DNA from: Methanoculleus marisnigri JR1 | GTDB taxonomy: Archaea; Halobacteriota; Methanomicrobia; Methanomicrobiales; Methanoculleaceae | DNA: 61,935 nucleotides | NCBI RefSeq assembly: GCF_000015825.1 | Contig: NC_009051.1 | Location: 636,760-698,694, forward strand | Direction of reading: 5' to 3' | Part shown: positions 1-61,935 of the stretch, piece by piece | Layout: the number at the start of each line of letters is the position of its first letter | Position numbering within the stretch: the stretch's first letter is position 1 | Made by a program: the position numbers and the translations under genes | The notes under the pieces: generated by a model | Databases searched by the model: none | Told to the model about the DNA's origin: nothing | Seen by the model: the letters and a program-made list of their open reading frames with translations, nothing else

Positions 1-969
1 CTCCTGTATGATCATCTCAACGGTGACACCTTCGGGAAGATGGCCGGGATTGTGAAAGCGGATATGGTCGTCAAAGATCTTGACCTGCGTCTGGATCGTG
101 TTGTTGAAGTAATCGCGGTGGATAAGCGCGTTGAGAAGCGCCTCCCGGATCGCCAAAAGCGGGTAGTCCCAGATCTCTCTCCTCTGGAAGGACTCTCGCA
201 TCGCCTCCTCTGAGATGTCGTACCTGACGCCGAGATACTGCTTGATAATCCGCTCGCCCTCCTCGAACTGCTGGAAGAGATTGCCCCCGATCTCGTGGTC
301 GCCGATGATGATATCCGCCCGCTTGAACCGCCCGATCCGGAGGATGCAGTTCAAGAAATACCGCTGCGGGTTCTTGCCGAAGAGGGCGATGGCGCCGTTG
401 CTGATCCCTCCGTCCCTGGCAAGCCCGAGTCGAGAGAGCACTGTCTCTACTGATTCGGCCGGATCGACAGAAGTGAGTCGGCCCGTCGCATTTGCCCGTG
501 CAAGGAAACGCCGCACCGTCTCTTCGTCGATCTCATCGAACGAGTACGGCCCGGTGACGCTGTCCCACTCAATGCTCTGCTGGAAGTACTCCCTGAGCTC
601 GTCGGGGAGCATCTCGCGGGTTGTATCGCCGACACGGGTGTAGTACCGCCCGTCAAAGGCGACCGGAACGCGGCTCCGCTCGACAGTGACGATGACGATG
701 GACTTCCCCTCGATCTCATGGATATCGATGACCGGATGAACGCCGAGCCGGGTGGTTATGCTGTCCGCGAGTTTCTTAACAGCGTTATTCCTCAGGTCGA
801 GCCCGATGACGGCATGGTCATGGTCCCGGATTCCGATGACGGCGGCACCACCGGCGGTGTTGGCGAAGGCGGACAGGAGCCGGTAAAGGCTTGCGCTCAC
901 ATCTTCCTTGAAGTCGATCTGCCGCCCTTCAAAGCGGGCGAGCAGGGAGTATAGGTCATCCACGCGCAT
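1..969 (-). CDS. AlbA_2/ATP-binding putative transcriptional regulator, 3' end outside window
   Basis: The minus frame is open from an ATG at 969 to the window edge (323 codons), so the C-terminus is missing. The start is supported by an AGGAG-type site just upstream. The N-terminal part (about residues 10-120) fits the AlbA_2/Schlafen-like module: FEGRQIDFKE, then an ANTAGGAAVIGI stretch and YYTRVGDTTR. Close to the edge, about residues 273-287, is REALLNALIHRDYF, which resembles the N-box of GHKL-type ATPases, as in COG2865 predicted regulators often annotated as RecG-like helix-turn-helix proteins. A C-terminal winged helix would be expected beyond the edge. Target genes are unknown. The family call is from motif recognition; regulatory function is inferred. 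Confidence 0.8.
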   Translation of the reverse strand, partial: MRVDDLYSLLARFEGRQIDFKEDVSASLYRLLSAFANTAGGAAVIGIRDHDHAVIGLDLRNNAVKKLADSITTRLGVHPVIDIHEIEGKSIVIVTVERSRVPVAFDGRYYTRVGDTTREMLPDELREYFQQSIEWDSVTGPYSFDEIDEETVRRFLARANATGRLTSVDPAESVETVLSRLGLARDGGISNGAIALFGKNPQRYFLNCILRIGRFKRADIIIGDHEIGGNLFQQFEEGERIIKQYLGVRYDISEEAMRESFQRREIWDYPLLAIREALLNALIHRDYFNNTIQTQVKIFDDHIRFHNPGHLPEGVTVEMIIQE

Positions 970-1361
970 CTCTCCTGATATCTTCCCTTTGTAGCATGGC
1001 GGAGCTCCTCTCCGGTTGTACGTTCTTCTGCATGCCTGATCGGGTGAAAGGCAAAGTTGCCGAATTTCCTCCAGGATGAATGGCAGAGCAATGGTAACTC
1101 TATTTTTCTGCTGAAAATTTCTTTGTTTGTGGGATGGGATTATGATTTCGGTTTTAAGGCCCTGCTAAACGAGGAGATTCAGGAAATAGAGGGATATACC
1201 TCAAAAGTCCCTATGGTGGTGCACGCCACCGTTGACTGTCCATCGTTCACCTCACCCCCTCCCCCACCGTGGCGATACCCGGTGGGAGGCCATGCCGGCG
1301 TTTGACCTCAGGCGAACGTGCAGGAGTGCTCAGAATCATGGGGGATATTCTACAAAAGGAA
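970..1361. other. Intergenic stretch with a partial copy of the hairpin repeat
   Basis: No convincing gene is seen. The first 250 bases are moderately AT-rich. Around 1246-1275 a C-rich tract ends in CCGTGGCGATACCC, matching the terminal TGGCGATA box of the hairpin elements found at 1.7, 17.7 and 60.1-60.4 kb. It therefore looks like a fragment of that family. Confidence 0.4.
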
Positions 1362-1435
1362 TGGGCCTGCCCGGATTCGAACCGGGGATCTTCGCCGTGT
1401 AAGGGCGACGTCATGACCGGCTAGACCACAAGCCC
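1362..1435 (-). tRNA. tRNA-Val (UAC anticodon)
   Basis: Read on the minus strand this folds as a complete cloverleaf. The seven-base acceptor arms GGGCTTG and CAGGCCC pair, with one G-U pair, and the discriminator base is A. The anticodon loop CTTACAC gives anticodon TAC, which reads valine GTA codons. The T arm has the standard GGTTCGAATCC. No CCA is encoded, so the CCA end must be added after transcription. A TTTATC motif about 35 bases upstream could be the TATA box. Confidence 0.95.
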
Positions 1436-1584
1436 TGTGGATGCCTTATAGTGTTTTGCACCGTGACGGATAAACGTGTTGCCTGCCGGGGATTCCGGTG
1501 CCATTGCCTGCGTGCTCCCCTGTGCTTCACTGCTCCCACTCGCAAACCTCTCCTCAAAGACCCCCACCGCCCGCGCTTCGCGCT

Positions 1585-1718
1585 CCTCAATCGCACCTTC
1601 GGTGCTCATGCTCCGGCCCCGTGGCCCGTCGCAACTCACACCCGACGGTGCTTAAACTCCTGCCGTTCCGGCAGTCGTTCCGCCCCCCGAGGGGGCGGGC
1701 AGTGCGTGGCGATATCCC
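1585..1718 (+). repeat. Hairpin-array repeat, copy A
   Basis: A run of short perfect hairpins separated by conserved boxes: GCACC-TTC-GGTGC, then CTCATGCTCC, a GGCC/GGCC stem, GTCGCAACTC, then CTGCCG-TTC-CGGCAG at 1660-1674, TCGTTC, CGCCCCC-CGA-GGGGGCG at 1681-1697, and the terminal box GGCAGTGCGTGGCGATATCC. The same boxes and the same order of stems recur near 60.2-60.4 kb with different, still paired, stem sequences. Whether it acts as DNA or RNA cannot be told from the window. It is intergenic and non-coding. Confidence 0.75.
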
Positions 1719-1825
1719 ATGGAAAGCCGCATGTAGATCCCCGGCGTTCTGGTAAGAAACCGCTCGCGGGACGCCCCGATAGAGGTGCCCCTCCGGAGAG
1801 AGTTGAGGAAACGTACCAACAGTGC

Positions 1826-1838
1826 CTAAAAAAAGAGT
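1826..1838 (-). terminator. U-tract terminator of mch
   Basis: Directly after the mch stop codon the minus strand reads CTTTTTTTAGG. This is the T-rich type of signal that archaeal RNA polymerase terminates on. Confidence 0.5.
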
Positions 1839-2786
1839 TCAGATAAACCCGAAGGACTTCAGCGTCACTTCGGGGTTGACGGCTCCCACGTGGTAGACCT
1901 TGCCCTCGGAGAGCTCGTTGATGACGACCTCGGCCGGGGAGAAGAGCGAGGTGTCGATCTGGTAGAAGTCGAAGTTGGCTTCCTTGAAGATATCGTAGAA
2001 CGGCTTCCCGTATCCCTTGGACTTGTTGCTCGGGATCTTATCCAGGTAGTCCTTGATCTCCGGCGCGTTCATCGTCAGCATGATGCTGCCGTGGTAGATC
2101 GTCGCGTCGTTGGTGCTGCCCATCGCCTTCGTCCCGTCCTTCTTGACGGGCGCGATCGGGGCGTGGCCGATACCGGCGGTGATCTTCTTGGTATCGAAGC
2201 CGAGCTCGTTCAGCTTGTAGACCGCGGTCTCGACACAGCGGCCGGCGACCTGGATCGAGCCGACGAGGGAGGCCGTGGGGGCGACGACCGCGCAGGTGTT
2301 CGCCACGTCCACGTTGCAGGCCTCGGCGATGTTCTCCATCACCGCGGCGTTCGGGAGGTGGTCGCTCTCGAGGCAGATGACCGCGTAATCGAACTCGTCC
2401 TCATACTCGATGACCTCGTAGGTGTGCTTGGGTTTCAGGGAGAGCGCCCGTGCGGGGCCGCTCCCCATCGCGAAGTACTTGTTGACGTTGACCGTCCAGC
2501 CCGCCTTCTGGGCGCCGAGGCACGCAATCGACGGAAAGTCGGTGCTGACCTCGATGAACGGGATGGGGAAGTCCCGGATCTTGCCCATGGAGATGTCGAC
2601 CTCGCCGAGCCCGCCCATGCAGATCTCGGTGAACCGCCTTCCGGTCAGGTACCCGCCTGAAGTGCTGACGCCGCAGTCTACGATGCGTGCGCCGTTGTCG
2701 AGCTCGTGCGGGACGGCATGTAACTCCTCGGCGTATTCGAAGAGTTCCTCAAAAATATCCAGTGCCAGTTCGTTCACGCTGAGCAT
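1839..2786 (-). CDS. mch: Methenyltetrahydromethanopterin cyclohydrolase
   Basis: This enzyme reversibly hydrolyses 5,10-methenyl-H4MPT to 5-formyl-H4MPT in the cytoplasm, a step of CO2-reducing methanogenesis. The 315-residue protein matches the family end to end, with the AMGSGPARAL segment, LVAPTASLVGS-like VVAPTASLVGSIQVAGR, GIGHAPIAPV and MGSTNDATIYHG. A start at 2810 would add eight residues. The ATG at 2786 (MLSVNELAL) is preferred because related proteins begin there and a GAGG site lies eight bases upstream. It is a single-gene unit followed by a U-tract; the Cdc6 gene lies 46 bases upstream on the same strand. Confidence 0.97.
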   Translation of the reverse strand: MLSVNELALDIFEELFEYAEELHAVPHELDNGARIVDCGVSTSGGYLTGRRFTEICMGGLGEVDISMGKIRDFPIPFIEVSTDFPSIACLGAQKAGWTVNVNKYFAMGSGPARALSLKPKHTYEVIEYEDEFDYAVICLESDHLPNAAVMENIAEACNVDVANTCAVVAPTASLVGSIQVAGRCVETAVYKLNELGFDTKKITAGIGHAPIAPVKKDGTKAMGSTNDATIYHGSIMLTMNAPEIKDYLDKIPSNKSKGYGKPFYDIFKEANFDFYQIDTSLFSPAEVVINELSEGKVYHVGAVNPEVTLKSFGFI

Positions 2787-2832
2787 GTGGAAAACCTCAT
2801 CAGAGTACAAACGGTGGGGGAACTGATAAGGA

Positions 2833-3981
2833 TTATGAAATCGTCTGCTCCTGCCCCAGGTGCTCCAGCACGCGCCCGGGATCGTAACGGAGACTGATCA
2901 GCCTCGTTCGCCCCCTCCCCTGGCGGTAGTGGAGATTCAGGAGCCGCATCGAATCGAACTTCTGGACGATCTCGTAGAACTTGGTGTAACTGACCCCGCC
3001 CACCTGTTCTTTCACGAAACGGTAGACGTCGCCGGCGTTCATCTCCTTATCGTCGCGGGCCGACATATCCGCGATCCTGGCCAGCACCTCCCGCTCCTCG
3101 GCCTTGAGCGCCCGCAGCGAGAACGCGAGGTGGAGGTAGCGGGAGACCTCGTATGCCCTGCAGACGTCCTCCCGCTCGACCGACCGGCGTGCCTCCCGCT
3201 CGGCGTTCAGGGCCGCACGCTTCAGGAGATCGATCCCGACGCGAAGGTCGCCGCTCTTCATCGTCTGCTCCACCACCAGATCCAGCATCTCGGTCTTGAT
3301 GACGTTCGGGTAGAGACCCTGCAGGACGCGCTCCTCGAGGATGCCGTGGACCTCCTCCTCCGAGTAGGGAGGGAAGTAGATCTCCGTGGGGCGGAAGACC
3401 GACGCCACCCGTGCGTCGACCTCGCTCTGCAGGGTGACGGACATATCGCTGACGATGGCGACGACACCTATCCGGACGCCCGGATAGGCCTCGTGCGAGC
3501 GCAGCAGGGGATAGAGCACCTGGTTGATCTCGTTCTCGTAGAGGAGGTAATTCGCGTCGTCGAGCGCCACCAGGAGCACCTGCTCCTCGCGCTGCAGCAC
3601 TTTCGCTATGGCGTCGAAGACCTGCTTGAACGACGTGCCCGACGGCGGCGGCGGGTGCCCGGTGACCCTGCGGTAGATCTGGGAGAAGATGGCGAACTTG
3701 GTGTTGTCGATCTGGCAGTTGATGTAGACGGGAACGAGCTTCTTCGTAGCCTCTTCGATCTCGGCAAAGACCTTTTTGACGCTCGTCGTCTTCCCGGTTC
3801 CCGGGAGACCCCTGCAGATGGTGTTGAGCGGCCTCGCTCCCCGCAGCCCGGGCTTGACCTGAAACGCGAGTTCCCGGATCTGGGCGTCACGGTGGTTGAA
3901 CTGCTCGGGGACATAATCGATCTCGAAGACCTCGGGATCCCGAAAAAGCGTCTCGTCCCACATGAGCAGGTTCTTCTTCAT
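2833..3981 (-). CDS. cdc6: Orc1/Cdc6-type replication initiator
   Basis: An AAA+ protein expected to bind origin DNA and help load the MCM helicase. The 382 residues contain a Walker A GLPGTGKTT at 58-66, a Walker B region LLVALDDAN at about 136-143 and a C-terminal winged-helix part (about 300-382). The usual DE pair of Walker B is DD here. The start is set by the TATA box at 4005-4012, which lies too close to allow the longer frame from 4074; a GAGG sits nine bases before the ATG. Archaeal cdc6 genes often sit beside an origin, but no clear origin recognition boxes were recognised here. Confidence 0.93.
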   Translation of the reverse strand: MKKNLLMWDETLFRDPEVFEIDYVPEQFNHRDAQIRELAFQVKPGLRGARPLNTICRGLPGTGKTTSVKKVFAEIEEATKKLVPVYINCQIDNTKFAIFSQIYRRVTGHPPPPSGTSFKQVFDAIAKVLQREEQVLLVALDDANYLLYENEINQVLYPLLRSHEAYPGVRIGVVAIVSDMSVTLQSEVDARVASVFRPTEIYFPPYSEEEVHGILEERVLQGLYPNVIKTEMLDLVVEQTMKSGDLRVGIDLLKRAALNAEREARRSVEREDVCRAYEVSRYLHLAFSLRALKAEEREVLARIADMSARDDKEMNAGDVYRFVKEQVGGVSYTKFYEIVQKFDSMRLLNLHYRQGRGRTRLISLRYDPGRVLEHLGQEQTIS

Positions 3982-4004
3982 TATACAATCCTCGGGTACG
4001 GTAG

Positions 4005-4012
4005 TATTTATA
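4005..4012 (-). promoter_or_regulatory. TATA box of the Cdc6 gene
   Basis: The minus strand reads TATAAATA here, 23-30 bases before the ATG at 3981. With the usual archaeal spacing, transcription would begin at or next to the start codon. Confidence 0.65.
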
Positions 4013-4055
4013 CCCTCCAGGTTTTTGTTTCCCCATCGAGCGGATCCTGCAGGAA

Positions 4056-4619
4056 TCAGGGCTGTTCCATGCACTTCTTACAGAGTGTCTTGCTCATGAA
4101 GAGCTGGGAGAGTTTCGCCTGCGATTTCGTCACTTCCGCTCCGCAGACCTCGCAGACGTCCTCCGCCGGGGCCTCCGACGGCTTCGCGGGAGCCGGTTCC
4201 TCCGTCGGGGCCGCCTCCGGCTGTACGGTGGGCTTCTCCTCCGGTTTTGCGGGCGGTTCGGGTGTCCTGGGGTGCTCCGGGGCCGGCGGGATTGCCGCTG
4301 CGATGACCTCGGGCGGAGGGCAGGCCTTTTTCTCCTCGCGGGGAGCAGGCTCCGCCACCGGCTCAGGCGTCTTCTTCTCCGGGGCGGGTGCCTCCGGAAC
4401 CGCGGGCCTGGCCGCGAGAACGCGCCGGCGGTATGCGTCCACACGCTCGGCGGTCGCCTGATCGCCGCGCCCGACCCGGGCAAGGATCCCGTCGAGGAAT
4501 GTGATAAGGTCGTCCACATCCTCATGGGTCTCTACATCGCCCTCGACCTCGAGACGGAGATTTTCGTAGTTCTCGAGGTTGATGGTGATCCCGATGGTGA
4601 CTTCCTTCTTGCTGGACAT
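4056..4619 (-). CDS. Small protein with Pro/Glu-rich linker and C-terminal zinc ribbon
   Basis: Function unknown. The 187-residue protein has an N-terminal conserved part (SSKKEVTIGITINLENYENL, about 2-70), a long low-complexity Pro/Glu/Ala linker (about 70-150), and a C-terminal CEVCGAEV...CKKCMEQP pair of CxxC motifs that should bind zinc. The start MSSKK at 4619 is chosen over an ATG three codons upstream because of the TATA box spacing. It precedes the Cdc6 gene on the same strand with its own promoter, so a link to replication is only a guess from position. The composition of the linker suggests a flexible tether. Confidence 0.75.
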   Translation of the reverse strand: MSSKKEVTIGITINLENYENLRLEVEGDVETHEDVDDLITFLDGILARVGRGDQATAERVDAYRRRVLAARPAVPEAPAPEKKTPEPVAEPAPREEKKACPPPEVIAAAIPPAPEHPRTPEPPAKPEEKPTVQPEAAPTEEPAPAKPSEAPAEDVCEVCGAEVTKSQAKLSQLFMSKTLCKKCMEQP

Positions 4620-4643
4620 ATATTCCATTAAATATTGTATTCC

Positions 4644-4651
4644 ATTATATA
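4644..4651 (-). promoter_or_regulatory. TATA box of the zinc-ribbon gene
   Basis: TATATAAT on the minus strand, 25 bases before the ATG at 4619. The spacing predicts a leaderless or almost leaderless transcript. Confidence 0.55.
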
Positions 4652-4939
4652 CAATTCCACCGGCGACCCGCACCGCCCCGCCGTTCGGCTCGTCCGGCCG
4701 TGTTTTTCCGCCTCCGGAACCGGGGGCGATCCGGGCCGGCAGCCGGCGGCACGGTGGAGACGGGGGTTGCCCCGGGTATCCGGGCCGGTTCCGGCCACGG
4801 CCGGCAGGGGTGCCCGAAACCCCGCACATTGGAGTTTATGGCTATTTCCTTTCGCATGGATTTTTATATCCTCGCTCCTATACCGGGGTGAAGTTTCCGA
4901 CACCTCTACCCGGTAGCCCGTACGGTATGCCAGAGGAGC
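4652..4939. other. Divergent promoter region
   Basis: No gene is seen. GC-rich up to about 4840. A TTTATATCC motif near 4862 is a plausible TATA box for the plus-strand reading frame starting at 4940. Confidence 0.4.
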
Positions 4940-5302
4940 GTGATGATTACCCGCCTGCGTCAAAAAGCGTCAGACTCATCCTGGCCACGCCCACCCGCCG
5001 CGGACCTGCCGGTCGTTCTCCTGGTCGGCGTAGTTGCCGGCCTTCTGCTCGTCCAGGGTGCTGTTGCATCCGCGGCGCCGATCGTTGTGGCGGCGAGCGA
5101 CAGCAGCGCTACAGCGAAGGCGCACTACGCCTGCGACGGCCTTGACGATCGGGTGGAGATCCAGGCGGCGCTCGCCGCGCTCCCCGACGGCGGCACGGTC
5201 GTCCTCTCGGATGCCGCCCGCCCGGTTGCGGTCGAGTGGCCTCTCTCGGAGGGTGCAGACCTGACCCGGCTCGAGGTGCTGAAGCCCGGCGGCACGAAAT
5301 AG
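4940..5302 (+). pseudogene. Truncated beta-helix surface protein (N-terminal remnant)
   Basis: The 120-codon frame begins MMITRLRQKA after a GGAG site. It has a hydrophobic export segment (about 24-45, DLPVVLLVGVVAGLLLVQGA) and then the family signature VVAASDSS...YACDGLDDRVEIQAALAALPDGGTVVLSD. This matches the first 60 mature residues of the three full beta-helix proteins at 5503, 7574 and 15769. After that signature the match ends abruptly, the remaining 30 residues are unrelated and the frame stops. The whole beta-helix is missing. It may still produce a small exported protein, but a decayed duplicate is more likely. Confidence 0.7.
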
Positions 5303-5502
5303 GTCTCCCGGGGTTGCGGAACCGGCCGTTCCCCCTCCCGGCCTCCCGTGCGAAACCCTTCGATGGAGGCGGGTCGGCTAAAGCCTTAAATGGTACTTCC
5401 GTGTCATAGAGGTGTGAGCCGGGGTGGAGGGCGTCACCGGGCTCTCGCAGTCCCGTACGATCTCCCGGCGACGTCGTAGAATAACAGGCGGATCGTAGTT
5501 CA

Positions 5503-7155
5503 ATGTCGGCAAGACCGCATCTGGGGGAGAGAGAGAGGCGCATCCTCATCGCCGTCGCGATCATACTCTCGGTGATCGTCGCCGTCGTGCTGATCCTGCA
5601 TTTTTACCCCCCGATTCCAGTGCCCCCGCCCCCTCCTCCCCCACCGGTCACCCCGATTCCCACGACTCCGGCGGTGCCCCCGGAAGTTGCCGGACCGACG
5701 ATCGCCGTTGCGGCAAGCGACAGCAGCCCGGAGGCCAAAGCCCGGGCAGATATCGTCTGCGACGGCACCGACGACCAGGCGGAGATCCAGGCGGCGTTCG
5801 ATGCGCTATCGTCGGGCGGCACGGTCGCTCTCCTCGACGGGACGTTCAATTGCGCCGGGAATGTCTACCCGCGCGCGAACTCCATGCTCCGCGGGGAGGG
5901 GGCGGATGCGACGTTCATCGAGTTCACCAATAACGGGCGGCTCCTTGTCTCGCAGGAGTCCGTCGCGCTCTACAACTTCCACATCAGGGGCACCGGCTAT
6001 CCGCAGATCGAGCCCGACCTCTGGCTCGGCGTGGTCACCATCTACGCGAGCCACGCGAAGATCCTCGCCGTCGAGGGGACTGCGGATGCGAGCACCCAGG
6101 CGGTCTTCCTCCTGCTGCACGACCCGAACGTCTACGCCCCCACCCTCGAGGACGTCGAGTTCGTCAACTGCAAGGTCGCGGACACCGGGACCTACGGGTT
6201 TCTCCACAACGCCTGGGGGACGACGAACATGGTGATCAAGAACGTCCGCTACGAGAACTGTGCTGCGATCAACTGCGGCAGGTACGGAGCGTTCAACCCC
6301 TGGGTGACCGGGTTCGACTTCGCGGAATTGAACGACATCGAGGGTCTCCGCGTGACGAACTGTCTTGCGGAAGGCAACCTGGAGTCCGGGTTTCACTTCG
6401 AGTGGGATCCGGAGAAGCGCGACTGCGTCCTCATGAACTGCATCAGCAGGAACAACGGGCAGAAAGACTACCCGGCGAAGGCTTACGTCCAGAGCGATAT
6501 GTCGACCCACTACTTCGGGTGCGGCTACTACGCTCCACGGGGGGACATCATCTTCATCAGCTGCTACTCCGAGGGGAACAGCCGCCACGGGTTCTACGCG
6601 ACGAACGGCGGCAAGCTCTACAGTTGCGTCGACAAAAGCGTCGGCGCCGGGAAGACCGATTACCGGCTCATCCAGCCGGCATCGTTCTACGCTGCCCCGA
6701 CCCGGTCGATATCCCCGTCCCTGGTACTCGAGAACTGCTCGAGCATCGACTCGTATGGCTACGGGCTTCATATCGACCTCGCAAGCGATGTCCGGATCAA
6801 GAACTTCCACCTGGAGAATCCGGCCGGAATCGATGGAAAGGCGACGAACCTCGGAGGCTCGCTGGGCGGGCCGCTGGCCAACTCCGTGGTCAACATCTAT
6901 GCATCGGGCGACCGGGCTGAGACGCTGATCTGGGCGAGGAATAACGAGAACGTCGAGTACTCGGGCAGGATCGTCTCGGACTCGGCAAAGCCGTTCGTGA
7001 TCGAGGGCGATCGCACGCAGAACGTCCGGATCAAGGATATGGAGATCGTCTCCGCGAAACTCGCGCCGTTCACCAACGGCGTCACCCTCGCGAATACGGT
7101 CCCTGCCGGTGCGGTGACGTTTGAGAACGTGGCGGTCACTTCGGGCGCGTTGTGA
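5503..7155 (+). CDS. Membrane-anchored parallel beta-helix surface protein
   Basis: A 550-residue exported protein. Residues 13-33 form one transmembrane anchor (IAVAIILSVIVAVVLILHFY), followed by a proline-rich stalk (about 35-62) and a long right-handed beta-helix region (about 65-550) of the pectate-lyase-like fold. Repeated short strands such as VENCKV, VRYENCAAINCG and LRVTNCLAEGNL support this. No lyase catalytic set was recognised, so a binding or structural surface role is as likely as a polysaccharide-cleaving one. It is close in sequence to the proteins at 7574 and 15769, but only this copy keeps a membrane anchor instead of a cleavable-looking signal. A CTTAAATGG motif near 5385 may be its TATA box. 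Confidence 0.85.
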   Translation: MSARPHLGERERRILIAVAIILSVIVAVVLILHFYPPIPVPPPPPPPPVTPIPTTPAVPPEVAGPTIAVAASDSSPEAKARADIVCDGTDDQAEIQAAFDALSSGGTVALLDGTFNCAGNVYPRANSMLRGEGADATFIEFTNNGRLLVSQESVALYNFHIRGTGYPQIEPDLWLGVVTIYASHAKILAVEGTADASTQAVFLLLHDPNVYAPTLEDVEFVNCKVADTGTYGFLHNAWGTTNMVIKNVRYENCAAINCGRYGAFNPWVTGFDFAELNDIEGLRVTNCLAEGNLESGFHFEWDPEKRDCVLMNCISRNNGQKDYPAKAYVQSDMSTHYFGCGYYAPRGDIIFISCYSEGNSRHGFYATNGGKLYSCVDKSVGAGKTDYRLIQPASFYAAPTRSISPSLVLENCSSIDSYGYGLHIDLASDVRIKNFHLENPAGIDGKATNLGGSLGGPLANSVVNIYASGDRAETLIWARNNENVEYSGRIVSDSAKPFVIEGDRTQNVRIKDMEIVSAKLAPFTNGVTLANTVPAGAVTFENVAVTSGAL

Positions 7156-7573
7156 TCGCCCGTATGTCCCCGGATCGCCGGTGCCGGTTTTCCGGCCGAT
7201 CCTGCTGCGGCAGGGGTGCGGCAGGGGGGCCGTTGCCGCCGCGGTCGACCGGGCACGGGGTGCCGCGTGATTCTGCGAGTTTTATATTATTCATTGGATA
7301 ACAAGCGGTATTCAGGCCCTGTTCATCCGTCCGGAATGACCCCGGGGATCCCCGGTCTGGGTGCGTATTCTCCGGGGCGCATGCGCTAAAGTTGGGGTTA
7401 TTATATAAAACTTGTTGTTGAGATATAAATTTCAGAAATCATATAAATTAACGATTACCTCGAAATTCCGTGGATTTTTTAAGTATCCGCTCTCGCAAAT
7501 CTGTTTATTTCATTTGAAAAACCTTTTAAATTACGGCTATCAGATAATGCAGTATCTCCCCAGAGGTGAGATA
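7156..7573. other. AT-rich promoter region of the dockerin-bearing gene
   Basis: No gene is seen; the open frame that runs into the next gene from 7412 lacks a ribosome site and has a non-coding look. TTTTAAAT at 7524-7531 fits a TATA box, giving a leader of about 20 bases that carries the GAGGTGAG site of the next gene. Confidence 0.55.
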
Positions 7574-10147
7574 ATGCGAGATAGACGGACAATGAAGCTT
7601 CTTATTGCAGCGTTCCTGATCGTCGGGCTCATCCCGATTGTCGGGGCGCTCGAAGCGACCCCTACCACGATTGTCGCGGCAAGCGACAGCAGTGCGGCCG
7701 ATAAAGCGGCGGCTGCCTATGTCTGTGATGGGGTCAACGATCACGTGGAGATCCAGGCAGCACTGAATGCCCTGCCGTCATCCGGCGGTGTTGTCCTCCT
7801 CTCCAGTGGTACCTACAACTGTGCAGGGATCATCGCTCCCAAAGCAGGCTCCACCCTCAAGGGGGAAGGTGAATCGGAGACGAACCTTGTCTTCACCCGC
7901 GACGGGCGGATCAACGTCGACCGCGAGTACATCACGCTGGACGGGTTCCACGTCAAGGGAACCGGCTACAGTAGCGGTGTCAAGTGGCTCGGCGTGATAA
8001 CCATCCGGGCAAGCCACGCGAAGATCCACAGCATCACGGGAACCGCCGATGCAAGCATCCAGGCAGTCTACCTCCTGATACACGATCCGACCGTGTATGC
8101 CCCGACCCTCGAGGACGTCGAGTTCGTCAACTGCAAGGCCGTGGACACCGGCACCTACGGGTTCCTCCACAACGCCTGGGGGTCGACGAACAAGGTGATC
8201 AAGGACGTCCGCTACGACAACTGTGCTGCGATCAACTGCGGCAAGTACGGGCAGTTCAACCCCTGGATCACCGGGTTCGACTTTGCGGAATTGAACGACA
8301 TGGACGGCCTCCGCGTGACGAACTGTCTTGCGGAAGGCAACCTGGAGTCCGGGTTCCACTTCGAGTTCGATCCGAAGGTGACGAACGCGGTTCTCGAGAA
8401 CTGCGTGAGCATAAACAACGGGCAGAAGCCCTTCCCGACGAAGGCTTACAACCCGAACGACATGTCGACCCACTACTTCGGGTGCGGCTACTACGCCCCG
8501 AACTGCGACGTGACGTTCATCAACTGCACCGCGGAGGGCAACTCCATGAACGGGTTCTACACGACGAACGGCGGGAAGCTCTACAACTGTGTCGAGAAGG
8601 ACACCGGCATCGGGAGAACCGACTTCTCCTACCGGGTGCCCGCCGGCTACTACAGCATCCCGACCCGCTCGGTCAACCCCTCCACTGTGATGGAGAACTG
8701 CACGAGCATCAACTCGAACGGCTACGGCCTGCAGGTCGACCTCGCGAACAACGTGAAGATCCGGAACTTCCATCTGGTCGATCCGATCGGGTACAACGGC
8801 AAGGGCTCAAGCCTCGGCGGCACGAACGGCCAGTTCGACAACTCCGAGGTGAGCATCTATGCATCCGGCAACCGCGTGGAGACGCTGGTCTGGGCGAAGG
8901 AGAACGTTAACACCGTCTTCTCCGGCCAGATCGTCTCCGACGCCGCGAAGCCGTTCGTGATCGAGGGTTACAGGACCAAAAACGTCCTCGTGAAGGACAT
9001 GGAGATCGTCTCAAAGACCCTCCCCGCCGGTTCCCCCGGCGTGACCATCGTGAGCACGGTTCCGGCCGGTCAGGCGACCCTTCAGAACGTGAAGGTGACG
9101 TCCACCGGTTCGCCGGTTCCGACCCCCACCCCCACCCCAACCGTTCCCACCACGCCGGCTCCCTCCGGGAAGCCGGACCTCGTGGTGACCGACATCTCCT
9201 GGACGCCGGCGAACCCGGTGGCAGGGGATGCGGTGACGATGAAGGCAACGATCAAGAACCAGGGAGATGCCCCCACGCCTGCGGGCACGAAGCACGGTAT
9301 CATCGTCACGTTCGATGACGGTGCTGCCGGGCCGGGTGTCTGGTCAGATACCTACACCAAATCGATCGCTCCGGGTGCATGGGTCACCCTGACCGCGAAC
9401 GGCGGATCGGCCGGTGCAACCTGGAAGGCCGTCGAAGGCACGCACACCGTGAAGGCGCACGTGGACGACGTCAACCGGATTGCTGAGAGCAACGAGGCCA
9501 ACAACGTCAGAAGCGAGCAGATCAAGGTGTCAAAGGCGGCGTCGGGGCCCACCCCGACCCCCACTCCGACACCGACACCCGCCGGGAAGCCTGACCTCGT
9601 GGTGACCGATATCTCCTGGACGCCGGCGAACCCGGCAGCAGGGGATGCGGCGACGATGAAGGCCACGATCAAGAACCAGGGCGACGCCCCGACGCCTGCG
9701 GGCACAAAGCACGGCGTCCTCTTTACGTTCGATGACGGCGTTGCCGGGCCCGGTGTCTGGTCAGATACCTACACCAAATCGATCGCTCCGGGTACATGGG
9801 TCACCCTGACCGCGAGCGGTGGATCGGCCGGTGCAACCTGGAAAGCCGTCGAAGGCACGCACACCGTGAAGGCGCACGTGGACGACGTCAACAGGATTGC
9901 CGAGAGCGTTGAGAACAACAACGTCATGAGCAAAGAAATCGTCGTCGGAGGCCTCCCGGTTCCCGTCAGGGGCGACCTTAACGGGGACGGCAACGTTGAC
10001 TGGGCCGACGTGACGATCGCTGCCGGGATGGCGCAGAAAACCGCTCCGTCAGACCCCGCTGCCGACGTTAATGGAGACGGCACTGTGGACTGGAAGGATG
10101 TTGCCCTGCTCGCCGACTTCTTCTTCGGCAGGACCTCTTCTCTCTAA
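7574..10147 (+). CDS. Exported beta-helix protein with two CARDB domains and a dockerin-like C-terminus
   Basis: An 857-residue secreted protein. The start at 7574 (MRDRRTMKLL) follows a GAGGTGAG site and gives a normal signal peptide (to about residue 25); the longer frame from 7412 does not. Domains in order: parallel beta-helix (about 30-520), Thr/Pro linker, CARDB domain (532-639), second Thr/Pro linker, second CARDB domain (671-778), and a C-terminal module (about 799-850) with two DxNxDGxVDxxD calcium-loop repeats (DLNGDGNVDWADV and DVNGDGTVDWKDV), as in type I dockerins. CARDB domains are usually adhesion or substrate-presenting modules. No cohesin is visible in the window, so the partner is unknown. 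A strong hairpin terminator follows. Confidence 0.9.
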   Translation: MRDRRTMKLLIAAFLIVGLIPIVGALEATPTTIVAASDSSAADKAAAAYVCDGVNDHVEIQAALNALPSSGGVVLLSSGTYNCAGIIAPKAGSTLKGEGESETNLVFTRDGRINVDREYITLDGFHVKGTGYSSGVKWLGVITIRASHAKIHSITGTADASIQAVYLLIHDPTVYAPTLEDVEFVNCKAVDTGTYGFLHNAWGSTNKVIKDVRYDNCAAINCGKYGQFNPWITGFDFAELNDMDGLRVTNCLAEGNLESGFHFEFDPKVTNAVLENCVSINNGQKPFPTKAYNPNDMSTHYFGCGYYAPNCDVTFINCTAEGNSMNGFYTTNGGKLYNCVEKDTGIGRTDFSYRVPAGYYSIPTRSVNPSTVMENCTSINSNGYGLQVDLANNVKIRNFHLVDPIGYNGKGSSLGGTNGQFDNSEVSIYASGNRVETLVWAKENVNTVFSGQIVSDAAKPFVIEGYRTKNVLVKDMEIVSKTLPAGSPGVTIVSTVPAGQATLQNVKVTSTGSPVPTPTPTPTVPTTPAPSGKPDLVVTDISWTPANPVAGDAVTMKATIKNQGDAPTPAGTKHGIIVTFDDGAAGPGVWSDTYTKSIAPGAWVTLTANGGSAGATWKAVEGTHTVKAHVDDVNRIAESNEANNVRSEQIKVSKAASGPTPTPTPTPTPAGKPDLVVTDISWTPANPAAGDAATMKATIKNQGDAPTPAGTKHGVLFTFDDGVAGPGVWSDTYTKSIAPGTWVTLTASGGSAGATWKAVEGTHTVKAHVDDVNRIAESVENNNVMSKEIVVGGLPVPVRGDLNGDGNVDWADVTIAAGMAQKTAPSDPAADVNGDGTVDWKDVALLADFFFGRTSSL
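9167..9907 (+). repeat. Tandem CARDB-coding duplication
   Basis: Two 324-base units, 9167-9490 and 9584-9907, are nearly identical in DNA and encode the two CARDB domains. They are separated by a linker coding for Pro-Thr repeats. The near identity at silent sites points to a recent duplication or ongoing gene conversion. Confidence 0.85.
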
Positions 10148-10155
10148 AGCGTTTA

Positions 10156-10197
10156 CCTGGAGGAGTGGTTTACCCCTCCTCTCCTCCTGGTTTTGCC
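10156..10197 (+). terminator. Hairpin terminator after the dockerin-bearing gene
   Basis: CCTGGAGGAG at 10156-10165 pairs with CTCCTCCTGG at 10181-10190 with one mismatch and is followed by TTTTG. Confidence 0.6.
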
Positions 10198-10365
10198 ACA
10201 GGTGCCGCCCCCTAACACCTGTACAGTGTGTGGACATATTGGTTATGGACGGGTCTTTTCACCCGGCCCGGTGGGCGTTTTCTGCTCCCGTATCGTGCAG
10301 CACGGCCCTGAACGTTCTTTCCTCGAGAATCTCCGGCTCTCCCGGGGCCGGACGGTGGATACATC

Positions 10366-10371
10366 TATATA
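10366..10371 (+). promoter_or_regulatory. TATA box of the flippase gene
   Basis: TATATA lies 26-31 bases before the ATG at 10397, so the transcript should begin next to the start codon. An upstream GTG at 10373 is excluded because it lies directly after the box. Confidence 0.6.
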
Positions 10372-10396
10372 GGTGCCGACCGATACAGGCGACCGA

Positions 10397-11638
10397 ATGG
10401 CAGTAGCATTCCCGAAAAACTTCAGCGAGGTCAGGCAGCACTTAGAACAGCCGCTTATCCGGAATTCGTTCTTCATCATGGCCTCATCGTTTGCTGCAGC
10501 CGGGTTCGGATTCTTCTTCTGGATGATCGCGGCCCGGTTCTACTCGCAGGCGGAGGTGGGTATTGCAACCGCCCTGATGTCGTCGATGGGCCTCCTCATC
10601 CTCATCTCCCGCCTGGGTCTCGACCAGTCGGTGATCCGGTTCTTTCCGACCCGCGACAAGAACCGGGTGCTCGGAACCGCCGTCCTCGTCCCGACGGCGG
10701 TTGCGCTCGGTGCGGGCCTCTTCTTCATCGCGGCGGTCGACGTTCTGGCTCCCGAGCTTGCGATCGTCAGGTCGATCGCGCCGCTCTACCTCGTCATCCT
10801 CGGGGCTTACTCCATCACCTGGGTCTTTGAGGGTGCGTTCAACGCCCTGCGGAAGTCCGAACACTACTTCGCCCTGAACCTGCTCTACGGGACCAGGATC
10901 CTCTTCCTCGTCCCCCTGGTCTTCCTCGGTGCGGTGGGCATCTTCAGCGCCTTCGGCCTCTCGTTCATCCTCGGTCTCGTCCTGGCTCTCGTTCTCCTTG
11001 CCCGGTGCTCCGTGAAACCGATGCCGTGCATCGACCGGGTCTTCCTGCGGGAGGCATGGCAGTTCTCCGCCGGCGCGTACGTCGCCGGGATACTGATGTC
11101 CGCCCCCAACATGGTCATCCCGATCATGGTGCTCAACGTGCTGGGGGCCGAGAGCACCGCCAACTACTACATCACCTATGCGATCGTCTCGATCCTCTTC
11201 ATGATCCCCTACGCGTTCACGACCTCGCTCTTCGTCGAGGGAAGCCACGGGGGAGAGATGAAGAGAAGCGTTCTTCGGACGCTCGCGAGCATGTTCCTCC
11301 TGCTCGTACCCGCAATCATCGGCCTCTCCCTCTTCGGGGAGCAGATCCTCAACCTGATAGGCAAGGACTACGTCGAAGGGATGGCCCTGCTCCGCGTGCT
11401 TGCCGCATCCGCCCTCTTCGTCTCCGTCTGCCAGACGTTCATCTCCATCGCAAAAGTCCGAAACGACATCCGGAGCCTCGTCGTCCTCAGCGGTTTCATC
11501 AGCGTCGCGCTGCTCGGGCTCGGCTACGCCCTGATGAACCGGTTCGGTCTCATCGGCATGGGATATGCGTGGCTCGCCACCTACGTGGCAGGAACGCTCC
11601 TCGTCGTCCTGATCCTGAAGAAGAAGGGCTGGTTATGA
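10397..11638 (+). CDS. Polysaccharide/lipid-linked oligosaccharide flippase (MOP superfamily)
   Basis: A 413-residue polytopic membrane protein with roughly twelve hydrophobic segments, of the Wzx/PST type in the MOP exporter superfamily. It should move lipid-linked sugars across the cytoplasmic membrane. The N-terminal region NSFFIMASSFAAAGFGFFFW and the pattern RFYSQAEVGIATALMSSMGL are typical of this family. The start at 10397 is set by the TATA box at 10366. It stands alone and converges with the polytopic protein at 11767. A second flippase of the same superfamily is at 41247, so the region carries two export systems or a redundant pair. The transported glycan is unknown. Confidence 0.88.
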   Translation: MAVAFPKNFSEVRQHLEQPLIRNSFFIMASSFAAAGFGFFFWMIAARFYSQAEVGIATALMSSMGLLILISRLGLDQSVIRFFPTRDKNRVLGTAVLVPTAVALGAGLFFIAAVDVLAPELAIVRSIAPLYLVILGAYSITWVFEGAFNALRKSEHYFALNLLYGTRILFLVPLVFLGAVGIFSAFGLSFILGLVLALVLLARCSVKPMPCIDRVFLREAWQFSAGAYVAGILMSAPNMVIPIMVLNVLGAESTANYYITYAIVSILFMIPYAFTTSLFVEGSHGGEMKRSVLRTLASMFLLLVPAIIGLSLFGEQILNLIGKDYVEGMALLRVLAASALFVSVCQTFISIAKVRNDIRSLVVLSGFISVALLGLGYALMNRFGLIGMGYAWLATYVAGTLLVVLILKKKGWL

Positions 11639-11766
11639 CCCGGCGCTCAGAGTTTTTTCTCCCATGACGGACTGCGTCCGGGGGTGCCGGGTGCAACCCG
11701 GCCCCTCATCGTGCTCCTTTACGAAGGAAACAGGCAGAAGGCCCCCCGCTGAAGTGGAGGGAACGG

Positions 11767-13950
11767 TCACCTGTAGTAGATGATAGAGCCGGCGTTATCG
11801 TAGATCCGGTTCCGCTCCTTGATGTACCCGCCGGCATCGACGTAGTTCGCCGTGGTGACCGCTCCTTCCGTAAGCTCGATCCGAACGCTGTCCTGCACGA
11901 TATTATACGTACCAAAGTAGAGATACGTCCTCGATTCTATCCGCGATGCGTTATTCGGGAGGTAGCGCTGGTGTTTCGGGCTGAACCCTTTCATGAGCCA
12001 CCATCGTGTGGCGTCAACGTAGATGGGGCGTTCCGCTTCTGCAGAGATGAGCCATTTCGCCCCCGTGACCTCTTTATCGTTGAATATGGGTTTATCCCCG
12101 GTGGTTTCGAGCGCTACCGAGGTCGGACTGTCGTTGACGACCTGGTAGATGAACCCGCTGTTGAAGAGGAAGAAGACGACGAAGAACGCCGACAGGGCCT
12201 GGTATGCCGGTCTCACCGATATGGTTCGCCCTGGTGCGCGTATCAGCCTGACCGCGGTCTCGTAGAGAGCTATGCCGCCGATGATCGCAAACGGGGCAAG
12301 GATGATGAGGGTGATATGGTAGAGCCGGCTGGTGTTGAGGGAACTTGCGAAGAACGGGACGAAGATCCCTGCTACGTTGATGAGGAGGAAGACGAGCGCG
12401 ACGGCGAGATACTCGAGTTCGATGCGCCACCGTCCGGGTCTGAGGACGGTTGCGAACAGTCCCACGGCAATGAGGCCCTGGGTGGCGACATGGACGATCT
12501 TTGCCAGACCGTGCAACGGTGTCGTCGACTGACCGGTGAGGATCTGCATGCCCTGTGCGGTCGTGGGGTCGAGGGTCTCTGCAAAGAGTGTTTCTGCGAT
12601 CTTCTCTCCTATTCCGGCGACGGCGGCAAACGTCGCGCCTTCGGCAACCGTCGAGTACCATATGTAGGCGACGGCGGCGAAGATGAGGATATAGGGGAGG
12701 ACAAGCGTCCGGATCTGCTTCCGGGGTCTACCGGGTTCATCCTGCATCGGCATGAATCTCTTCTGGATTCCGGCCGGCAGGTGCTCCGAGAAGACCAGCA
12801 GCAGCCAGGCCGGGACGAGCGAGAGGAGGTAGATATATGCAAGGCCGTAGTGCGATACGACCATGGCGAACCCGAAGGTGACCATGAGAAAGGCACGCGT
12901 GCCCTGTTTCATGGACTTATCGATCATTGCAAGGAGAGTCAGCGCAAGGAAGAGTTCGGCGATCTGCTGGCGGGCAAGGGAGATCATCTCCGTGTAGAAC
13001 GTAAAGAACGCGACGAAGAAGAAGACCGCGAGAAATCCGATCTTTGCGTTCGTCTGTTTCTCGACCGCACGGTAAAGTCCGAGCGGCACGAGCGCGAAGA
13101 GGAGCGGGTAGATTATCTTGAAGACCCAGACGGGGTCCAGACTCGTGATGAGGGAGTAGATGGGGACGAGCGCGACGATGGAGAGCATCCCGTTCGTGTT
13201 GTACGGCAGGGTCATGTCCCAGATCCCTGGCGTCAGAACATTGTTTACCAGGTTGAGTTCGTGATGGATATCGTAGCCCCAGATGTACCCCGAGATCAGC
13301 GACGTGTGGTAGATGAGCGAGAGGGCGATGGCGTAGACCGCAAGCGGGTAACAGGAGGCCGGGACGAAGCGGTCGAAACCGACGGCAAGGCCGACGAGGG
13401 CGATGAGGACGAGGAGCAGGAAGAGGAACGTGACCATGTGGTATTCGTCGCGCACGTACGTCCCGAGGATCGCAAAGAACGGGAGCGTCATCAGGAACGG
13501 GGCTGCGGGGGTGACGGGAGCATAGGTAACGACAGGGTCCGGGCCGGCGTATCTCCGATCCGCGACAAGCGCGATGACGAGCAGGACCTGGACGACGACG
13601 ATGATGGTGAGAAAGAGGATCCAGAACGAGAACGGCCTGACGTACCCGAGTTTCGGGTAGATGAAGTTTGCGGCAAGACCGGTGAGCATGAGCACTCCGA
13701 GGCTCAGCCCGACGGAGTAGAGCGTCGTCTCGACGGTACCGAGGTTGTGGAGCCTGAGCATCTTGAGCACCAGGACCCCCGGCAGGAAAGTGAGGTAGAG
13801 AAAAGCCAGAACCTCTCTTGCGACCGGTATCTGGTACCCGACGAGGTCGAGGGCGACCGCCCCGATGAAAAGGAACTGGAATGCTTGAACAGCCAGGAAG
13901 AATGTCCTGTTGTTCCAATCGTTCATCCGGAGCGGGTTGAGCAGTTGCAT
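11767..13950 (-). CDS. Large polytopic membrane protein, DUF2206-like, possible GT-C glycosyltransferase
   Basis: A 727-residue protein with more than ten hydrophobic segments and a soluble C-terminal part of about 150 residues. The layout and the acidic loop after a transmembrane segment (SGYIWGYDIHHELN, about 225-238) resemble archaeal DUF2206-type proteins and GT-C glycosyltransferases, which use polyprenyl-phosphate sugars outside the membrane. No catalytic residue can be assigned safely. The ATG at 13950 has a GAGG site five bases away. It lies 83 bases downstream of the GT4 gene at 14034 on the same strand, so the two probably share a transcript. A related but AT-richer protein is at 33224. 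Confidence 0.7.
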   Translation of the reverse strand: MQLLNPLRMNDWNNRTFFLAVQAFQFLFIGAVALDLVGYQIPVAREVLAFLYLTFLPGVLVLKMLRLHNLGTVETTLYSVGLSLGVLMLTGLAANFIYPKLGYVRPFSFWILFLTIIVVVQVLLVIALVADRRYAGPDPVVTYAPVTPAAPFLMTLPFFAILGTYVRDEYHMVTFLFLLLVLIALVGLAVGFDRFVPASCYPLAVYAIALSLIYHTSLISGYIWGYDIHHELNLVNNVLTPGIWDMTLPYNTNGMLSIVALVPIYSLITSLDPVWVFKIIYPLLFALVPLGLYRAVEKQTNAKIGFLAVFFFVAFFTFYTEMISLARQQIAELFLALTLLAMIDKSMKQGTRAFLMVTFGFAMVVSHYGLAYIYLLSLVPAWLLLVFSEHLPAGIQKRFMPMQDEPGRPRKQIRTLVLPYILIFAAVAYIWYSTVAEGATFAAVAGIGEKIAETLFAETLDPTTAQGMQILTGQSTTPLHGLAKIVHVATQGLIAVGLFATVLRPGRWRIELEYLAVALVFLLINVAGIFVPFFASSLNTSRLYHITLIILAPFAIIGGIALYETAVRLIRAPGRTISVRPAYQALSAFFVVFFLFNSGFIYQVVNDSPTSVALETTGDKPIFNDKEVTGAKWLISAEAERPIYVDATRWWLMKGFSPKHQRYLPNNASRIESRTYLYFGTYNIVQDSVRIELTEGAVTTANYVDAGGYIKERNRIYDNAGSIIYYR

Positions 13951-14033
13951 AATACCTCGTGTTGTCTGGCTATGTGGAGTGGCACCGTCTCTTCGGTTGT
14001 CGGGGGGTCATATTCATGCATCAACTACCCGGT

Positions 14034-15224
14034 TTACTTATTAAACGTTTGCCCGGGGGAGGTTCGTTCTTCCACATCCTTTGGAACCGGGGTCTGCGGC
14101 AGTTTTTGTTCTGTATCGACGGCGTGCACCAGTTCGTTGTAGACCGCAAGAAGGGTCAGTGAAATCGTGGACCAGGCCATATCCGTCTTTAACTTCGTGT
14201 AACCCTGCTCTCCCATGCGCCGGCATGCCGTCGGGTCCTTCAGCAGGGCAACGATTGCCCTGGCCAGCGACTCAGGGTCTCGCGGCGGTACAACGTACCC
14301 GGTCACCCCGTCGTCGACGGCCTCTGGCAACCCACCTACGTTCGTGACCACGACGGGCCTTTTGAACCCGTATGCAGTCGGTATGACCCCGCTCTGGGAC
14401 GCTTCGAGATACGGGAGCGCCACGACGCTTGCCTGCTGGAAGAGCCGGGCGCCCTCTTCGTAGGGTATCCGGTAGTTGTGGACCTCGAACGCGTCCCGGC
14501 CGGCCACCGCCTCCCGGTACCTGCCGAAATCCTCCCCCGTGCCGGCGACAACGATCCGGACGCCGGGAACCTCTCGGGAGATGAGCGGTTCGGCCCGGAT
14601 CAGGCAGTCGAGCCCTTTGTAATGATGGATGCGGCCGAAGAAGAGGACCTGCGGGCCGTCCGGTTCCAGGCCTGCCTGTTCAAATTTTACGAACGGCGCC
14701 ACCTCGTGCTCGCCGATCGGGATGACGTGCACTTTCTGTTCCGGCACGCGATACTTTTCTACGAGGTTCTCCTTGAGCGCCTTCCCGTGAACGAAGATCC
14801 GGTCGGGCATGACCCTTGATACGAAGAGGGTGAGCCGGTAGAGCAGCGATCCTGCATCAAGGAGACGGTCTTCGCCGGGGTGGGGTTCGATGTCGTGAAA
14901 CGTCGCGACAAGCGGGTATTTCCGGAGCATGGGGAGGAGCGGGCAGAGCATGGGGTTGTTCACCTGGAAGTGGACGACGTCGGGCCCGAAGTCGTTGATT
15001 GCGGCGACGATCTCTTTGAGCATCGGGTAGCCCGACGGGCCCGGCCTTCCGGCGTACCGGGAGTAGCCGAAGATGTGAACGTTCACCTCCGGGTCGATGC
15101 TCTCCACGTACTCCTCCGACCTGTAGTCGGGGAGGAGGAGGAGCACCTCGGCATGCCGGGCAAGTTCGTTCGCCATCTGGATGGTGTAGTCGTAGAACCA
15201 GAAGGTCAGGCACGCCACTCGCAT
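14034..15224 (-). CDS. GT4 family glycosyltransferase
   Basis: A 396-residue cytoplasmic or membrane-associated retaining glycosyltransferase with two Rossmann-like halves. The C-terminal donor-binding half shows VLFFGRIHHYKGLDCLIRA and VVTNVGGLPEAVDDGVTGY. The usual EX7E signature is altered: the first Glu is present in PYLEASQSGV but the second position is not Glu, a variant seen in some GT4 groups. Donor and acceptor are unknown. A TATA box 26 bases upstream predicts a leaderless transcript that continues into the gene at 11767. Confidence 0.88.
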   Translation of the reverse strand: MRVACLTFWFYDYTIQMANELARHAEVLLLLPDYRSEEYVESIDPEVNVHIFGYSRYAGRPGPSGYPMLKEIVAAINDFGPDVVHFQVNNPMLCPLLPMLRKYPLVATFHDIEPHPGEDRLLDAGSLLYRLTLFVSRVMPDRIFVHGKALKENLVEKYRVPEQKVHVIPIGEHEVAPFVKFEQAGLEPDGPQVLFFGRIHHYKGLDCLIRAEPLISREVPGVRIVVAGTGEDFGRYREAVAGRDAFEVHNYRIPYEEGARLFQQASVVALPYLEASQSGVIPTAYGFKRPVVVTNVGGLPEAVDDGVTGYVVPPRDPESLARAIVALLKDPTACRRMGEQGYTKLKTDMAWSTISLTLLAVYNELVHAVDTEQKLPQTPVPKDVEERTSPGQTFNK

Positions 15225-15249
15225 AGGGGCTCTCTCTGTGAGGATGCTC

Positions 15250-15255
15250 TATATA
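15250..15255 (-). promoter_or_regulatory. TATA box of the GT4 gene at 14034
   Basis: A TATATA core inside the palindrome CTCTATATAGAG, 26-31 bases before the ATG at 15224. Confidence 0.65.
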
Positions 15256-15768
15256 GAGGTTGTGTCGTGAGGCGTTGTTGGGCGGATAGGCCTTGAGCAG
15301 GTGGGCGTGGGTTTTACGGCATCCGCCCCGGCGTCCGTTCTCCTCCGGGCGTATCCGTATGGTCTCCCTGCCGCACCCGGTCTCCGTGCTTCCCGATTTA
15401 CCGATGTCGGATGGAATCCGTGCCGTTTCACGCCGTCGCCCCGTAGCGAGGGTCGGAGGGCCCGTGCCATGCAGACGCATGAAACCGAATTCCCATCAGT
15501 TCCGGATGAAAGCGTTTCGGGGAGGGTCACTCCCGGCGAACGGTAGCAGAAAGCGCGAGTATTAGTAATCTTCGATTTTAATTAAATCAATTATATAATA
15601 TCTTTTTGCAGAAATCGATCTCCGTTATGCTACGGCAGCGTTGCAACTGACGGCATTCCTGCAGCCCATATTGCCGATAAATCCCTCAAAGTAATTTTAT
15701 TTTCACAATAAAATATTTATATGGTAATTGAAAGACGGTAGTGATACCTCACAGAGAGGCTGAATGGC
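15256..15768. other. Intergenic region with AT-rich promoter of the next beta-helix gene
   Basis: No gene is supported. It is GC-rich to about 15550, then strongly AT-rich. TATTTATA at 15715-15722 is a likely TATA box, leaving a leader of about 24 bases with a GAGG site before the ATG at 15769. Confidence 0.5.
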
Positions 15769-17229
15769 ATGATAGACAGGCAAAATATACTGAGACTGGC
15801 TGCAGCACTTCTGGCGTGCTGCCTTATTATTCCGGCACTCTCCCCGGTAAGTGCAGCCGAGTCCGCAAGTCCGGCCACGCTCACCGTGGCTGCAAGCGAT
15901 AGCACCGAACTGTCGAAGAACCAGGCAGACTACGTCTGTGACGGGGTCGACGATCAGGCCGAGATCCAGGCGGCGCTCGCCGCGCTGCCCGACGGCGGTA
16001 AAGTAGTCCTTTCGGACGGTACGTTCAACTGTGCCGGTGTCATCGCGCCGCCGGCAGGCACGACGCTCTCCGGGCAGGGTCCGGATGCGACGAACCTTGT
16101 GTTCACCAACGACGGACGTATCAGCGTCGACCAGGAGAACGTGGCCCTGGACGGGTTCCACATCGAGGGCAGCGGCTACAGCAGCGGTGTCAAGTGGCTC
16201 GGTGTGATAACCATCCGGGCAAGCCACGCGAAGATCCACAACATTGAGGGAACGGCGGACACGAGCATCCAGGCGGTCTTCCTCCTGCTGCACGATCCGG
16301 CGGTCTATGCCCCGACCCTCGAGGATGTCGAGTTCATCAACTGCAAGGCCGTGGACACCGGGACCTACGGGTTCATCCACAACGCATGGGGATCGTCCAA
16401 CAAGGTGATCAAGGACGTCCGCTACGATAACTGTCAGGCGATCAACTGCGGGAGCAAGGGTGCGTTCAACCCCTGGATCACCGGGTTCGACTTTGCGGAA
16501 CTCAACGACATGGACGGCCTTCGGGTGACGAACTGTCTTGCGGAAGGCAACCTGGAGTCCGGGTTCCACTTCGAGTTCGACCCCACCGTGACGGACGCCG
16601 TCCTCGAGAACTGCGTGAGCCGCAACAACGGCCAGAAGCCCTACCCGACGGTACCTTACAAGCAGAGCGACATGTCGACCCACTACTTCGGGTGCGGCTA
16701 CTACGCCCCGAACTGTGACGTGACGTTCAAGAACTGCGTCGCGGAGAGCAACTCGCTGTATGGGTTCTACGCGACGAACGGCGGCAAACTCTACGACTGT
16801 GTCGACAAGGACACCGGCGCCGGGAAGACTGACTATACCTACCGTAAGCCGGCCGGCTACTACAGCATCCCGTGCCGCTCGGCCGATCCCGCCCTGGTGC
16901 TCGAGAACTGCAAGAGCATCGACTCGCACGGCTACGGCCTGCAGGTCGATCTCGCGAGCAACATCCGGATCGAGAACTTCGAGCTCGTGAACCCGGCAGG
17001 GATCGACGGCAAGGGTGCAAGCCTCGGCGGTACGAACGGCCAGTTCAGCAATGCCGAAGTGGACATCCACGCCTCCGGTGACCGGGCCGAGACGCTCGTC
17101 TGGGCGAAGAACAACCAGAACGTCCAGTACACCGGAGATATAACCTCCGCCTCCGAAAAGGCGTTCCTGGTCGAGGGCGGCCAGAACGTCCAGACGGACG
17201 GCATGGCGGTTGCGTCTGCCGGCGCGTAA
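15769..17229 (+). CDS. Secreted parallel beta-helix surface protein
   Basis: A 486-residue exported protein: signal peptide (about 1-29, LAAALLACCLIIPALSPVSA), then the same beta-helix as the proteins at 5503 and 7574, without an anchor, CARDB or dockerin. It carries the shared N-terminal signature YVCDGVDDQAEIQAALAALP and the DMSTHYFGCGYYAP segment. The DNA is nearly identical to the other copies over long central stretches. The absence of any cell-wall anchoring module suggests release or attachment by non-covalent contacts. A GAGG site precedes the ATG, and a hairpin terminator with eight T follows the stop. Confidence 0.87.
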   Translation: MIDRQNILRLAAALLACCLIIPALSPVSAAESASPATLTVAASDSTELSKNQADYVCDGVDDQAEIQAALAALPDGGKVVLSDGTFNCAGVIAPPAGTTLSGQGPDATNLVFTNDGRISVDQENVALDGFHIEGSGYSSGVKWLGVITIRASHAKIHNIEGTADTSIQAVFLLLHDPAVYAPTLEDVEFINCKAVDTGTYGFIHNAWGSSNKVIKDVRYDNCQAINCGSKGAFNPWITGFDFAELNDMDGLRVTNCLAEGNLESGFHFEFDPTVTDAVLENCVSRNNGQKPYPTVPYKQSDMSTHYFGCGYYAPNCDVTFKNCVAESNSLYGFYATNGGKLYDCVDKDTGAGKTDYTYRKPAGYYSIPCRSADPALVLENCKSIDSHGYGLQVDLASNIRIENFELVNPAGIDGKGASLGGTNGQFSNAEVDIHASGDRAETLVWAKNNQNVQYTGDITSASEKAFLVEGGQNVQTDGMAVASAGA

Positions 17230-17244
17230 ACCGGTCGATACTAT

Positions 17245-17279
17245 CGGGCCTGACGGGCCCGGGCATAATCTTTTTTTTA
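17245..17279 (+). terminator. Intrinsic-like terminator of the beta-helix gene
   Basis: CGGGCC and GGCCCG at 17245-17261 form a stem with a five-base loop, followed by a run of eight T. Confidence 0.65.
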
Positions 17280-17334
17280 GTTTTGCACCCGGCCGGAGGG
17301 CGGGTGCATGAGAAACTCGGAGAATTTTGATAGT

Positions 17335-17435
17335 GCCGGCCCGCTGTTCCGCCGGAGTCGCAACTCGAAGACCTTTGGCCTTCTCATGCTCCGGCCCTTT
17401 GGCCCATCGCAACTCGCACCTTCGGTGCTCGCACC
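17335..17435 (+). repeat. Hairpin-array repeat, copy B1
   Basis: Boxes and hairpins of the same family as copies A and C: AGTCGCAACTC, GAAGACC-TTT-GGCCTTC (one mismatch), CTCATGCTCC, a GGCC/GGCC stem at 17393-17404, ATCGCAACTC and GCACC-TTC-GGTGC. It is shorter than the other copies and lacks the terminal TGGCGATA box. Confidence 0.65.
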
Positions 17436-17561
17436 GTGGTGCTTCCAGCCAGTCGCGTTTCGGGATGTCATACTAATGAACCATCGCACGTTCCGACAGT
17501 TTCACTCCGAACGGTTGTATACTGCGGGCAGTCGTTTCAGTCGGAACATTACATGCCCCGT

Positions 17562-17865
17562 GTACGGCTTTCGAGGGGCTATCCCCGAGAGGGGGGTGGG
17601 GACAGGGGAGGGGGGAATACTCCCCCCTCCCCACCTGATGGTGGTCGAGCTCCGGTTCTACGAACCGTCGCACTCCCCGTCAGCCCCCCCGTATGGCGAT
17701 AACGATGCGTGCCCGAAGGGCAGGCAGAGTTCGAGCACCGGAGGTGCGCAGGCCACCACGGTCCACTGTTTTGGGCTTTTTCCTCGCTTCGGCCTTCCGA
17801 ACGCCCATCGCAACTCCCACCTTCGGTGCTCGAACTCCTGTCCTACGGGCAGTCGTTCCTAACAG
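17562..17865 (+). repeat. Hairpin-array repeat, copy B2
   Basis: A composite copy. GGGGAGGGGGG and TCCCCCCTCCCC pair around 17606-17633, then comes CCACCTGATGGTGGTCGAGC, hairpin CGGTTC-TAC-GAACCG (17653-17667), TCGCACTCCCCGTCAGCCCC and TGGCGATA at about 17694. After a spacer with further short stems come CACC-TTC-GGTG and CTGTCC-TAC-GGGCAG (17838-17852) with TCGTTCC. The first half is present in reverse orientation at 60080-60180. Confidence 0.7.
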
Positions 17866-17897
17866 TGCTCACGCACCCGCCGTTCCGCCGGGTGCAC

Positions 17898-19133
17898 TCA
17901 AAAAGTATCCGGAGCCTTCGGGGTTACCCCTTTCGAGACCCCCGCTGGCATACTCCCTTCCGCCTTCCCGGCAACCTTCGCGTAGAACGTCTCGATATCG
18001 CTGACGATTGCCTGCCAGTTGTACCTGGTCCGGACGAGTTCTTTCGCCTGCTCCCCGAACCCTGCCCGCAGCGTTTCGTCAGCAAGCAAGCGTCCGATGG
18101 CGTCGGCAAGCGCCTCCGCCGTATACCCGGTGTTGAACCCGACGGAGTTGTCGATCCACCCGAGCAGATCCCCCTTGCCCGTCGTCACGATGGGTGTCCC
18201 GCAGAGGCACGCTTCGAGGAACGTGACGGGAAAACCGGTGAAACTCGGCGTCACGAAGACGTCGGCGTCGGTGTACGCGGCCATCTTGTCCTCCTTGCTC
18301 ACGAACCCCGTGAAGACCACCCGGTCGTCAAGACCGAGCGACTCGACCCGCTGCCTGAACTCATCGTTGTGGCCCATGTCCCCCCCCACCAGCATGAGAA
18401 CGGCGTCGTCGAACTCCCGTGCGACCACGGCAAACGAGCGGATCAACAGATCGATCCCTTTTGTCGGGTCGAGCCTCCCGAGATAGAGCACAACCTTCGT
18501 GGCGTCGTCGATCCCCCATGCCGTACGGAACCTGCCGCGGACGGGAAGATCGGGGTACTCGGCGAGGTCGATGCCGTTCGGGATGATCGCGATCCTCTCA
18601 TCGGCAACACCCAGCTCGCGGTACCGCTCCGCTTCCGTCTCATTGAGCGCGATAACCCCCGCGGCGCCGAGGATCACCTTCTCCGACCAGAACCGATCGA
18701 AGAGCCGCTTCATCCGCGCAGAGCCCGTATCCTGCGGGAGCGCCCCGTGCGCCTGGAGAACGTAGGGCACGCCGTACTTCCGCGCGTAGTGCGAGGCGAT
18801 GATGGTGAGCATGGTGCGGTGGTCGTGGATGTGGACCAGGTCGAACCCGTCAGTCTCCCGCCTCGCGACCGCCGGCATCCGGTAGGGCATCACCGGCGGG
18901 GTCACGCCCAGGGCGTATTTTCGTAAATTCTCAAAGTAATAGACGTCCATCCCGTCGACGGAGGTGAGCCGGTTCGTTGGCAGGTCGTTCGGGTAGATGC
19001 TCCGGTTCGTCGTGTAGACGGTGATGTCGTGCCCGTTCTCGTGCAGTGTCCGGGAGATATCGTAGGCAACCCGTGCCACCCCGCCCGACTCCCAGAGCGG
19101 TTTGAAGAACGGGGTCACCTGCAGGATCTTCAT
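17898..19133 (-). CDS. GT4 family glycosyltransferase
   Basis: A 411-residue retaining glycosyltransferase. The N-terminus MKILQVTPFFKPLWESGGVA has the glycine-rich acceptor loop, and the donor half has VVLYLGRLDPTKGIDLLIRS and PSFTGFPVTFLEACLCGTP, where the first Glu of EX7E is replaced. The start at 19133 overlaps the stop of the CapA-like gene as ATGA, so the two are translationally coupled. A longer frame to 19322 lies inside that gene and is not used. Donor sugar unknown; the CapA neighbour suggests a surface polymer. Confidence 0.9.
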   Translation of the reverse strand: MKILQVTPFFKPLWESGGVARVAYDISRTLHENGHDITVYTTNRSIYPNDLPTNRLTSVDGMDVYYFENLRKYALGVTPPVMPYRMPAVARRETDGFDLVHIHDHRTMLTIIASHYARKYGVPYVLQAHGALPQDTGSARMKRLFDRFWSEKVILGAAGVIALNETEAERYRELGVADERIAIIPNGIDLAEYPDLPVRGRFRTAWGIDDATKVVLYLGRLDPTKGIDLLIRSFAVVAREFDDAVLMLVGGDMGHNDEFRQRVESLGLDDRVVFTGFVSKEDKMAAYTDADVFVTPSFTGFPVTFLEACLCGTPIVTTGKGDLLGWIDNSVGFNTGYTAEALADAIGRLLADETLRAGFGEQAKELVRTRYNWQAIVSDIETFYAKVAGKAEGSMPAGVSKGVTPKAPDTF

Positions 19134-20212
19134 GCCTGCCCCCCGATGCTGCGTTCCCGGAGCCGCTTCCTGATCAGGCCCGCGTAGCAGTTCAGGCAGA
19201 ATGGTGTAAAAAGCCAGATCCCGCACTCGATCAGGGGCGCAAGCCCGTGCTGCCGGATCCGGTAGCGGTAACTCTCCAGGTTGTACTCCAGGTAATCCGC
19301 GCCGATCTGCTCGAACCACCACCGGCGGGTGACGTTTCCGTTACGCACCCTCTCGGAGCACTTCACTATCCAGCGTTCCACCAGTTCCCGGGTTCGCCCC
19401 TCCGCCACCTCGGGCTGGAAGTCGCTGTTGATGACGCAGGGTATGGTCGCGTAGTCCCGGATCCCGTCCCGGTCGAAGTCCACCGAGAGGATCATGGTGC
19501 TGTGAATTTTCTCCTTGAAGATCTCGGTATCGAACTGGAAGTTCCCGAGTGAATAGGCGATCAGGCCGCCTTTGTACCGTTCCAGCCCCTGGATGGTATG
19601 CGAGTGGTGCCCGAGAATCAGGGTTGCCCCGTTATCGATGAAGGCATGAGCGAGTCTGACCTGGTCGGGGGAGGGGTAGTAGGTGTTCTCGATCCCCCAG
19701 TGCAGGGAGACGACGACATGGTCGCACCGGTCCTTCAGTGCCCTGATGTCGTCGATGACGGCCTTCTTCTTCAGTTTGGCCACGGTGACGCCCGGCGGCG
19801 ACCGGAACCTTCCGCTCGTATACGCAAGGAAACCGAACCGGGTCCCGTTGTGCTCGACGACCAGCCCTTCAGGTGGGTTGTCGCCCCGCCCCCCTCCGAC
19901 GTAGGCGATGCCGCGGGATTCAAGACCCTCAAGGGTATTCTCAAACCCTTCCCGGCCCCTATCGAGCGTGTGGTTGTTTGCCACGCTGAGGATATCGAAT
20001 CCGGCTTCTTTGAGGAACTCACCTGCCTCCGGCGGGGTTGTATTGACCCAGCGTTTCCTGCTCTCGCTTCCGCTCTCGGAGAGAACCGTCTCCAGGTTCC
20101 CGAAAAGCAGATCTTTCTGCCGGAGTTCGTGTTGAACCAGGGCAAAAGGTCTCTTGCCGTTCCTGATCCAGAGCAGCACGTCTCCGACCGCTCGCAGCCG
20201 CACCGATGTCAT
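19130..20212 (-). CDS. CapA-like metallophosphoesterase-fold protein
   Basis: A 360-residue member of the CapA/PgsA family (poly-gamma-glutamate capsule protein, calcineurin-like fold). Metal-binding motifs are visible: AVGDVLL near the start, FGNLETVLS, SVANNHTLDRG, VSLHWGIE and GHHSHTIQG. The N-terminus here lacks the membrane segment of bacterial CapA. The start at 20212 follows an AGGAGAAGAGG site; a 68-residue upstream extension has no coding character. In bacteria the family acts in capsule polymer formation or release, but in archaea it accompanies polysaccharide genes and its reaction is not established. Coupled to the downstream GT4 gene. Confidence 0.85.
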   Translation of the reverse strand: MTSVRLRAVGDVLLWIRNGKRPFALVQHELRQKDLLFGNLETVLSESGSESRKRWVNTTPPEAGEFLKEAGFDILSVANNHTLDRGREGFENTLEGLESRGIAYVGGGRGDNPPEGLVVEHNGTRFGFLAYTSGRFRSPPGVTVAKLKKKAVIDDIRALKDRCDHVVVSLHWGIENTYYPSPDQVRLAHAFIDNGATLILGHHSHTIQGLERYKGGLIAYSLGNFQFDTEIFKEKIHSTMILSVDFDRDGIRDYATIPCVINSDFQPEVAEGRTRELVERWIVKCSERVRNGNVTRRWWFEQIGADYLEYNLESYRYRIRQHGLAPLIECGIWLFTPFCLNCYAGLIRKRLRERSIGGQA

Positions 20213-20598
20213 ACCTCTTCTCCTGCAGAATCTCTGCTCGGGACGGGAGATCCGGGCCTGCAGCCGGCCTTCGTCGTCGATCTGAAGGTCCCCACCCTCT
20301 TGAACCGTAGGGATGGAACCCCATTGACGTCTGCGAGAGAAGCTTTCATGTACGGGTAATCGTGAATACTGCCTTCCCTCCCCGATGCGTTGAGTTCCAG
20401 ACAGGCGATGCGACAATATATATTTTGCCCTGATTAGGCCCCCGACATGCGTATCCCGATGCCTACGGCTTCCCGAAAACTCCGGAATCCCGGCGGGGCA
20501 GGAAGTGGCTCCGGTAACGGTGGAACTCGTGATGCCGAACCATTAACTGCTTATGCATCGAGTATGTACCTGGATCGTCTGGCGGCAGATGATGAGAG
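20213..20598. other. Intergenic region between the CapA-like gene and the MoxR operon end
   Basis: No gene is seen. An AATATATATTTTG tract near 20415 is a likely TATA box for the CapA-like gene, which would give a leader of about 180 bases. Confidence 0.4.
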
Positions 20599-21489
20599 TT
20601 ACCCCCACTGATCCGGTGATGAAGCAGGGGGCTGATGTCGCTGCATATCCACCGTTCTGCCCGGTTCTTCCGGCAAGGCTCCTTCGTCTTCCTGTTCGAT
20701 CCGATCCGAATCGCCTTTGGGCTCAAGCGACAGTATCAGGCGGACGCTTCGTTTCCGCGGATCGACGTCCGACCGGACCATTGTGCATGTCCGGTTGAGC
20801 GCCTGTGCCGTCATCGTTGCCAGGAGACTGCAGACCGGGCAGCCGACCATTGTGCAGCACTTCGGTGACGCGGCACGAACCTGCAGGCATCCCTGCGTGA
20901 GACGGTATCCGGAGAGCGTCAGTGCAACGGTATCGCCGTTCTCTTCTACCTCGATCCTATCCGCCAGTTCCAGGACCCCTATGACGGTGCTCCGCATCAG
21001 TTCCGGGAGGTTGACTTCTTCCCCGGGCAATCTCAGCCGTCGTTTTTCGTAGAGCCACCGGATGAGCGGGAGAGATGCCGGGGTGATCACGATCCCGGCG
21101 TTCTTACCGTCGAGGATGAACGAACTGTCGTATTCGTAGCCCGGCGGCAGGATGCCCTCCGAGACCGGGATGTACTGGATCACCTCCGGCTGAGCGCCGT
21201 TCTGCACCGGCATGAACCGGGCGTTTCCCCTGATGCCGAGGTCGGCGCAGAGCGTGGCGGTGTTGATCGTGCCCTGGGTCGCAAGAAGGCTGGTGAGTTC
21301 GGGTTCGAGAGGCTCTCCCTTGTACAGGGTGAGGAGGAAGATGGCAGTCACGGCGCATCCCATTCCGGTGAATACCAGCGTGGCGCTTGTCAGATCGCCC
21401 CTGTTGGTGAGCAGGGCCAGGGCAAGGGCTCCGGCGGCGACGGCAAGGAGGGCCAGCGCAGCGAGGTACGGGTCGTTGTGCTCGCTCAT
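20599..21489 (-). CDS. Membrane protein of unknown function, last gene of the MoxR operon
   Basis: I do not recognise the family. The 296-residue protein has two N-terminal transmembrane segments (about 8-27 and 35-54), then a soluble part of about 240 residues containing several Cys (PKCCTMVGCPVCSL near 212-225) and a disordered acidic, Pro-rich tail. The Cys cluster could bind a metal but this is only a possibility. Its ATG overlaps the stop of the gene upstream, as in the rest of the operon. The many short overlaps suggest that its product works with the MoxR ATPase and DUF58 protein. Confidence 0.75.
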   Translation of the reverse strand: MSEHNDPYLAALALLAVAAGALALALLTNRGDLTSATLVFTGMGCAVTAIFLLTLYKGEPLEPELTSLLATQGTINTATLCADLGIRGNARFMPVQNGAQPEVIQYIPVSEGILPPGYEYDSSFILDGKNAGIVITPASLPLIRWLYEKRRLRLPGEEVNLPELMRSTVIGVLELADRIEVEENGDTVALTLSGYRLTQGCLQVRAASPKCCTMVGCPVCSLLATMTAQALNRTCTMVRSDVDPRKRSVRLILSLEPKGDSDRIEQEDEGALPEEPGRTVDMQRHQPPASSPDQWG

Positions 21490-21968
21490 GCCCTGCCCCC
21501 CGGTGTGCGCATCTGGACGTACTCCGATACCTGGATAGTCAGGTAGGAAACGACGCCTGCAACGATCACGGCCAGAAACGGGACAAGCGCGTGTGCGGGT
21601 ATGAGGAGGAGGGCCGTTCCTGCCGATGCGATGACGGCAAACAGCATGAAATGCTTTGTTTGTCGCCGATCGCCAAGCACTCCCGCCTCTCTCGCGATCA
21701 GACCCAGTACAAGGAGCTGGAGGAGGGCAGCATACGCAGGACCTGCGACCCCTGCAGAGAGCACGACCATCTCACCGAGCGCGAGGAGGACGATCTCCCG
21801 TTCCCTGACACGGCGGGTACCGATCCAGGCGACGATCAGGATCGCGAGGAGTGCAGCCGCAAAAACCCCGCGGGCCGTCTGACCGAGTGCAATCAGCCCT
21901 GCGACGGCAATGCCTCCCGTTCCTACGATGGCGACAACGATAGCCGCCGATCCCCGGTCGAGTTCCAT
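21486..21968 (-). CDS. Small polytopic membrane protein in the MoxR operon
   Basis: 160 residues, almost entirely hydrophobic, with about five transmembrane segments and no catalytic motif. Family not recognised. Its ATG shares one base with the stop of the DUF58 gene (TGATG), and its own stop overlaps the next start, so translation is coupled on both sides. Probably a membrane subunit of the system encoded by this operon. Confidence 0.8.
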   Translation of the reverse strand: MELDRGSAAIVVAIVGTGGIAVAGLIALGQTARGVFAAALLAILIVAWIGTRRVREREIVLLALGEMVVLSAGVAGPAYAALLQLLVLGLIAREAGVLGDRRQTKHFMLFAVIASAGTALLLIPAHALVPFLAVIVAGVVSYLTIQVSEYVQMRTPGGRA

Positions 21969-23251
21969 CAGATCTCCTCCAGGCTGTCCGCTTCCAGCCC
22001 TGTCAGGGCTTTCTCCGGGCAGCCCTGCGGTACCCGCAGGTAAACCGGGCGTCTCCGGCTGCGTGCCGCAAGAAGGATCCGGGTGATGTGGCTGGTATCC
22101 CCTTCAAGGGTGGTAAACAGGTGGACGTCCCCGGATGGCGCGGCCGCCAGCGACTCCGTCAGGTAAACGTCGAGGGTATCCGGGCTCCGAGCACCGGCGA
22201 ATGCGCGGTAGATGCCGCCGAGCAGGTTCCCGTAGGCGACGCCGTCGGCCTCCATCGTTGTCTGCCTCGCACGTGCCCTGAGCTGGTAGGTGTCCTGGGT
22301 TCGAAACTGGTGAACGTTCCGCACCTCCGGCCTGATCTCGTGCAGGAAGTGCCCGGCAGTTATCCTGCTCCCGAGAGGAGGGTGATAACTCTTTACGTCG
22401 CCCCCGGAGATCAGCAGGAGAGAACAGTTGTCGTTCGTATTCAGGGTCCTCCTGACGGCGCCGGCTACCCGGATGAGGAAGCGGGCATGCATCTCGCTGA
22501 CGGCCGGCCCGGTTTGCTCCGGCAGGTCGACGATGATCAGAGGAGAACCTTCCTGGTGCAGTTCGGGAACCCGGACGTAATACTCCTGGTATCGAGCGGT
22601 CAGTTTCCAGTCGAGGTCTCTCGTATCGTCGCCCGATTGGTAAGGCCGGAACATCCGTGTGTCCTGTCCGGCGAGCAGGGTGCGCGGTGTACCCCGCCGC
22701 TGCCCCTCCCGTCGCAGGGAGGTTAGAAGGTCTTTCTCGGACGGTACCGGCTCAATCTTGAGTTCCGGGGCCATGCAGACGTCGTTTCGGCACACCCCCC
22801 TGCGCTCGAAGAACGGGTTGTTCAGCGTGAGCGCCACCCCGCGGAATCGCGCTCCCCCCGGTGCGACGGGAATGAGGGTGTACCGCGAGATCCAGGCTCC
22901 GTCCTCTCCCTGAGCATATGCCGTGTCTTCGGCGGGATCGTCGATCAGGGTGAGCGACGGCGGCAAATCCTCCGCCTTGAGGGTCATGCCGCCTTCAAGC
23001 ACCGTTGTCAGGCGCGATGAGACGCCGATCGGGACGCCTGTACCGGGATAACGTGCCTCTATCGAGCGGTCGACCGTGAGTGCGGCGAGGGCTTTTCCGG
23101 AAGCGTGGTTAAAGGAGAACGCCTGGTAGATGAGGAAGAACGCGAGCATGCCGGTCGCGATGAGCCCGATTACGTCGTCAAAAAAGAGCGCAAAGGCTGC
23201 AACGGCTGCGAACAGCGCCAGGATACCTGAGGTGCGCCCGGTTGGGATCAC
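21968..23251 (-). CDS. DUF58 protein with N-terminal membrane anchor
   Basis: 427 residues. Two transmembrane segments lie at about 8-24 and 27-46, a beta-rich stretch follows, and the DUF58 core is at about 200-290 with FRPYQSGDDTRDLDWKLTAR and LIIVDLPEQTG. DUF58 proteins have a von Willebrand A-like region and pair with MoxR ATPases; in other organisms such pairs serve assembly or activation of protein complexes at the membrane. The order MoxR then DUF58 is conserved. The gene follows moxR by three bases. Exact client unknown. Confidence 0.9.
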   Translation of the reverse strand: MIPTGRTSGILALFAAVAAFALFFDDVIGLIATGMLAFFLIYQAFSFNHASGKALAALTVDRSIEARYPGTGVPIGVSSRLTTVLEGGMTLKAEDLPPSLTLIDDPAEDTAYAQGEDGAWISRYTLIPVAPGGARFRGVALTLNNPFFERRGVCRNDVCMAPELKIEPVPSEKDLLTSLRREGQRRGTPRTLLAGQDTRMFRPYQSGDDTRDLDWKLTARYQEYYVRVPELHQEGSPLIIVDLPEQTGPAVSEMHARFLIRVAGAVRRTLNTNDNCSLLLISGGDVKSYHPPLGSRITAGHFLHEIRPEVRNVHQFRTQDTYQLRARARQTTMEADGVAYGNLLGGIYRAFAGARSPDTLDVYLTESLAAAPSGDVHLFTTLEGDTSHITRILLAARSRRRPVYLRVPQGCPEKALTGLEADSLEEI

Positions 23252-23254
23252 GTG

Positions 23255-24232
23255 TCAGGGCACCTCCGTTGTGGCAAGAATCGCCGTAACGATCTCTTCG
23301 GGCATGGTGTGCCCGATCTCTGCCTCCCATGAGAGGGCGATCCGGTGCCTGAAGACCGGGAGTGCCATCGCCTTGACATCGTCAGGGATAACATATTCCC
23401 GGCCGTCAAGGGCTGCCTTTGCCTTTGCACCGGCGAGCATGCCGATCGAGGCTCGCGGGCTGGCGCCCAGGCGGATATCTTCGTGCGTCCTGGTCGCAAA
23501 AACGAGATCCCTGATATACTGGAGGATTGTTTCGTCGACATAGATCCTCCTGACCGCCTCCTGCATCGCGAGGATCTTTTCCGGGTTTAAGACCGGGTGG
23601 ATCTGCTTCTGGTAGCGGAACCAGTCGAGATTTCCCTCCTGGCTCTGGTTGAGGAGTTCGAGTTCGGTATCGGCGTCAAGGTATGCCGTGAGGATGCTGA
23701 ACATGAACCGGTCTTTCTGCACCTGAATGAGGGGGAACGTACCCTCCGCATCGTAGGTGTTCTGGGTTGCCAGTGCGAAATAGGGTTCGGCAAGCGGATA
23801 CGTGACACCATCGATCGTCGTCTGCCGTTCGCTCATCGCTTCGAGGAATGCGCTCTGAGTCTTCGGGGTGAGACGGTTGATCTCGTCGATCATGATGAAA
23901 TTGTGAAATATGGGCCCCTTCCGGAGGATGAATGCCTTCTGCTCCGGGTCGTAGATCCGTATCCCGATGATGTCGGCAGGCTGCACGTCGACGGCGCCCT
24001 GCACCCGACTGAAGTCGTAACCCATGAGTTTTGCCACGATCTTTCCTATGGTGGTCTTCGCCGTTCCGGGAAGCCCTTCCACCAGTACGTGCCCGCCCGT
24101 CAGGATCCCGATGAATATCTGTTCTATGAGAGCCTCGCTCCCGAGGATGTGCTGCCTGGTGGCAGCCAGCATCTCTCTCTGCGCTGCCCGGATCTCATTG
24201 ACCGGGACTGTAACCTCGTATTCGTTGTACAT
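23255..24232 (-). CDS. MoxR-family AAA+ ATPase
   Basis: A 325-residue AAA+ ATPase. Walker A GLPGTAKT is at 53-60, Walker B FIMIDEIN at 112-118, and sensor region ATQNTYDAEGTFPL is clear; the MoxR lid domain fills about 215-325. MoxR proteins act as chaperone-like ATPases for metal or complex assembly, together with DUF58 proteins. The start MYNEYEV at 24232 follows an AGGTGAT site; the extra 100 residues of the longer frame lie inside the DUF4350 gene. Placed in the middle of a seven-gene operon. Confidence 0.93.
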   Translation of the reverse strand: MYNEYEVTVPVNEIRAAQREMLAATRQHILGSEALIEQIFIGILTGGHVLVEGLPGTAKTTIGKIVAKLMGYDFSRVQGAVDVQPADIIGIRIYDPEQKAFILRKGPIFHNFIMIDEINRLTPKTQSAFLEAMSERQTTIDGVTYPLAEPYFALATQNTYDAEGTFPLIQVQKDRFMFSILTAYLDADTELELLNQSQEGNLDWFRYQKQIHPVLNPEKILAMQEAVRRIYVDETILQYIRDLVFATRTHEDIRLGASPRASIGMLAGAKAKAALDGREYVIPDDVKAMALPVFRHRIALSWEAEIGHTMPEEIVTAILATTEVP

Positions 24233-24243
24233 CAAATCACCTG

Positions 24244-25125
24244 CTATCGCGCCCGCCGGATGACGGCAAGCGTCGCGACGGCGATCACTGCCGCCGCAAG
24301 AAGATCCCGCAAGGGCGTGGTCTTCAGCCACTGCACCATCGCGACCATGCCGTCCGTATCCGCGGTCCTGCTCTGCGTTCTGTCGTAGAGGACTACCGGA
24401 TACGCCTCCAGGATGTTCAGAAGAAGCCGATCGTTGTCCAATCCGGTGCCGAGACCGGACATCGAATTGATGAATATCTCCGGGTCCGCGAGAACCACCA
24501 GTTCTCCGCTGCCTCTTCGTTCGAACGCACAAATCGCAAACGTTTTCATCGACTCATCTGCATCGGGACGCTGGTTGCCGTTGGTGTCCACCCAGCTGAG
24601 CCGGGAGGTGTTGACCAGAGGGACGCCGCCTGCCACCGCCGAAGGGTGGTTGAACTGGACCGTGGTGACGTCGGCGAGGAGCGGATGGGGGTGGGAGACG
24701 GTGCCGGTCAGGGCTGCCGGGTCCCGGTACTCTCTGTCGAGGCTGGAGAGGTTGCCGGGACTGATCTCGATACCGCTCTCAAGCCCGGTGAGGATCTCGT
24801 TCCCGGTGCCGGTATCGTCGGCGATAAGAACCATGTTCCCCGCCTGCAGGTAGCGGTCGATCATGGATACGTCTTCGTCCGTCAGGTTCCCCGATGGTGC
24901 GATGATCAGGAACAGCGAACCGGTATACCCGTCGAGCCGGGTATAATCCGTGATCGCCACGGCACCCCCTGCATCAAGCCTGTCGAAGAAGAGCGACGTT
25001 CCGTTCCACTGGATGTTGTGGCGGCTGTACTCGAGAGTTGTCGTGGAGACGTGAACCGCCGCCACCAGAGCCACGAAGAGGAGGAGGGCAAGGACCGGGA
25101 TCGTGTAACCCCTAATCCTCCTCAC
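24244..25125 (-). CDS. DUF4350 membrane protein
   Basis: 293 residues from the GTG at 25125 with a transmembrane helix near the N-terminus (VLALLLFVALVAAV) and another at the C-terminus (DLLAAAVIAVATLAVI). Between them is an extracytoplasmic domain with the DUF4350 pattern (LFLIIAPSGNLTDEDVSMI, then NMVLIADDTGTGNEILTGL). The GTG is preferred to a TTG at 25173 because AGGAG touches it and the overlap with the upstream gene is then 14 bases, not 62. DUF4350 regularly accompanies DUF4129 and MoxR genes. Function unproven. Confidence 0.8.
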   Translation of the reverse strand: MRRIRGYTIPVLALLLFVALVAAVHVSTTTLEYSRHNIQWNGTSLFFDRLDAGGAVAITDYTRLDGYTGSLFLIIAPSGNLTDEDVSMIDRYLQAGNMVLIADDTGTGNEILTGLESGIEISPGNLSSLDREYRDPAALTGTVSHPHPLLADVTTVQFNHPSAVAGGVPLVNTSRLSWVDTNGNQRPDADESMKTFAICAFERRGSGELVVLADPEIFINSMSGLGTGLDNDRLLLNILEAYPVVLYDRTQSRTADTDGMVAMVQWLKTTPLRDLLAAAVIAVATLAVIRRAR

Positions 25126-26824
25126 CTCCTGCCTCCCGATGTATCGCAACGGCGAGTGCCGCCAGATCGTCAAGGTCGTTCCCGGTCGGTACCAGCCCCC
25201 CGTACCGGAACGCTTCCGCCCGACGGACGAATGTTTCCAGGTCGGATCCGAACTGTGCCCGGCCGTGCCGGGCTGCGAATTCCCGCGGTGTCATGGCCGC
25301 AGCGTTGGCCGGGCCGTGGAGTACGGCGATGCGGTCCCGCAGACCGGAGTAGATGCGGCCGATCGCTTCGTGCGGAGTCTGTTCGTGCAGAAGGTCTGCG
25401 GAAGGTTCCGGCAGGACGGAGTGCGGCTCCGGGCTCTCATCGTCATACTGCGGTGCGGTCTGCCCCTCTTCGTCGGGAAACGACCGTATCCCCTGGTAGC
25501 CTGTGTTGTGTCGCGAGCGCTGCAGGAACCAGGCGGCGCTGAGTGCGGTGATGGCAATCGAGGACGTGAGCAGGAATGTCGGTGCAAGAACGCTGCCCAG
25601 GGAGGGGATGACGAAATCTGCGGGTCTGCTCTCTGCTGCGTTCAGGGGCGTCAGACCATCTCCGGTAAAGTAGGCGGTGACGGTGTGGCGTCCTGCCGTG
25701 AATGTACCGTTGTGAACGTACCTGCCGTCGCTCCCCGTTGTGACGCGAATCGTGCGTTCTCTATCGATTGAGAGTATCACCGGGGCTTCCGCCACCGGGG
25801 CCCCGGTGATGGTGATCAGCATCCCGGAGCAGATCGCAAACCCCGGGGCATCCGGATTGTACGAGGCGTCGCACGTGAGATGCGCATCGACGGGACGGAT
25901 CGTGAACTTGACCTCGCCGGAGGAACGTCCTGCGGCGGTTGCGTAGGCGGAATGCACCCCTGGACTACCCTGGTCGATGAGGTATTCGTAGCGGAACCTG
26001 TTGCCGTTGGTAGGGACCGAGGCGACGTTGTTTCCGTCGACGGTTATGTTGACGGAGTCCGCCTGCGTTCCGGCGAGGAGTTCCCCGGAGAAGAGAAGCG
26101 TGTCCCCGAATACGCCGTCTTCCGGTTCGACGGTGAGGTTGATGGGTGCGGGTCCGGTTTTGTTGCCGGAAGACGCCGGTGCCGCTGCATCCGATGGGGA
26201 TGCAAATGCTTCCAGGCTCTCTTCAAACTTGGTCGTGTTGACGCCGAACTGCAGTGCGACATCGATTATCCTGTCACTTCTCTTCACGATCGCGTTTTTC
26301 TCTATGTTAAGCCTCGTTCGTATGGCCTTTCCCTCGAGGCCGGCGGCGTCTCCTTCGCGGCCCTGCAGGCGATCCAGCTTCTCGGAATCGCTCAGGTAAC
26401 CCGAGAGCGATCGGTGGTTGTCCTGGCTTGCCTGTGTGAACTCGTAAATTCCGGTCGCGATCAGGTTTTGCCGAGCGATCTGTTTATTGAGGTCTTTGAT
26501 GTCTGATCCGACCCCCTCAAGCCCCCCTCCGGCGCGTTTGTAGTCCTCCTCCGATGCCGCAGAGAGGACTTCTGCCGTGCTATCGAGGACATTCTCCATG
26601 AGCGGAGAAACCTCTTCCGAACACCGGAAGGGGGTCTGCTGCTCGCGCTGGAGGTCGCGGGAGTACAGGTTTGCTCGTGTATCGTGTGTCTGGCCCGTGT
26701 ATCCGTTGGGCAGTCCTCCTGTGAGGCTTCCGTACCCGGGATGCCCTGCCGAGAGGATGAGCGTGAGAGCGGCCACGGTAATGAGGAGTGCGATGAAGAG
26801 TACGTGGCGGCGGATTTTTCTCAT
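25112..26824 (-). CDS. DUF4129 protein with extracytoplasmic Ig-like part
   Basis: 570 residues. A signal or anchor helix lies at about 7-24, a helical part at about 60-205, and two Ig-like beta domains at about 235-400 (NITVDGNNVASVPTNGNRF, VTTGSDGRYVHNGTFTAGRH). A transmembrane helix at about 415-435 is followed by a cytoplasmic C-terminal DUF4129 domain (about 485-565) with REFAARHG and FVRRAEAFRYGG. The architecture suggests a sensor or scaffold that links an outside domain to the MoxR side. Its start overlaps the stop of the previous gene as ATGA. Confidence 0.85.
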   Translation of the reverse strand: MRKIRRHVLFIALLITVAALTLILSAGHPGYGSLTGGLPNGYTGQTHDTRANLYSRDLQREQQTPFRCSEEVSPLMENVLDSTAEVLSAASEEDYKRAGGGLEGVGSDIKDLNKQIARQNLIATGIYEFTQASQDNHRSLSGYLSDSEKLDRLQGREGDAAGLEGKAIRTRLNIEKNAIVKRSDRIIDVALQFGVNTTKFEESLEAFASPSDAAAPASSGNKTGPAPINLTVEPEDGVFGDTLLFSGELLAGTQADSVNITVDGNNVASVPTNGNRFRYEYLIDQGSPGVHSAYATAAGRSSGEVKFTIRPVDAHLTCDASYNPDAPGFAICSGMLITITGAPVAEAPVILSIDRERTIRVTTGSDGRYVHNGTFTAGRHTVTAYFTGDGLTPLNAAESRPADFVIPSLGSVLAPTFLLTSSIAITALSAAWFLQRSRHNTGYQGIRSFPDEEGQTAPQYDDESPEPHSVLPEPSADLLHEQTPHEAIGRIYSGLRDRIAVLHGPANAAAMTPREFAARHGRAQFGSDLETFVRRAEAFRYGGLVPTGNDLDDLAALAVAIHREAGGEED

Positions 26825-27156
26825 GCGACCAGAACCTCCAGTATCTTCACCGCGGCAAGATGGGCGAACAGAATGATGCCGGCGATGATCAGGTACTTCT
26901 GGCGGGTCAGGTAGACCGGCTCGGCGTAAGGGAGAGTGGCAACCTGAACGATGATTGCCGTGCCGATGAGCCAGAGCACGAAAAACAGCCCTGGGTCGAA
27001 GAACCCGTTCACCAGCATCGCCCCGGTGGCCACGTAGAGCCAGAGTACGACGGAGATCAGGAGAAGGTGTTTTCGAGCCATGTCGTACAGGGGATGGCTA
27101 TCGAGGTTTCGATATATAAATTCTTCCTGGACCTCCTGTCGGGATCTGCGTGTCAT
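26821..27156 (-). CDS. Small membrane protein, first gene of the MoxR operon
   Basis: 111 residues with a charged N-terminus (MTRRSRQEVQEEFIYRN) and three hydrophobic stretches. Family not recognised. It begins the operon that ends at 20599. ATGA overlap with the DUF4129 gene. Likely an accessory membrane subunit. Confidence 0.72.
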   Translation of the reverse strand: MTRRSRQEVQEEFIYRNLDSHPLYDMARKHLLLISVVLWLYVATGAMLVNGFFDPGLFFVLWLIGTAIIVQVATLPYAEPVYLTRQKYLIIAGIILFAHLAAVKILEVLVA

Positions 27157-27239
27157 CAGGGGCTGTCCGCTGATGAAATTCCAAATCGGGCTGCAATTGA
27201 GTCTAGATCCCGTCTAAATGCTCTTGGGTTATCCCACTA

Positions 27240-27271
27240 AAAAATATATTGGTGGAAAAATTTATATCCAG
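27240..27271 (-). promoter_or_regulatory. Candidate promoter of the MoxR operon
   Basis: Two AT-rich TATA-like tracts (AATATATTTTTT and GGATATAAATTT on the minus strand) lie 85-115 bases before the ATG at 27156. Either could serve the seven-gene operon with a leader of roughly 60-90 bases. Confidence 0.4.
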
Positions 27272-27602
27272 CCAACGATATGGCTGGGTGTCGGGTGGCG
27301 TGGCTGGAGAGATCACACTCATCATCATAGATCCGCCGTCCCATACATCCTCAGGTTCAGTTTCGGGAGACACCCGGTACCGCAGCATAGACGCCCGACG
27401 GAGGATAGTCTGCATGTGTCTGTCGGTTGTTCCCGTTGCGGTTGGCCTGTCTGTGGATAGGGGGGAGACGGTTGCTCCGGGCGACTGCACCGGGAGCGCG
27501 GCCGGCTTGGTCGAGCCGGTCATCCGGAACAACGATAACGGCGAGAGAGGAGGCGTTCTTGCCGGGGACCCGGTGGACTGCAGGAGGCGACCGCTATGGA
27601 AG

Positions 27603-27975
27603 CGAGGACGTCCGGCCCTTGCTGCCATTATCCCGGTCTACGATGAGGAGCGGGTTATCGGGAGTGTGGTCCTTCAGGTGAAGGAGCACGCCGACCGGGT
27701 GATCATCGTTGATGACGGCTCCGCGGACCGGACCGCCGCGATCGCCCCTCTCGGCTTGAAGATGACCGAGGTCCCGATCTCGGTCACCTACGACGTCCCC
27801 CATAAGGACAAGACGTTTGTGCCGATTATCGAGCGGGGGAAGAGGAGAGCGACTGGTTCCCCGGTTGGTGAGGAGGCTGGAAAGGGTGAGCGAAGGAGTT
27901 CTCGCTGGCCCGAGAGGATCTGAGATGGCTGTGCTCAGCATCGGGCCGGAGGTCATCAAGGAGGGATCTGTTTGA
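27603..27975 (+). pseudogene. Remnant of a GT2 family glycosyltransferase
   Basis: One frame (27603-27845) encodes the N-terminus of a GT2 enzyme, LAAIIPVYDEERVIGSV and VIIVDDGSADRTA, joined directly to a C-terminal piece GLKMTEVPISVTYDV. The central 100-plus residues with the catalytic and donor motifs are deleted. From about 27834 a second open frame (ERLVPRL...) continues and ends in TGA at 27973-27975, overlapping the TTG start of the next gene as TTGA. The intact gene therefore probably once headed the following glycan operon. It cannot make an active enzyme as it stands. Confidence 0.65.
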
Positions 27976-29090
27976 GGATACTCCGTGTCACCAGCGATCT
28001 CTATCCCTATGTCGTAGGAGGTTTGGGGGTGCATGCTCGAGAGATGTCCAAGTCCCAGGTGAAGTTGGGGCATGAGGTGACCATACTCACAACGAGTATG
28101 GCTGATAGAATGCCGGATAATCTGGACGGGTTCCGGGTAGCCTGTTTTAAGAATAACGCGAAACTGCTGGGCAACACCATAAGCTTAGGGTTGCTCTTCA
28201 AACTATTCCGAATCCGCAAGAGTTACGATATCATTCATGCGCATTCCCACCTTTTCTTCTCGACCAATGTCTGTGCCCTGATCAGAAAGATCGGTTCATC
28301 CCCGTTGGTGATCACCAACCATGGAATCATGTCCGCCAGCGCCCCCGACTGGTTCAACCTGCTCTATCTCAAAACAATCGGGAGGTGGACACTGAATACC
28401 GCAGACAGGATTATCTGTTATACCGAGGAGGAGAAGGAAAACCTCATCAGCATTCTCCACATCCCCGAATCGAAAATTGCTGTGATTCCAAATGGTATTA
28501 ATACAAAACAATTTCATCCCCGGGCGGGTGATCATGCTGCAGATACGATCAACCTCCTCTGGGTGGGTAGATTCGTTAAAGGAAAAGGTGTGGAGTATAT
28601 CGTGCAGGCAATGGATATTCTGGTCAAGGAAATACCGAGCCTGCACCTGACTCTGATTGGGGAAGGGCCGGAGAGGGATTGTATCCGCGAACTTATTGAG
28701 AGCCTGGAATTAGACAATAATATCAATATCATCGATTTTGTTCCCTATGATGAGATGCCCTGGTTTTTCCAGGATTCTGATATCTTTGTGCTCCCAAGCC
28801 TGCACGAAGGGGTACCTCGAACAGCACTGGAGGCGATGTCCTGTGAGTTACCTGTCGTGATCTCCGACTTGCCCCATTTGAGAGACCTGATCGATGGCGG
28901 GGGCGTGATGTTTCCGAAGAAGGATGTCCAGGCTCTTGTTGATCATCTCCGGGTTCTTATCTTCGATGACGATAAACGGACAAAGATGGGACGGAACGCC
29001 AGGGAGAAGATCGTGTGGGAGTATTCGTGGGAGCGGATCGTTGCCAGAACACTCAATGTTTATCAGGAAGTCATTTCAAGTGCACATTGA
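27972..29090 (+). CDS. GT4 family glycosyltransferase
   Basis: 372 residues starting at a TTG, with GGAGG seven bases away. The N-terminal loop VGGLGVHAREMSK, the donor-half segment LLWVGRFVKGKGVEYIVQAM and an intact EX7E motif in PSLHEGVPRTALEAMSC identify a retaining GT4 enzyme. First intact gene of the AT-richer island; 12 bases separate it from the CapK-like gene, so the pair is an operon. Specificity unknown. Confidence 0.92.
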   Translation: MRILRVTSDLYPYVVGGLGVHAREMSKSQVKLGHEVTILTTSMADRMPDNLDGFRVACFKNNAKLLGNTISLGLLFKLFRIRKSYDIIHAHSHLFFSTNVCALIRKIGSSPLVITNHGIMSASAPDWFNLLYLKTIGRWTLNTADRIICYTEEEKENLISILHIPESKIAVIPNGINTKQFHPRAGDHAADTINLLWVGRFVKGKGVEYIVQAMDILVKEIPSLHLTLIGEGPERDCIRELIESLELDNNINIIDFVPYDEMPWFFQDSDIFVLPSLHEGVPRTALEAMSCELPVVISDLPHLRDLIDGGGVMFPKKDVQALVDHLRVLIFDDDKRTKMGRNAREKIVWEYSWERIVARTLNVYQEVISSAH

Positions 29091-29102
29091 AGTTGGGGGG
29101 TT

Positions 29103-30383
29103 ATGAGTCATTTACGGAAAGCATTCTACCTGCAGAATCTCATGAAACAACAATGGTTGAAGCCGGAGGAGCTGGATGCCGTTCAGGTAAAGATGCTCAG
29201 GGGGATACTAAAGCATGCCTATGCAAATGTGCCGCTATACCGCGATAAATTCCGATCGACAGGTGTATACCCTGATGATATTAAGTGCGTCGAGGACCTG
29301 CAAAAACTTCCATTGACAACTAAAAATGATGTCCAGGAAAGTTTTCCTTCCAGAATACTGCCGCCGGGCACCGATCTCAGCAGGTGCTGGATCTCCCGGA
29401 CAAGCGGTTCGACAGGTATCCCGTTCAGGATGGTCTATGGCACGAGAGATGAGGATTACCAGAAAGCTGTTGCTCTCCGGCCAAACCTGAGTTGTGGCCA
29501 AAATCTTCGAGACCGATGGGCCGTTTTCACCTCCCCGAGCCATGTCGTGAAAAAGAAATGGTTCCAGAAACTGCGAATTTTCACCCCTGAATTTGTTTCA
29601 TTGTTTGATAAGCCCGATGATCAAATCCAGGCTTTAAAACAGATTAATCCGGATGTTATCGACGGGTATGCATCATCAATTCATCTGGTTGCAAAAAGGT
29701 TGCAGGAAACTGGTACCGATGGGATACACCCGAGACTGATCTACAGCACATCCGAACTGCTCACTCAAGATATGCGCCGTTGTATCGAGACTACCTTTGG
29801 AGTGGATGTTCTTGACCAGTTCGGGTGCGTCGAACTTGGCCGGACCGCCTGGGAATGTCATGAACATGCCGGATATCATATCGACTGTGATGCGGTAGTT
29901 ATGGAATTTCTACGGGACGGTTCGGCGGTTGCCCCGGGGGAGCGAGGGGAAATGGTGTACACGGGATTGTACAATTACACAATGCCGTTAATCAGGTACG
30001 CCGTTGGGGATGTCGGTGTTCCCAGCGATGAGATCTGTCCCTGCGGCCGGGGACTGCCGCTGATGAAACTTATTGAGGGACGCTCTGATGCCTTTATGAA
30101 AGTTCCCAACGGGCAGATCTTCTCTCCCATTATCTGGACGGTGCTCATGAGGGAGATCCCCGGCATTGGACAATTCAAGGTAATCCAGGAGAGAATTGAC
30201 CGCCTGAATGTGTTGGTCGTTAAGGGTTCGGATTTTTCAGGGGCAACGATCCCGCAGATTCAACGAGAGATCAAGGCTGCCATGGGTGAGGAGATGGTGG
30301 TTGACGTGGATATCGTTGAGGAGATCCCGCGGGACCCTTCGGGAAAGGTCAGATGTGCTGTCTCAAAGGTGGAAATTCAATGA
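29103..30383 (+). CDS. CapK/PaaK-like adenylate-forming enzyme
   Basis: 426 residues of the ANL superfamily, closest in style to phenylacetate-CoA ligases and to the CapK proteins found in capsule clusters. The ATP-binding motif is SRTSGSTGIPF (about 99-109), and the C-terminal part ends in VEEIPRDPSGKVRCAVSKVE, retaining the lysine-bearing GK region of the hinge domain. CapK-type proteins in polysaccharide loci are thought to activate a carboxylate for transfer to a sugar, but the substrate is not established. It lies between GT4 genes in a plus-strand run. Confidence 0.85.
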   Translation: MSHLRKAFYLQNLMKQQWLKPEELDAVQVKMLRGILKHAYANVPLYRDKFRSTGVYPDDIKCVEDLQKLPLTTKNDVQESFPSRILPPGTDLSRCWISRTSGSTGIPFRMVYGTRDEDYQKAVALRPNLSCGQNLRDRWAVFTSPSHVVKKKWFQKLRIFTPEFVSLFDKPDDQIQALKQINPDVIDGYASSIHLVAKRLQETGTDGIHPRLIYSTSELLTQDMRRCIETTFGVDVLDQFGCVELGRTAWECHEHAGYHIDCDAVVMEFLRDGSAVAPGERGEMVYTGLYNYTMPLIRYAVGDVGVPSDEICPCGRGLPLMKLIEGRSDAFMKVPNGQIFSPIIWTVLMREIPGIGQFKVIQERIDRLNVLVVKGSDFSGATIPQIQREIKAAMGEEMVVDVDIVEEIPRDPSGKVRCAVSKVEIQ

Positions 30384-30543
30384 TCTTGGTATACTCCGCT
30401 AAAAACAAAGAAAAACTCTTGGCCTCAGTAAACGGAGTCAAACTCCGGGTACGCGTGTCTATATATAATATGAGGCTGCAGAGGGATTCTCTTGCGGTAT
30501 CATCTTCTTCGACGGATTGGGGGATCGTTTTTTGGAGGTTTGA

Positions 30544-30696
30544 CGGGAGAGGTTGCCGGAATCTCTAAAAACAGGAGAACGGAGGTCGTATACGTTGGTG
30601 TTGAGGGGATCCGAAGAACTGCTCGGGAAAGGTCGGGCATACCGTTTCGATGGTGACGGCCAGAGAGCGATCCCAATACCCGGTGGTGAGATGTAG
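30544..30696 (+). pseudogene. Possible 3' remnant or small ORF before a GT4 gene
   Basis: In the 312-base gap after the CapK-like gene one frame is open from 30544 to a TAG at 30694-30696. It encodes a peptide ending LGKGRAYRFDGDGQRAIPIP plus five residues, with coding-like composition. The TAG shares one base with the GTG start of the GT4 gene (TAGTG), which is how real coupled genes are joined in this region. A GGAGG before the TTG at 30595 could also start a 33-residue protein. It is either a small gene or the tail of a deleted one. Family not recognised. A TATA-like CTATATATAAT lies near 30457. Confidence 0.35.
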
Positions 30697-31877
30697 TGAG
30701 GATTGGGTATTTTACAAGCAGCTTTCCGCATAGGGATCCGGGAACTGACAGAGTATTAATTCCTCACGCGTACGGTGGGGTGGAGAATGGTACGTACCAA
30801 TTGGCAAAGCAGATGGCGAAGAAGGGTCACGATGTTTTTGTATTTACCACATCCGACAATGGCGGAGACTCATACGAAGAATACGGTAACATCCACATCC
30901 ATCGATACAGTAAGAACTTTTCCATTGGGCGGGCCCCGATCTCTTTCGGTTCGCTATATAAACCAATTATCTCGGGTATTAAACTCGATATCGTCCATGC
31001 AAGGATGGGAAACCTCCCGGTTCCGCTAACTGGTTACTGGTACTCCAGACGGCATAGCGTACCATACATCGTCTCTTATCATGGAGACTGGGATGCTACC
31101 TTTGGAAGCCCCGGTCGGAGAGTGGGCGTTTTTCTCTTTAATAATCTGTTGTGCGATTATATTTTATCAAACGCGGATAAGATAATCGCTCTTTCAAAGG
31201 AGCATGCTCATGAATCTAAAATTTTGGGAAAATATCTCGATAACATTGTAGTTATCCCGAACGGTCTGAATCCTGAGGAGTTTGAGATCCCGTATACGAA
31301 GGAGCAGTGCAGGGAGAATTTAGGTTTACCGGGAAAAGCAAAGATTATCTTGTTTTTAGGTTCGCTCACTCCGATAAAGGCACCTGACATTCTTGTAAAA
31401 TCAATGAAAATTGTTCTGGATTCGATTCCGGACGCATACCTTGTTATCGCCGGCGATGGGCCGATGGAGCAAGAACTCATTGAGTTGACAGAAAGACTTG
31501 GAATCGGGGCTTCAGTTCGATTTACAGGTTTCGTCTCTGACGAGAAGAGTCAATACTATAAGGCTGCCGATATATTCGTGCTCCCATCAAGACATGAAGC
31601 ATTTGGTAACGTCTTATTAGAAGCATCTGCATCCGGCCTGCCGATTGTTGTGAGTGATATCAGGAGCGTTAGAGCCATCGTCGATGAGGAGTGTAATGGC
31701 CTCTTCGCACAGATCGACGATGAGGTGGATTTTGCTCAAAAGATTGTTTATCTTTTGCGAAATGAAGTGGTCAGGAGGGAAAAGGGCGCGAATGCACGGG
31801 AAAAATGCGAACCGTTTACCTGGGACGCGATTGCGACGAAGACGGAGCGACTTTATCTGGGTGTTTTAAATGAGTGA
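30696..31877 (+). CDS. GT4 family glycosyltransferase
   Basis: 393 residues from a GTG start with a GGTGAG site. Typical N-terminus (MRIGYFTSSFPHRDPGTDRV, then AYGGVENGTYQLAKQM), donor half IILFLGSLTPIKAPDILVKS, and an intact EX7E in PSRHEAFGNVLLEASAS. Its start overlaps the stop of the preceding small frame. The codon use is AT-rich like its neighbours and unlike the GC-rich genes outside the island. Sugar specificity unknown. Confidence 0.92.
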   Translation: MRIGYFTSSFPHRDPGTDRVLIPHAYGGVENGTYQLAKQMAKKGHDVFVFTTSDNGGDSYEEYGNIHIHRYSKNFSIGRAPISFGSLYKPIISGIKLDIVHARMGNLPVPLTGYWYSRRHSVPYIVSYHGDWDATFGSPGRRVGVFLFNNLLCDYILSNADKIIALSKEHAHESKILGKYLDNIVVIPNGLNPEEFEIPYTKEQCRENLGLPGKAKIILFLGSLTPIKAPDILVKSMKIVLDSIPDAYLVIAGDGPMEQELIELTERLGIGASVRFTGFVSDEKSQYYKAADIFVLPSRHEAFGNVLLEASASGLPIVVSDIRSVRAIVDEECNGLFAQIDDEVDFAQKIVYLLRNEVVRREKGANAREKCEPFTWDAIATKTERLYLGVLNE

Positions 31878-31935
31878 AGATTTCTCACCAGTAATCTCTT
31901 AAGTAAAGGGAATGTGGATTTCATGGGTGTTTTGA

Positions 31936-33069
31936 GTGCCGGTTACGAATGATACAAAGATAGCGGTGGTGACATTTCCTGTGAGCAAGTCCGGGAGTGG
32001 GCCGCTTTTAAATCTTGCAGAAGTTCTGCTAAAACGGTCAAACAATCCGCTGTATGTTATAACCGGGAACGAGGGATCGAAGGTCGGCAACATCGATGCC
32101 AGAGTTCGAGTTACAAGTATATCTCATCGACCAAAGCAGCATATCTTCAGTAGAGGCATAGCATACGCCATTACGCAGCTAAGGATCTCGGTTTCCATAC
32201 TTAAGGTGGCAAAAAGTGTTGATGCGTGGTTATTTTTTGTAGGTGGGGAACTGCTGATATTTCCGATAGTTTCCGCAAAATTAACTCGTAAACCGGTGAT
32301 ACTATTGTTTGCCGGTTCTCCATTGTATCAGTCAACGGTGCAAAAAAATAGGATGAGGCCGGTCATCTTCTTGATATCTACGTTTAATCGGTTATTATGC
32401 GAGAACCTTATTGTCTATAGCCCGATGCACATTTCTGAATGGAACCTCGGACGATATCGCCACAAAATCCTCATCGCCCACCGGCACTACCTCGATTTCG
32501 AGACCTTCACCGTCACCACCCCCCTACCCGACCGCCCGGCCCTCGTCGGCTACATCGGCCGGCTGAGCGGGGAAAAGGGTGTCCAGCATTTCGTCCAGGC
32601 CCTCCCCGCCATCCTCAGCGACCGGCAGGATCTCCGCGTGCTCATCGGTGGGGACGGGCAGCTAAAAGAGACGATCGAGGCCACTCTGCAAGAACAGGGA
32701 GTCTCCGCCAGCGTCGAGCTCCCGGGCTGGATCTCCCACGATGACCTCCCCCGATACCTCAACCAGCTCCGCCTCCTTGTCCTCCCCTCCTACACCGAAG
32801 GGCTCCCGAACATCATGCTCGAGGCGATGGCATGCGGAACCCCGGTGCTTGCCACACCGGTTGGGGCGGTACCGGATGTCATAGTGGATGGCGTGACAGG
32901 ATTTATTATGGAGAACAACTCCCTTGAGTGCATTGCGGAGAACGTGAACCGGGCGCTGAACTCCCCGGACCTGGAGCGGATCGCGGAGGACGGGAGGCGG
33001 TTTGTGGAGGAGCATTTCACGTTTGAGCGCGTGGTTGCTCGATGGAAGGAGGTGCTTGAAGAAGTATGA
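31936..33069 (+). CDS. GT4 family glycosyltransferase with mosaic composition
   Basis: 377 residues from a GTG start. The donor half shows LVGYIGRLSGEKGVQHFVQA and PSYTEGLPNIMLEAMACG with the EX7E motif intact. The DNA changes abruptly near 32440-32470: the acceptor-binding half is AT-rich with island-type codons, the donor-binding half is GC-rich with mainly C or G at third positions. The reading frame continues without interruption, so it should be functional. It looks like a recombinant that joined a foreign N-terminal half to a resident C-terminal half. Confidence 0.9.
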   Translation: MPVTNDTKIAVVTFPVSKSGSGPLLNLAEVLLKRSNNPLYVITGNEGSKVGNIDARVRVTSISHRPKQHIFSRGIAYAITQLRISVSILKVAKSVDAWLFFVGGELLIFPIVSAKLTRKPVILLFAGSPLYQSTVQKNRMRPVIFLISTFNRLLCENLIVYSPMHISEWNLGRYRHKILIAHRHYLDFETFTVTTPLPDRPALVGYIGRLSGEKGVQHFVQALPAILSDRQDLRVLIGGDGQLKETIEATLQEQGVSASVELPGWISHDDLPRYLNQLRLLVLPSYTEGLPNIMLEAMACGTPVLATPVGAVPDVIVDGVTGFIMENNSLECIAENVNRALNSPDLERIAEDGRRFVEEHFTFERVVARWKEVLEEV

Positions 33070-33223
33070 TCCTGGGTTGTGGGACACCTTAAGTTCATGG
33101 CGGGTTCATTTATCAGCGAAATCGCCGGGATTTGTGGAGGAAGAAGGCGTTCTGTCACGAACGGGTTGTTTTTTTTGCGTTCGTCTGTGCGGAATAAACA
33201 CTATTGCCGGGTTTGGGATCTGA

Positions 33224-35095
33224 ATGAGACTCTCCCTTGCTACCATAACAGATAACCTTGACAGGAATCTTGCAGTTGTGGGAGCAATTGCTTCGTTGTT
33301 CTTGATCTCCTACACAGCAATAAGCATCAGTCGGGTCGTATATGTGTTACCCGGGGTTTTAACGCTCCTTGCCTGCGTGACGTGGCTCGTTATGAGAAAG
33401 AGGGTCTCGTTACCGTTCCAGATTGGAGAATCCAGATCAAAGGTGCATTTATTTCTTCTTCTCTATGTCATATTTCTGATTGGAAGTATTCTCTCCGTCG
33501 GGTTCAGGCCCGAACTCTATGAAAGACCGCTGCTTTTCTTTATATCGACATCATTAATGGCCGGAGCAATTGCCTGCCAGATTCTGTTCTCAAATGAACG
33601 GCAGAAGTGGCTCATTATACCCCAGATTATCGCTCTCGGTGCGATTATTGTATGGTCTCAGTTACTGCTATTCCCGAATGTGGTGGGAGCGGACCCCTGG
33701 GCCCATCAGATGGTTACTACCTGGATTTTAGAGTCGCAAGCGATTCCCGGTGGGAGGAATTACAGCTATTTGCCGATATTCCATCTTATGGTCGCAATGA
33801 CCTCGCTGGTTACCGACCTGGGTTATAAGCTTGCTGCGATGCTATCGGTGAGTTTAGTTCAGATCATCTGTAATGTACTATTTTTGTACTTGCTTGCAGG
33901 TTTAATCTTTAAAAACCATAAAGTCGGCTTGTTTGCCTCTTTGATGGTTGTGATAGCAAATCACCATATTTTCATGAGTCTCGGTTCGATTCCGACCTCG
34001 TTTGCCGCCGTATTCATCCCAATCGTGTTTTATGTGGCTTTGAAAGATCTTTCAGATCTATCGATCTCCAAAAATCTAATTATAATTATTCTATTTCTTA
34101 CCACTATTTTTACACACACGCTGGTGTCTGCATGTTTGGCAATACTCCTGCTCGCATCATGGCTGTCGACGGTTGCTTTTAATGCAATTCACTCGAGGGA
34201 ACATGCCACTATACCTGTGCTGCTCCCTGTCCTCTTTACGCTCGCAATGTATTCGTGGTGGGTTTACGCTAGCGGTCACACGAAAATATTGGCGCAATTG
34301 ATTGAATTGGGATTCAGCAGGGATTTTTTCGTCGCGAAAGGAGTGCCTGGGGCCACATCGACATATTTGTCGGCGATCCCGGTGGGTGAGCAGGTCTTCA
34401 ATCAGTTTGGGATGTTTTTGTTTTTTGCCCTCTCTTTTATCGGCGTATTTTACTTATTGTCTCGAAAAGACAACAAAAGTTTTATTATAGCAGTTATTGG
34501 GATTATCCCTCTCGCGATCGGATTTTTATCATTACTATTTGGATTTGGAGTGATTGAACACCGATGGTGGTATTTTGCGCAAATATTACTGAGTGTTCCA
34601 CTTGGAGCAGCAATTGTACTGCTCCTTAAGGCATCGATGATAACCAGTGAAAAAATAATTGCACTTGGTTCGCTCATTTCCATCTCTACGTTTGCGTTCC
34701 TACTGATTATGAGTCCCAATGCTAACGTGGACAATCATATGTTTTCGCCAAATACTGCGGTTAGATCTTCGCTTACCGAATCTGAATTGCACTCGATAAA
34801 TTCTATCGCTGAGATGTACACCAGAGAGATCGGGACAGAAAAGTATATCACAAATGTTATATCGTTTCTACCCCTCGATATCGACCTTACCCAGATAGAT
34901 GAAAGCATATTCACTGGAGATTATTCTGAATTGGAGCAAAGGGACGTATTAATTCGAGAGGATATAAAAGAAAATAGTTTTAAGTTGTTTCAAGGCCCGT
35001 ATCGACTGGATTATGATCTCGGACAGAGAATAGAAGGACAGGGGTATTCTAAAACATATAATGCTAACTCGGTCACCATGTATTCTAATATATGA
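33224..35095 (+). CDS. Polytopic membrane protein, DUF2206-like, possible GT-C glycosyltransferase or polymerase
   Basis: 623 residues with about twelve transmembrane segments and a soluble C-terminal tail (about 500-623). After an early helix it has VVGADPWAHQMVTTWILES (about 155-173), the kind of Asp-containing external loop seen in GT-C enzymes and oligosaccharyltransferases. The fold and general plan match the protein at 11767, but the sequence is AT-rich and diverged. A role in polymerising or transferring a lipid-linked glycan fits the neighbours (GT4 genes, flippase). No biochemical assignment is possible from the window. Confidence 0.65.
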   Translation: MRLSLATITDNLDRNLAVVGAIASLFLISYTAISISRVVYVLPGVLTLLACVTWLVMRKRVSLPFQIGESRSKVHLFLLLYVIFLIGSILSVGFRPELYERPLLFFISTSLMAGAIACQILFSNERQKWLIIPQIIALGAIIVWSQLLLFPNVVGADPWAHQMVTTWILESQAIPGGRNYSYLPIFHLMVAMTSLVTDLGYKLAAMLSVSLVQIICNVLFLYLLAGLIFKNHKVGLFASLMVVIANHHIFMSLGSIPTSFAAVFIPIVFYVALKDLSDLSISKNLIIIILFLTTIFTHTLVSACLAILLLASWLSTVAFNAIHSREHATIPVLLPVLFTLAMYSWWVYASGHTKILAQLIELGFSRDFFVAKGVPGATSTYLSAIPVGEQVFNQFGMFLFFALSFIGVFYLLSRKDNKSFIIAVIGIIPLAIGFLSLLFGFGVIEHRWWYFAQILLSVPLGAAIVLLLKASMITSEKIIALGSLISISTFAFLLIMSPNANVDNHMFSPNTAVRSSLTESELHSINSIAEMYTREIGTEKYITNVISFLPLDIDLTQIDESIFTGDYSELEQRDVLIREDIKENSFKLFQGPYRLDYDLGQRIEGQGYSKTYNANSVTMYSNI

Positions 35096-35381
35096 TTGAA
35101 AACTCATACCCTGTTATGTGTCTTGTGGAGGTGAAGGGAGAGCGGAACGATCCCGGCTTTCAGGCTAATATCGGCTCAGGTGAATGATAAGAGACGAATC
35201 GAGTCCGACATCCACTTCGATCCGGTAAGAATGAAAACCTGAATTTGGTTCCAGCAAAGCTCTGATTCATAATTATATCAAGGAACAGTAGTGTTAAGCG
35301 TTTTTTGAGAGAATTATTCCTTCTTACAAGCAAGATAAGTGCTCGTTCCTGAATTTGACATCTCTGGTAGGCTTCACCGGA

Positions 35382-36464
35382 TTAGAGAGAGTTTCGATAG
35401 ATCTCTTCTAATTCGGCAGCAACTGCCTCCCACCTGTATTTTTCTGCTTTTTCTCTGTTATTGTTCGATATGTCTTTCCGCAACGGTTCATTCCGCAGGA
35501 CCTTCAGTAGCGCTTCGGCCATCCGTTCCTGATTCATGGCATCGACAAGGTATCCGTTTGTGCCGTCTTCAATGATATCTGGTATGCCCCCCACACGTGT
35601 TGCAACAACAGGCAGGCCACAGGCCATCGCTTCAAGAATTGTAACAGGGAAGCCTTCGGACAGGCTGGGGAGGACAAAGGCCTCTACCTGATTCATGTAA
35701 TCCTGAACCCTCTCGTGTGGGACTTTGCCGACAAACTCAACGCATTCTCTTATCCCGAGACTGTCTGTCAGGGTTTCGAGATGCTCCCTCTCATCACCGT
35801 CGCCAACGAGGATCAGTTTCGCTTCAGGCAGATCCTGGTGAACTATGCTCATTGCCTGAAGGAGGTGCCGGACACCCTTGACGGGGTGCAGACGGCCGAC
35901 GAACAGAACTCTTTTGCCAGGATCCCCTCGCTCTGCCTCTCTCTCCGCATTCTCGTTTAGATCAATCCCGTTTGGAACTACAACTACATCCCTGCTATAG
36001 ATTGCTTGCATGGAATCTTTCATATGTTCTGTGAGGGCGATCACTGCACTGGCATTTTTCAGAATCCCCTTAGCGGTTAATTTGTTGAACCAATCTGGAA
36101 GGTAGACATCAGACCCTCTCCCATAGATCACATAAGGGTTCTTCATCAGTCTATTTGAGAGGAGAGCCGGCATTCCGCTTCCGAGGCCCTGTGCATGGAC
36201 AATACCTGGATTAATTTTTCGTAATGTCCTGATGATATTGACCCAGAAAGCAAACACACCGACAAAGCGGATTCGGACCCTGGGCAGACGATGGGTGTGA
36301 AACCCCTTCTCACAACTCTCCTCAGGCAGGCCTTCATCCAGGGATGTGATCACATGCACCTCATGCCCGTGTTGTGCCAGGTGCTCTGCCATGTGGTACG
36401 TTGCAATCTCTGTCCCGGCAAGCCATTTTGGAGGGAAATTACTCACTATTATCGCAATTTTCAT
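35382..36464 (-). CDS. GT4 family glycosyltransferase
   Basis: 360 residues, the only minus-strand gene within the island. MKIAIIVSNFPPKWLAGTEI opens the acceptor half, RVLFVGRLHPVKGVRHLLQA and PSLSEGFPVTILEAMACG (intact EX7E) mark the donor half. An AGAGG site precedes the ATG. It faces the polytopic gene at 33224 and is transcribed away from the asparagine-synthase-like genes. Specificity unknown. Confidence 0.92.
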   Translation of the reverse strand: MKIAIIVSNFPPKWLAGTEIATYHMAEHLAQHGHEVHVITSLDEGLPEESCEKGFHTHRLPRVRIRFVGVFAFWVNIIRTLRKINPGIVHAQGLGSGMPALLSNRLMKNPYVIYGRGSDVYLPDWFNKLTAKGILKNASAVIALTEHMKDSMQAIYSRDVVVVPNGIDLNENAEREAERGDPGKRVLFVGRLHPVKGVRHLLQAMSIVHQDLPEAKLILVGDGDEREHLETLTDSLGIRECVEFVGKVPHERVQDYMNQVEAFVLPSLSEGFPVTILEAMACGLPVVATRVGGIPDIIEDGTNGYLVDAMNQERMAEALLKVLRNEPLRKDISNNNREKAEKYRWEAVAAELEEIYRNSL

Positions 36465-36937
36465 TTTATGGCCTCTTAGCAGAGATTTTGCGGTTTGGGA
36501 GTTATCAATTGAGATCTAGGCATTGGACAACCAGATCAGTTACCACCGTGGTTTGTCTCTGTTCTTAGATTGGTATTCGTTCTTCATTTCCAAACACTGG
36601 ATTCCATATAAGTATTTCCAGCGGGGCGTTTTGGGGATATTTTCGATGAAGTTCCATTTGTCTTACATTCCTGCTCCATAATAAATTGTGTAAATGGGGA
36701 CTATTGTACCCAGTTTTTAACCATTCCCATGAGTACACGCTCGCTATCGGTTGTTAGTTAATCTGAAATTTAGAGGTCATGTTTTTTTAATTGCAGGTAT
36801 TGGAGTCTTTGTTAATCAAACTGCTGTTCCATTATATGAGCATGGCCTAAAATTGTCTGAGAAAGATCTGTCCGTGTTAGGATATTCTTATGTATGATAC
36901 CGATAATGGGGCCTCTCAAACAAACTAAGGGGGGAAC
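36465..36937. other. AT-rich intergenic region with a short coding-like tail
   Basis: Contains the open segment annotated at 36733-36897 and otherwise AT-rich DNA expected to hold divergent promoters for the genes at 36464 (minus) and 36938 (plus). An AAGGGGGGAA tract is the ribosome site of the latter. Confidence 0.4.
36733..36897 (+). pseudogene. Possible C-terminal remnant of a membrane protein
   Basis: A 54-codon open frame without an ATG. The translation (RYRLLVNLKFRGHVFLIAGI, then VNQTAVPLYEHGLKLSEKD) looks like protein: a hydrophobic segment followed by an amphipathic tail, ending at TGA 36895-36897. No start codon with a ribosome site was found, so it may be the end of a gene whose front was lost. 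Family not recognised; it could also be chance. Confidence 0.3.
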
Positions 36938-38659
36938 ATGTCAAAAGTAATCTACGCATGCAGTAGAAGCAGACCTTTCGATTCAAAAGATAGGAGGCGG
37001 ATACTAGAGATATGTAAGAGACTTGGACCCGATAATCTTTCTGCAACTGTGGATCATGAGGTTTTTGTACACGATAAGATAGCATTCGGGATAATGAATC
37101 CCACTAAATCCATTATGTGCAATGGCACCAGCCTGTTATTGGGACATTTATATGAACACAGCAGCAGGTTGTATGAACCATTATCTGAATCCCCTGATGG
37201 CTCATATGCACTTTTTCGGGATAGTCCCGGTTACTTAGAGGTGGTAAGCGATCCCGCCGCTTCAAGGACGATCTGGTACTACTGTGATGATAGTTTATTT
37301 GTATCTTCAACATCGCAAAGAGCCATCATTATGTTCATTGGTGGCTTTGTTTTTGATAAAAGAGTGATCCCATGGATGCTATCAACCGGATCATTAGGGC
37401 CTGAGTTATCATGGGATAAGAGATTACAGAGACTGGGTCCAGATTCCTCAGTTATCCTCGATAAAGAGAACTGGTCTATATCCACCAAACACCTCCCCAT
37501 CAAGTTTGCTGAGGTACCTCGCTCTGACAGTGAACATCAACGATTGCTAACAGATGCTATTAAGAAAACGATTGAATCCTTCAAAGGCATTAACTATGAT
37601 GAATGGGTGCTGCCTCTTTCTGGTGGATACGACAGCAGGGGGATACTGTGCTTTATTAATAGCACCGGGGAAAACACCGGGGATTTACAAACAATAACCT
37701 GGGGTCTTAAGGATGCAATCAATGAAAATGGCAATGATGCCAAAGTCGCGAAAGACCTGGCCCGGACGTTAGGTGTTAAGCATAGTTATTACCATACAGA
37801 TATCTCTGAAGAACCAATTGCGAAGGTTATTGATAGATTCATATTATGTGGAGAGGGTCGTATTGACCACCTTTCGGGATATATGGATGGGTTTAAACTT
37901 TGGAGTAAGTTACATGAAGACGGCGTACAAGGAATAATAAGAGGAGATGAGGGATTTGGATGGAATCCTGTCTCATCGAGATTAAATGTTTTACAAAGTG
38001 TCGGGTGCAATCTTTGCTCGAACATTCCTAATTTAAAAAACGTAATAACTGACTACAAACTTCCCAATCAGGAGTTACCTGCCGACCTCGAAATGAGGGA
38101 GAGTGAATCTCTAGAGCAGTGGAGGGATAGGCTCTACCACGTATTCCGGCTTCCAGCAGTACTTGCTGCTCTCTCTGATCTTAAATTCTCTTACGTAGAG
38201 ATAATCAACCCCTTAACCTCCAGATCGATTCTTCATCAAGTAAGGGAGTTGCCAGATCACCTGAGAACAGATAAGGCGTTATTCAGGTCCATTGTTGATG
38301 CAATTGGTCCAAATATTGTGTATGCAGACAAAGGAGCTAATCTACCACCAAGAGATATTCTGAAAAAGGAGGAAGTGATGAATTTATTACGACAAGAAAT
38401 TCAATCTGAGCGTGCAAGGGAAATATTTGGGCCTGACTTTGTATCCTTTATACTGAAAAGCATTAAAACAGATTCGGTGAGCCAAGCGTCGAAAAGATCG
38501 CTCGAACAGAAGATCATTAATATGATACCTTCGTTTATCAAAAACCTGGCTAGTAAAGCGTATTCACCAGTTATAGACGGGAATATATTGGCTTTTCGGG
38601 TATACATCATAATAAGGATGCATGAAATTTTAAGCAATGATTGTAAACATAGGATTTAA
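36938..38659 (+). CDS. Asparagine-synthase-like protein without glutaminase cysteine
   Basis: 573 residues in the asparagine synthetase B layout. The C-terminal ATP-pyrophosphatase domain has the PP-loop LPLSGGYDSRG (SGGYDSR at 228-234), which adenylates a carboxylate. The N-terminal half still resembles the class II glutaminase fold (SDPAASRTIWYYCDDSLFVS) but begins MSKVIYACS and has no Cys at position 2, so glutamine hydrolysis is not expected. Such proteins in sugar loci can amidate uronic acids (WbpS type) using ammonia or another amine. Strong AAGGGGGG site. AT-rich, probably acquired with its neighbour at 39117. Confidence 0.82.
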   Translation: MSKVIYACSRSRPFDSKDRRRILEICKRLGPDNLSATVDHEVFVHDKIAFGIMNPTKSIMCNGTSLLLGHLYEHSSRLYEPLSESPDGSYALFRDSPGYLEVVSDPAASRTIWYYCDDSLFVSSTSQRAIIMFIGGFVFDKRVIPWMLSTGSLGPELSWDKRLQRLGPDSSVILDKENWSISTKHLPIKFAEVPRSDSEHQRLLTDAIKKTIESFKGINYDEWVLPLSGGYDSRGILCFINSTGENTGDLQTITWGLKDAINENGNDAKVAKDLARTLGVKHSYYHTDISEEPIAKVIDRFILCGEGRIDHLSGYMDGFKLWSKLHEDGVQGIIRGDEGFGWNPVSSRLNVLQSVGCNLCSNIPNLKNVITDYKLPNQELPADLEMRESESLEQWRDRLYHVFRLPAVLAALSDLKFSYVEIINPLTSRSILHQVRELPDHLRTDKALFRSIVDAIGPNIVYADKGANLPPRDILKKEEVMNLLRQEIQSERAREIFGPDFVSFILKSIKTDSVSQASKRSLEQKIINMIPSFIKNLASKAYSPVIDGNILAFRVYIIIRMHEILSNDCKHRI

Positions 38660-39116
38660 CTATCTAACTATGAGCATTGCATCAAGAGTGAGTTGGTGCA
38701 ATAAAGCACCTAATTATCCAGTAACTGAAATTTCACATGTTCTCCTTCGAACCATTCGTAACTTCTCATTCTTCTTCGCCCAAAAACTGACATGTCCCTC
38801 GAACAAGACAACGTTTATTTCATCGTGAGCCGCTGTGTATGTTTCTGTTTCCTCTCCCTCCTCGCCGTGGGCGCCCATTTAAACAGTTGTCTCCAATCAC
38901 GGTCTCACTCCAGGAGCACTTCCCTAAGACGATTGTTCTCTTTCAATAATACTTATTATAACATAGATCTCATCTGAACTCTCCCACTGGCAGCATGAAA
39001 ATCATAGTCTTCAAGTAAAACCAGGAGGACTAATCTAAAGAATAGATGAACACACGTTCACCAGAATTTGTCACGTGACGAATTAGCACCTCAAAAGATT
39101 ACTAATATAAATTCTC
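38660..39116. other. Intergenic region without recognisable gene
   Basis: AT-rich at both ends with a GC-richer part near 38830-38900. Short open frames (such as 38637-38828) lack ribosome sites and coding character. A TAATATAAATTC tract ends directly before the ATG at 39117, too close for a normal TATA box with leader; a TTATTATAACATAG motif near 38950 is an alternative. Confidence 0.4.
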
Positions 39117-40637
39117 ATGTACAGGGTTCAGGGGTTCGATGAAATGATATCTTTGAAAGGTGGAGATAGTTATACGACCAGCAAATTTGGCGATTTTTGT
39201 CCCTATTGGACGAAAGACGAAAATGGTCGTGTACATATTTCGGAGTCTTTTGATGAAATAATAACTATAATCCCCTCAGAAAAACGATTTATAGATCCTG
39301 TTGCAGTTGCGTCACTATTGCAGTTTAACTATATCCACGGAAATCGAACCTTGGTTAAAGGCGTTAATAGGATCCCATGGCGGGCAACATTGCTGAGTAA
39401 CGGCACGCTTATGCGGGAACCACCAATCCCTCACGATAACATATATGCGTCTCCATTCGAAATCGCATCCAATCTGAGACGCTTACTCTTAAATGAACTA
39501 ACCAGTTATATAAAAAATTATTCTAATGTATATCTGCTGCTTTCTGGTGGTTATGATAGCAGGGTGACCGCAGGTTTGCTGAAGGTATTGCAAGATGAAT
39601 CACCTTCATTCAACGTAACAGCAATTACCTGGGGTGTCGAAAGAAGCAGGGACGTGGATTACGCAAAAAAAATCTCTAGATTATATAAATGGGACTGTAT
39701 CCACACCCCATTGAATGAAAAAACGCTTTATGATGCAATTTTTGAGAGTGTTCGATATTGCGGTTCTGAAGTGACCGGAATCAATCTACATGGTGAGAAA
39801 TTTTTCAAAAATTTAAGCAAAGATGACGTGGTATTGGCTTCAAGTTTCGGCGACAGTATTGGACGGGGTGAATTTAGCGGACGAAATTTAAGTAAAATTA
39901 AACTTTTAAAATTTAAAAATTATCGGGGATGTATGTTATATGAGTTACATAAAAATTGCATTCCTTATTTGAATCAAGATCGAGAAACTGCTTTTGAATT
40001 ATCCGAAAATAAGCCATATTCAGCACTATGTGAGTTGGACTTGCAAGAGAACTATATGAGAAGATTGATAGTTTCCGCAATGGGCTATATCAGGCAATGG
40101 ACCCACTTAGAACAAATGTTCACCTCAGATGATGTCGTTTCATATATCTGGTCACTTAATCCTCGCTGTCGCAATAATTTGATATACGCGGAATTATTTA
40201 AGCAAATAGATGTGAGACTGTACTCAATGCCCTGGGCAAGAACAGGGAGATCATTCGATGGGAATGTGGATAATACCGAATTAACAAAAAGTCATCACGA
40301 ATACAATAGGTGGTTGAAAGAACATTTTTCAAACATGCTATATGATCGTATATTTAATGGTACATTGTCTGAACTCAATTTCTTCAACATGGGTAATGTA
40401 AAAAAATTGTGGGATAGCTGGCAAAATGATCGAATGGATGATTATCAATTAATCTTAATGATCGCTCAGTTAGAGATTCTTAGGGATATCTATAACCTCC
40501 ATTGGGATGGAAATAATGCCAAAAATTTGATATTTTCGCCTTTACTTCGACAGTTAACATCTAAATGCATTTCCGTTGAATATGCCCTGAAAGATTCTAA
40601 ATTGGTGAGAAATTTACGATACAAGATCAAACGGTGA
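39117..40637 (+). CDS. Second asparagine-synthase-like protein
   Basis: 506 residues with the same PP-loop domain, LLLSGGYDSRV (SGGYDSR at 143-149), and AITWGVERSRDVDYAKKI, the second ATP-site segment. The N-terminal domain is shorter than in the protein at 36938 and has no cysteine nucleophile near its start, so it is at best a glutaminase-like remnant. The 5' end could lie slightly elsewhere since no ribosome site was seen. Carboxylate amidation or amide-bond formation on a sugar or lipid is the likely chemistry; the substrate is unknown. Strongly AT-rich, even compared with its island neighbours. Confidence 0.78.
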   Translation: MYRVQGFDEMISLKGGDSYTTSKFGDFCPYWTKDENGRVHISESFDEIITIIPSEKRFIDPVAVASLLQFNYIHGNRTLVKGVNRIPWRATLLSNGTLMREPPIPHDNIYASPFEIASNLRRLLLNELTSYIKNYSNVYLLLSGGYDSRVTAGLLKVLQDESPSFNVTAITWGVERSRDVDYAKKISRLYKWDCIHTPLNEKTLYDAIFESVRYCGSEVTGINLHGEKFFKNLSKDDVVLASSFGDSIGRGEFSGRNLSKIKLLKFKNYRGCMLYELHKNCIPYLNQDRETAFELSENKPYSALCELDLQENYMRRLIVSAMGYIRQWTHLEQMFTSDDVVSYIWSLNPRCRNNLIYAELFKQIDVRLYSMPWARTGRSFDGNVDNTELTKSHHEYNRWLKEHFSNMLYDRIFNGTLSELNFFNMGNVKKLWDSWQNDRMDDYQLILMIAQLEILRDIYNLHWDGNNAKNLIFSPLLRQLTSKCISVEYALKDSKLVRNLRYKIKR

Positions 40638-41246
40638 TCATCGCTATTTTGAGGGGCTATCATTATCAGACCCCTTTTGAATTCCTCCCCAGACCTCAGG
40701 TTACTGAAAGTTAGACCCTCTCGGCAAGTTAAAGCGATCTATCGCCTTTAGATGAATAATACAGATAAAACGGAATATCTTATCTGTATATGCGATTTGC
40801 TGTTTGTACACCACCCTCGGTTGGGCCAATCTTCTTTATACAGTTGAAATTTTCCCGCCAATTTCTTCTGTTATTACGCTCGTTATTTGCTGTCTCTCTA
40901 ATTTAGTGTGGTGTGCTCATTATAATGGCTTATTGAAACCATTTGGTAGACTGGCTCTGGGAAATTATCTGACATCACCTCCCTCTGACGAAGCTGCACA
41001 TCGGCTGACACCGGCGGGACCCCTGTGAGTTGTTTTAGGGGAGGCCTACCGGTGACGGAACATCCGGGAATGCCAGGAAATAGCCGAGAGTATTGAGGGA
41101 TTTCTTCCCGGGGACTCGTGCATAACATCACGTTCCTCAAATAGCATGCGAAATAGATCCGAACGATAAACCCGGGGTTGATCAAACCTTAGATCCATTT
41201 CAGAACGACGAAGTGTATTGGAATCATTTATTTAATTTAACATTTA
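40638..41246. other. Intergenic region of 609 bases without recognisable gene
   Basis: AT-rich first half, GC-richer from about 40970 to 41130. Open frames on both strands (40804-41028 plus, 40898-41185 minus) show no motif or ribosome site. The end is an AT-rich tract (TTTATTTAATTTAACATTTA) before the flippase, likely its promoter. Confidence 0.4.
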
Positions 41247-42623
41247 ATGTCGCTTGAGGGTATTTCTAATATAATGTCTAAGTTGCCCGGTTTTGAAAAA
41301 TTGAGGAATATCTTTCTTCAAATTGGGTATCGGCAGTATAGCAGCGCCATGAGCAGTCCTCTGTGGAAAGGTGTAGTTGTAATTGGCGGTGGGACTGCGC
41401 TTGCTCAGGGAATAACTATAATCTCAACACCCATTATAACTAGACTCTATATCCCTTCAGACTTCGGGCTTCTAGGGATCTATAGTTCGATTCTCACAAT
41501 TCTGCTGGTTATAGCATCGTTACGGTATGAATACGCGATACCAGTCCCAAAAGATTCGTCCAGAGCAGCAAATATTCTTATCCTGTGTTTAATGATCATC
41601 ACCGGAGTCACTGGTATACTCTGCATTTCGTTCTTACTGATAGGAAGCAGGATCGCGGAGATGTTAGACTTGCAAGATCTCCTGCCATATTCATGGCTGG
41701 TTCTAGTTGGTCTTCTGGGCGCTGGTATTTATCAAGCTCTCAATTACTGGGCCATCCGGCAACGGGACTATCCCCGTATTACCAGGACAAAGATCAATCA
41801 GAGTCTTGGAGGCTCTCTCAGCAAAATTTTATTCGGCTTATTATCATTAGGGCCGCTTGGACTAATACTAGGCCATATAGTCTCAAATGTTGCTGGGATT
41901 TACACCTTTATAAAGGCTATCGTGAAAAAGGATCGGGACGCATTTGGGGACATTTCAGTTATTGGGATTAAGTCAGTAGCACAAGATTATCGATCCTTCC
42001 CAATGTACACGGCCCCGGCGACCCTTCTCTTTGCAGTTTCCTTGCAGATCCCTGTATTCATGCTTACGGTTATGTATGGTCTCGATGTTGTTGGTTGGTA
42101 CACGCTTGCTCACCAGATGTTGGCTCTGCCTGTGGCCCTTATTTCAGGGTCAATGGCTCAGGCGTTCTATGGCGAAGCAGCGAAGGGTGTTCGTGAGAGT
42201 CCAGAGATTTTAAGGCGTTTATATCTAGATACAACAAAAAAATTAGCGCTGATTGGGATCCCGTTACTGGGTATGATCGCAATTATTGCTCCATGGATCT
42301 TCCCAATTGTTTTTGGCAGTGCCTGGGAAGAAGCGGGTTTGTTCTGTCTTCCGTTGGCCTTGGTTGCCGTGTCACAGTTTATTGTGACACCAACATCTAA
42401 ACTGGCCGTGTATGGTTTTAATCATTGGGATTTATATTTCAACTGTGCCAGGACGGTTATGGTCTTTGGAGGATTTTATTTCGCTAGCATGTTCAACTTT
42501 GGGCCACTGGTCACACTGACACTGTACGGCGCCATTATGGCGGTTATGTATTTTGTACTCTACTTGTTGAACCTATGTGCGATAGATCGCTTACATCTGG
42601 GAGGGCGATCTTGTTTTCAGTAA
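41247..42623 (+). CDS. Oligosaccharide flippase (MOP superfamily, Wzx-like)
   Basis: 458 residues with about twelve to fourteen transmembrane segments. The VVVIGGGTALAQGITIISTP segment and RLYIPSDFGLLGIYSSIL are typical for the Wzx/lipopolysaccharide exporter group. It should flip the lipid-linked glycan made by the island enzymes to the outer face. A later ATG (MSKLPGF or MSSPLWK) cannot be excluded as the real start because no clear ribosome site precedes 41247. It differs from the flippase at 10397, so the two probably handle different glycans. Confidence 0.88.
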   Translation: MSLEGISNIMSKLPGFEKLRNIFLQIGYRQYSSAMSSPLWKGVVVIGGGTALAQGITIISTPIITRLYIPSDFGLLGIYSSILTILLVIASLRYEYAIPVPKDSSRAANILILCLMIITGVTGILCISFLLIGSRIAEMLDLQDLLPYSWLVLVGLLGAGIYQALNYWAIRQRDYPRITRTKINQSLGGSLSKILFGLLSLGPLGLILGHIVSNVAGIYTFIKAIVKKDRDAFGDISVIGIKSVAQDYRSFPMYTAPATLLFAVSLQIPVFMLTVMYGLDVVGWYTLAHQMLALPVALISGSMAQAFYGEAAKGVRESPEILRRLYLDTTKKLALIGIPLLGMIAIIAPWIFPIVFGSAWEEAGLFCLPLALVAVSQFIVTPTSKLAVYGFNHWDLYFNCARTVMVFGGFYFASMFNFGPLVTLTLYGAIMAVMYFVLYLLNLCAIDRLHLGGRSCFQ

Positions 42624-42840
42624 CCTGAAGCAAATCGGCCTATTTTTTACAAAATCTAAACGTGCTCCTGCCTGACCGGATATGGCCGCCCCTACTTAAT
42701 CATCCTAAGTTCATGATACGTTCTGATTTCTCGCTAACGTATGGAGTTTCAATGGCGAAGAGTGACACGGATTTCAGATGGTGGGTAAAGAGGTTATATC
42801 TGACCATGCGACGGTTAGTCGGTAAGGGGAAATCCCCTAA

Positions 42841-44100
42841 TCACAACGTACAATACACACACCCCTCCCGCATCCCGTTATTCCGCCGGAGCATCCCTGT
42901 CACGTCCACGACAATAGGCTTCCCGTTGCAGATCGCAAGCACATTCTCCAACGTCAGCCCCACAAACACCCCGTGCGGAGAATTCACGATAATGCAGTCC
43001 ACCGGCCCGCTGAGCCCCTGCAGCGACGCGACCGGCTTCGCCCCGAACCGCTCGATCTCCGCGGCCGCGAGGAGCGGGTCGTAGCCATAGACATCCACAT
43101 CGAACTCCTTGAGTTCGCGGACCATCTCCCCGGCCGGGCTCTCCCTTGTATCGGGGACGTTCTCCTTGTAGGTCAGGCCCAGGATGAGGACGTTCGAGTC
43201 GCGGATCACCTTGCCGGCCCGGTTCAGCTCCTTGATCGCGATCTCGGCGACGTGCTTGGGCATGGCGTCGTTGATCGCGCGGCCGGCCAGGATCACCTGC
43301 GGGTGGTAGCCGAGCTCCTCGGCCTTGTAGACCAGGTAGTAGGGGTCGACCGGGATGCAGTGGCCGCCGACGAGGCCGGGGCGGTAGTTGTGGAAGTTCC
43401 ACTTCGTCCCGGCGGCGTCGAGCACCGCCTTCGTCTCGAGACCCATCTTCCTAAAGATGAGGGAGAGTTCGTTCATGAGGGCGATGTTCAAGTCCCGCTG
43501 GACGTTCTCGATCACCTTCGCCGCCTCGGCGGTCCGGATGTCCTGTGCGACGTAGACGTTGGTCACGAGGCCGTAGAGCGCGGCAAGGCGTTCTGTCGTC
43601 TCCTTATCCATCCCGGCGACGATCTTAGTGATCTTCTCCAGTGTGTGGTCGGTGTCGCCCGGGTTGATCCGTTCGGGCGAGTAGCCGACGAAGAAGTCCT
43701 TTCCGCAGGTCTTCCCGGAGGCCCGTTCGAGGGTCGGGACCACGACCTCCTCGGTCAGGCCGGGGTAGACGGTCGACTCGAGGACGACGACGGCGCCGTC
43801 CCTGAGGTTTTGACCGACGGTCCCGGCGGCCGAGACGACGTAGGAGATGTCGGGGTCTTTCGCCTTCGTCACCGGGGTGGGGACGGCGACGATCACGACG
43901 TCCGCCTCCCTGATCGCGGCCGGATCCGTGGTGGCGAGGACCCTGTTGCCGGGCTCGGCGTTGATCCGCGCGATCTTCGTCGCGTCGAGGTCGTAACCGA
44001 TCGTCTTGAGATGGCGCGAGAACGCATCGGCGAGGGGATACCCGACGTAGCCCAGGCCGACGACGCAGACGGTTGTATCGTTCACGGATCCCTGAATCAT
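42841..44100 (-). CDS. UDP-N-acetyl-D-mannosamine dehydrogenase-type nucleotide-sugar dehydrogenase
   Basis: 419 residues. NAD-binding GLGYVGYPLA at about 15-24, central helix domain, and the catalytic cysteine in GGHCIPVDPYYL (C248). It oxidises C6 of a nucleotide sugar to a uronic acid in two NAD-dependent steps. The sequence is of the WecC/TviB kind, acting on N-acetylated hexosamines, but the exact substrate is not certain. It makes the carboxylate that the asparagine-synthase-like proteins upstream could amidate. Poly-G ribosome site; the epimerase gene lies 129 bases upstream on the same strand. Confidence 0.9.
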   Translation of the reverse strand: MIQGSVNDTTVCVVGLGYVGYPLADAFSRHLKTIGYDLDATKIARINAEPGNRVLATTDPAAIREADVVIVAVPTPVTKAKDPDISYVVSAAGTVGQNLRDGAVVVLESTVYPGLTEEVVVPTLERASGKTCGKDFFVGYSPERINPGDTDHTLEKITKIVAGMDKETTERLAALYGLVTNVYVAQDIRTAEAAKVIENVQRDLNIALMNELSLIFRKMGLETKAVLDAAGTKWNFHNYRPGLVGGHCIPVDPYYLVYKAEELGYHPQVILAGRAINDAMPKHVAEIAIKELNRAGKVIRDSNVLILGLTYKENVPDTRESPAGEMVRELKEFDVDVYGYDPLLAAAEIERFGAKPVASLQGLSGPVDCIIVNSPHGVFVGLTLENVLAICNGKPIVVDVTGMLRRNNGMREGCVYCTL

Positions 44101-44229
44101 AAGACGCCCCCCCCTTTAGAGTCTCGTCTGTGCAGGATATTCCCGGGTTTCTATTATTTGATTGTTTCGATGATTGGTGTGCGGCAGGACTGAAGCCGAA
44201 CTGAGATGGCGTCGGATCAATGAGCGCCC

Positions 44230-45159
44230 TCAAACTCGCTCCCGGAACCACGCCACTGCCTGAAAGAGCCCCTCCTCGACGGAATACTGCGGGTCGTACC
44301 CGAACGCCTTCCGGGCGCGGCTGATGTCAGCGAGCGAGTCCCGGATATCCCCGGCACGGGGGGCCTCGTAGATCGGGTCGCACCGCGTGCCTGTGATCTC
44401 CATGAGGATGGACGCAAGCTGGTTCAAACTGATCCGGCGGCCGCCTGCGATGTTAAAGACCCCTCTGGCGTCGCTCTCCATCGCTCTGATGTTCGCCTGC
44501 ACCACGTCGGCGACGAAGGTGAAGTCGCGGGTCTGCTCCCCGTCGCCGTAGATGACCGGCGGTTCGCCGGCAAGCAGCCGGGTAATGAACTTCGGGATCA
44601 CCGCTGCATACTCGGATTTGGGGTCCTGCCGTGGGCCGAAGACATTGAAGTAGCGGAGGGAGACGGTGCGGATGCCGTAGAGATCCGAGAAGACCTTCCC
44701 GTAGCACTCGTCCGCCAGTTTCGTGACCGCATAGGGGGAGAGCGGGTTCGGGACCATGCCCTCGTGCTTCGGGAGGGCCGGGGTGTCGCCGTAGACCGAG
44801 GAGGAGGAGGCGGCAACCACGGCCGGCACTCCGCAGTCCTTCGCCGCCACGAGCACGTCGAGCGTGCCGGTCACGTTCGCCTCGTTCGAGGCGAGCGGAT
44901 CCTTCACCGACCGGGGCACGGACGGGATGGCCGCCTGGTGGAAGACACCGTCCGCGCCGGGGAAGGTTTCCGCGAGAAGGTCGAGATCGGTGATGCTCCC
45001 CTCGACGAACGTCACCCGGGGGTGACCGAGGAGGTGCTCGATGTTTTCCTGGTGACCGGTGGCGAGGTTGTCGATGATTACGACCTCGTGGTCGCGTGCC
45101 AGTGTCGCCGTGAGGTTGGACCCGATGAACCCCGCTCCACCTGTGACAATGTAACGCAT
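44230..45159 (-). CDS. NAD-dependent nucleotide-sugar 4-epimerase (extended SDR)
   Basis: 309 residues, GalE/WbpP type. GGAGFIGS at 7-14 binds NAD, and SPYAVTK provides Tyr143 and Lys147 of the active site, with the Ser region AASSSSVYGD. It probably interconverts UDP-GlcNAc and UDP-GalNAc or the acids. The start MRYIVTGG at 45159 is supported by a TATA box about 26 bases upstream; a 31-residue extension is not. Likely co-transcribed with the dehydrogenase downstream. Confidence 0.92.
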   Translation of the reverse strand: MRYIVTGGAGFIGSNLTATLARDHEVVIIDNLATGHQENIEHLLGHPRVTFVEGSITDLDLLAETFPGADGVFHQAAIPSVPRSVKDPLASNEANVTGTLDVLVAAKDCGVPAVVAASSSSVYGDTPALPKHEGMVPNPLSPYAVTKLADECYGKVFSDLYGIRTVSLRYFNVFGPRQDPKSEYAAVIPKFITRLLAGEPPVIYGDGEQTRDFTFVADVVQANIRAMESDARGVFNIAGGRRISLNQLASILMEITGTRCDPIYEAPRAGDIRDSLADISRARKAFGYDPQYSVEEGLFQAVAWFRERV

Positions 45160-45183
45160 GCAACGTCTACTGGTTGTCTTCCT

Positions 45184-45190
45184 GATATAG
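45184..45190 (-). promoter_or_regulatory. TATA box of the epimerase gene at 44230
   Basis: An ACTATATCAG stretch on the minus strand, 25-31 bases before the ATG, again consistent with leaderless transcription. Confidence 0.5.
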
Positions 45191-45400
45191 TAGTTCCCTA
45201 AAGGCCGCTGCATGACAAAAGGATAGATATTATTGCGGGTGAATCGGGACACGCTACGCCCGGGTCGTTTTCCTGGTCTGTATACCGGTATGCCCCCTCC
45301 GGTGGCCGATATCCGGCTCCTGCACAGTGCCTCTCCTCTTTCTTCCGGTCGCTAGATCTTCAGCCGGAAGATGGTTTCCCGGCCTGGATGCAATGGCCCC

Positions 45401-46948
45401 TCACCCCGCCCGCACGTTCGCCCCGCAGTTCCTCGCCCGCGTCAGGAGCACCGACCCTCCCCGGTCGCCGAGCACCTCCCTTGCTGCCCGGGCTGCATCC
45501 TGCATGCCGGAATCCCCGACGGCGTAGATCGTCGGCCCGAACGAGCTCAGGCCCGCTCCGGCGGCCCCGGCCTGCACCGTTGCCTCGAGGAGCGAGGAGA
45601 CGACCGGGTGCTGCAGGCCCACCTCGACCTTCTTGAATCCAAGAGTTTGCGTCCGGTTGACCGCCGAACCGAAGAGGTCGAGATCGTGCTCGACGATGCC
45701 CGGGATCATCCGCATGAGGACCTCGTGGCAGACCTCCCGCACCTCAGCGAGCGGCACCGGGCAGTGGGTGCGGAAGATATCGACCTCCCCTCGCCCGTGC
45801 GCTCCTGCGCCTACCTCAGGCGTCACCAGCAGGATGCGCCAGTCCTCCGGGAACCGGTGCCGGGCGAGAACCGGCGGGGGCGCGACGCCCCGTGACGCTG
45901 CCGACGGGCGGAAATCCTGCTTGCCTCCCGGAGCACCGAACCGGTGCCCGCCGTCCAGGATGAACCCGCCCTGCTCGAACGCCGCCGTGCCGATGCCGGA
46001 GGTCCCGCCGCGCCCGACGGCCTTCGCGAGATCGCATACGGAGACGTCCCGCTCGTAGAGCCGGCAGAGGGCGGCTGCCGTGGCGAGAGCGACCTGCGTC
46101 CCGCTCCCGAGCCCTGCGTGCTGCCGTGCGGCGGCGTGCAGGGCAATCTCCGCACCCCCCGGGAGTCCGAGCGTCTCCTTCGCCGCCCGGGCTGCCCCGG
46201 CAACCCTGCGGCGGGTCTCCTCGTCGCCGCCGCGAACCTCGATCCCCGCGGCTTTCCGTGCGTCGAGCACGCATCCGGGCTCGTCGAGGGTGACCCCGAC
46301 CCCGCCGTCCACCCTGCCCGAGGCGCCGTTCATATCGAGCAGGGTGATGTGGATCCTGGACGGAGCATCGACGAGCACCCTGATCTCGTCGGTGAACGCC
46401 GTGCAGGGGAAGATCTCCTCGATGGCGATCAGCGGCTCTTCGCGGTGGATGATCCGGTATTTCCGCGAGAGCATCGGTTCGCACCGGTGGACGTTGAACG
46501 TCCGGGCGAGTTTCGTGCCGGCGCGGACGACGCGGGCGTCGGTGATCTCCCGGCGCGACTCTATCCGGTGGCGGCGGAGGATCCTCCCGATGGGAATATC
46601 GGCCCGCATCAGATCCTGCCTGAACTCCGGTGCAAGCCGCCGGAGCGGGGTGCAGGAGACCGCATAGATGAGCACCTCTCCCGTTACGCCGTCTTTCAGT
46701 TCAACGACGCGGTAGTTGACCTCGTCGCCCTGCTCGATATCGAGTGCCGCCGCCGCCTCGGTATCGGCGCTGACGACGTCCTGTACCAGGGTGGTGATGG
46801 TGACCGGATGGCCGGTCGCCATCTCGAGCAGGCCGGTCACCGACCCGTCGGTCCCGATGAGAACCTTCTGCATCGGGGAGAGCCTTCCCACGCCCTGCTC
46901 GATCTCCTGTATCCTCTCGACGATCCCGTCTGCCGTCAGGGGTTCCAT
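45401..46948 (-). CDS. mptG: Fused chorismate-lyase-like / beta-RFAP synthase
   Basis: 515 residues in two parts. Residues 1-185 resemble the chorismate pyruvate-lyase/DUF98 group (PLRRLAPEFRQDLMRADIPI, IGRILRRHRIESRRE), expected to make 4-hydroxybenzoate. Residues 186-515 are a GHMP-fold beta-ribofuranosylaminobenzene 5'-phosphate synthase (DAPSRIHITLLDMNG, then QHAGLGSGTQVALATA and GGTSGIGTAAFEQGGF). That enzyme joins the aromatic acid to PRPP in the first committed step to the methanopterin aryl group. A single chain would combine production and use of the aromatic acid. It lies between sugar genes but is a cofactor gene. Confidence 0.9.
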   Translation of the reverse strand: MEPLTADGIVERIQEIEQGVGRLSPMQKVLIGTDGSVTGLLEMATGHPVTITTLVQDVVSADTEAAAALDIEQGDEVNYRVVELKDGVTGEVLIYAVSCTPLRRLAPEFRQDLMRADIPIGRILRRHRIESRREITDARVVRAGTKLARTFNVHRCEPMLSRKYRIIHREEPLIAIEEIFPCTAFTDEIRVLVDAPSRIHITLLDMNGASGRVDGGVGVTLDEPGCVLDARKAAGIEVRGGDEETRRRVAGAARAAKETLGLPGGAEIALHAAARQHAGLGSGTQVALATAAALCRLYERDVSVCDLAKAVGRGGTSGIGTAAFEQGGFILDGGHRFGAPGGKQDFRPSAASRGVAPPPVLARHRFPEDWRILLVTPEVGAGAHGRGEVDIFRTHCPVPLAEVREVCHEVLMRMIPGIVEHDLDLFGSAVNRTQTLGFKKVEVGLQHPVVSSLLEATVQAGAAGAGLSSFGPTIYAVGDSGMQDAARAAREVLGDRGGSVLLTRARNCGANVRAG

Positions 46949-47019
46949 AGCCTTGGGTAGCGTTGTGTACGGAGACTACAAAAAGATGGTGCCGGGATAT
47001 CCGCCCTAATCAGGGGGGC

Positions 47020-48174
47020 TCACGGCGAAAAGAGCATGGAGAGGAACTCGGGAGCCTGCAGGAGCCCGAACGAGCCGCCTTTCGCCTCGCGCTCGGAGAA
47101 CGCGGCAACATCGTCCCTTCCTTTCCCGAGCACCGCGAACGGCACAGGCTCCGCGGTATGGGTCTTACACCGGATCGGCGTCGGGTGGTCGGGGAGAACC
47201 GCGACGGTCGTATCCGGGCGGTCGAGGACGATCCCGATCGCCTCGTCGAGCCGCTCGATCGCCCGCACCTTCTCCTCGACGCTCCCCATGTGTCCGGCCT
47301 CGTCGGGGGCCTCGACATGCATGTAGACGAAGTCGAGGCGGTCGAGGGCGTCGACCGCGTACCGGGCCTTCGCCTCGTAGTCGGTGTCGATGAACCCGGT
47401 GGCGCCGGGAACGTGGATCACCTCCATCCCGGCGAGGCGGGCGATGCCGGCGAGAAGGTCGACTGCGGAGATCACTCCCCCGGCAAGACCGTACTTCTCG
47501 CGGAAGGGTGCGATGGACGGCCTCTTCCCGCCGCTCCACGGCCAGATATCGGGTGCAGCGGTCTTTCCCTCATCGAGGCGGCGCCGGTTGACCGGATGAT
47601 CGGCAAAGATCTCCCGCGCCCGCTCCATGCAGTCGAGGAGGAGTCCGGCGTCGTCTCCGCGCGGGAGGAACTCCTTGACCGGCTGACCGACGATGTCGTG
47701 GGGTGGGGTGGTGACGGCGCCGCGCGCGCGGGGCACGACCATCAGGTTCCGGTAGCTGATCCCCGGATGAACCCGGACGTCGCCGAGCGCGGCAGAGAGG
47801 CTGCGGAGGAGCTCGGCGCCCTCGGCGCTCGAGATGTGCCCGGCGTTGAAGTCCTCCATCACGCCGTCGCGGATCGCGACCAGGTTGCACCGGTAGGCCA
47901 TCTCCCCGTCCCGGAGATCGATGCCCATGCTGGCAGCCTCGAGCGGCCCCCTCCCGGTATAGGAGGTGCGGGGGTCGTAGCCCAGGATCGAGAGGTTCGC
48001 GACGTCGCTCCCCGGCTCGAATCCCCCCGGTACCGTCCGGAGCATCCCGCACCGCCCCTCGCGGGCGATCCTGTCCATATTCGGTATCTCTGCGTACTCG
48101 AGGGGCGTCCTGCCCCCCAGTTCGGCAAGCGGCTCGTCCGCCATGCCGTCCCCGAGAATGATGATGTACTTCAT
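47020..48174 (-). CDS. apgM: Cofactor-independent phosphoglycerate mutase (archaeal type)
   Basis: 384 residues of the alkaline phosphatase superfamily. The N-terminal metal site IILGDGMADEP and the C-terminal LPDHPTPIRCKTHTAEPVPF carry the metal-binding Asp and His residues. It interconverts 3- and 2-phosphoglycerate in gluconeogenesis. The start MKYIIILGDG at 48174 is family-typical; 79 further residues in the longer frame are non-coding. It is 71 bases upstream of the mptG fusion on the same strand and 58 bases downstream of an epimerase gene. Confidence 0.95.
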   Translation of the reverse strand: MKYIIILGDGMADEPLAELGGRTPLEYAEIPNMDRIAREGRCGMLRTVPGGFEPGSDVANLSILGYDPRTSYTGRGPLEAASMGIDLRDGEMAYRCNLVAIRDGVMEDFNAGHISSAEGAELLRSLSAALGDVRVHPGISYRNLMVVPRARGAVTTPPHDIVGQPVKEFLPRGDDAGLLLDCMERAREIFADHPVNRRRLDEGKTAAPDIWPWSGGKRPSIAPFREKYGLAGGVISAVDLLAGIARLAGMEVIHVPGATGFIDTDYEAKARYAVDALDRLDFVYMHVEAPDEAGHMGSVEEKVRAIERLDEAIGIVLDRPDTTVAVLPDHPTPIRCKTHTAEPVPFAVLGKGRDDVAAFSEREAKGGSFGLLQAPEFLSMLFSP

Positions 48175-48232
48175 GTGAACCCTGTGCAATCCTGGTAATC
48201 CCTGAAATTTCTGTGGGGGTGGCGCGTGCCCC

Positions 48233-49165
48233 CTACCCGAGCATGGCGCGGACAGCCGTCCGGACGCTCTCTTCCGAGGTTGTCCCGCACTGCCACCCGA
48301 GACCCTTGAGTCTCTCGACCGAGAGCTGCATCTTCGGCACGTCGCCGACCCAGCCGCGCGCTCCGCCGGTGAACCGGTAGCGGACGCCGGAGAGACCCAT
48401 CTCTTCCGCAACGATGTCGGCGATCGTGACGACGTCGATCCAGTCCTCGGAGCCGATATTGAAGGTGTTCACCGGGTCGCGCGAGTGCTCGATCCCGAAC
48501 TGCACGGCGCGGACGCACTCCCCGACCTCCAGGTAGGATTTCGTCTGCCTGCCGTCGCCGAGGATCTCGAGTTCCTGCGGGTTTTCGCGGAGCTTGCGGA
48601 TGAAGTCGGAGATGACGCCGTGCCCGCTCCGTTCACCGATGATGTTTGCGAACCGGTAGACCCAGGACGTCATCTCAAACGAGTGGCAGTACGACGATAT
48701 GAGCGCCTCGCAGGCAAGTTTCGTCGCGCCGTAGACGGATATCGGTTCGAGCGGGGTGTAGGTCTCCGGCGTGGGGATGACGGCGGCATCGCCGTAGACG
48801 GTCGAGGTCGAGGTGAAGACGAGTTCCGGCACGCCGTGCGCCCGCATCGCCTCGAGCACCCTGTGCGTCGCGACGATATTGTTCCTGATCTGGGAGTCCG
48901 GGGTCACGGCGCTCTGCCGGACGTCGGGGTCCGCGGCGATATGGTAGACCCGGTCTGCACCTGAAAATCGTTCCTGCCACCCGTCGTCGAGCAGGTTCTG
49001 CCTGACGAAGGCGACCCGCCCACCCGCTGTGTGGTGGCCGAGGTTCCTCTCGGTGCCCGCACTGCAGTCGTCGATGACCAGCACGTCGTCTCCCCCTGCC
49101 GCCAGGGCGTCGACGACGTGCGAACCGATGAAACCGGCACCGCCCGTTACGATACAGAACATCAT
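48233..49165 (-). CDS. NAD-dependent nucleotide-sugar epimerase (extended SDR)
   Basis: 310 residues. GGAGFIGS at 8-15 and the active-site Tyr145/Lys149 in SVYGATK identify an extended SDR of the UDP-sugar epimerase/dehydratase group. The ATG at 49162 is equally possible as start. Only distantly like the epimerase at 44230, so it may act on a different sugar. A CCTATAG motif about 22 bases upstream is a possible TATA box. Near the DUF368 gene, but on the opposite strand. Confidence 0.88.
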   Translation of the reverse strand: MMFCIVTGGAGFIGSHVVDALAAGGDDVLVIDDCSAGTERNLGHHTAGGRVAFVRQNLLDDGWQERFSGADRVYHIAADPDVRQSAVTPDSQIRNNIVATHRVLEAMRAHGVPELVFTSTSTVYGDAAVIPTPETYTPLEPISVYGATKLACEALISSYCHSFEMTSWVYRFANIIGERSGHGVISDFIRKLRENPQELEILGDGRQTKSYLEVGECVRAVQFGIEHSRDPVNTFNIGSEDWIDVVTIADIVAEEMGLSGVRYRFTGGARGWVGDVPKMQLSVERLKGLGWQCGTTSEESVRTAVRAMLG

Positions 49166-49367
49166 AGAGTAATCTTCCTCTCACGCTATAGGATTTACTT
49201 ATGGGTGGAGCGGGGAAAAGCACCCGTCATCCGGCACGTGCGGGGGAGTCCGAAGCGGGGAAAGGTTAATGCCCGTACCCGGTTCACTCAACGATCCGAT
49301 ACTCTCGTTCGGGGCATATTTTTCATGATTGCCTCCGACATATGATGAATCACAAGGAGTTGTCCGA

Positions 49368-49475
49368 TTGAGAGAGCCATGCACCTGTTGCAGGACCGGG
49401 CGGTTTTTGACCGCCGTTGGCCGGCAGAGCCGGGTTTCCATGTTCGTCGATACCCGTAACGGAGCCGGACGATGA
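49368..49475 (+). CDS. Possible 35-residue ORF upstream of the DUF368 gene
   Basis: A TTG start preceded by AAGGAG (eight-base spacing) opens 36 codons whose TGA overlaps the next ATG as ATGA. The peptide begins MREPCTCCRTGRFLTAVGR, with three Cys in a CxCC pattern. The start signal and coupling support a real small gene; the short length and lack of known relatives do not. A hairpin GGCGG/CCGCC lies inside it (about 49400-49415), so it could also act as a leader for DUF368 translation. Confidence 0.3.
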   Translation: MREPCTCCRTGRFLTAVGRQSRVSMFVDTRNGAGR

Positions 49476-50344
49476 GCCCGCGTCCGGATATCCGGGAATA
49501 CGCCGGAATTTATCTCCGCGGTCTCGCGATGGGAGCCTGCGATATCGTCCCCGGCGTCTCGGGAGGGACGATCGCCCTCATCACCGGGATCTACGAGCGG
49601 CTGGTCGGGGCCATCGGCAGCATCGATCCTGCCTCGGTAAAGCACCTCGCGAGGGGTGACTTCGGCTCTCTCCAAAAGGATCTCGAAAAGATCGATATCC
49701 CGTTCCTCGTCGTCCTCCTTGCCGGTATCGGCACCGCCTTCCTCCTGATGTCCCGCGTGATCCTCTCCCTCCTCGCCGACCACGCGGTAGCGACCTACTC
49801 CTTCTTCCTCGGCCTCATCATAGCCTCTGCGGTAGCCATATTCCTCGAGATCCGCTCCCCCAACGCCGGCACCCTCGTCTTCCTCGCCGTCGGGACCGGC
49901 GCCGGCTACCTCCTCGGGGGCCTCGGGAATATCGATCTCGGCCACTCCCTGCCGGTTCTCTTCCTCACCGGGATGGCGGCGCTCTGCGCCATGATCCTCC
50001 CGGGGGTATCGGGCGCCTACATTACCCTCGTCCTCAACCAGTACGAGTTCATGCTTGCGGCGCTCCGGGCATTCTCGCTCCCTGAGATCCTCGCCTACGT
50101 CGCGGGCGGCGTTGCGGGGCTCCTCCTCTTCACGAAAGGTCTCAAGTATCTCCTTGCGACCTACCACGGGGCGATGCTCGCCCTGCTCACCGGCCTGATG
50201 CTCGGTTCGGCGAGGATGCTCTGGGATAAGGGAGCTGCGGCCGGGGACATGCTCTCCGGCGGCTGGGCATTCTTCCTTGTGGGCCTCGCCGTCGTCGGCG
50301 CGGTCGAGTACTTAAAGAGGCGCTACCGGGCCGGCACGGCCTGA
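49472..50344 (+). CDS. DUF368 polyprenyl-phosphate translocase family protein
   Basis: 290 residues with about eight transmembrane helices. Two copies of the family motif, CDIVPGVSGGTIALITGIYE (about 23-42) and MILPGVSGAYITLVLNQYEF, are plain. Bacterial DUF368 proteins are reported to return undecaprenyl phosphate across the membrane after glycan transfer. In an archaeon the substrate would be dolichyl phosphate. This fits a region rich in lipid-linked glycan enzymes. GGAG seven bases before the ATG. Confidence 0.88.
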   Translation: MSPRPDIREYAGIYLRGLAMGACDIVPGVSGGTIALITGIYERLVGAIGSIDPASVKHLARGDFGSLQKDLEKIDIPFLVVLLAGIGTAFLLMSRVILSLLADHAVATYSFFLGLIIASAVAIFLEIRSPNAGTLVFLAVGTGAGYLLGGLGNIDLGHSLPVLFLTGMAALCAMILPGVSGAYITLVLNQYEFMLAALRAFSLPEILAYVAGGVAGLLLFTKGLKYLLATYHGAMLALLTGLMLGSARMLWDKGAAAGDMLSGGWAFFLVGLAVVGAVEYLKRRYRAGTA

Positions 50345-50410
50345 TTTACGCCTCTTCGCATGGGGCGATCCGAAAACTTACTCCCTCCCGGGAGTGCAAC
50401 GAGATATATC

Positions 50411-51283
50411 ATGTTCATCGGCATCGACCACGGCACCACCGCGATGCGCTTCTCGAGCGGGGACGCGGAGTTCAAGATCTCCCGGGAAGAGGCGAGAGGT
50501 TTCTCGGCCGGCGATCTTGCCCGCCTCGCTCCGCTCGACGAGATCGAGGGTGTTGCCGTCTGCTACTCGATGGGCGACGGCATCTCGGCGATAACCGGTA
50601 TCGGGAACGTCCAGAACCGCGGCGTCATCTCCCGGGAGGGCGCCGGCAAGCACATCGGCGGCGGCACCCGGGTCTACGACGAGATTAAAGAGAGCGGACT
50701 TCCTGCGGTCGTCATCCCCGGGCTGCACCGCGGATCGCCGACCGACCCGCGGTTCAAGGCCTACTCCCACCAGACGAGCCCCGAGAAGATCGGGATCCTG
50801 TACGAGGTCGTGCACGACCTCGGGAACGATGTCGTGGTCTGCGACGCGAGTTCGAACACCGTCACCCTCCTCGTGACCAATGGCCGGATCACCGGCGCGT
50901 TCGACGCCTGCATCTTCGCGCCCGGCACCCGGCACGGCGCTCTCGACGTGGATGCCATCCGCCGGATCGACCGGGGCGAGTCGACGGCGAACGACGCTTT
51001 TCTCCACGCGGGCGTGAACTACACGGTGCCTCCCGACCTGCGGACGGAGACGATGGCCATGTTTGCCGCGATGGAGTGCGCCTCGATGCTTCTCCTCAAC
51101 CCCGGTGCGAACGTCGCCCTCGCCGGCACCATGGCTCCCGCCATCGCGCCGCGGGTGGAGGGGCTCCTCTCCCGTAACGTCACCGTCTACGACGAGTGGT
51201 GTGCGGCCCGGGGGCTCGCCCGGATCGCCCGCGACGTCTTCTCGGGAGCGACCGATATCCTCGGACTCGCGGTTGAGCGGTAG
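50411..51283 (+). CDS. Methanogenesis marker protein 12
   Basis: 290 residues of an ASKHA-like (actin/sugar kinase) fold; the opening MFIGIDHGTTAMRF is a phosphate-binding loop. The family is confined to methanogens and near relatives, and its role is not known. The start at 50411 is preferred because the 17-residue extension to 50360 is unlike the family. Transcribed away from the DUF368 gene in the same direction, 66 bases apart, so co-transcription is possible. Confidence 0.9.
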   Translation: MFIGIDHGTTAMRFSSGDAEFKISREEARGFSAGDLARLAPLDEIEGVAVCYSMGDGISAITGIGNVQNRGVISREGAGKHIGGGTRVYDEIKESGLPAVVIPGLHRGSPTDPRFKAYSHQTSPEKIGILYEVVHDLGNDVVVCDASSNTVTLLVTNGRITGAFDACIFAPGTRHGALDVDAIRRIDRGESTANDAFLHAGVNYTVPPDLRTETMAMFAAMECASMLLLNPGANVALAGTMAPAIAPRVEGLLSRNVTVYDEWCAARGLARIARDVFSGATDILGLAVER

Positions 51284-51383
51284 CCCCCGCCCGGGCAAAC
51301 CGGCGGGCAGCGCCCCTCCGGTTTCGTATTCTTTTAAGTGGTGGCGGGTAGTATAGTGGTTTAATTGAGGAGAAGCCGGAACC

Positions 51384-52001
51384 ATGCAGCAGGAATGCCC
51401 CAGTATCGCCGATCTCATGCTCCTGATGACATCGCGTCTTGAAGAGACGGCGCGCACGATAGAGCAGGAGAATGCCGGCCGGTTTCTCGAAGAGATCCTC
51501 AACGCAAAGCGGATATATCTTGCCGGCGCCGGCCGCTCCGGCCTTGTCGCGCGGGCGTTTGCCCAGCGGTTGATGCATCTCGGGTTCGAGAGTTACGTCA
51601 TCGGCGAGACGATCACGCCCGCGTTCGGCCCGGAAGACGTGCTCGTTGCGTTCTCGGGCTCGGGCGAGACCCGGTCGGTCGTGGACGCGTGCGAGACCGC
51701 CCGGGAGATCGGGGGAACGATCTGTCTCGTCACTTCGACGCCCGAATCGCATATCGGCCGCATGGCCGACTGCATCGTCGAGATCGGGAACAACCGGCTC
51801 AAAGACGCGGATATCCCGCGCGACTTCGAGATCCGCCAGCTCACCGGACAGTACCGGTCGGTCTCCGGTTCGTTCGCCCCTCTCGGGACGCTCTTCGAGA
51901 CCGCGGCGCTGGTCTTTTCCGACGCGATCGTCTCGGCCCTTATGGAAGTGCGGCACTGCACCGCCGAGGAACTCAAAAGCCGCCTTGCAAACGTCCAGTG
52001 A
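51384..52001 (+). CDS. hxlB: 6-phospho-3-hexuloisomerase
   Basis: 205 residues with a single SIS domain (IYLAGAGRSGLVARAFAQRL, then VAFSGSGETRSVVDACE). It interconverts 3-hexulose-6-phosphate and fructose-6-phosphate in the ribulose monophosphate pathway, which archaea use mainly to make ribose phosphates. The partner synthase is not in the window. A CTTTTAAGTGG motif about 50 bases upstream is a likely TATA box and a GAGGAG site precedes the ATG. Confidence 0.93.
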   Translation: MQQECPSIADLMLLMTSRLEETARTIEQENAGRFLEEILNAKRIYLAGAGRSGLVARAFAQRLMHLGFESYVIGETITPAFGPEDVLVAFSGSGETRSVVDACETAREIGGTICLVTSTPESHIGRMADCIVEIGNNRLKDADIPRDFEIRQLTGQYRSVSGSFAPLGTLFETAALVFSDAIVSALMEVRHCTAEELKSRLANVQ

Positions 52002-52121
52002 GCGGCGGCAGTCTCCGCGCCTCCGCTTCCCCTCTCCCGGCACCGGCAATAATTATGTCCTCTGCGGGGCAACAGGTGTTTTGGCACGTTCACGGCTCCG
52101 GCGCGCCCTGTTGGTGCCGGG

Positions 52122-52129
52122 TATTTATA
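52122..52129 (+). promoter_or_regulatory. TATA box of the porCDAB operon
   Basis: TATTTATA 35-42 bases before the TTG start of porC, inside an AT-rich tract that stands out from GC-rich flanks. Confidence 0.55.
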
Positions 52130-52163
52130 TTATTAATCATTAAGATTTAAAGGGGGTTTTTGT

Positions 52164-52709
52164 TTGAGAGAGTTACGCATTCACGGCAGGGGTGGTCAGG
52201 GTTCCGTGACCGCCGCCGAACTCATTGCTTACGCAGCATTCGAGGGCGGTGTTTTTTCCCAGGCATTCCCGGCCTTCGGTGTGGAACGCCGGGGCGCCCC
52301 GGTTCAGGCGTTCGTCCGGTTCAGCGACGAGAAGGTACGGCTGCGCAGCCAGATCTATGAGCCCGATTACATCATCGTGCAGGACCCTACCCTGATCGGG
52401 GATGTCGACGTCTTTAACGGTATGAAAGCGGGTGGGATCGCCATCATCAACACCGAGAAGTCCGACTTCGATTCCGGTGTTCCGGAGGGCGTGAAGGTCT
52501 ACACCATCGATGCGACCACCATCGCGCTCGAAGAGCTCGGTGTGCCCATCACCAATACAACCCTGATGGGCGCGTTCGCCGCAGCCACCGGAGAGATCGG
52601 GCTTGAGCCGCTTGAGCACGCGCTGCGAAGCCGGTTTTCCGGGAGCATGGCCGACAAAAACGTCAGGGCGGCAGAGCGCGCGTACAACCTGATCGGAGGT
52701 GCCGCATAA
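52164..52709 (+). CDS. porC: Pyruvate:ferredoxin oxidoreductase, gamma subunit
   Basis: 181 residues from a TTG start after an AGGGGG site. RIHGRGGQGSVTAAELIAYA and FGVERRGAPVQAFVRFS are typical of gamma subunits of 2-oxoacid:ferredoxin oxidoreductases. The gene order gamma, delta, alpha, beta and sequence style favour pyruvate as the substrate. The enzyme joins acetyl-CoA, CO2 and reduced ferredoxin to pyruvate in anabolism. Its stop overlaps the next start as TAATG. Confidence 0.95.
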   Translation: MRELRIHGRGGQGSVTAAELIAYAAFEGGVFSQAFPAFGVERRGAPVQAFVRFSDEKVRLRSQIYEPDYIIVQDPTLIGDVDVFNGMKAGGIAIINTEKSDFDSGVPEGVKVYTIDATTIALEELGVPITNTTLMGAFAAATGEIGLEPLEHALRSRFSGSMADKNVRAAERAYNLIGGAA

Positions 52710-52969
52710 TGGCGCTGCGAGTCGGCTGCGCCGCGGCTCCGGGCAGGGCGCTTGAGAACAAGACGGGCGCCTGGCGGGTCTTCAAACCGGTCTTTGATCC
52801 CGAGAACTGCACGAAGTGCGGCATGTGCGCTCTGGTATGTCCTGAAGGGTGCATCCGCGAGAAGGAGGAGGGCACGTTCGAGCCGGACCTCAACTACTGC
52901 AAGGGTTGCGGCCTCTGTGCAGAAGTGTGCCCGAAGAAAGGCATCCGGATGGAGAAGGAGGAGAAATAA
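52709..52969 (+). CDS. porD: Pyruvate:ferredoxin oxidoreductase, delta (ferredoxin-like) subunit
   Basis: 86 residues with two CxxCxxCxxxCP motifs (CTKCGMCALVCPEGCI and CKGCGLCAEVCPKKGI), each binding a [4Fe-4S] cluster that carries electrons from the catalytic subunits. One-base overlaps with porC and porA (TAATG in both cases) ensure equal synthesis. Length is normal for the family. Confidence 0.96.
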   Translation: MALRVGCAAAPGRALENKTGAWRVFKPVFDPENCTKCGMCALVCPEGCIREKEEGTFEPDLNYCKGCGLCAEVCPKKGIRMEKEEK

Positions 52970-54123
52970 TGCTGGAGTTTATGGAAGGATCGCATGCGGT
53001 GGCCGAGATCGTAAAGCGCTGCCGCCCGCAGGTGATCTCAGCCTACCCCATCACGCCACAGACGCACATCGTCGAAGACCTTGCCCAGATGGTGGCGAAC
53101 TGCGAGATCGATGCCGAGTATATCACGGTCGAGAGCGAGTTCTCGGCCCTTTCCGCCTGCCTCGGTGCGAGTGCGGCGGGTTCCCGGGTCTATTCGGCGA
53201 CGACGTCCCAGGGGCTTGCCCTGATGTTCGAGGTCTGCTTCAACGTGGCGGGGATGCGCCAGCCGATCGTGATGACGATCGCGAACCGGTCTCTCGGTGC
53301 GCCGCTCTCGATCTGGAACGACCAGCAGGACTCGATATCCCTGCGCGATTCCGGGTGGCTGCAGTTCTACGCGGAGGACAACCAGGAGACCGCCGATCTC
53401 CACATGATCGCCTACAAAGTCTGTGAGGATCACGACATCCTCCTCCCGGCGTTTGTCTGCTTCGACGGGTTCATCCTCACGCACACCTTCGAGCCGGTCT
53501 CCCTCCCCACCCAGGAGGAGGTGGATGCCTACCTGCCGGCCTTCACGCCGTACCAGCGGCTGGACGCCGCAAACCCGTTGAGTTTCGGGATGTACGCGAC
53601 GCCCGAGTACTACATGGAGTTCCGGTACGAAGTCGACCGGGCGATGCAGCGTGCGAAAGATGCGTTCGTCAAAGCCGGGCGTGAGTTCGGCGAGCAGTTC
53701 GGCAGGGACTACTCCGCGCTCGTCGAGGGCTACCGGCTCGAGGACGCCGATACCGCGCTCGTCGCCATGGGCTCCATCTGCGGCACCGTAAAGGACGCCG
53801 TCGACGAGATGCGCGAGCACGGGCGAAAGGTCGGGCTCTTAAAGATCCGGACCTACCGGCCGTTTCCGGCTCAGGAGATCGCGGATGCCTTGAAGGGCGT
53901 CTCGACGGTCGCGGTGCTCGACAAGAACATCTCGCTCGGCAACGGCGGGGCTGTCGGCACCGAGGTGAAAGCGGCGCTCTATGGTTCCGGCATATCCATT
54001 TACGATTACATCATTGCCCTCGGCGGGCGCGACGTGCGGAAGAGGGATATCGCCGCGATCGTCGATCTCGCCGAGAAGGGGAAAGGAGATATGTTCTATG
54101 GATTACGGACGGAGGTGCTCTGA
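52969..54123 (+). CDS. porA: Pyruvate:ferredoxin oxidoreductase, alpha subunit
   Basis: 384 residues. AYPITPQTHIVEDLAQMVAN and YITVESEFSALSACLGASAA near the N-terminus, with SQGLALMFEVCFNVAGMRQP after, are typical of the pyrimidine-binding half of the thiamine-diphosphate site. The start at 52969 (MLEFMEGSH) overlaps the porD stop; the longer frame from 52849 is a shadow inside porD. The porB start follows the stop without a gap. Confidence 0.96.
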   Translation: MLEFMEGSHAVAEIVKRCRPQVISAYPITPQTHIVEDLAQMVANCEIDAEYITVESEFSALSACLGASAAGSRVYSATTSQGLALMFEVCFNVAGMRQPIVMTIANRSLGAPLSIWNDQQDSISLRDSGWLQFYAEDNQETADLHMIAYKVCEDHDILLPAFVCFDGFILTHTFEPVSLPTQEEVDAYLPAFTPYQRLDAANPLSFGMYATPEYYMEFRYEVDRAMQRAKDAFVKAGREFGEQFGRDYSALVEGYRLEDADTALVAMGSICGTVKDAVDEMREHGRKVGLLKIRTYRPFPAQEIADALKGVSTVAVLDKNISLGNGGAVGTEVKAALYGSGISIYDYIIALGGRDVRKRDIAAIVDLAEKGKGDMFYGLRTEVL

Positions 54124-55032
54124 ATGGCCGAAGTAGAGCAGGAATGTGAACTCTTCTCGGCCGGGCACCGGGCGTGCGGAGGGTGCGGCCCGGCGCTTGC
54201 GGCTCGCCTTCTCCTCAAGGCAACCGGGAAGAACGCCATCCTGGTAGCATCGACCGGCTGCATGGAGGTCTTCTCCACGCCCTACCCGGAGACCGCCTGG
54301 GGAGTTCCCTGGATCCATTCGCTCTTCGAGAACGCCGCGGCGGTTGCCTCCGGCATCGAGGCTTCGTTGAAGAGGCAGGGGCGCAGCGAGAAGGTCCTCT
54401 GCGTCTGCGGCGACGGAGCCACGTTCGATATCGGAGTGCTCTGCATCAGCGGCGCTTTCGAGCGGGGCCACGACATCACCTACATCTGCTACGACAACGA
54501 GGCCTACATGAACACGGGCATCCAGCGGTCGGGCGCGACGCCGTACGGCGCGAGCACCACGACGAGCCCGGCAGGCAAGTGCTCGCCTGGGAATGTGCAC
54601 CCGAAGAAGGACATGCCCGCGATCCTCGCCGCACACGGTGCGCCGTACGTCGCGACCGCCTCGATCGCCTACCCGAACGACTTCATAAAGAAGGTCGAGC
54701 GGGCGATCAACACCCCCGGCCCCTGCTATATCCAGGTGCACACTCCCTGCTGCACGGGATGGGGCTTTGAGGCCGGCGAGACGCTTAACATGGGCAAGCT
54801 CGCCATCGAGACAGGCCTCTGGGTGAACTACGAGCTGGTCAACGGGCAGGTCGAAAAGGTGAAGAAGGTGCGACGGAAACCGGTCGAGGAGTATCTCACA
54901 AAGCAGAAGCGCTTCCGGCACCTCTTCAAGCCTGCCCGGCAGGATGACATGATCGCGAGCATCCAGGCGATCGCCGATGTCAACGCCGAGCGGTTCGGGG
55001 TTGACATCAAGCAAAAAGAATCGTCAGAATAA
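54124..55032 (+). CDS. porB: Pyruvate:ferredoxin oxidoreductase, beta subunit
   Basis: 302 residues. It carries the thiamine-diphosphate-binding [13 protein letters not shown] with the later [10 protein letters not shown], and the N-terminal [18 protein letters not shown]; a third [4Fe-4S] cluster is held by conserved Cys including [10 protein letters not shown]. The 3' end overlaps the convergent LysE-like gene by 26 bases, so the two transcripts must be antisense to one another at their ends. Confidence 0.96.
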
Positions 55033-55582
55033 AGTACAGCCCGAAGAGAACCATGGCGAGTCCGCTCGCCTGCACCACTTTTTTGTAATGGGCGCCGAGC
55101 ACGTTCGCTCCCCGGGAGACCGCAAAGGCGAGAAGCCCGAGCCAGACGATGTCCGCGCCGATGTGCCCGACGTAGAACTCGACGAACGCCGGATGGAGCG
55201 CGAGGAACCCGACGCCGAACGTGAGCCACCAGACCCACCAGTAGGGGTTGCCGAGCGTGCAGGCGAGCCCGAAGGCAACCGGCGTCCTGGTCTCCCCGGT
55301 CGCGGCGACGGTCTCTCCCGCACGGAGGAACTGCATCGTGCCGAGCGCGACGAGCACGCCCGAGCCGAGAATGGCGATGAGATCGATATGCGGAACGTCG
55401 CGCACGCCGAAGGCTATGGCCGCGACCATCGCGGCTTCGGGGATGCCGTGCCCTGCGACCAGCCCCGCGACGAACCGCCCGGGCTGCCGCGACCCGAGGC
55501 CGAGAACCGAGGCGGTCATGGGGCCGGGCGAGGCGGCCCCGGAGAACCCGATCAGGAACGATGCGGCGACGATCTCGATCAT
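55007..55582 (-). CDS. LysE/RhtB family exporter
   Basis: 191 residues, six hydrophobic segments. The signature [20 protein letters not shown] at the N-terminus and [15 protein letters not shown] in the middle place it in the LysE/RhtB amino-acid exporter superfamily. Substrate unknown. The start at 55582 overlaps the stop of the upstream DUF5803 gene as ATGA. It follows threonine synthase on the same strand two genes upstream, so export of threonine or homoserine is a reasonable guess. Confidence 0.85.
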
Positions 55583-56193
55583 TCGCCTTCCTTCCTCCGC
55601 GAGATGAGAAGGGGGAGGATCAGGACGAGCGCGACCGCGACCCATATGGTGCCGAAAGTGGTGAGCAGAATCTCGCGATCCGGGGTGTAGAAGCGGGCTT
55701 CCACGATACTTATCCGGTCCCAGGCAACCTCCGTGGTCCCGTTCGGCCCGGCAGAGATCGTCCCGCCGGGGCTGACCATGCCGATGAGCGGGTTTCTGAC
55801 GTCGAAGCCCTCGGGAAGGGCGACGGTTACGGCATATGGCGTATCGAAGGCCGCGACAAGGCGGTTGTCTCTCACGGGAGCCCGGTAGGTGATTGTGTAG
55901 TTACCCTCCGGGAAGGTGATGACTCCTCGCCCCGTCTCCTGGTACTCGACCGGGCCCGAAGGATCGAGCACCTCGAGACCCTCGACCTGGAGCGGAACCC
56001 GCTCCCCGAGCATCCCCGGTGTCCAGAAGGCGTGCTCGCTCCCCGAGACCTCGACCGACGCCTCGTAAGCGGTGCCGTCGGGGAGCACCCGGACGACGGC
56101 CTCCTGTGCCGTCGCCGGAGCAGAGATCAGGATCAGCGCAAGGCAGAGAGCAGCGAGGGCAGGTCCGCGTCGATCTCGGTGGGGGGCTCGCAT
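55579..56193 (-). CDS. DUF5803-like exported membrane protein
   Basis: 204 residues: signal peptide (about 10-29, ALAALCLALILISAPATAQ), beta-rich outer domain, and one C-terminal transmembrane helix (about 175-197) with a short basic tail. I take the family as DUF5803 from its layout. Its start lies within the last 61 bases of thrC, and its stop overlaps the LysE-like gene as ATGA, so the three probably form one transcript. Function unknown. Confidence 0.7.
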   Translation of the reverse strand: MRAPHRDRRGPALAALCLALILISAPATAQEAVVRVLPDGTAYEASVEVSGSEHAFWTPGMLGERVPLQVEGLEVLDPSGPVEYQETGRGVITFPEGNYTITYRAPVRDNRLVAAFDTPYAVTVALPEGFDVRNPLIGMVSPGGTISAGPNGTTEVAWDRISIVEARFYTPDREILLTTFGTIWVAVALVLILPLLISRRKEGE

Positions 56194-57338
56194 TGTCGTA
56201 CCACTGTTTCAGGATCTTTTAAGAGATGACCGGTCACCACGCAGACGATCCGCTCATCTTTATCGATCAGGCCGAGTTCGGCAAGTTTCCGTATTCCGGC
56301 GACCGAGGCTGCCGAGGCGGGTTCGACCCCGATGCCTTCCTTCCTCGCGAGATCCCGCTGCATGGCAAGGATCTCCTCGTCGGTCACGGCCGCCGCCGTC
56401 CCGCCCGTCGCGCGGATCGCGACGAGCGCCTTCTCCGCATTCACCGGGGCGCCGATCCGTATCGCGGTCGCAACCGTCTCGGGCGCGGACTCCGGAACCA
56501 GCACCTCGAGGTTCTGCTCAATCGCCTTCACCACCGGCTGTGAGCCGGCAGCCTGGATGCCGGTCATCATCGGCAACCGGTCGATGAATCCGAGGGTTTC
56601 GAGTTCCCGGAGCCCTTTGTAGACTGCGGAGATGTTGCCCGCGTTTCCTACGGGGAGAACCATCCGGTCGGGCACCTCGCCGCCGAGCTGGTCGATCGTC
56701 TCGAACCCGATCGTCTTCTGTCCCTCAAGCCGGTAGGGATTGACCGAGTTCAAGAGGTAGAGGCCGTGGCTGATGCAGAGCTCGTGTACCATCTCGAGCG
56801 CCCGATCGAAGTTGCCGCGGATAGAGATGACCCGGGCACCGTGCATCAGCGCCTGGGCAATCTTCCCGAGGGCGACCTTCCCCGCGGGCAGGAGGACGAC
56901 ACACGGAATTCCTCCCTTCGCCGCGTAGGCAGCGAGGCTTGCGGAGGTGTTCCCGGTGCTCGCGCAGGCGACCGTCGTCATCCCGAGTTCGCAGGCCATG
57001 CTGACGCCCACGGTCATCCCCCGGTCCTTGAACGAACCGGTTGGGTTCATCCCCTCGTGTTTTGCGTAGAGTTCGGAGAGGCCCAGTTCCTTACCGATGT
57101 TCTTTAAGTGGTAGAGCGGGGTCCCTCCTTCCTGGAGGGAGACCGGTTCGCCCCGAACCGGGAGGAGTTCGCGGTAGCGCCAGACCGAAAGGGGGCGCCG
57201 GTTCCATTCGTCGCGTGAGACGTCGATGCCGTCCAGGTCGTATTCGACGGTCAGCAGGTGTCCGCAGCGGTTGCACGTATAGATGATCTGGTCCGGTGAG
57301 TAGGTTGCACCACAATGAACGCAGACGAGACGGTACAT
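56133..57338 (-). CDS. thrC: Threonine synthase
   Basis: 401 residues, PLP-dependent; converts O-phosphohomoserine to threonine. The N-terminal zinc ribbon has CVHC (6-9) and CNRC (22-25), and the PLP lysine is K104 in NPTGSFKDRGMTVG. The substrate-binding ACASTGNTSASLAAYAAKGG is intact. A TATA box 27 bases upstream predicts a leaderless message. First gene of a three-gene run with DUF5803 and LysE. Confidence 0.96.
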   Translation of the reverse strand: MYRLVCVHCGATYSPDQIIYTCNRCGHLLTVEYDLDGIDVSRDEWNRRPLSVWRYRELLPVRGEPVSLQEGGTPLYHLKNIGKELGLSELYAKHEGMNPTGSFKDRGMTVGVSMACELGMTTVACASTGNTSASLAAYAAKGGIPCVVLLPAGKVALGKIAQALMHGARVISIRGNFDRALEMVHELCISHGLYLLNSVNPYRLEGQKTIGFETIDQLGGEVPDRMVLPVGNAGNISAVYKGLRELETLGFIDRLPMMTGIQAAGSQPVVKAIEQNLEVLVPESAPETVATAIRIGAPVNAEKALVAIRATGGTAAAVTDEEILAMQRDLARKEGIGVEPASAASVAGIRKLAELGLIDKDERIVCVVTGHLLKDPETVVRQCEPPTEIDADLPSLLSALR

Positions 57339-57364
57339 GGGAAATCGTTGATCGCGCGGATACG

Positions 57365-57372
57365 TATAGATA
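57365..57372 (-). promoter_or_regulatory. TATA box of thrC
   Basis: TATCTATA on the minus strand, 27-34 bases before the ATG at 57338. Confidence 0.55.
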
Positions 57373-57397
57373 TGCTATGGGCTCCGGGGTGTTCGGC

Positions 57398-58144
57398 TTA
57401 CCGCCGCCGCTGCTCGGGCCGGACGCGGGAGACGAGCATGAAGAGCAGCCAGAGGGCGGGAGCGGCGACGAGCGCGAGGCCTCCGAGTTCCTCGACCGAC
57501 ATGGCGGTCACGAACGGCGCGACGAACATCCCGGCCGCCGCTATGACGAGCACGATGGCGAAGGCTGCAGGGCGCACCTCGAGGAGCCCCTGAGCCCGGA
57601 CACGGCCGGCCACTCGCCGCTTGGAGAAAGGATAAAGCCAGGCGACCCCGGCCGGGGTGCAGGTGTCTTCCACGAGGTGGAGGACGCACCCTGCAAAGAA
57701 TGCGCACCCGAAGGCTGGAAGGAGCGCGAGGGAACTCCCGAGCCAGGTGAGGATGAGGGCCAGGTAACCGCAGAGGACGAGGGTCGTCAGCCCGACACCC
57801 GGGAACGAGTGGAGCAGTCCGCGGTGCCTGTGCCGGTAACTCTTCCTGAGGATCAGCATGAAGACGAGGGAGAGCGGGTAGTAGATGAGATACCTGATGG
57901 TATAGCCGAAGATCGGGAGCACCACGGCAAAGCCGTTTACCACCTGTCCTCTCTTCCCTTTCGCGCCGGCTATTTTGCCGTTGAATATCGCCGCATCGAC
58001 GGCATCTGCGTCCGGGGCGAGCGATCCGACGAAGACGCCGAAGAGGAGGACGGCTATCGCGGCCGCGTCGATGGCGGTGGCCCAGGGAGCGATAAGAAGT
58101 GCTGCCGTAGCAAGACTGAGCGATACGTGCTGGTCACCCCGCAT
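57398..58144 (-). CDS. DUF457/YdjM-type membrane protein (annotated metal-dependent hydrolase)
   Basis: 248 residues, several transmembrane helices. The motifs GSLAPDADAVDAA, SYRHRHRGLLHSFPG and HLVEDTCTPAGVAWLYPF, with their His and Asp residues, match the YdjM/DUF457 group, generally called membrane-bound metal-dependent hydrolases without a known substrate. It begins nine bases after the nitrilase-family gene and belongs to the same four-gene minus-strand unit. Confidence 0.85.
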   Translation of the reverse strand: MRGDQHVSLSLATAALLIAPWATAIDAAAIAVLLFGVFVGSLAPDADAVDAAIFNGKIAGAKGKRGQVVNGFAVVLPIFGYTIRYLIYYPLSLVFMLILRKSYRHRHRGLLHSFPGVGLTTLVLCGYLALILTWLGSSLALLPAFGCAFFAGCVLHLVEDTCTPAGVAWLYPFSKRRVAGRVRAQGLLEVRPAAFAIVLVIAAAGMFVAPFVTAMSVEELGGLALVAAPALWLLFMLVSRVRPEQRRR

Positions 58145-58153
58145 GGGAAATCT

Positions 58154-58951
58154 CTACAGTTTGGAGAGCAGTCTGTGATAAAGGTCACTTCTGCGGTCTG
58201 AAAGTGAAGGAAGTGAGGATTGTGCCTCATGAACCGCTACAGGATCGACCTCGATGGAGATGGCCTCTTCCCCGGCCCCGCACCGGCCGATGACGGTTCC
58301 GTCCGGATCGGCGGCGAGCGATCCCCCGCAGCAGGGCGCGCCCGGCCGGCCGGCCGTGTTGACTCCGGTCACGTAGTACCGGTTCTCGAGAGCCCGTGCG
58401 GGGAGCAGGGTCTCCCAGTGGGAGAGCCGGGAGCAGGGCCATGCGGCCGGGACCAGCATGCACTCCACGCCGGCTATGGCGTAGATGCGGAAGAGTTCCG
58501 GGAACCGCAGATCGTAGCAGACGGCGATCCCGAACTTCACCCCGTCGACGGTAAACGTGGCGATCCGGTCGCCTGCGGTGTAGTAACGGTCCTCCCCCTC
58601 GGGGGAAAAGAGATGGATCTTCGCGTAGGCAGCGAGGAGTTCGCCGTCTTCGTCGAGCACTACGGTGGTGTTCTTAGGACGATTCTCCAGCCCCGCTTCG
58701 ACGATCGATCCTGCTACCGCGATACCGTTCTCCTCTGCTATCCGTGCGAACGCGGCGGTGAGCGGGCCGTCCAGGGGTTCGCCGGAGCCCGGCGGGACCT
58801 TCGGCGACCATCCGGTCACGAACTGCTCGGGAAAACAGATGAGCGATGCTCCCGCCGCCGCGGCCTCCCCGGCCATCCGGCCGGCCGCCTCGAGCCTCTC
58901 CGCAGGGCTGCCATGGCCGCCGGCGGCCTGCGCAAGCGTTATCTTCGTCAT
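58154..58951 (-). CDS. Carbon-nitrogen hydrolase (nitrilase superfamily)
   Basis: 265 residues with the full Glu-Lys-Cys triad: E42 in FPEQFVTGW, K111 in YAKIHLFSPEGE and C145 in IAVCYDLRFPE. It hydrolyses a small amide or related C-N bond. Omega-amidase or N-carbamoyl amidohydrolase types are both possible; the sequence does not decide. Start overlaps the stop of the small membrane protein gene as ATGA. Confidence 0.9.
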   Translation of the reverse strand: MTKITLAQAAGGHGSPAERLEAAGRMAGEAAAAGASLICFPEQFVTGWSPKVPPGSGEPLDGPLTAAFARIAEENGIAVAGSIVEAGLENRPKNTTVVLDEDGELLAAYAKIHLFSPEGEDRYYTAGDRIATFTVDGVKFGIAVCYDLRFPELFRIYAIAGVECMLVPAAWPCSRLSHWETLLPARALENRYYVTGVNTAGRPGAPCCGGSLAADPDGTVIGRCGAGEEAISIEVDPVAVHEAQSSLPSLSDRRSDLYHRLLSKL

Positions 58952-59154
58952 TCTTGAGACGGCATTGCGTCCCGGCTCCTGCAGGAGAAGATGAGCATGG
59001 CGGCGCCGAGGACGACGAAAACGGCGATCGCCACCATGACGTACGGGGCGAACGGGATAACGACAGCGAACATCTGCGCCGCGATCAGGATCCCGCCTGC
59101 GATGATGCAGGTGCTGATCAGGGCGGCTCCGGGAAGCGTAAGGTCAGGTGTCAT
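58948..59154 (-). CDS. Small membrane protein
   Basis: 68 residues with two transmembrane helices and a short tail (SCRSRDAMPSQE). No recognised family. ATGA overlaps on both sides tie it to the MarC-like and nitrilase-family genes, which is the best reason to accept it as real. Confidence 0.75.
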   Translation of the reverse strand: MTPDLTLPGAALISTCIIAGGILIAAQMFAVVIPFAPYVMVAIAVFVVLGAAMLIFSCRSRDAMPSQE

Positions 59155-59804
59155 GCAATACCTCCGGTGAGTATGGGGAAGGCGGTTCTGATGCCGATGA
59201 GGATGAACTGGACTGCGATCGCGATGAGGAGCATCCCCATCAGCCGGTTGGCGGCGCGGTACTCCCGCTGGCCGATGCGCCGGACGATGACGTCGGCGTT
59301 CTGCATCATGTAGTAGGTGAGCGATATGGCTACAACGGCAGCGAGCGGCACGACGGCGATTGCGGCGACGCTCATGCTCATTGCCTCGTTCATCAGCACG
59401 ATTGCCGAGGTGATGGCGCCGGGCCCCGCGATCATCGGGACTGCGAGCGGCATGACGGCGATGTCGTCCGCTTCCTGCCCTTCGTACTTCTCGGTGGCCG
59501 TCATCTTTGTCCGGGATGTCTTTGCGTAGACCATGTCCATGCCTATGCCGAAGAGAAGGAGACCGCCTGCGATGCGGAAAGCCTCGATGGAGATGCCGAA
59601 GAGCTGCAGGATCCAGCCGCCTGCAAAGGTGAAGAGCAGCAGGATGACCAGGGCAAACCGGCTTGCGTCACGTGCGACCCTGAGTTTTGCCGCCTGATCC
59701 ATCGTCCCGGTGAGGGAGACGAAGATCAGGGTGGCTGCAAGCGGGTTCACTACGATGAGGATCGAAGAGATACTCAGCAGCGCAAAACTCAGGAGATCCG
59801 CCAT
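59151..59804 (-). CDS. MarC family membrane protein
   Basis: 217 residues and six transmembrane helices. NPLAATLIFVSLTGTM near the N-terminus and PLAVPMIAGPGAITSAIVLM in the centre are family signatures. Despite the name, MarC proteins are not linked to antibiotic resistance and their substrate is unknown. First gene of the unit ending at 57398. Confidence 0.9.
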   Translation of the reverse strand: MADLLSFALLSISSILIVVNPLAATLIFVSLTGTMDQAAKLRVARDASRFALVILLLFTFAGGWILQLFGISIEAFRIAGGLLLFGIGMDMVYAKTSRTKMTATEKYEGQEADDIAVMPLAVPMIAGPGAITSAIVLMNEAMSMSVAAIAVVPLAAVVAISLTYYMMQNADVIVRRIGQREYRAANRLMGMLLIAIAVQFILIGIRTAFPILTGGIA

Positions 59805-60079
59805 TTGTAATCAGGTATGCGGTAAGTTCGATATTAGCACTTGTGGTTTTGGGGGAGGATGGCCGATCCGTTTCTCCGGGAATTCACTCTGGTGAGGATT
59901 TTTTCCGGCGATGGGTTCCGGCGGTGCCGGGTTATTCCCGCGCGGGCTCTATTCGTGGTCCGGATGGTTTGTGATATAGCGGGAGGGTGAGGTTATATGA
60001 TGAGGGAAGCCCGGCGCGGTGGACTGTGGGGCCTGCCACCTGACGATTTTCTTTGGTTGCATCTGGCACGGATTTCAAG
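59805..60079. other. Intergenic region, MarC promoter side
   Basis: No gene is supported. The AT-richer 59815-59850 part presumably holds the MarC promoter. The rest leads into the repeat element at 60080. Confidence 0.4.
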
Positions 60080-60371
60080 GGTATATCGCCATTGGGGGTG
60101 GGGCTGACGGGGAGTGCGATGCTCCGAAGGAGCAGAGCTCGACCACCGTCAGGTGGGGAGGGGGCGTGCCCCCTCCCCTGTCTCCACATCCTAAGGGATT
60201 CCTGTAACCCCACTCGAAGACCTCCGGTCTTCTCAAGCTCCGGACGTCCCGTCCGTCGCACCCCGCCCGGCCTCCGGCCTCCTCACCCGCACCTGCGGTG
60301 CTCATGCTCCTGCTGTTCCAGCAGTCGTTCCCCGCCCCTCAGGGGCGGGGGCAGTGCGTGGCGATATCCCC
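60080..60371 (+). repeat. Hairpin-array element, copy C, bounded by inverted TGGCGATA-type ends
   Basis: The left end GGGTATATCGCCA (60080-60092) is an imperfect inverted copy of the right end TGGCGATATCCCC (60359-60371). Between them lie at least seven hairpins, mostly with three-base loops: TGCTCC/GGAGCA (60120-60134), a GGGAGGGGG/CCCCCTCCC stem, GAAGACC-TCC-GGTCTTC (60216-60232), GGACG-TCC-CGTCC (60242-60254), GGCC-TCC-GGCC, GCACC-TGC-GGTGC, CTGCTG-TTC-CAGCAG (60310-60324) and CCCCGCCCC-TCA-GGGGCGGGG (60330-60350). No reading frame is convincing. The whole looks like a small non-autonomous element or a structured RNA gene. Confidence 0.72.
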
Positions 60372-60620
60372 ACGGTCCACCGCACGGGGTCTTTCCTCGC
60401 ATTGACCACTTTGTCGCAACTCACCCCAAAACTCTTCCCTATATAGGGATTATCGGTGCAAATCCCTTTGTGTCATACACAAATCCAGTAGCCCGGCGCT
60501 GTGCGAGCAAAGGTCCGGCCTACACCTTTCATCCCGGGCGAAAAATCCCCACGCACCGCTACGCAACACAATCTCCAGGAAAAAGAAACGGCCCCCGCCG
60601 GAACCCGGCGGTTCCGCCGT
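60372..60620. other. Intergenic region downstream of ndk
   Basis: The first part (CACGGTCCAC...TTTCCTCGC) is shared with the 17.75-17.80 kb region and belongs to the repeat family. The remainder, up to the ndk stop, holds no visible gene. Confidence 0.4.
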
Positions 60621-61070
60621 TCACTCGTAGAGAACGGGCTCGTCGATCCGCGAGTAATCGACCAGTTCGCCCGCCGCGAAGTGGATGCCGAGTTCGCGGG
60701 CGGCGCTCTCGGGGGAGTCGGACGCGTGGATCACGTTCCGCCCGATATCGAGCGCGAAGTTGCCGCGGATAGACCCCGGTGCAGCCTCCGCGGGGTTGGT
60801 GGCGCCGACCATCCTGCGGACGACCGCGACGACACCCTTGCCCTCCCAGGCCATCAGGAAGCAGGGTCCGCTCATGATGTAAGCCTTAAGGCCAGGGAAG
60901 AAGGGCTTCTCCAGGTGTTCGCGGTACTGCTCGACGACCCGACCCTCGGGGAGGAGTTCGAGCTTCGCCCCGACGAGTTTGAGGCCCTTCGCCTCGAACC
61001 GGGAGACGATCTCTCCGACAAGTCCGCGCTGGACGCCGTCGGGCTTGACCATCACGAAGGTGCGGTCCAT
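60621..61070 (-). CDS. ndk: Nucleoside diphosphate kinase
   Basis: 149 residues, normal length. It transfers the gamma phosphate of ATP to nucleoside diphosphates through a phospho-histidine, H115 in [30 protein letters not shown] opens the protein. The start at 61070 is five bases after the L24e stop, so the last gene of a conserved ribosomal operon. Confidence 0.97.
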
Positions 61071-61075
61071 GCCGA

Positions 61076-61267
61076 TCACTCTTTGCCGCGGGCTTTCCGT
61101 CCGGCCGCGGTCCACTCGACGCGGCGCGGCACCCGGCCGAGCCGGTAGTTGTTCTGGCACTTGGTGCTGCAGAAGTAGAGGATGGTTCCGTCCTTCTTGA
61201 CGAACATCTTGCCGGTTCCGGGCTCCAGAACCTCTCCACAGAAATTGCAGACGTACTTGTCGACCAT
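61076..61267 (-). CDS. rpl24e: 50S ribosomal protein L24e
   Basis: 63 residues with a zinc site formed by C7, C10, C33 and C37 (CNFC and CSTKC). Large-subunit protein found in archaea and eukaryotes. Two bases downstream of the S28e gene. Confidence 0.97.
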
Positions 61268-61269
61268 GG

Positions 61270-61479
61270 TTACCGCCTCGAGAGCTTCTTGGCCTCACGT
61301 TCGGTCTCGAGCAGCGAAAGGATGTCTCCCTCCCTGATCGGGCCCACCGTGTTGCGGGTGATGATCCGCCCCTTGTTCGGGCCGTCGAGAACCCGGCACT
61401 TCACCTGCTGGGCTTCGCCATGCATCCCGGTCATGCCGATGATCTCGATAACTTCTGCGGGCGTTCCGTCGTTTGCCAT
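61270..61479 (-). CDS. rps28e: 30S ribosomal protein S28e
   Basis: 69 residues, normal length, ending [11 protein letters not shown] plus SRR. OB-fold small-subunit protein. Ten bases downstream of the L7Ae gene. The order L7Ae-S28e-L24e-Ndk is conserved in many euryarchaea. Confidence 0.97.
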
Positions 61480-61489
61480 GATTTATCCC

Positions 61490-61858
61490 TCACTCTCTCA
61501 GTGCAGCAATCTGCTTCGCGATCTCTTCGACGAGGTCCTTTGCCTTGCCGGACTTGACGATCGCGGCGGCTGCCGAGCCGACCTCGAGGCCGCTCGCCAG
61601 CCCGATGTCGTTCTGCTTGGAGATGTAGACGAACGGGATCTGCTTCTCCTCGCAGAGCGGCGGCAGATGCATCACGATTTCTTCAGGCTCAACGTCCGAA
61701 CCGATGAGAACCAGCTGGGCAATGTTCCGCTCGACTGCTTTTGTTGCCTCGTTGGACCCCTTCTTCACCTTACCGGTGTCCCTTGCTATCTCAAGGGCTT
61801 CAAGAGCCTTATTCTGGATCTCTTCCGGAATCTCGAATTTTACGTATGCCTTTGCCAT
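61490..61858 (-). CDS. rpl7ae: 50S ribosomal protein L7Ae
   Basis: 122 residues. It binds kink-turn RNA in the ribosome, in C/D and H/ACA guide RNPs and in RNase P. The core [20 protein letters not shown] and [20 protein letters not shown] is typical. An AGAGGTGAG site lies just before the ATG. First gene of the ribosomal operon; the promoter lies near or beyond the right edge. Confidence 0.97.
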
Positions 61859-61935
61859 AACTCACCTCTTTCAGGGGCAGCCCACTGCTGCTCCGTCATC
61901 ATTCATCAGTAGCGTAGCTGATCGAATGCGCTCTA

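Follow-up and report, generated by a model that had tools for sequence, protein, structure and literature searches.

Evidence for recurrent domain-swap recombination in a mosaic GT4-type glycosyltransferase gene of methanogen glycan islands

The glycosyltransferase gene studied here, which lies in a 61,935-nucleotide stretch of the Methanoculleus marisnigri JR1 genome (the window, Table 1), joins an AT-rich front half and a GC-rich back half of incompatible histories. Very probably, one GC-rich 3′ segment has been brought repeatedly by homologous recombination into genes with unrelated fronts, which would re-wire the surface glycans that these enzymes help to make. The original prediction of domain-swap recombination within this GT4 gene was supported, as the two halves differ in their nearest relatives, in their trees and in the depth of their synonymous divergence. 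The idea of a single swap in one gene held as to the swap, but the pattern turned out to recur across the order Methanomicrobiales, in 25 loci, and is not confined to this gene.

Table 1. Features of the window, with positions counted from its first letter.
Feature	Position	Strand	Evidence or remark
Mosaic GT4-type glycosyltransferase gene, intact, 377 aa	31936..33069	+	PF00534; invariant R209, K214, E288-x7-E296
Variable, AT-rich front half, residues ~1-165; presumably the acceptor-binding domain	31936..32430	+	Pfam-negative, low identity
Junction, residues 166-181	32430..32480	+	GC3 change point, start of cross-species DNA homology, just before the linker
Shared back half, GC-rich; donor-binding domain carrying the E-x7-E motif	32435..33065	+	DNA common to ~23/27 loci
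Polytopic membrane protein of 623 aa, without Pfam match	33224..35095	+	Slot occupied by a large ORF in most homologous loci
Upstream GT4 gene of ordinary composition	30696..31877	+	Pfam, slot comparison
AT-rich glycan-biosynthesis island holding the mosaic gene	28000..43000	.	GC 0.36-0.54 except in the patch, against ~0.62 outside

The gene is a single open frame, uninterrupted across the composition break. The GC3 change point was found at codon 174/175 (window position 32458), with a GC3 of 0.47 before and 0.79 after it, which agrees with the AT-rich front and GC-rich back without a frameshift that had been predicted. The log-likelihood gain at this point was 21.5, compared to maxima of 7.4 in 1,000 shuffles and 10.2 in 100 shuffles, and to gains of at most 6.5 in each of eight neighbouring island genes; the 2-unit support interval covered residues 139-181. 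Past the stop codon, GC falls back to 0.47, and the feature is thus a lone GC-rich patch of about 600 bp within the 15-kb AT-rich glycan island rather than a gene reaching from one compositional environment into another, which refines the predicted picture. The GC content of the C half (0.62) is about the same as that of the window outside the island.

The product is a GT-B fold glycosyltransferase of the CAZy GT4 type. Pfam assigned residues 194-351 to PF00534 (Glycos_transf_1, E 1.5e-37), and R209, K214, E288 and E296, invariant in 26 sequences, correspond to the basic R/K pair and the E-x7-E motif of retaining GT4 enzymes. The front half (residues 1-174) had no Pfam match up to E 0.1, including to the GT4 N-terminal families PF13439 and PF13579; to our knowledge, this N-terminal domain is common in GT4 enzymes and is not required for GT4 membership. 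An AF2 model (pLDDT 88.6) showed two alpha/beta domains, whose arrangement is unreliable at its pTM of 0.55, and Foldseek matched the model to PglA, BshA and MshA with E-values of about 1e-18 to 1e-17. In the predicted structure the last strand of the N domain spans residues 178-180, the linker residues 181-202, and the first strand of the C domain starts at residue 203. The break (residues 166-181) is therefore close to the domain border, as had been proposed, but it precedes the predicted linker by about 5-20 residues and is not exactly on the border. In GT-B enzymes the N domain sets the choice of acceptor and the C domain that of the donor (PMC387263, PMC10937113), and by analogy with this biochemistry a swap of the front half would have changed acceptor specificity.

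The 25 related loci carrying the same back half, in glycan islands of the order Methanomicrobiales, are referred to here as the mosaic subfamily; sampling was by one genome per species, so that all comparisons are between species and not between strains. Mean amino acid identity within the subfamily was 73% for the C half and 28% for the N half, and fronts across the 25 loci were mostly 16-55% identical. Genes of the order whose back halves are 72-83% identical to that of the window gene had fronts at only about 20-35%, with G010 as the one exception; over all relatives, front-half identity to the window gene was mostly 16-35%. The nearest relative of the window front half was G010 (51-53%), and the nearest relatives of the back half were G011 and G006 (86%), whose front halves were only 26-28% identical to that of the window gene. 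The two halves thus do not have the same closest relatives.

Conserved donor-binding and variable acceptor-binding domains are common to glycosyltransferases generally (PMC387263), and C halves are the more conserved throughout the subfamily. Both facts would fit a history without recombination, in which the whole gene spread once and a constrained donor half was coupled to a fast-evolving acceptor half, as in a segmentally variable gene. We regard this history as very improbable, however, since in non-mosaic relatives the two halves are equally diverged (N 92% and C 90%, N 53% and C 52%, N 49% and C 54%). At N identities of 25-35%, the C half averaged 51% (maximum 60%) in non-mosaic pairs versus 77% (minimum 64%) in subfamily pairs, so that at equal N identity the mosaic C halves were 25-30 points more alike, without overlap in this band. 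Further arguments against it are that the front halves are polyphyletic, that synonymous sites too differ between the halves, and that GC3 shifts inside single genes at differing positions.

The trees of the N and C halves rejected each other in reciprocal tree tests. A single origin of the subfamily was rejected by the N data (dlnL 117, AU p = 1.8e-7), and its monophyly was accepted by the C data (AU p 0.35). In the N tree, the alignment of which is limited by N-half identities of 20-35%, supported clades mixed mosaic and non-mosaic genes (G051 and G157 with G060, support 99; G062 and G022 with x098, support 95; G005 with G047/G042, support 85), and at least 3-6 joins were needed. The C-half trees were weakly resolved; when eight N-sister pairings were forced on the C tree, three were rejected (p 0.011-0.012, uncorrected). 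Among those rejected on C-half DNA were G002+G067 and G011+G017 (p 0.012 each, uncorrected); G000+G010, the pairing of the window gene itself, was not rejected (AU p = 0.28).

Synonymous divergence separated the halves as well. Measured at four-fold sites against expectation, two core genes showed an excess of 0.45-0.51 within the genus, the C half one of 0.39 and the N half one of -0.01. Between families, the same comparison gave 0.06-0.10, 0.28 and -0.02, respectively. Back-half synonymous sites are thus unsaturated between families whose core genes are saturated, and those of the fronts are saturated within one genus. These excesses indicate that orthology of the N halves fails even inside a single genus, and that C halves crossed family boundaries after the families had diverged. 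Gene conversion biased towards GC, or constraint on codons, might act in place with only limited transfer and also keep the back half GC-rich and similar, and C halves are indeed GC-rich in all GC backgrounds, their GC3 not following host core GC3 (rho 0.21, p 0.39). We nevertheless give this explanation very little credence, because the synonymous conservation of the C half is lower than that of the core genes inside the genus and far higher than theirs between families, which is the mark of transfer and not of constraint. Additionally, the window genome holds no second C-half copy that could serve as a conversion donor.

Within the genus, C-half divergence did not track core divergence (rho -0.08), which gives no overall support to vertical descent of this half, although the window gene and G006 form a compatible pair (C 0.79, near the 0.83 of the core genes, in four-fold-site identity). 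Nor did the divergence of the first part of the C half track that of the second (rho 0.14, p 0.21), as expected of a recombining pool. The cross-over helix of the GT-B fold predicts that the C-terminal tail is inherited with the N half; such co-inheritance was rejected, with a rho of -0.12 against the N half and 0.22 against the C half.

All 25 subfamily genes had a GC3 break above that of their own shuffles, and no GC break was found at the border in 16 relatives with other back halves. The break lay at window residues 160-178 in 18 of the 25, and at 91, 189-190, 212-216 or 264 in the others. The onset of DNA homology coincided with the break, and did so too in most members where it is displaced, including G022 (212), x074 and G067b (both 216) and x077 (264). 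Shared DNA was limited to the 3′-terminal ~600 bp of the gene, where it was found in about 23 of 27 loci, versus usually 0-8 elsewhere, and its far end was near the stop codon or extended into the next gene. Several homologues come from MAGs, some of them visibly misbinned (Desulfitobacteriaceae, Bacillota and Syntrophorhabdus records), so that an assembly or binning artefact fusing the DNA of two organisms might be suspected. The probability of this is close to nil, because the window genome is a single 2.48-Mb contig and the in-frame pattern is also present in the named strains Methanoculleus sp. Afa-1, Methanoculleus sp. FWC-SCC3 and Methanospirillum stamsii Pt1. The MAG contigs L063, L073 and L074, labelled Desulfitobacteriaceae, Syntrophorhabdus and Bacillota, respectively, contain genes of methanogen type and are likely cases of misbinning.

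A constant half next to a variable one, together with a partial C-half relic in G002, could also suggest a programmed switch, invertible or cassette-based in the style of shufflons or hsdS, that exchanges fronts within a genome. This is extremely unlikely in view of the window genome, which contains exactly one close match to each half (a single N-half match and a single near-identical C half, without alternative N halves of the kind known from UGT1), no silent cassettes and no meaningful repeats flanking the junction. No recombinase was present among the island genes examined, and breakpoints vary between members. No relatives of the C half were found in viral contigs, and its plasmid matches were all below 60% identity. 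The lack of a second copy, of repeats and of a viral or plasmid carrier points to exchange between genomes.

As for the window gene's own event, the suggestion that a resident gene had received a foreign front is partly upheld. The host-like composition of the back half and its near-core identity to G006 fit a resident back half, but C halves also cross families, so that the reverse direction is possible too. As the pairing of the window gene with G010 is not rejected, the founding swap may predate the split between the two. The search for intact parents of the halves that had been suggested gave a result for the front only. The uniformly AT-rich G060, with 54-56% N and 60-61% C identity to the mosaic genes of one front-half lineage, is, judging by these identities, close to an intact relative of that lineage, but no uniformly GC-rich intact parent of the back half turned up among 232 genomes of the order or in a wider contig scan.

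Repeated recombination over the back half, the reading we prefer, would work as follows. The shared segment codes for the end of the N domain, the linker and the donor-binding domain, and DNA transferred between species would recombine homologously over the C half, many times. In most members the tracts would begin close to the domain border, in the remaining ones within one half or the other, and they would end just before the stop codon or within the next gene; junctions near the domain border would be the ones to survive. The donor-sugar site would thereby be kept and the acceptor site changed, and surface glycans would be re-wired without a new enzyme. The break and its recurrence, the incompatible histories, the unequal synonymous depth, the variable breakpoints and the single copy in the window genome are observed; homologous recombination as the route, the donor and acceptor roles of the halves and selection for glycan change are what we infer. 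The observed patterns suggest that cells rebuild their surface-sugar enzymes by swapping halves.

The slot order of upstream glycosyltransferase, mosaic gene and large downstream ORF is usually kept between homologous loci that are otherwise mostly unrelated at the DNA level. The upstream slot holds a glycosyltransferase of another subfamily in many of them, and the downstream slot a large, divergent ORF of 522-791 aa in most, whose product, where it was read, was a polytopic membrane protein. This downstream protein is possibly a polymerase or a GT-C enzyme. A bolder version of the recombination reading, which we put forward tentatively and hold to be rather doubtful, is that the GC-rich donor half serves as a standing recombination anchor of about 600 bp, over which methanogens of different families swap upstream acceptor halves and downstream membrane genes, forming a combinatorial glycan system at the level of the order. 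If this were true, a second glycosyltransferase family with the same break would make the anchor a general rule.

A second, unrelated Glycos_transf_1 family (L067:7934-9106, with L216, L217 and L218) shows the same AT-to-GC3 break, at codons 145-153 and in one case at 204, with fronts mostly 21-33% and backs 55-66% identical. The pattern may therefore be general among glycosyltransferase families.

Segmentally variable genes, among which glycosyltransferases have been described (PLoS Biol 2004, PMC387263), likewise combine a conserved donor-binding with a variable acceptor-binding domain, and the mosaic subfamily has the long conserved (C mean 73%) and long variable (N mean 28%) segments that define them. 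Their variability was read as divergence, however, whereas here the halves differ in history and age, with a composition break and movable breakpoints. The vertebrate UGT1 cluster (PMC1885805) also combines one constant donor-binding half with many acceptor-binding halves, but it does so by splicing variable first exons from a tandem array, whereas here each genome has one fixed combination made by recombination of DNA. Engineered "mix and match" GT-B chimeras (PMC10937113) show that domain-swapped products may retain activity, the N domain determining the choice of acceptor and the C domain that of donor; they are laboratory constructs, mostly of GT1 enzymes, unlike the natural and recurrent mosaics described here. 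In Haloferax, glycosylation genes for surface glycans are exchanged between archaeal lineages, with within-gene events, as here (PMC5867893); in the parts of that study available to us, the events are mainly within clades and a pattern of constant and variable halves is not reported. We found no direct precedent for natural exchange of GT-B domains by recombination in prokaryotes in the open literature, subscription journals being outside the scope of the search.

GT-B domain swapping is known as an engineering strategy, and its natural prokaryotic precedent is little documented. The subfamily offers about 25 natural experiments in which one donor half is set on many acceptor halves, making the functional independence of the halves and the key acceptor residues testable. 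Also testable is whether methanogen surface glycans evolve by recombination, much like bacterial serotypes. Whole-sequence trees of glycosyltransferases from such islands blend two histories.

Several minor observations were made in the related loci and elsewhere in the window. In L155 (G011), L156 (G006) and L157, the downstream membrane-protein gene (~9620-11470, gene orientation) is GC-rich over its first 59-260 codons and AT-rich over the rest, and the shared tract seems to continue past the glycosyltransferase stop codon in some species. The galU-like gene c10 of G011 (L155) and G006 (L156) has an AT-rich 3′ end, GC3 dropping from 0.86-0.88 to 0.45-0.50; such ends are perhaps further recombination ends at island borders. 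The relic in G002 (Methanoculleus sp. Yes49-05), at a second locus (L153:7797-8090, equal to L102:3361-3654), consists of the last 98 C-half codons only. It is flanked by an epimerase-like gene of opposite orientation, is itself followed by the downstream membrane-protein gene, and represents either a deletion or a recombination end within the C half. Within the window island, two adjacent proteins (36938-38659 and 39117-40637) each have only a weak Asn_synthase domain match. Outside it, positions 7412-10147 encode what reads by eye as a secreted beta-helix protein; its CARDB-like domains are repeated, its C-terminal repeat (DLNGDGNVDWADV...DVNGDGTVDWKDV) is dockerin-like, and its paralogues are encoded at 5503-7155 and 15769-17229.
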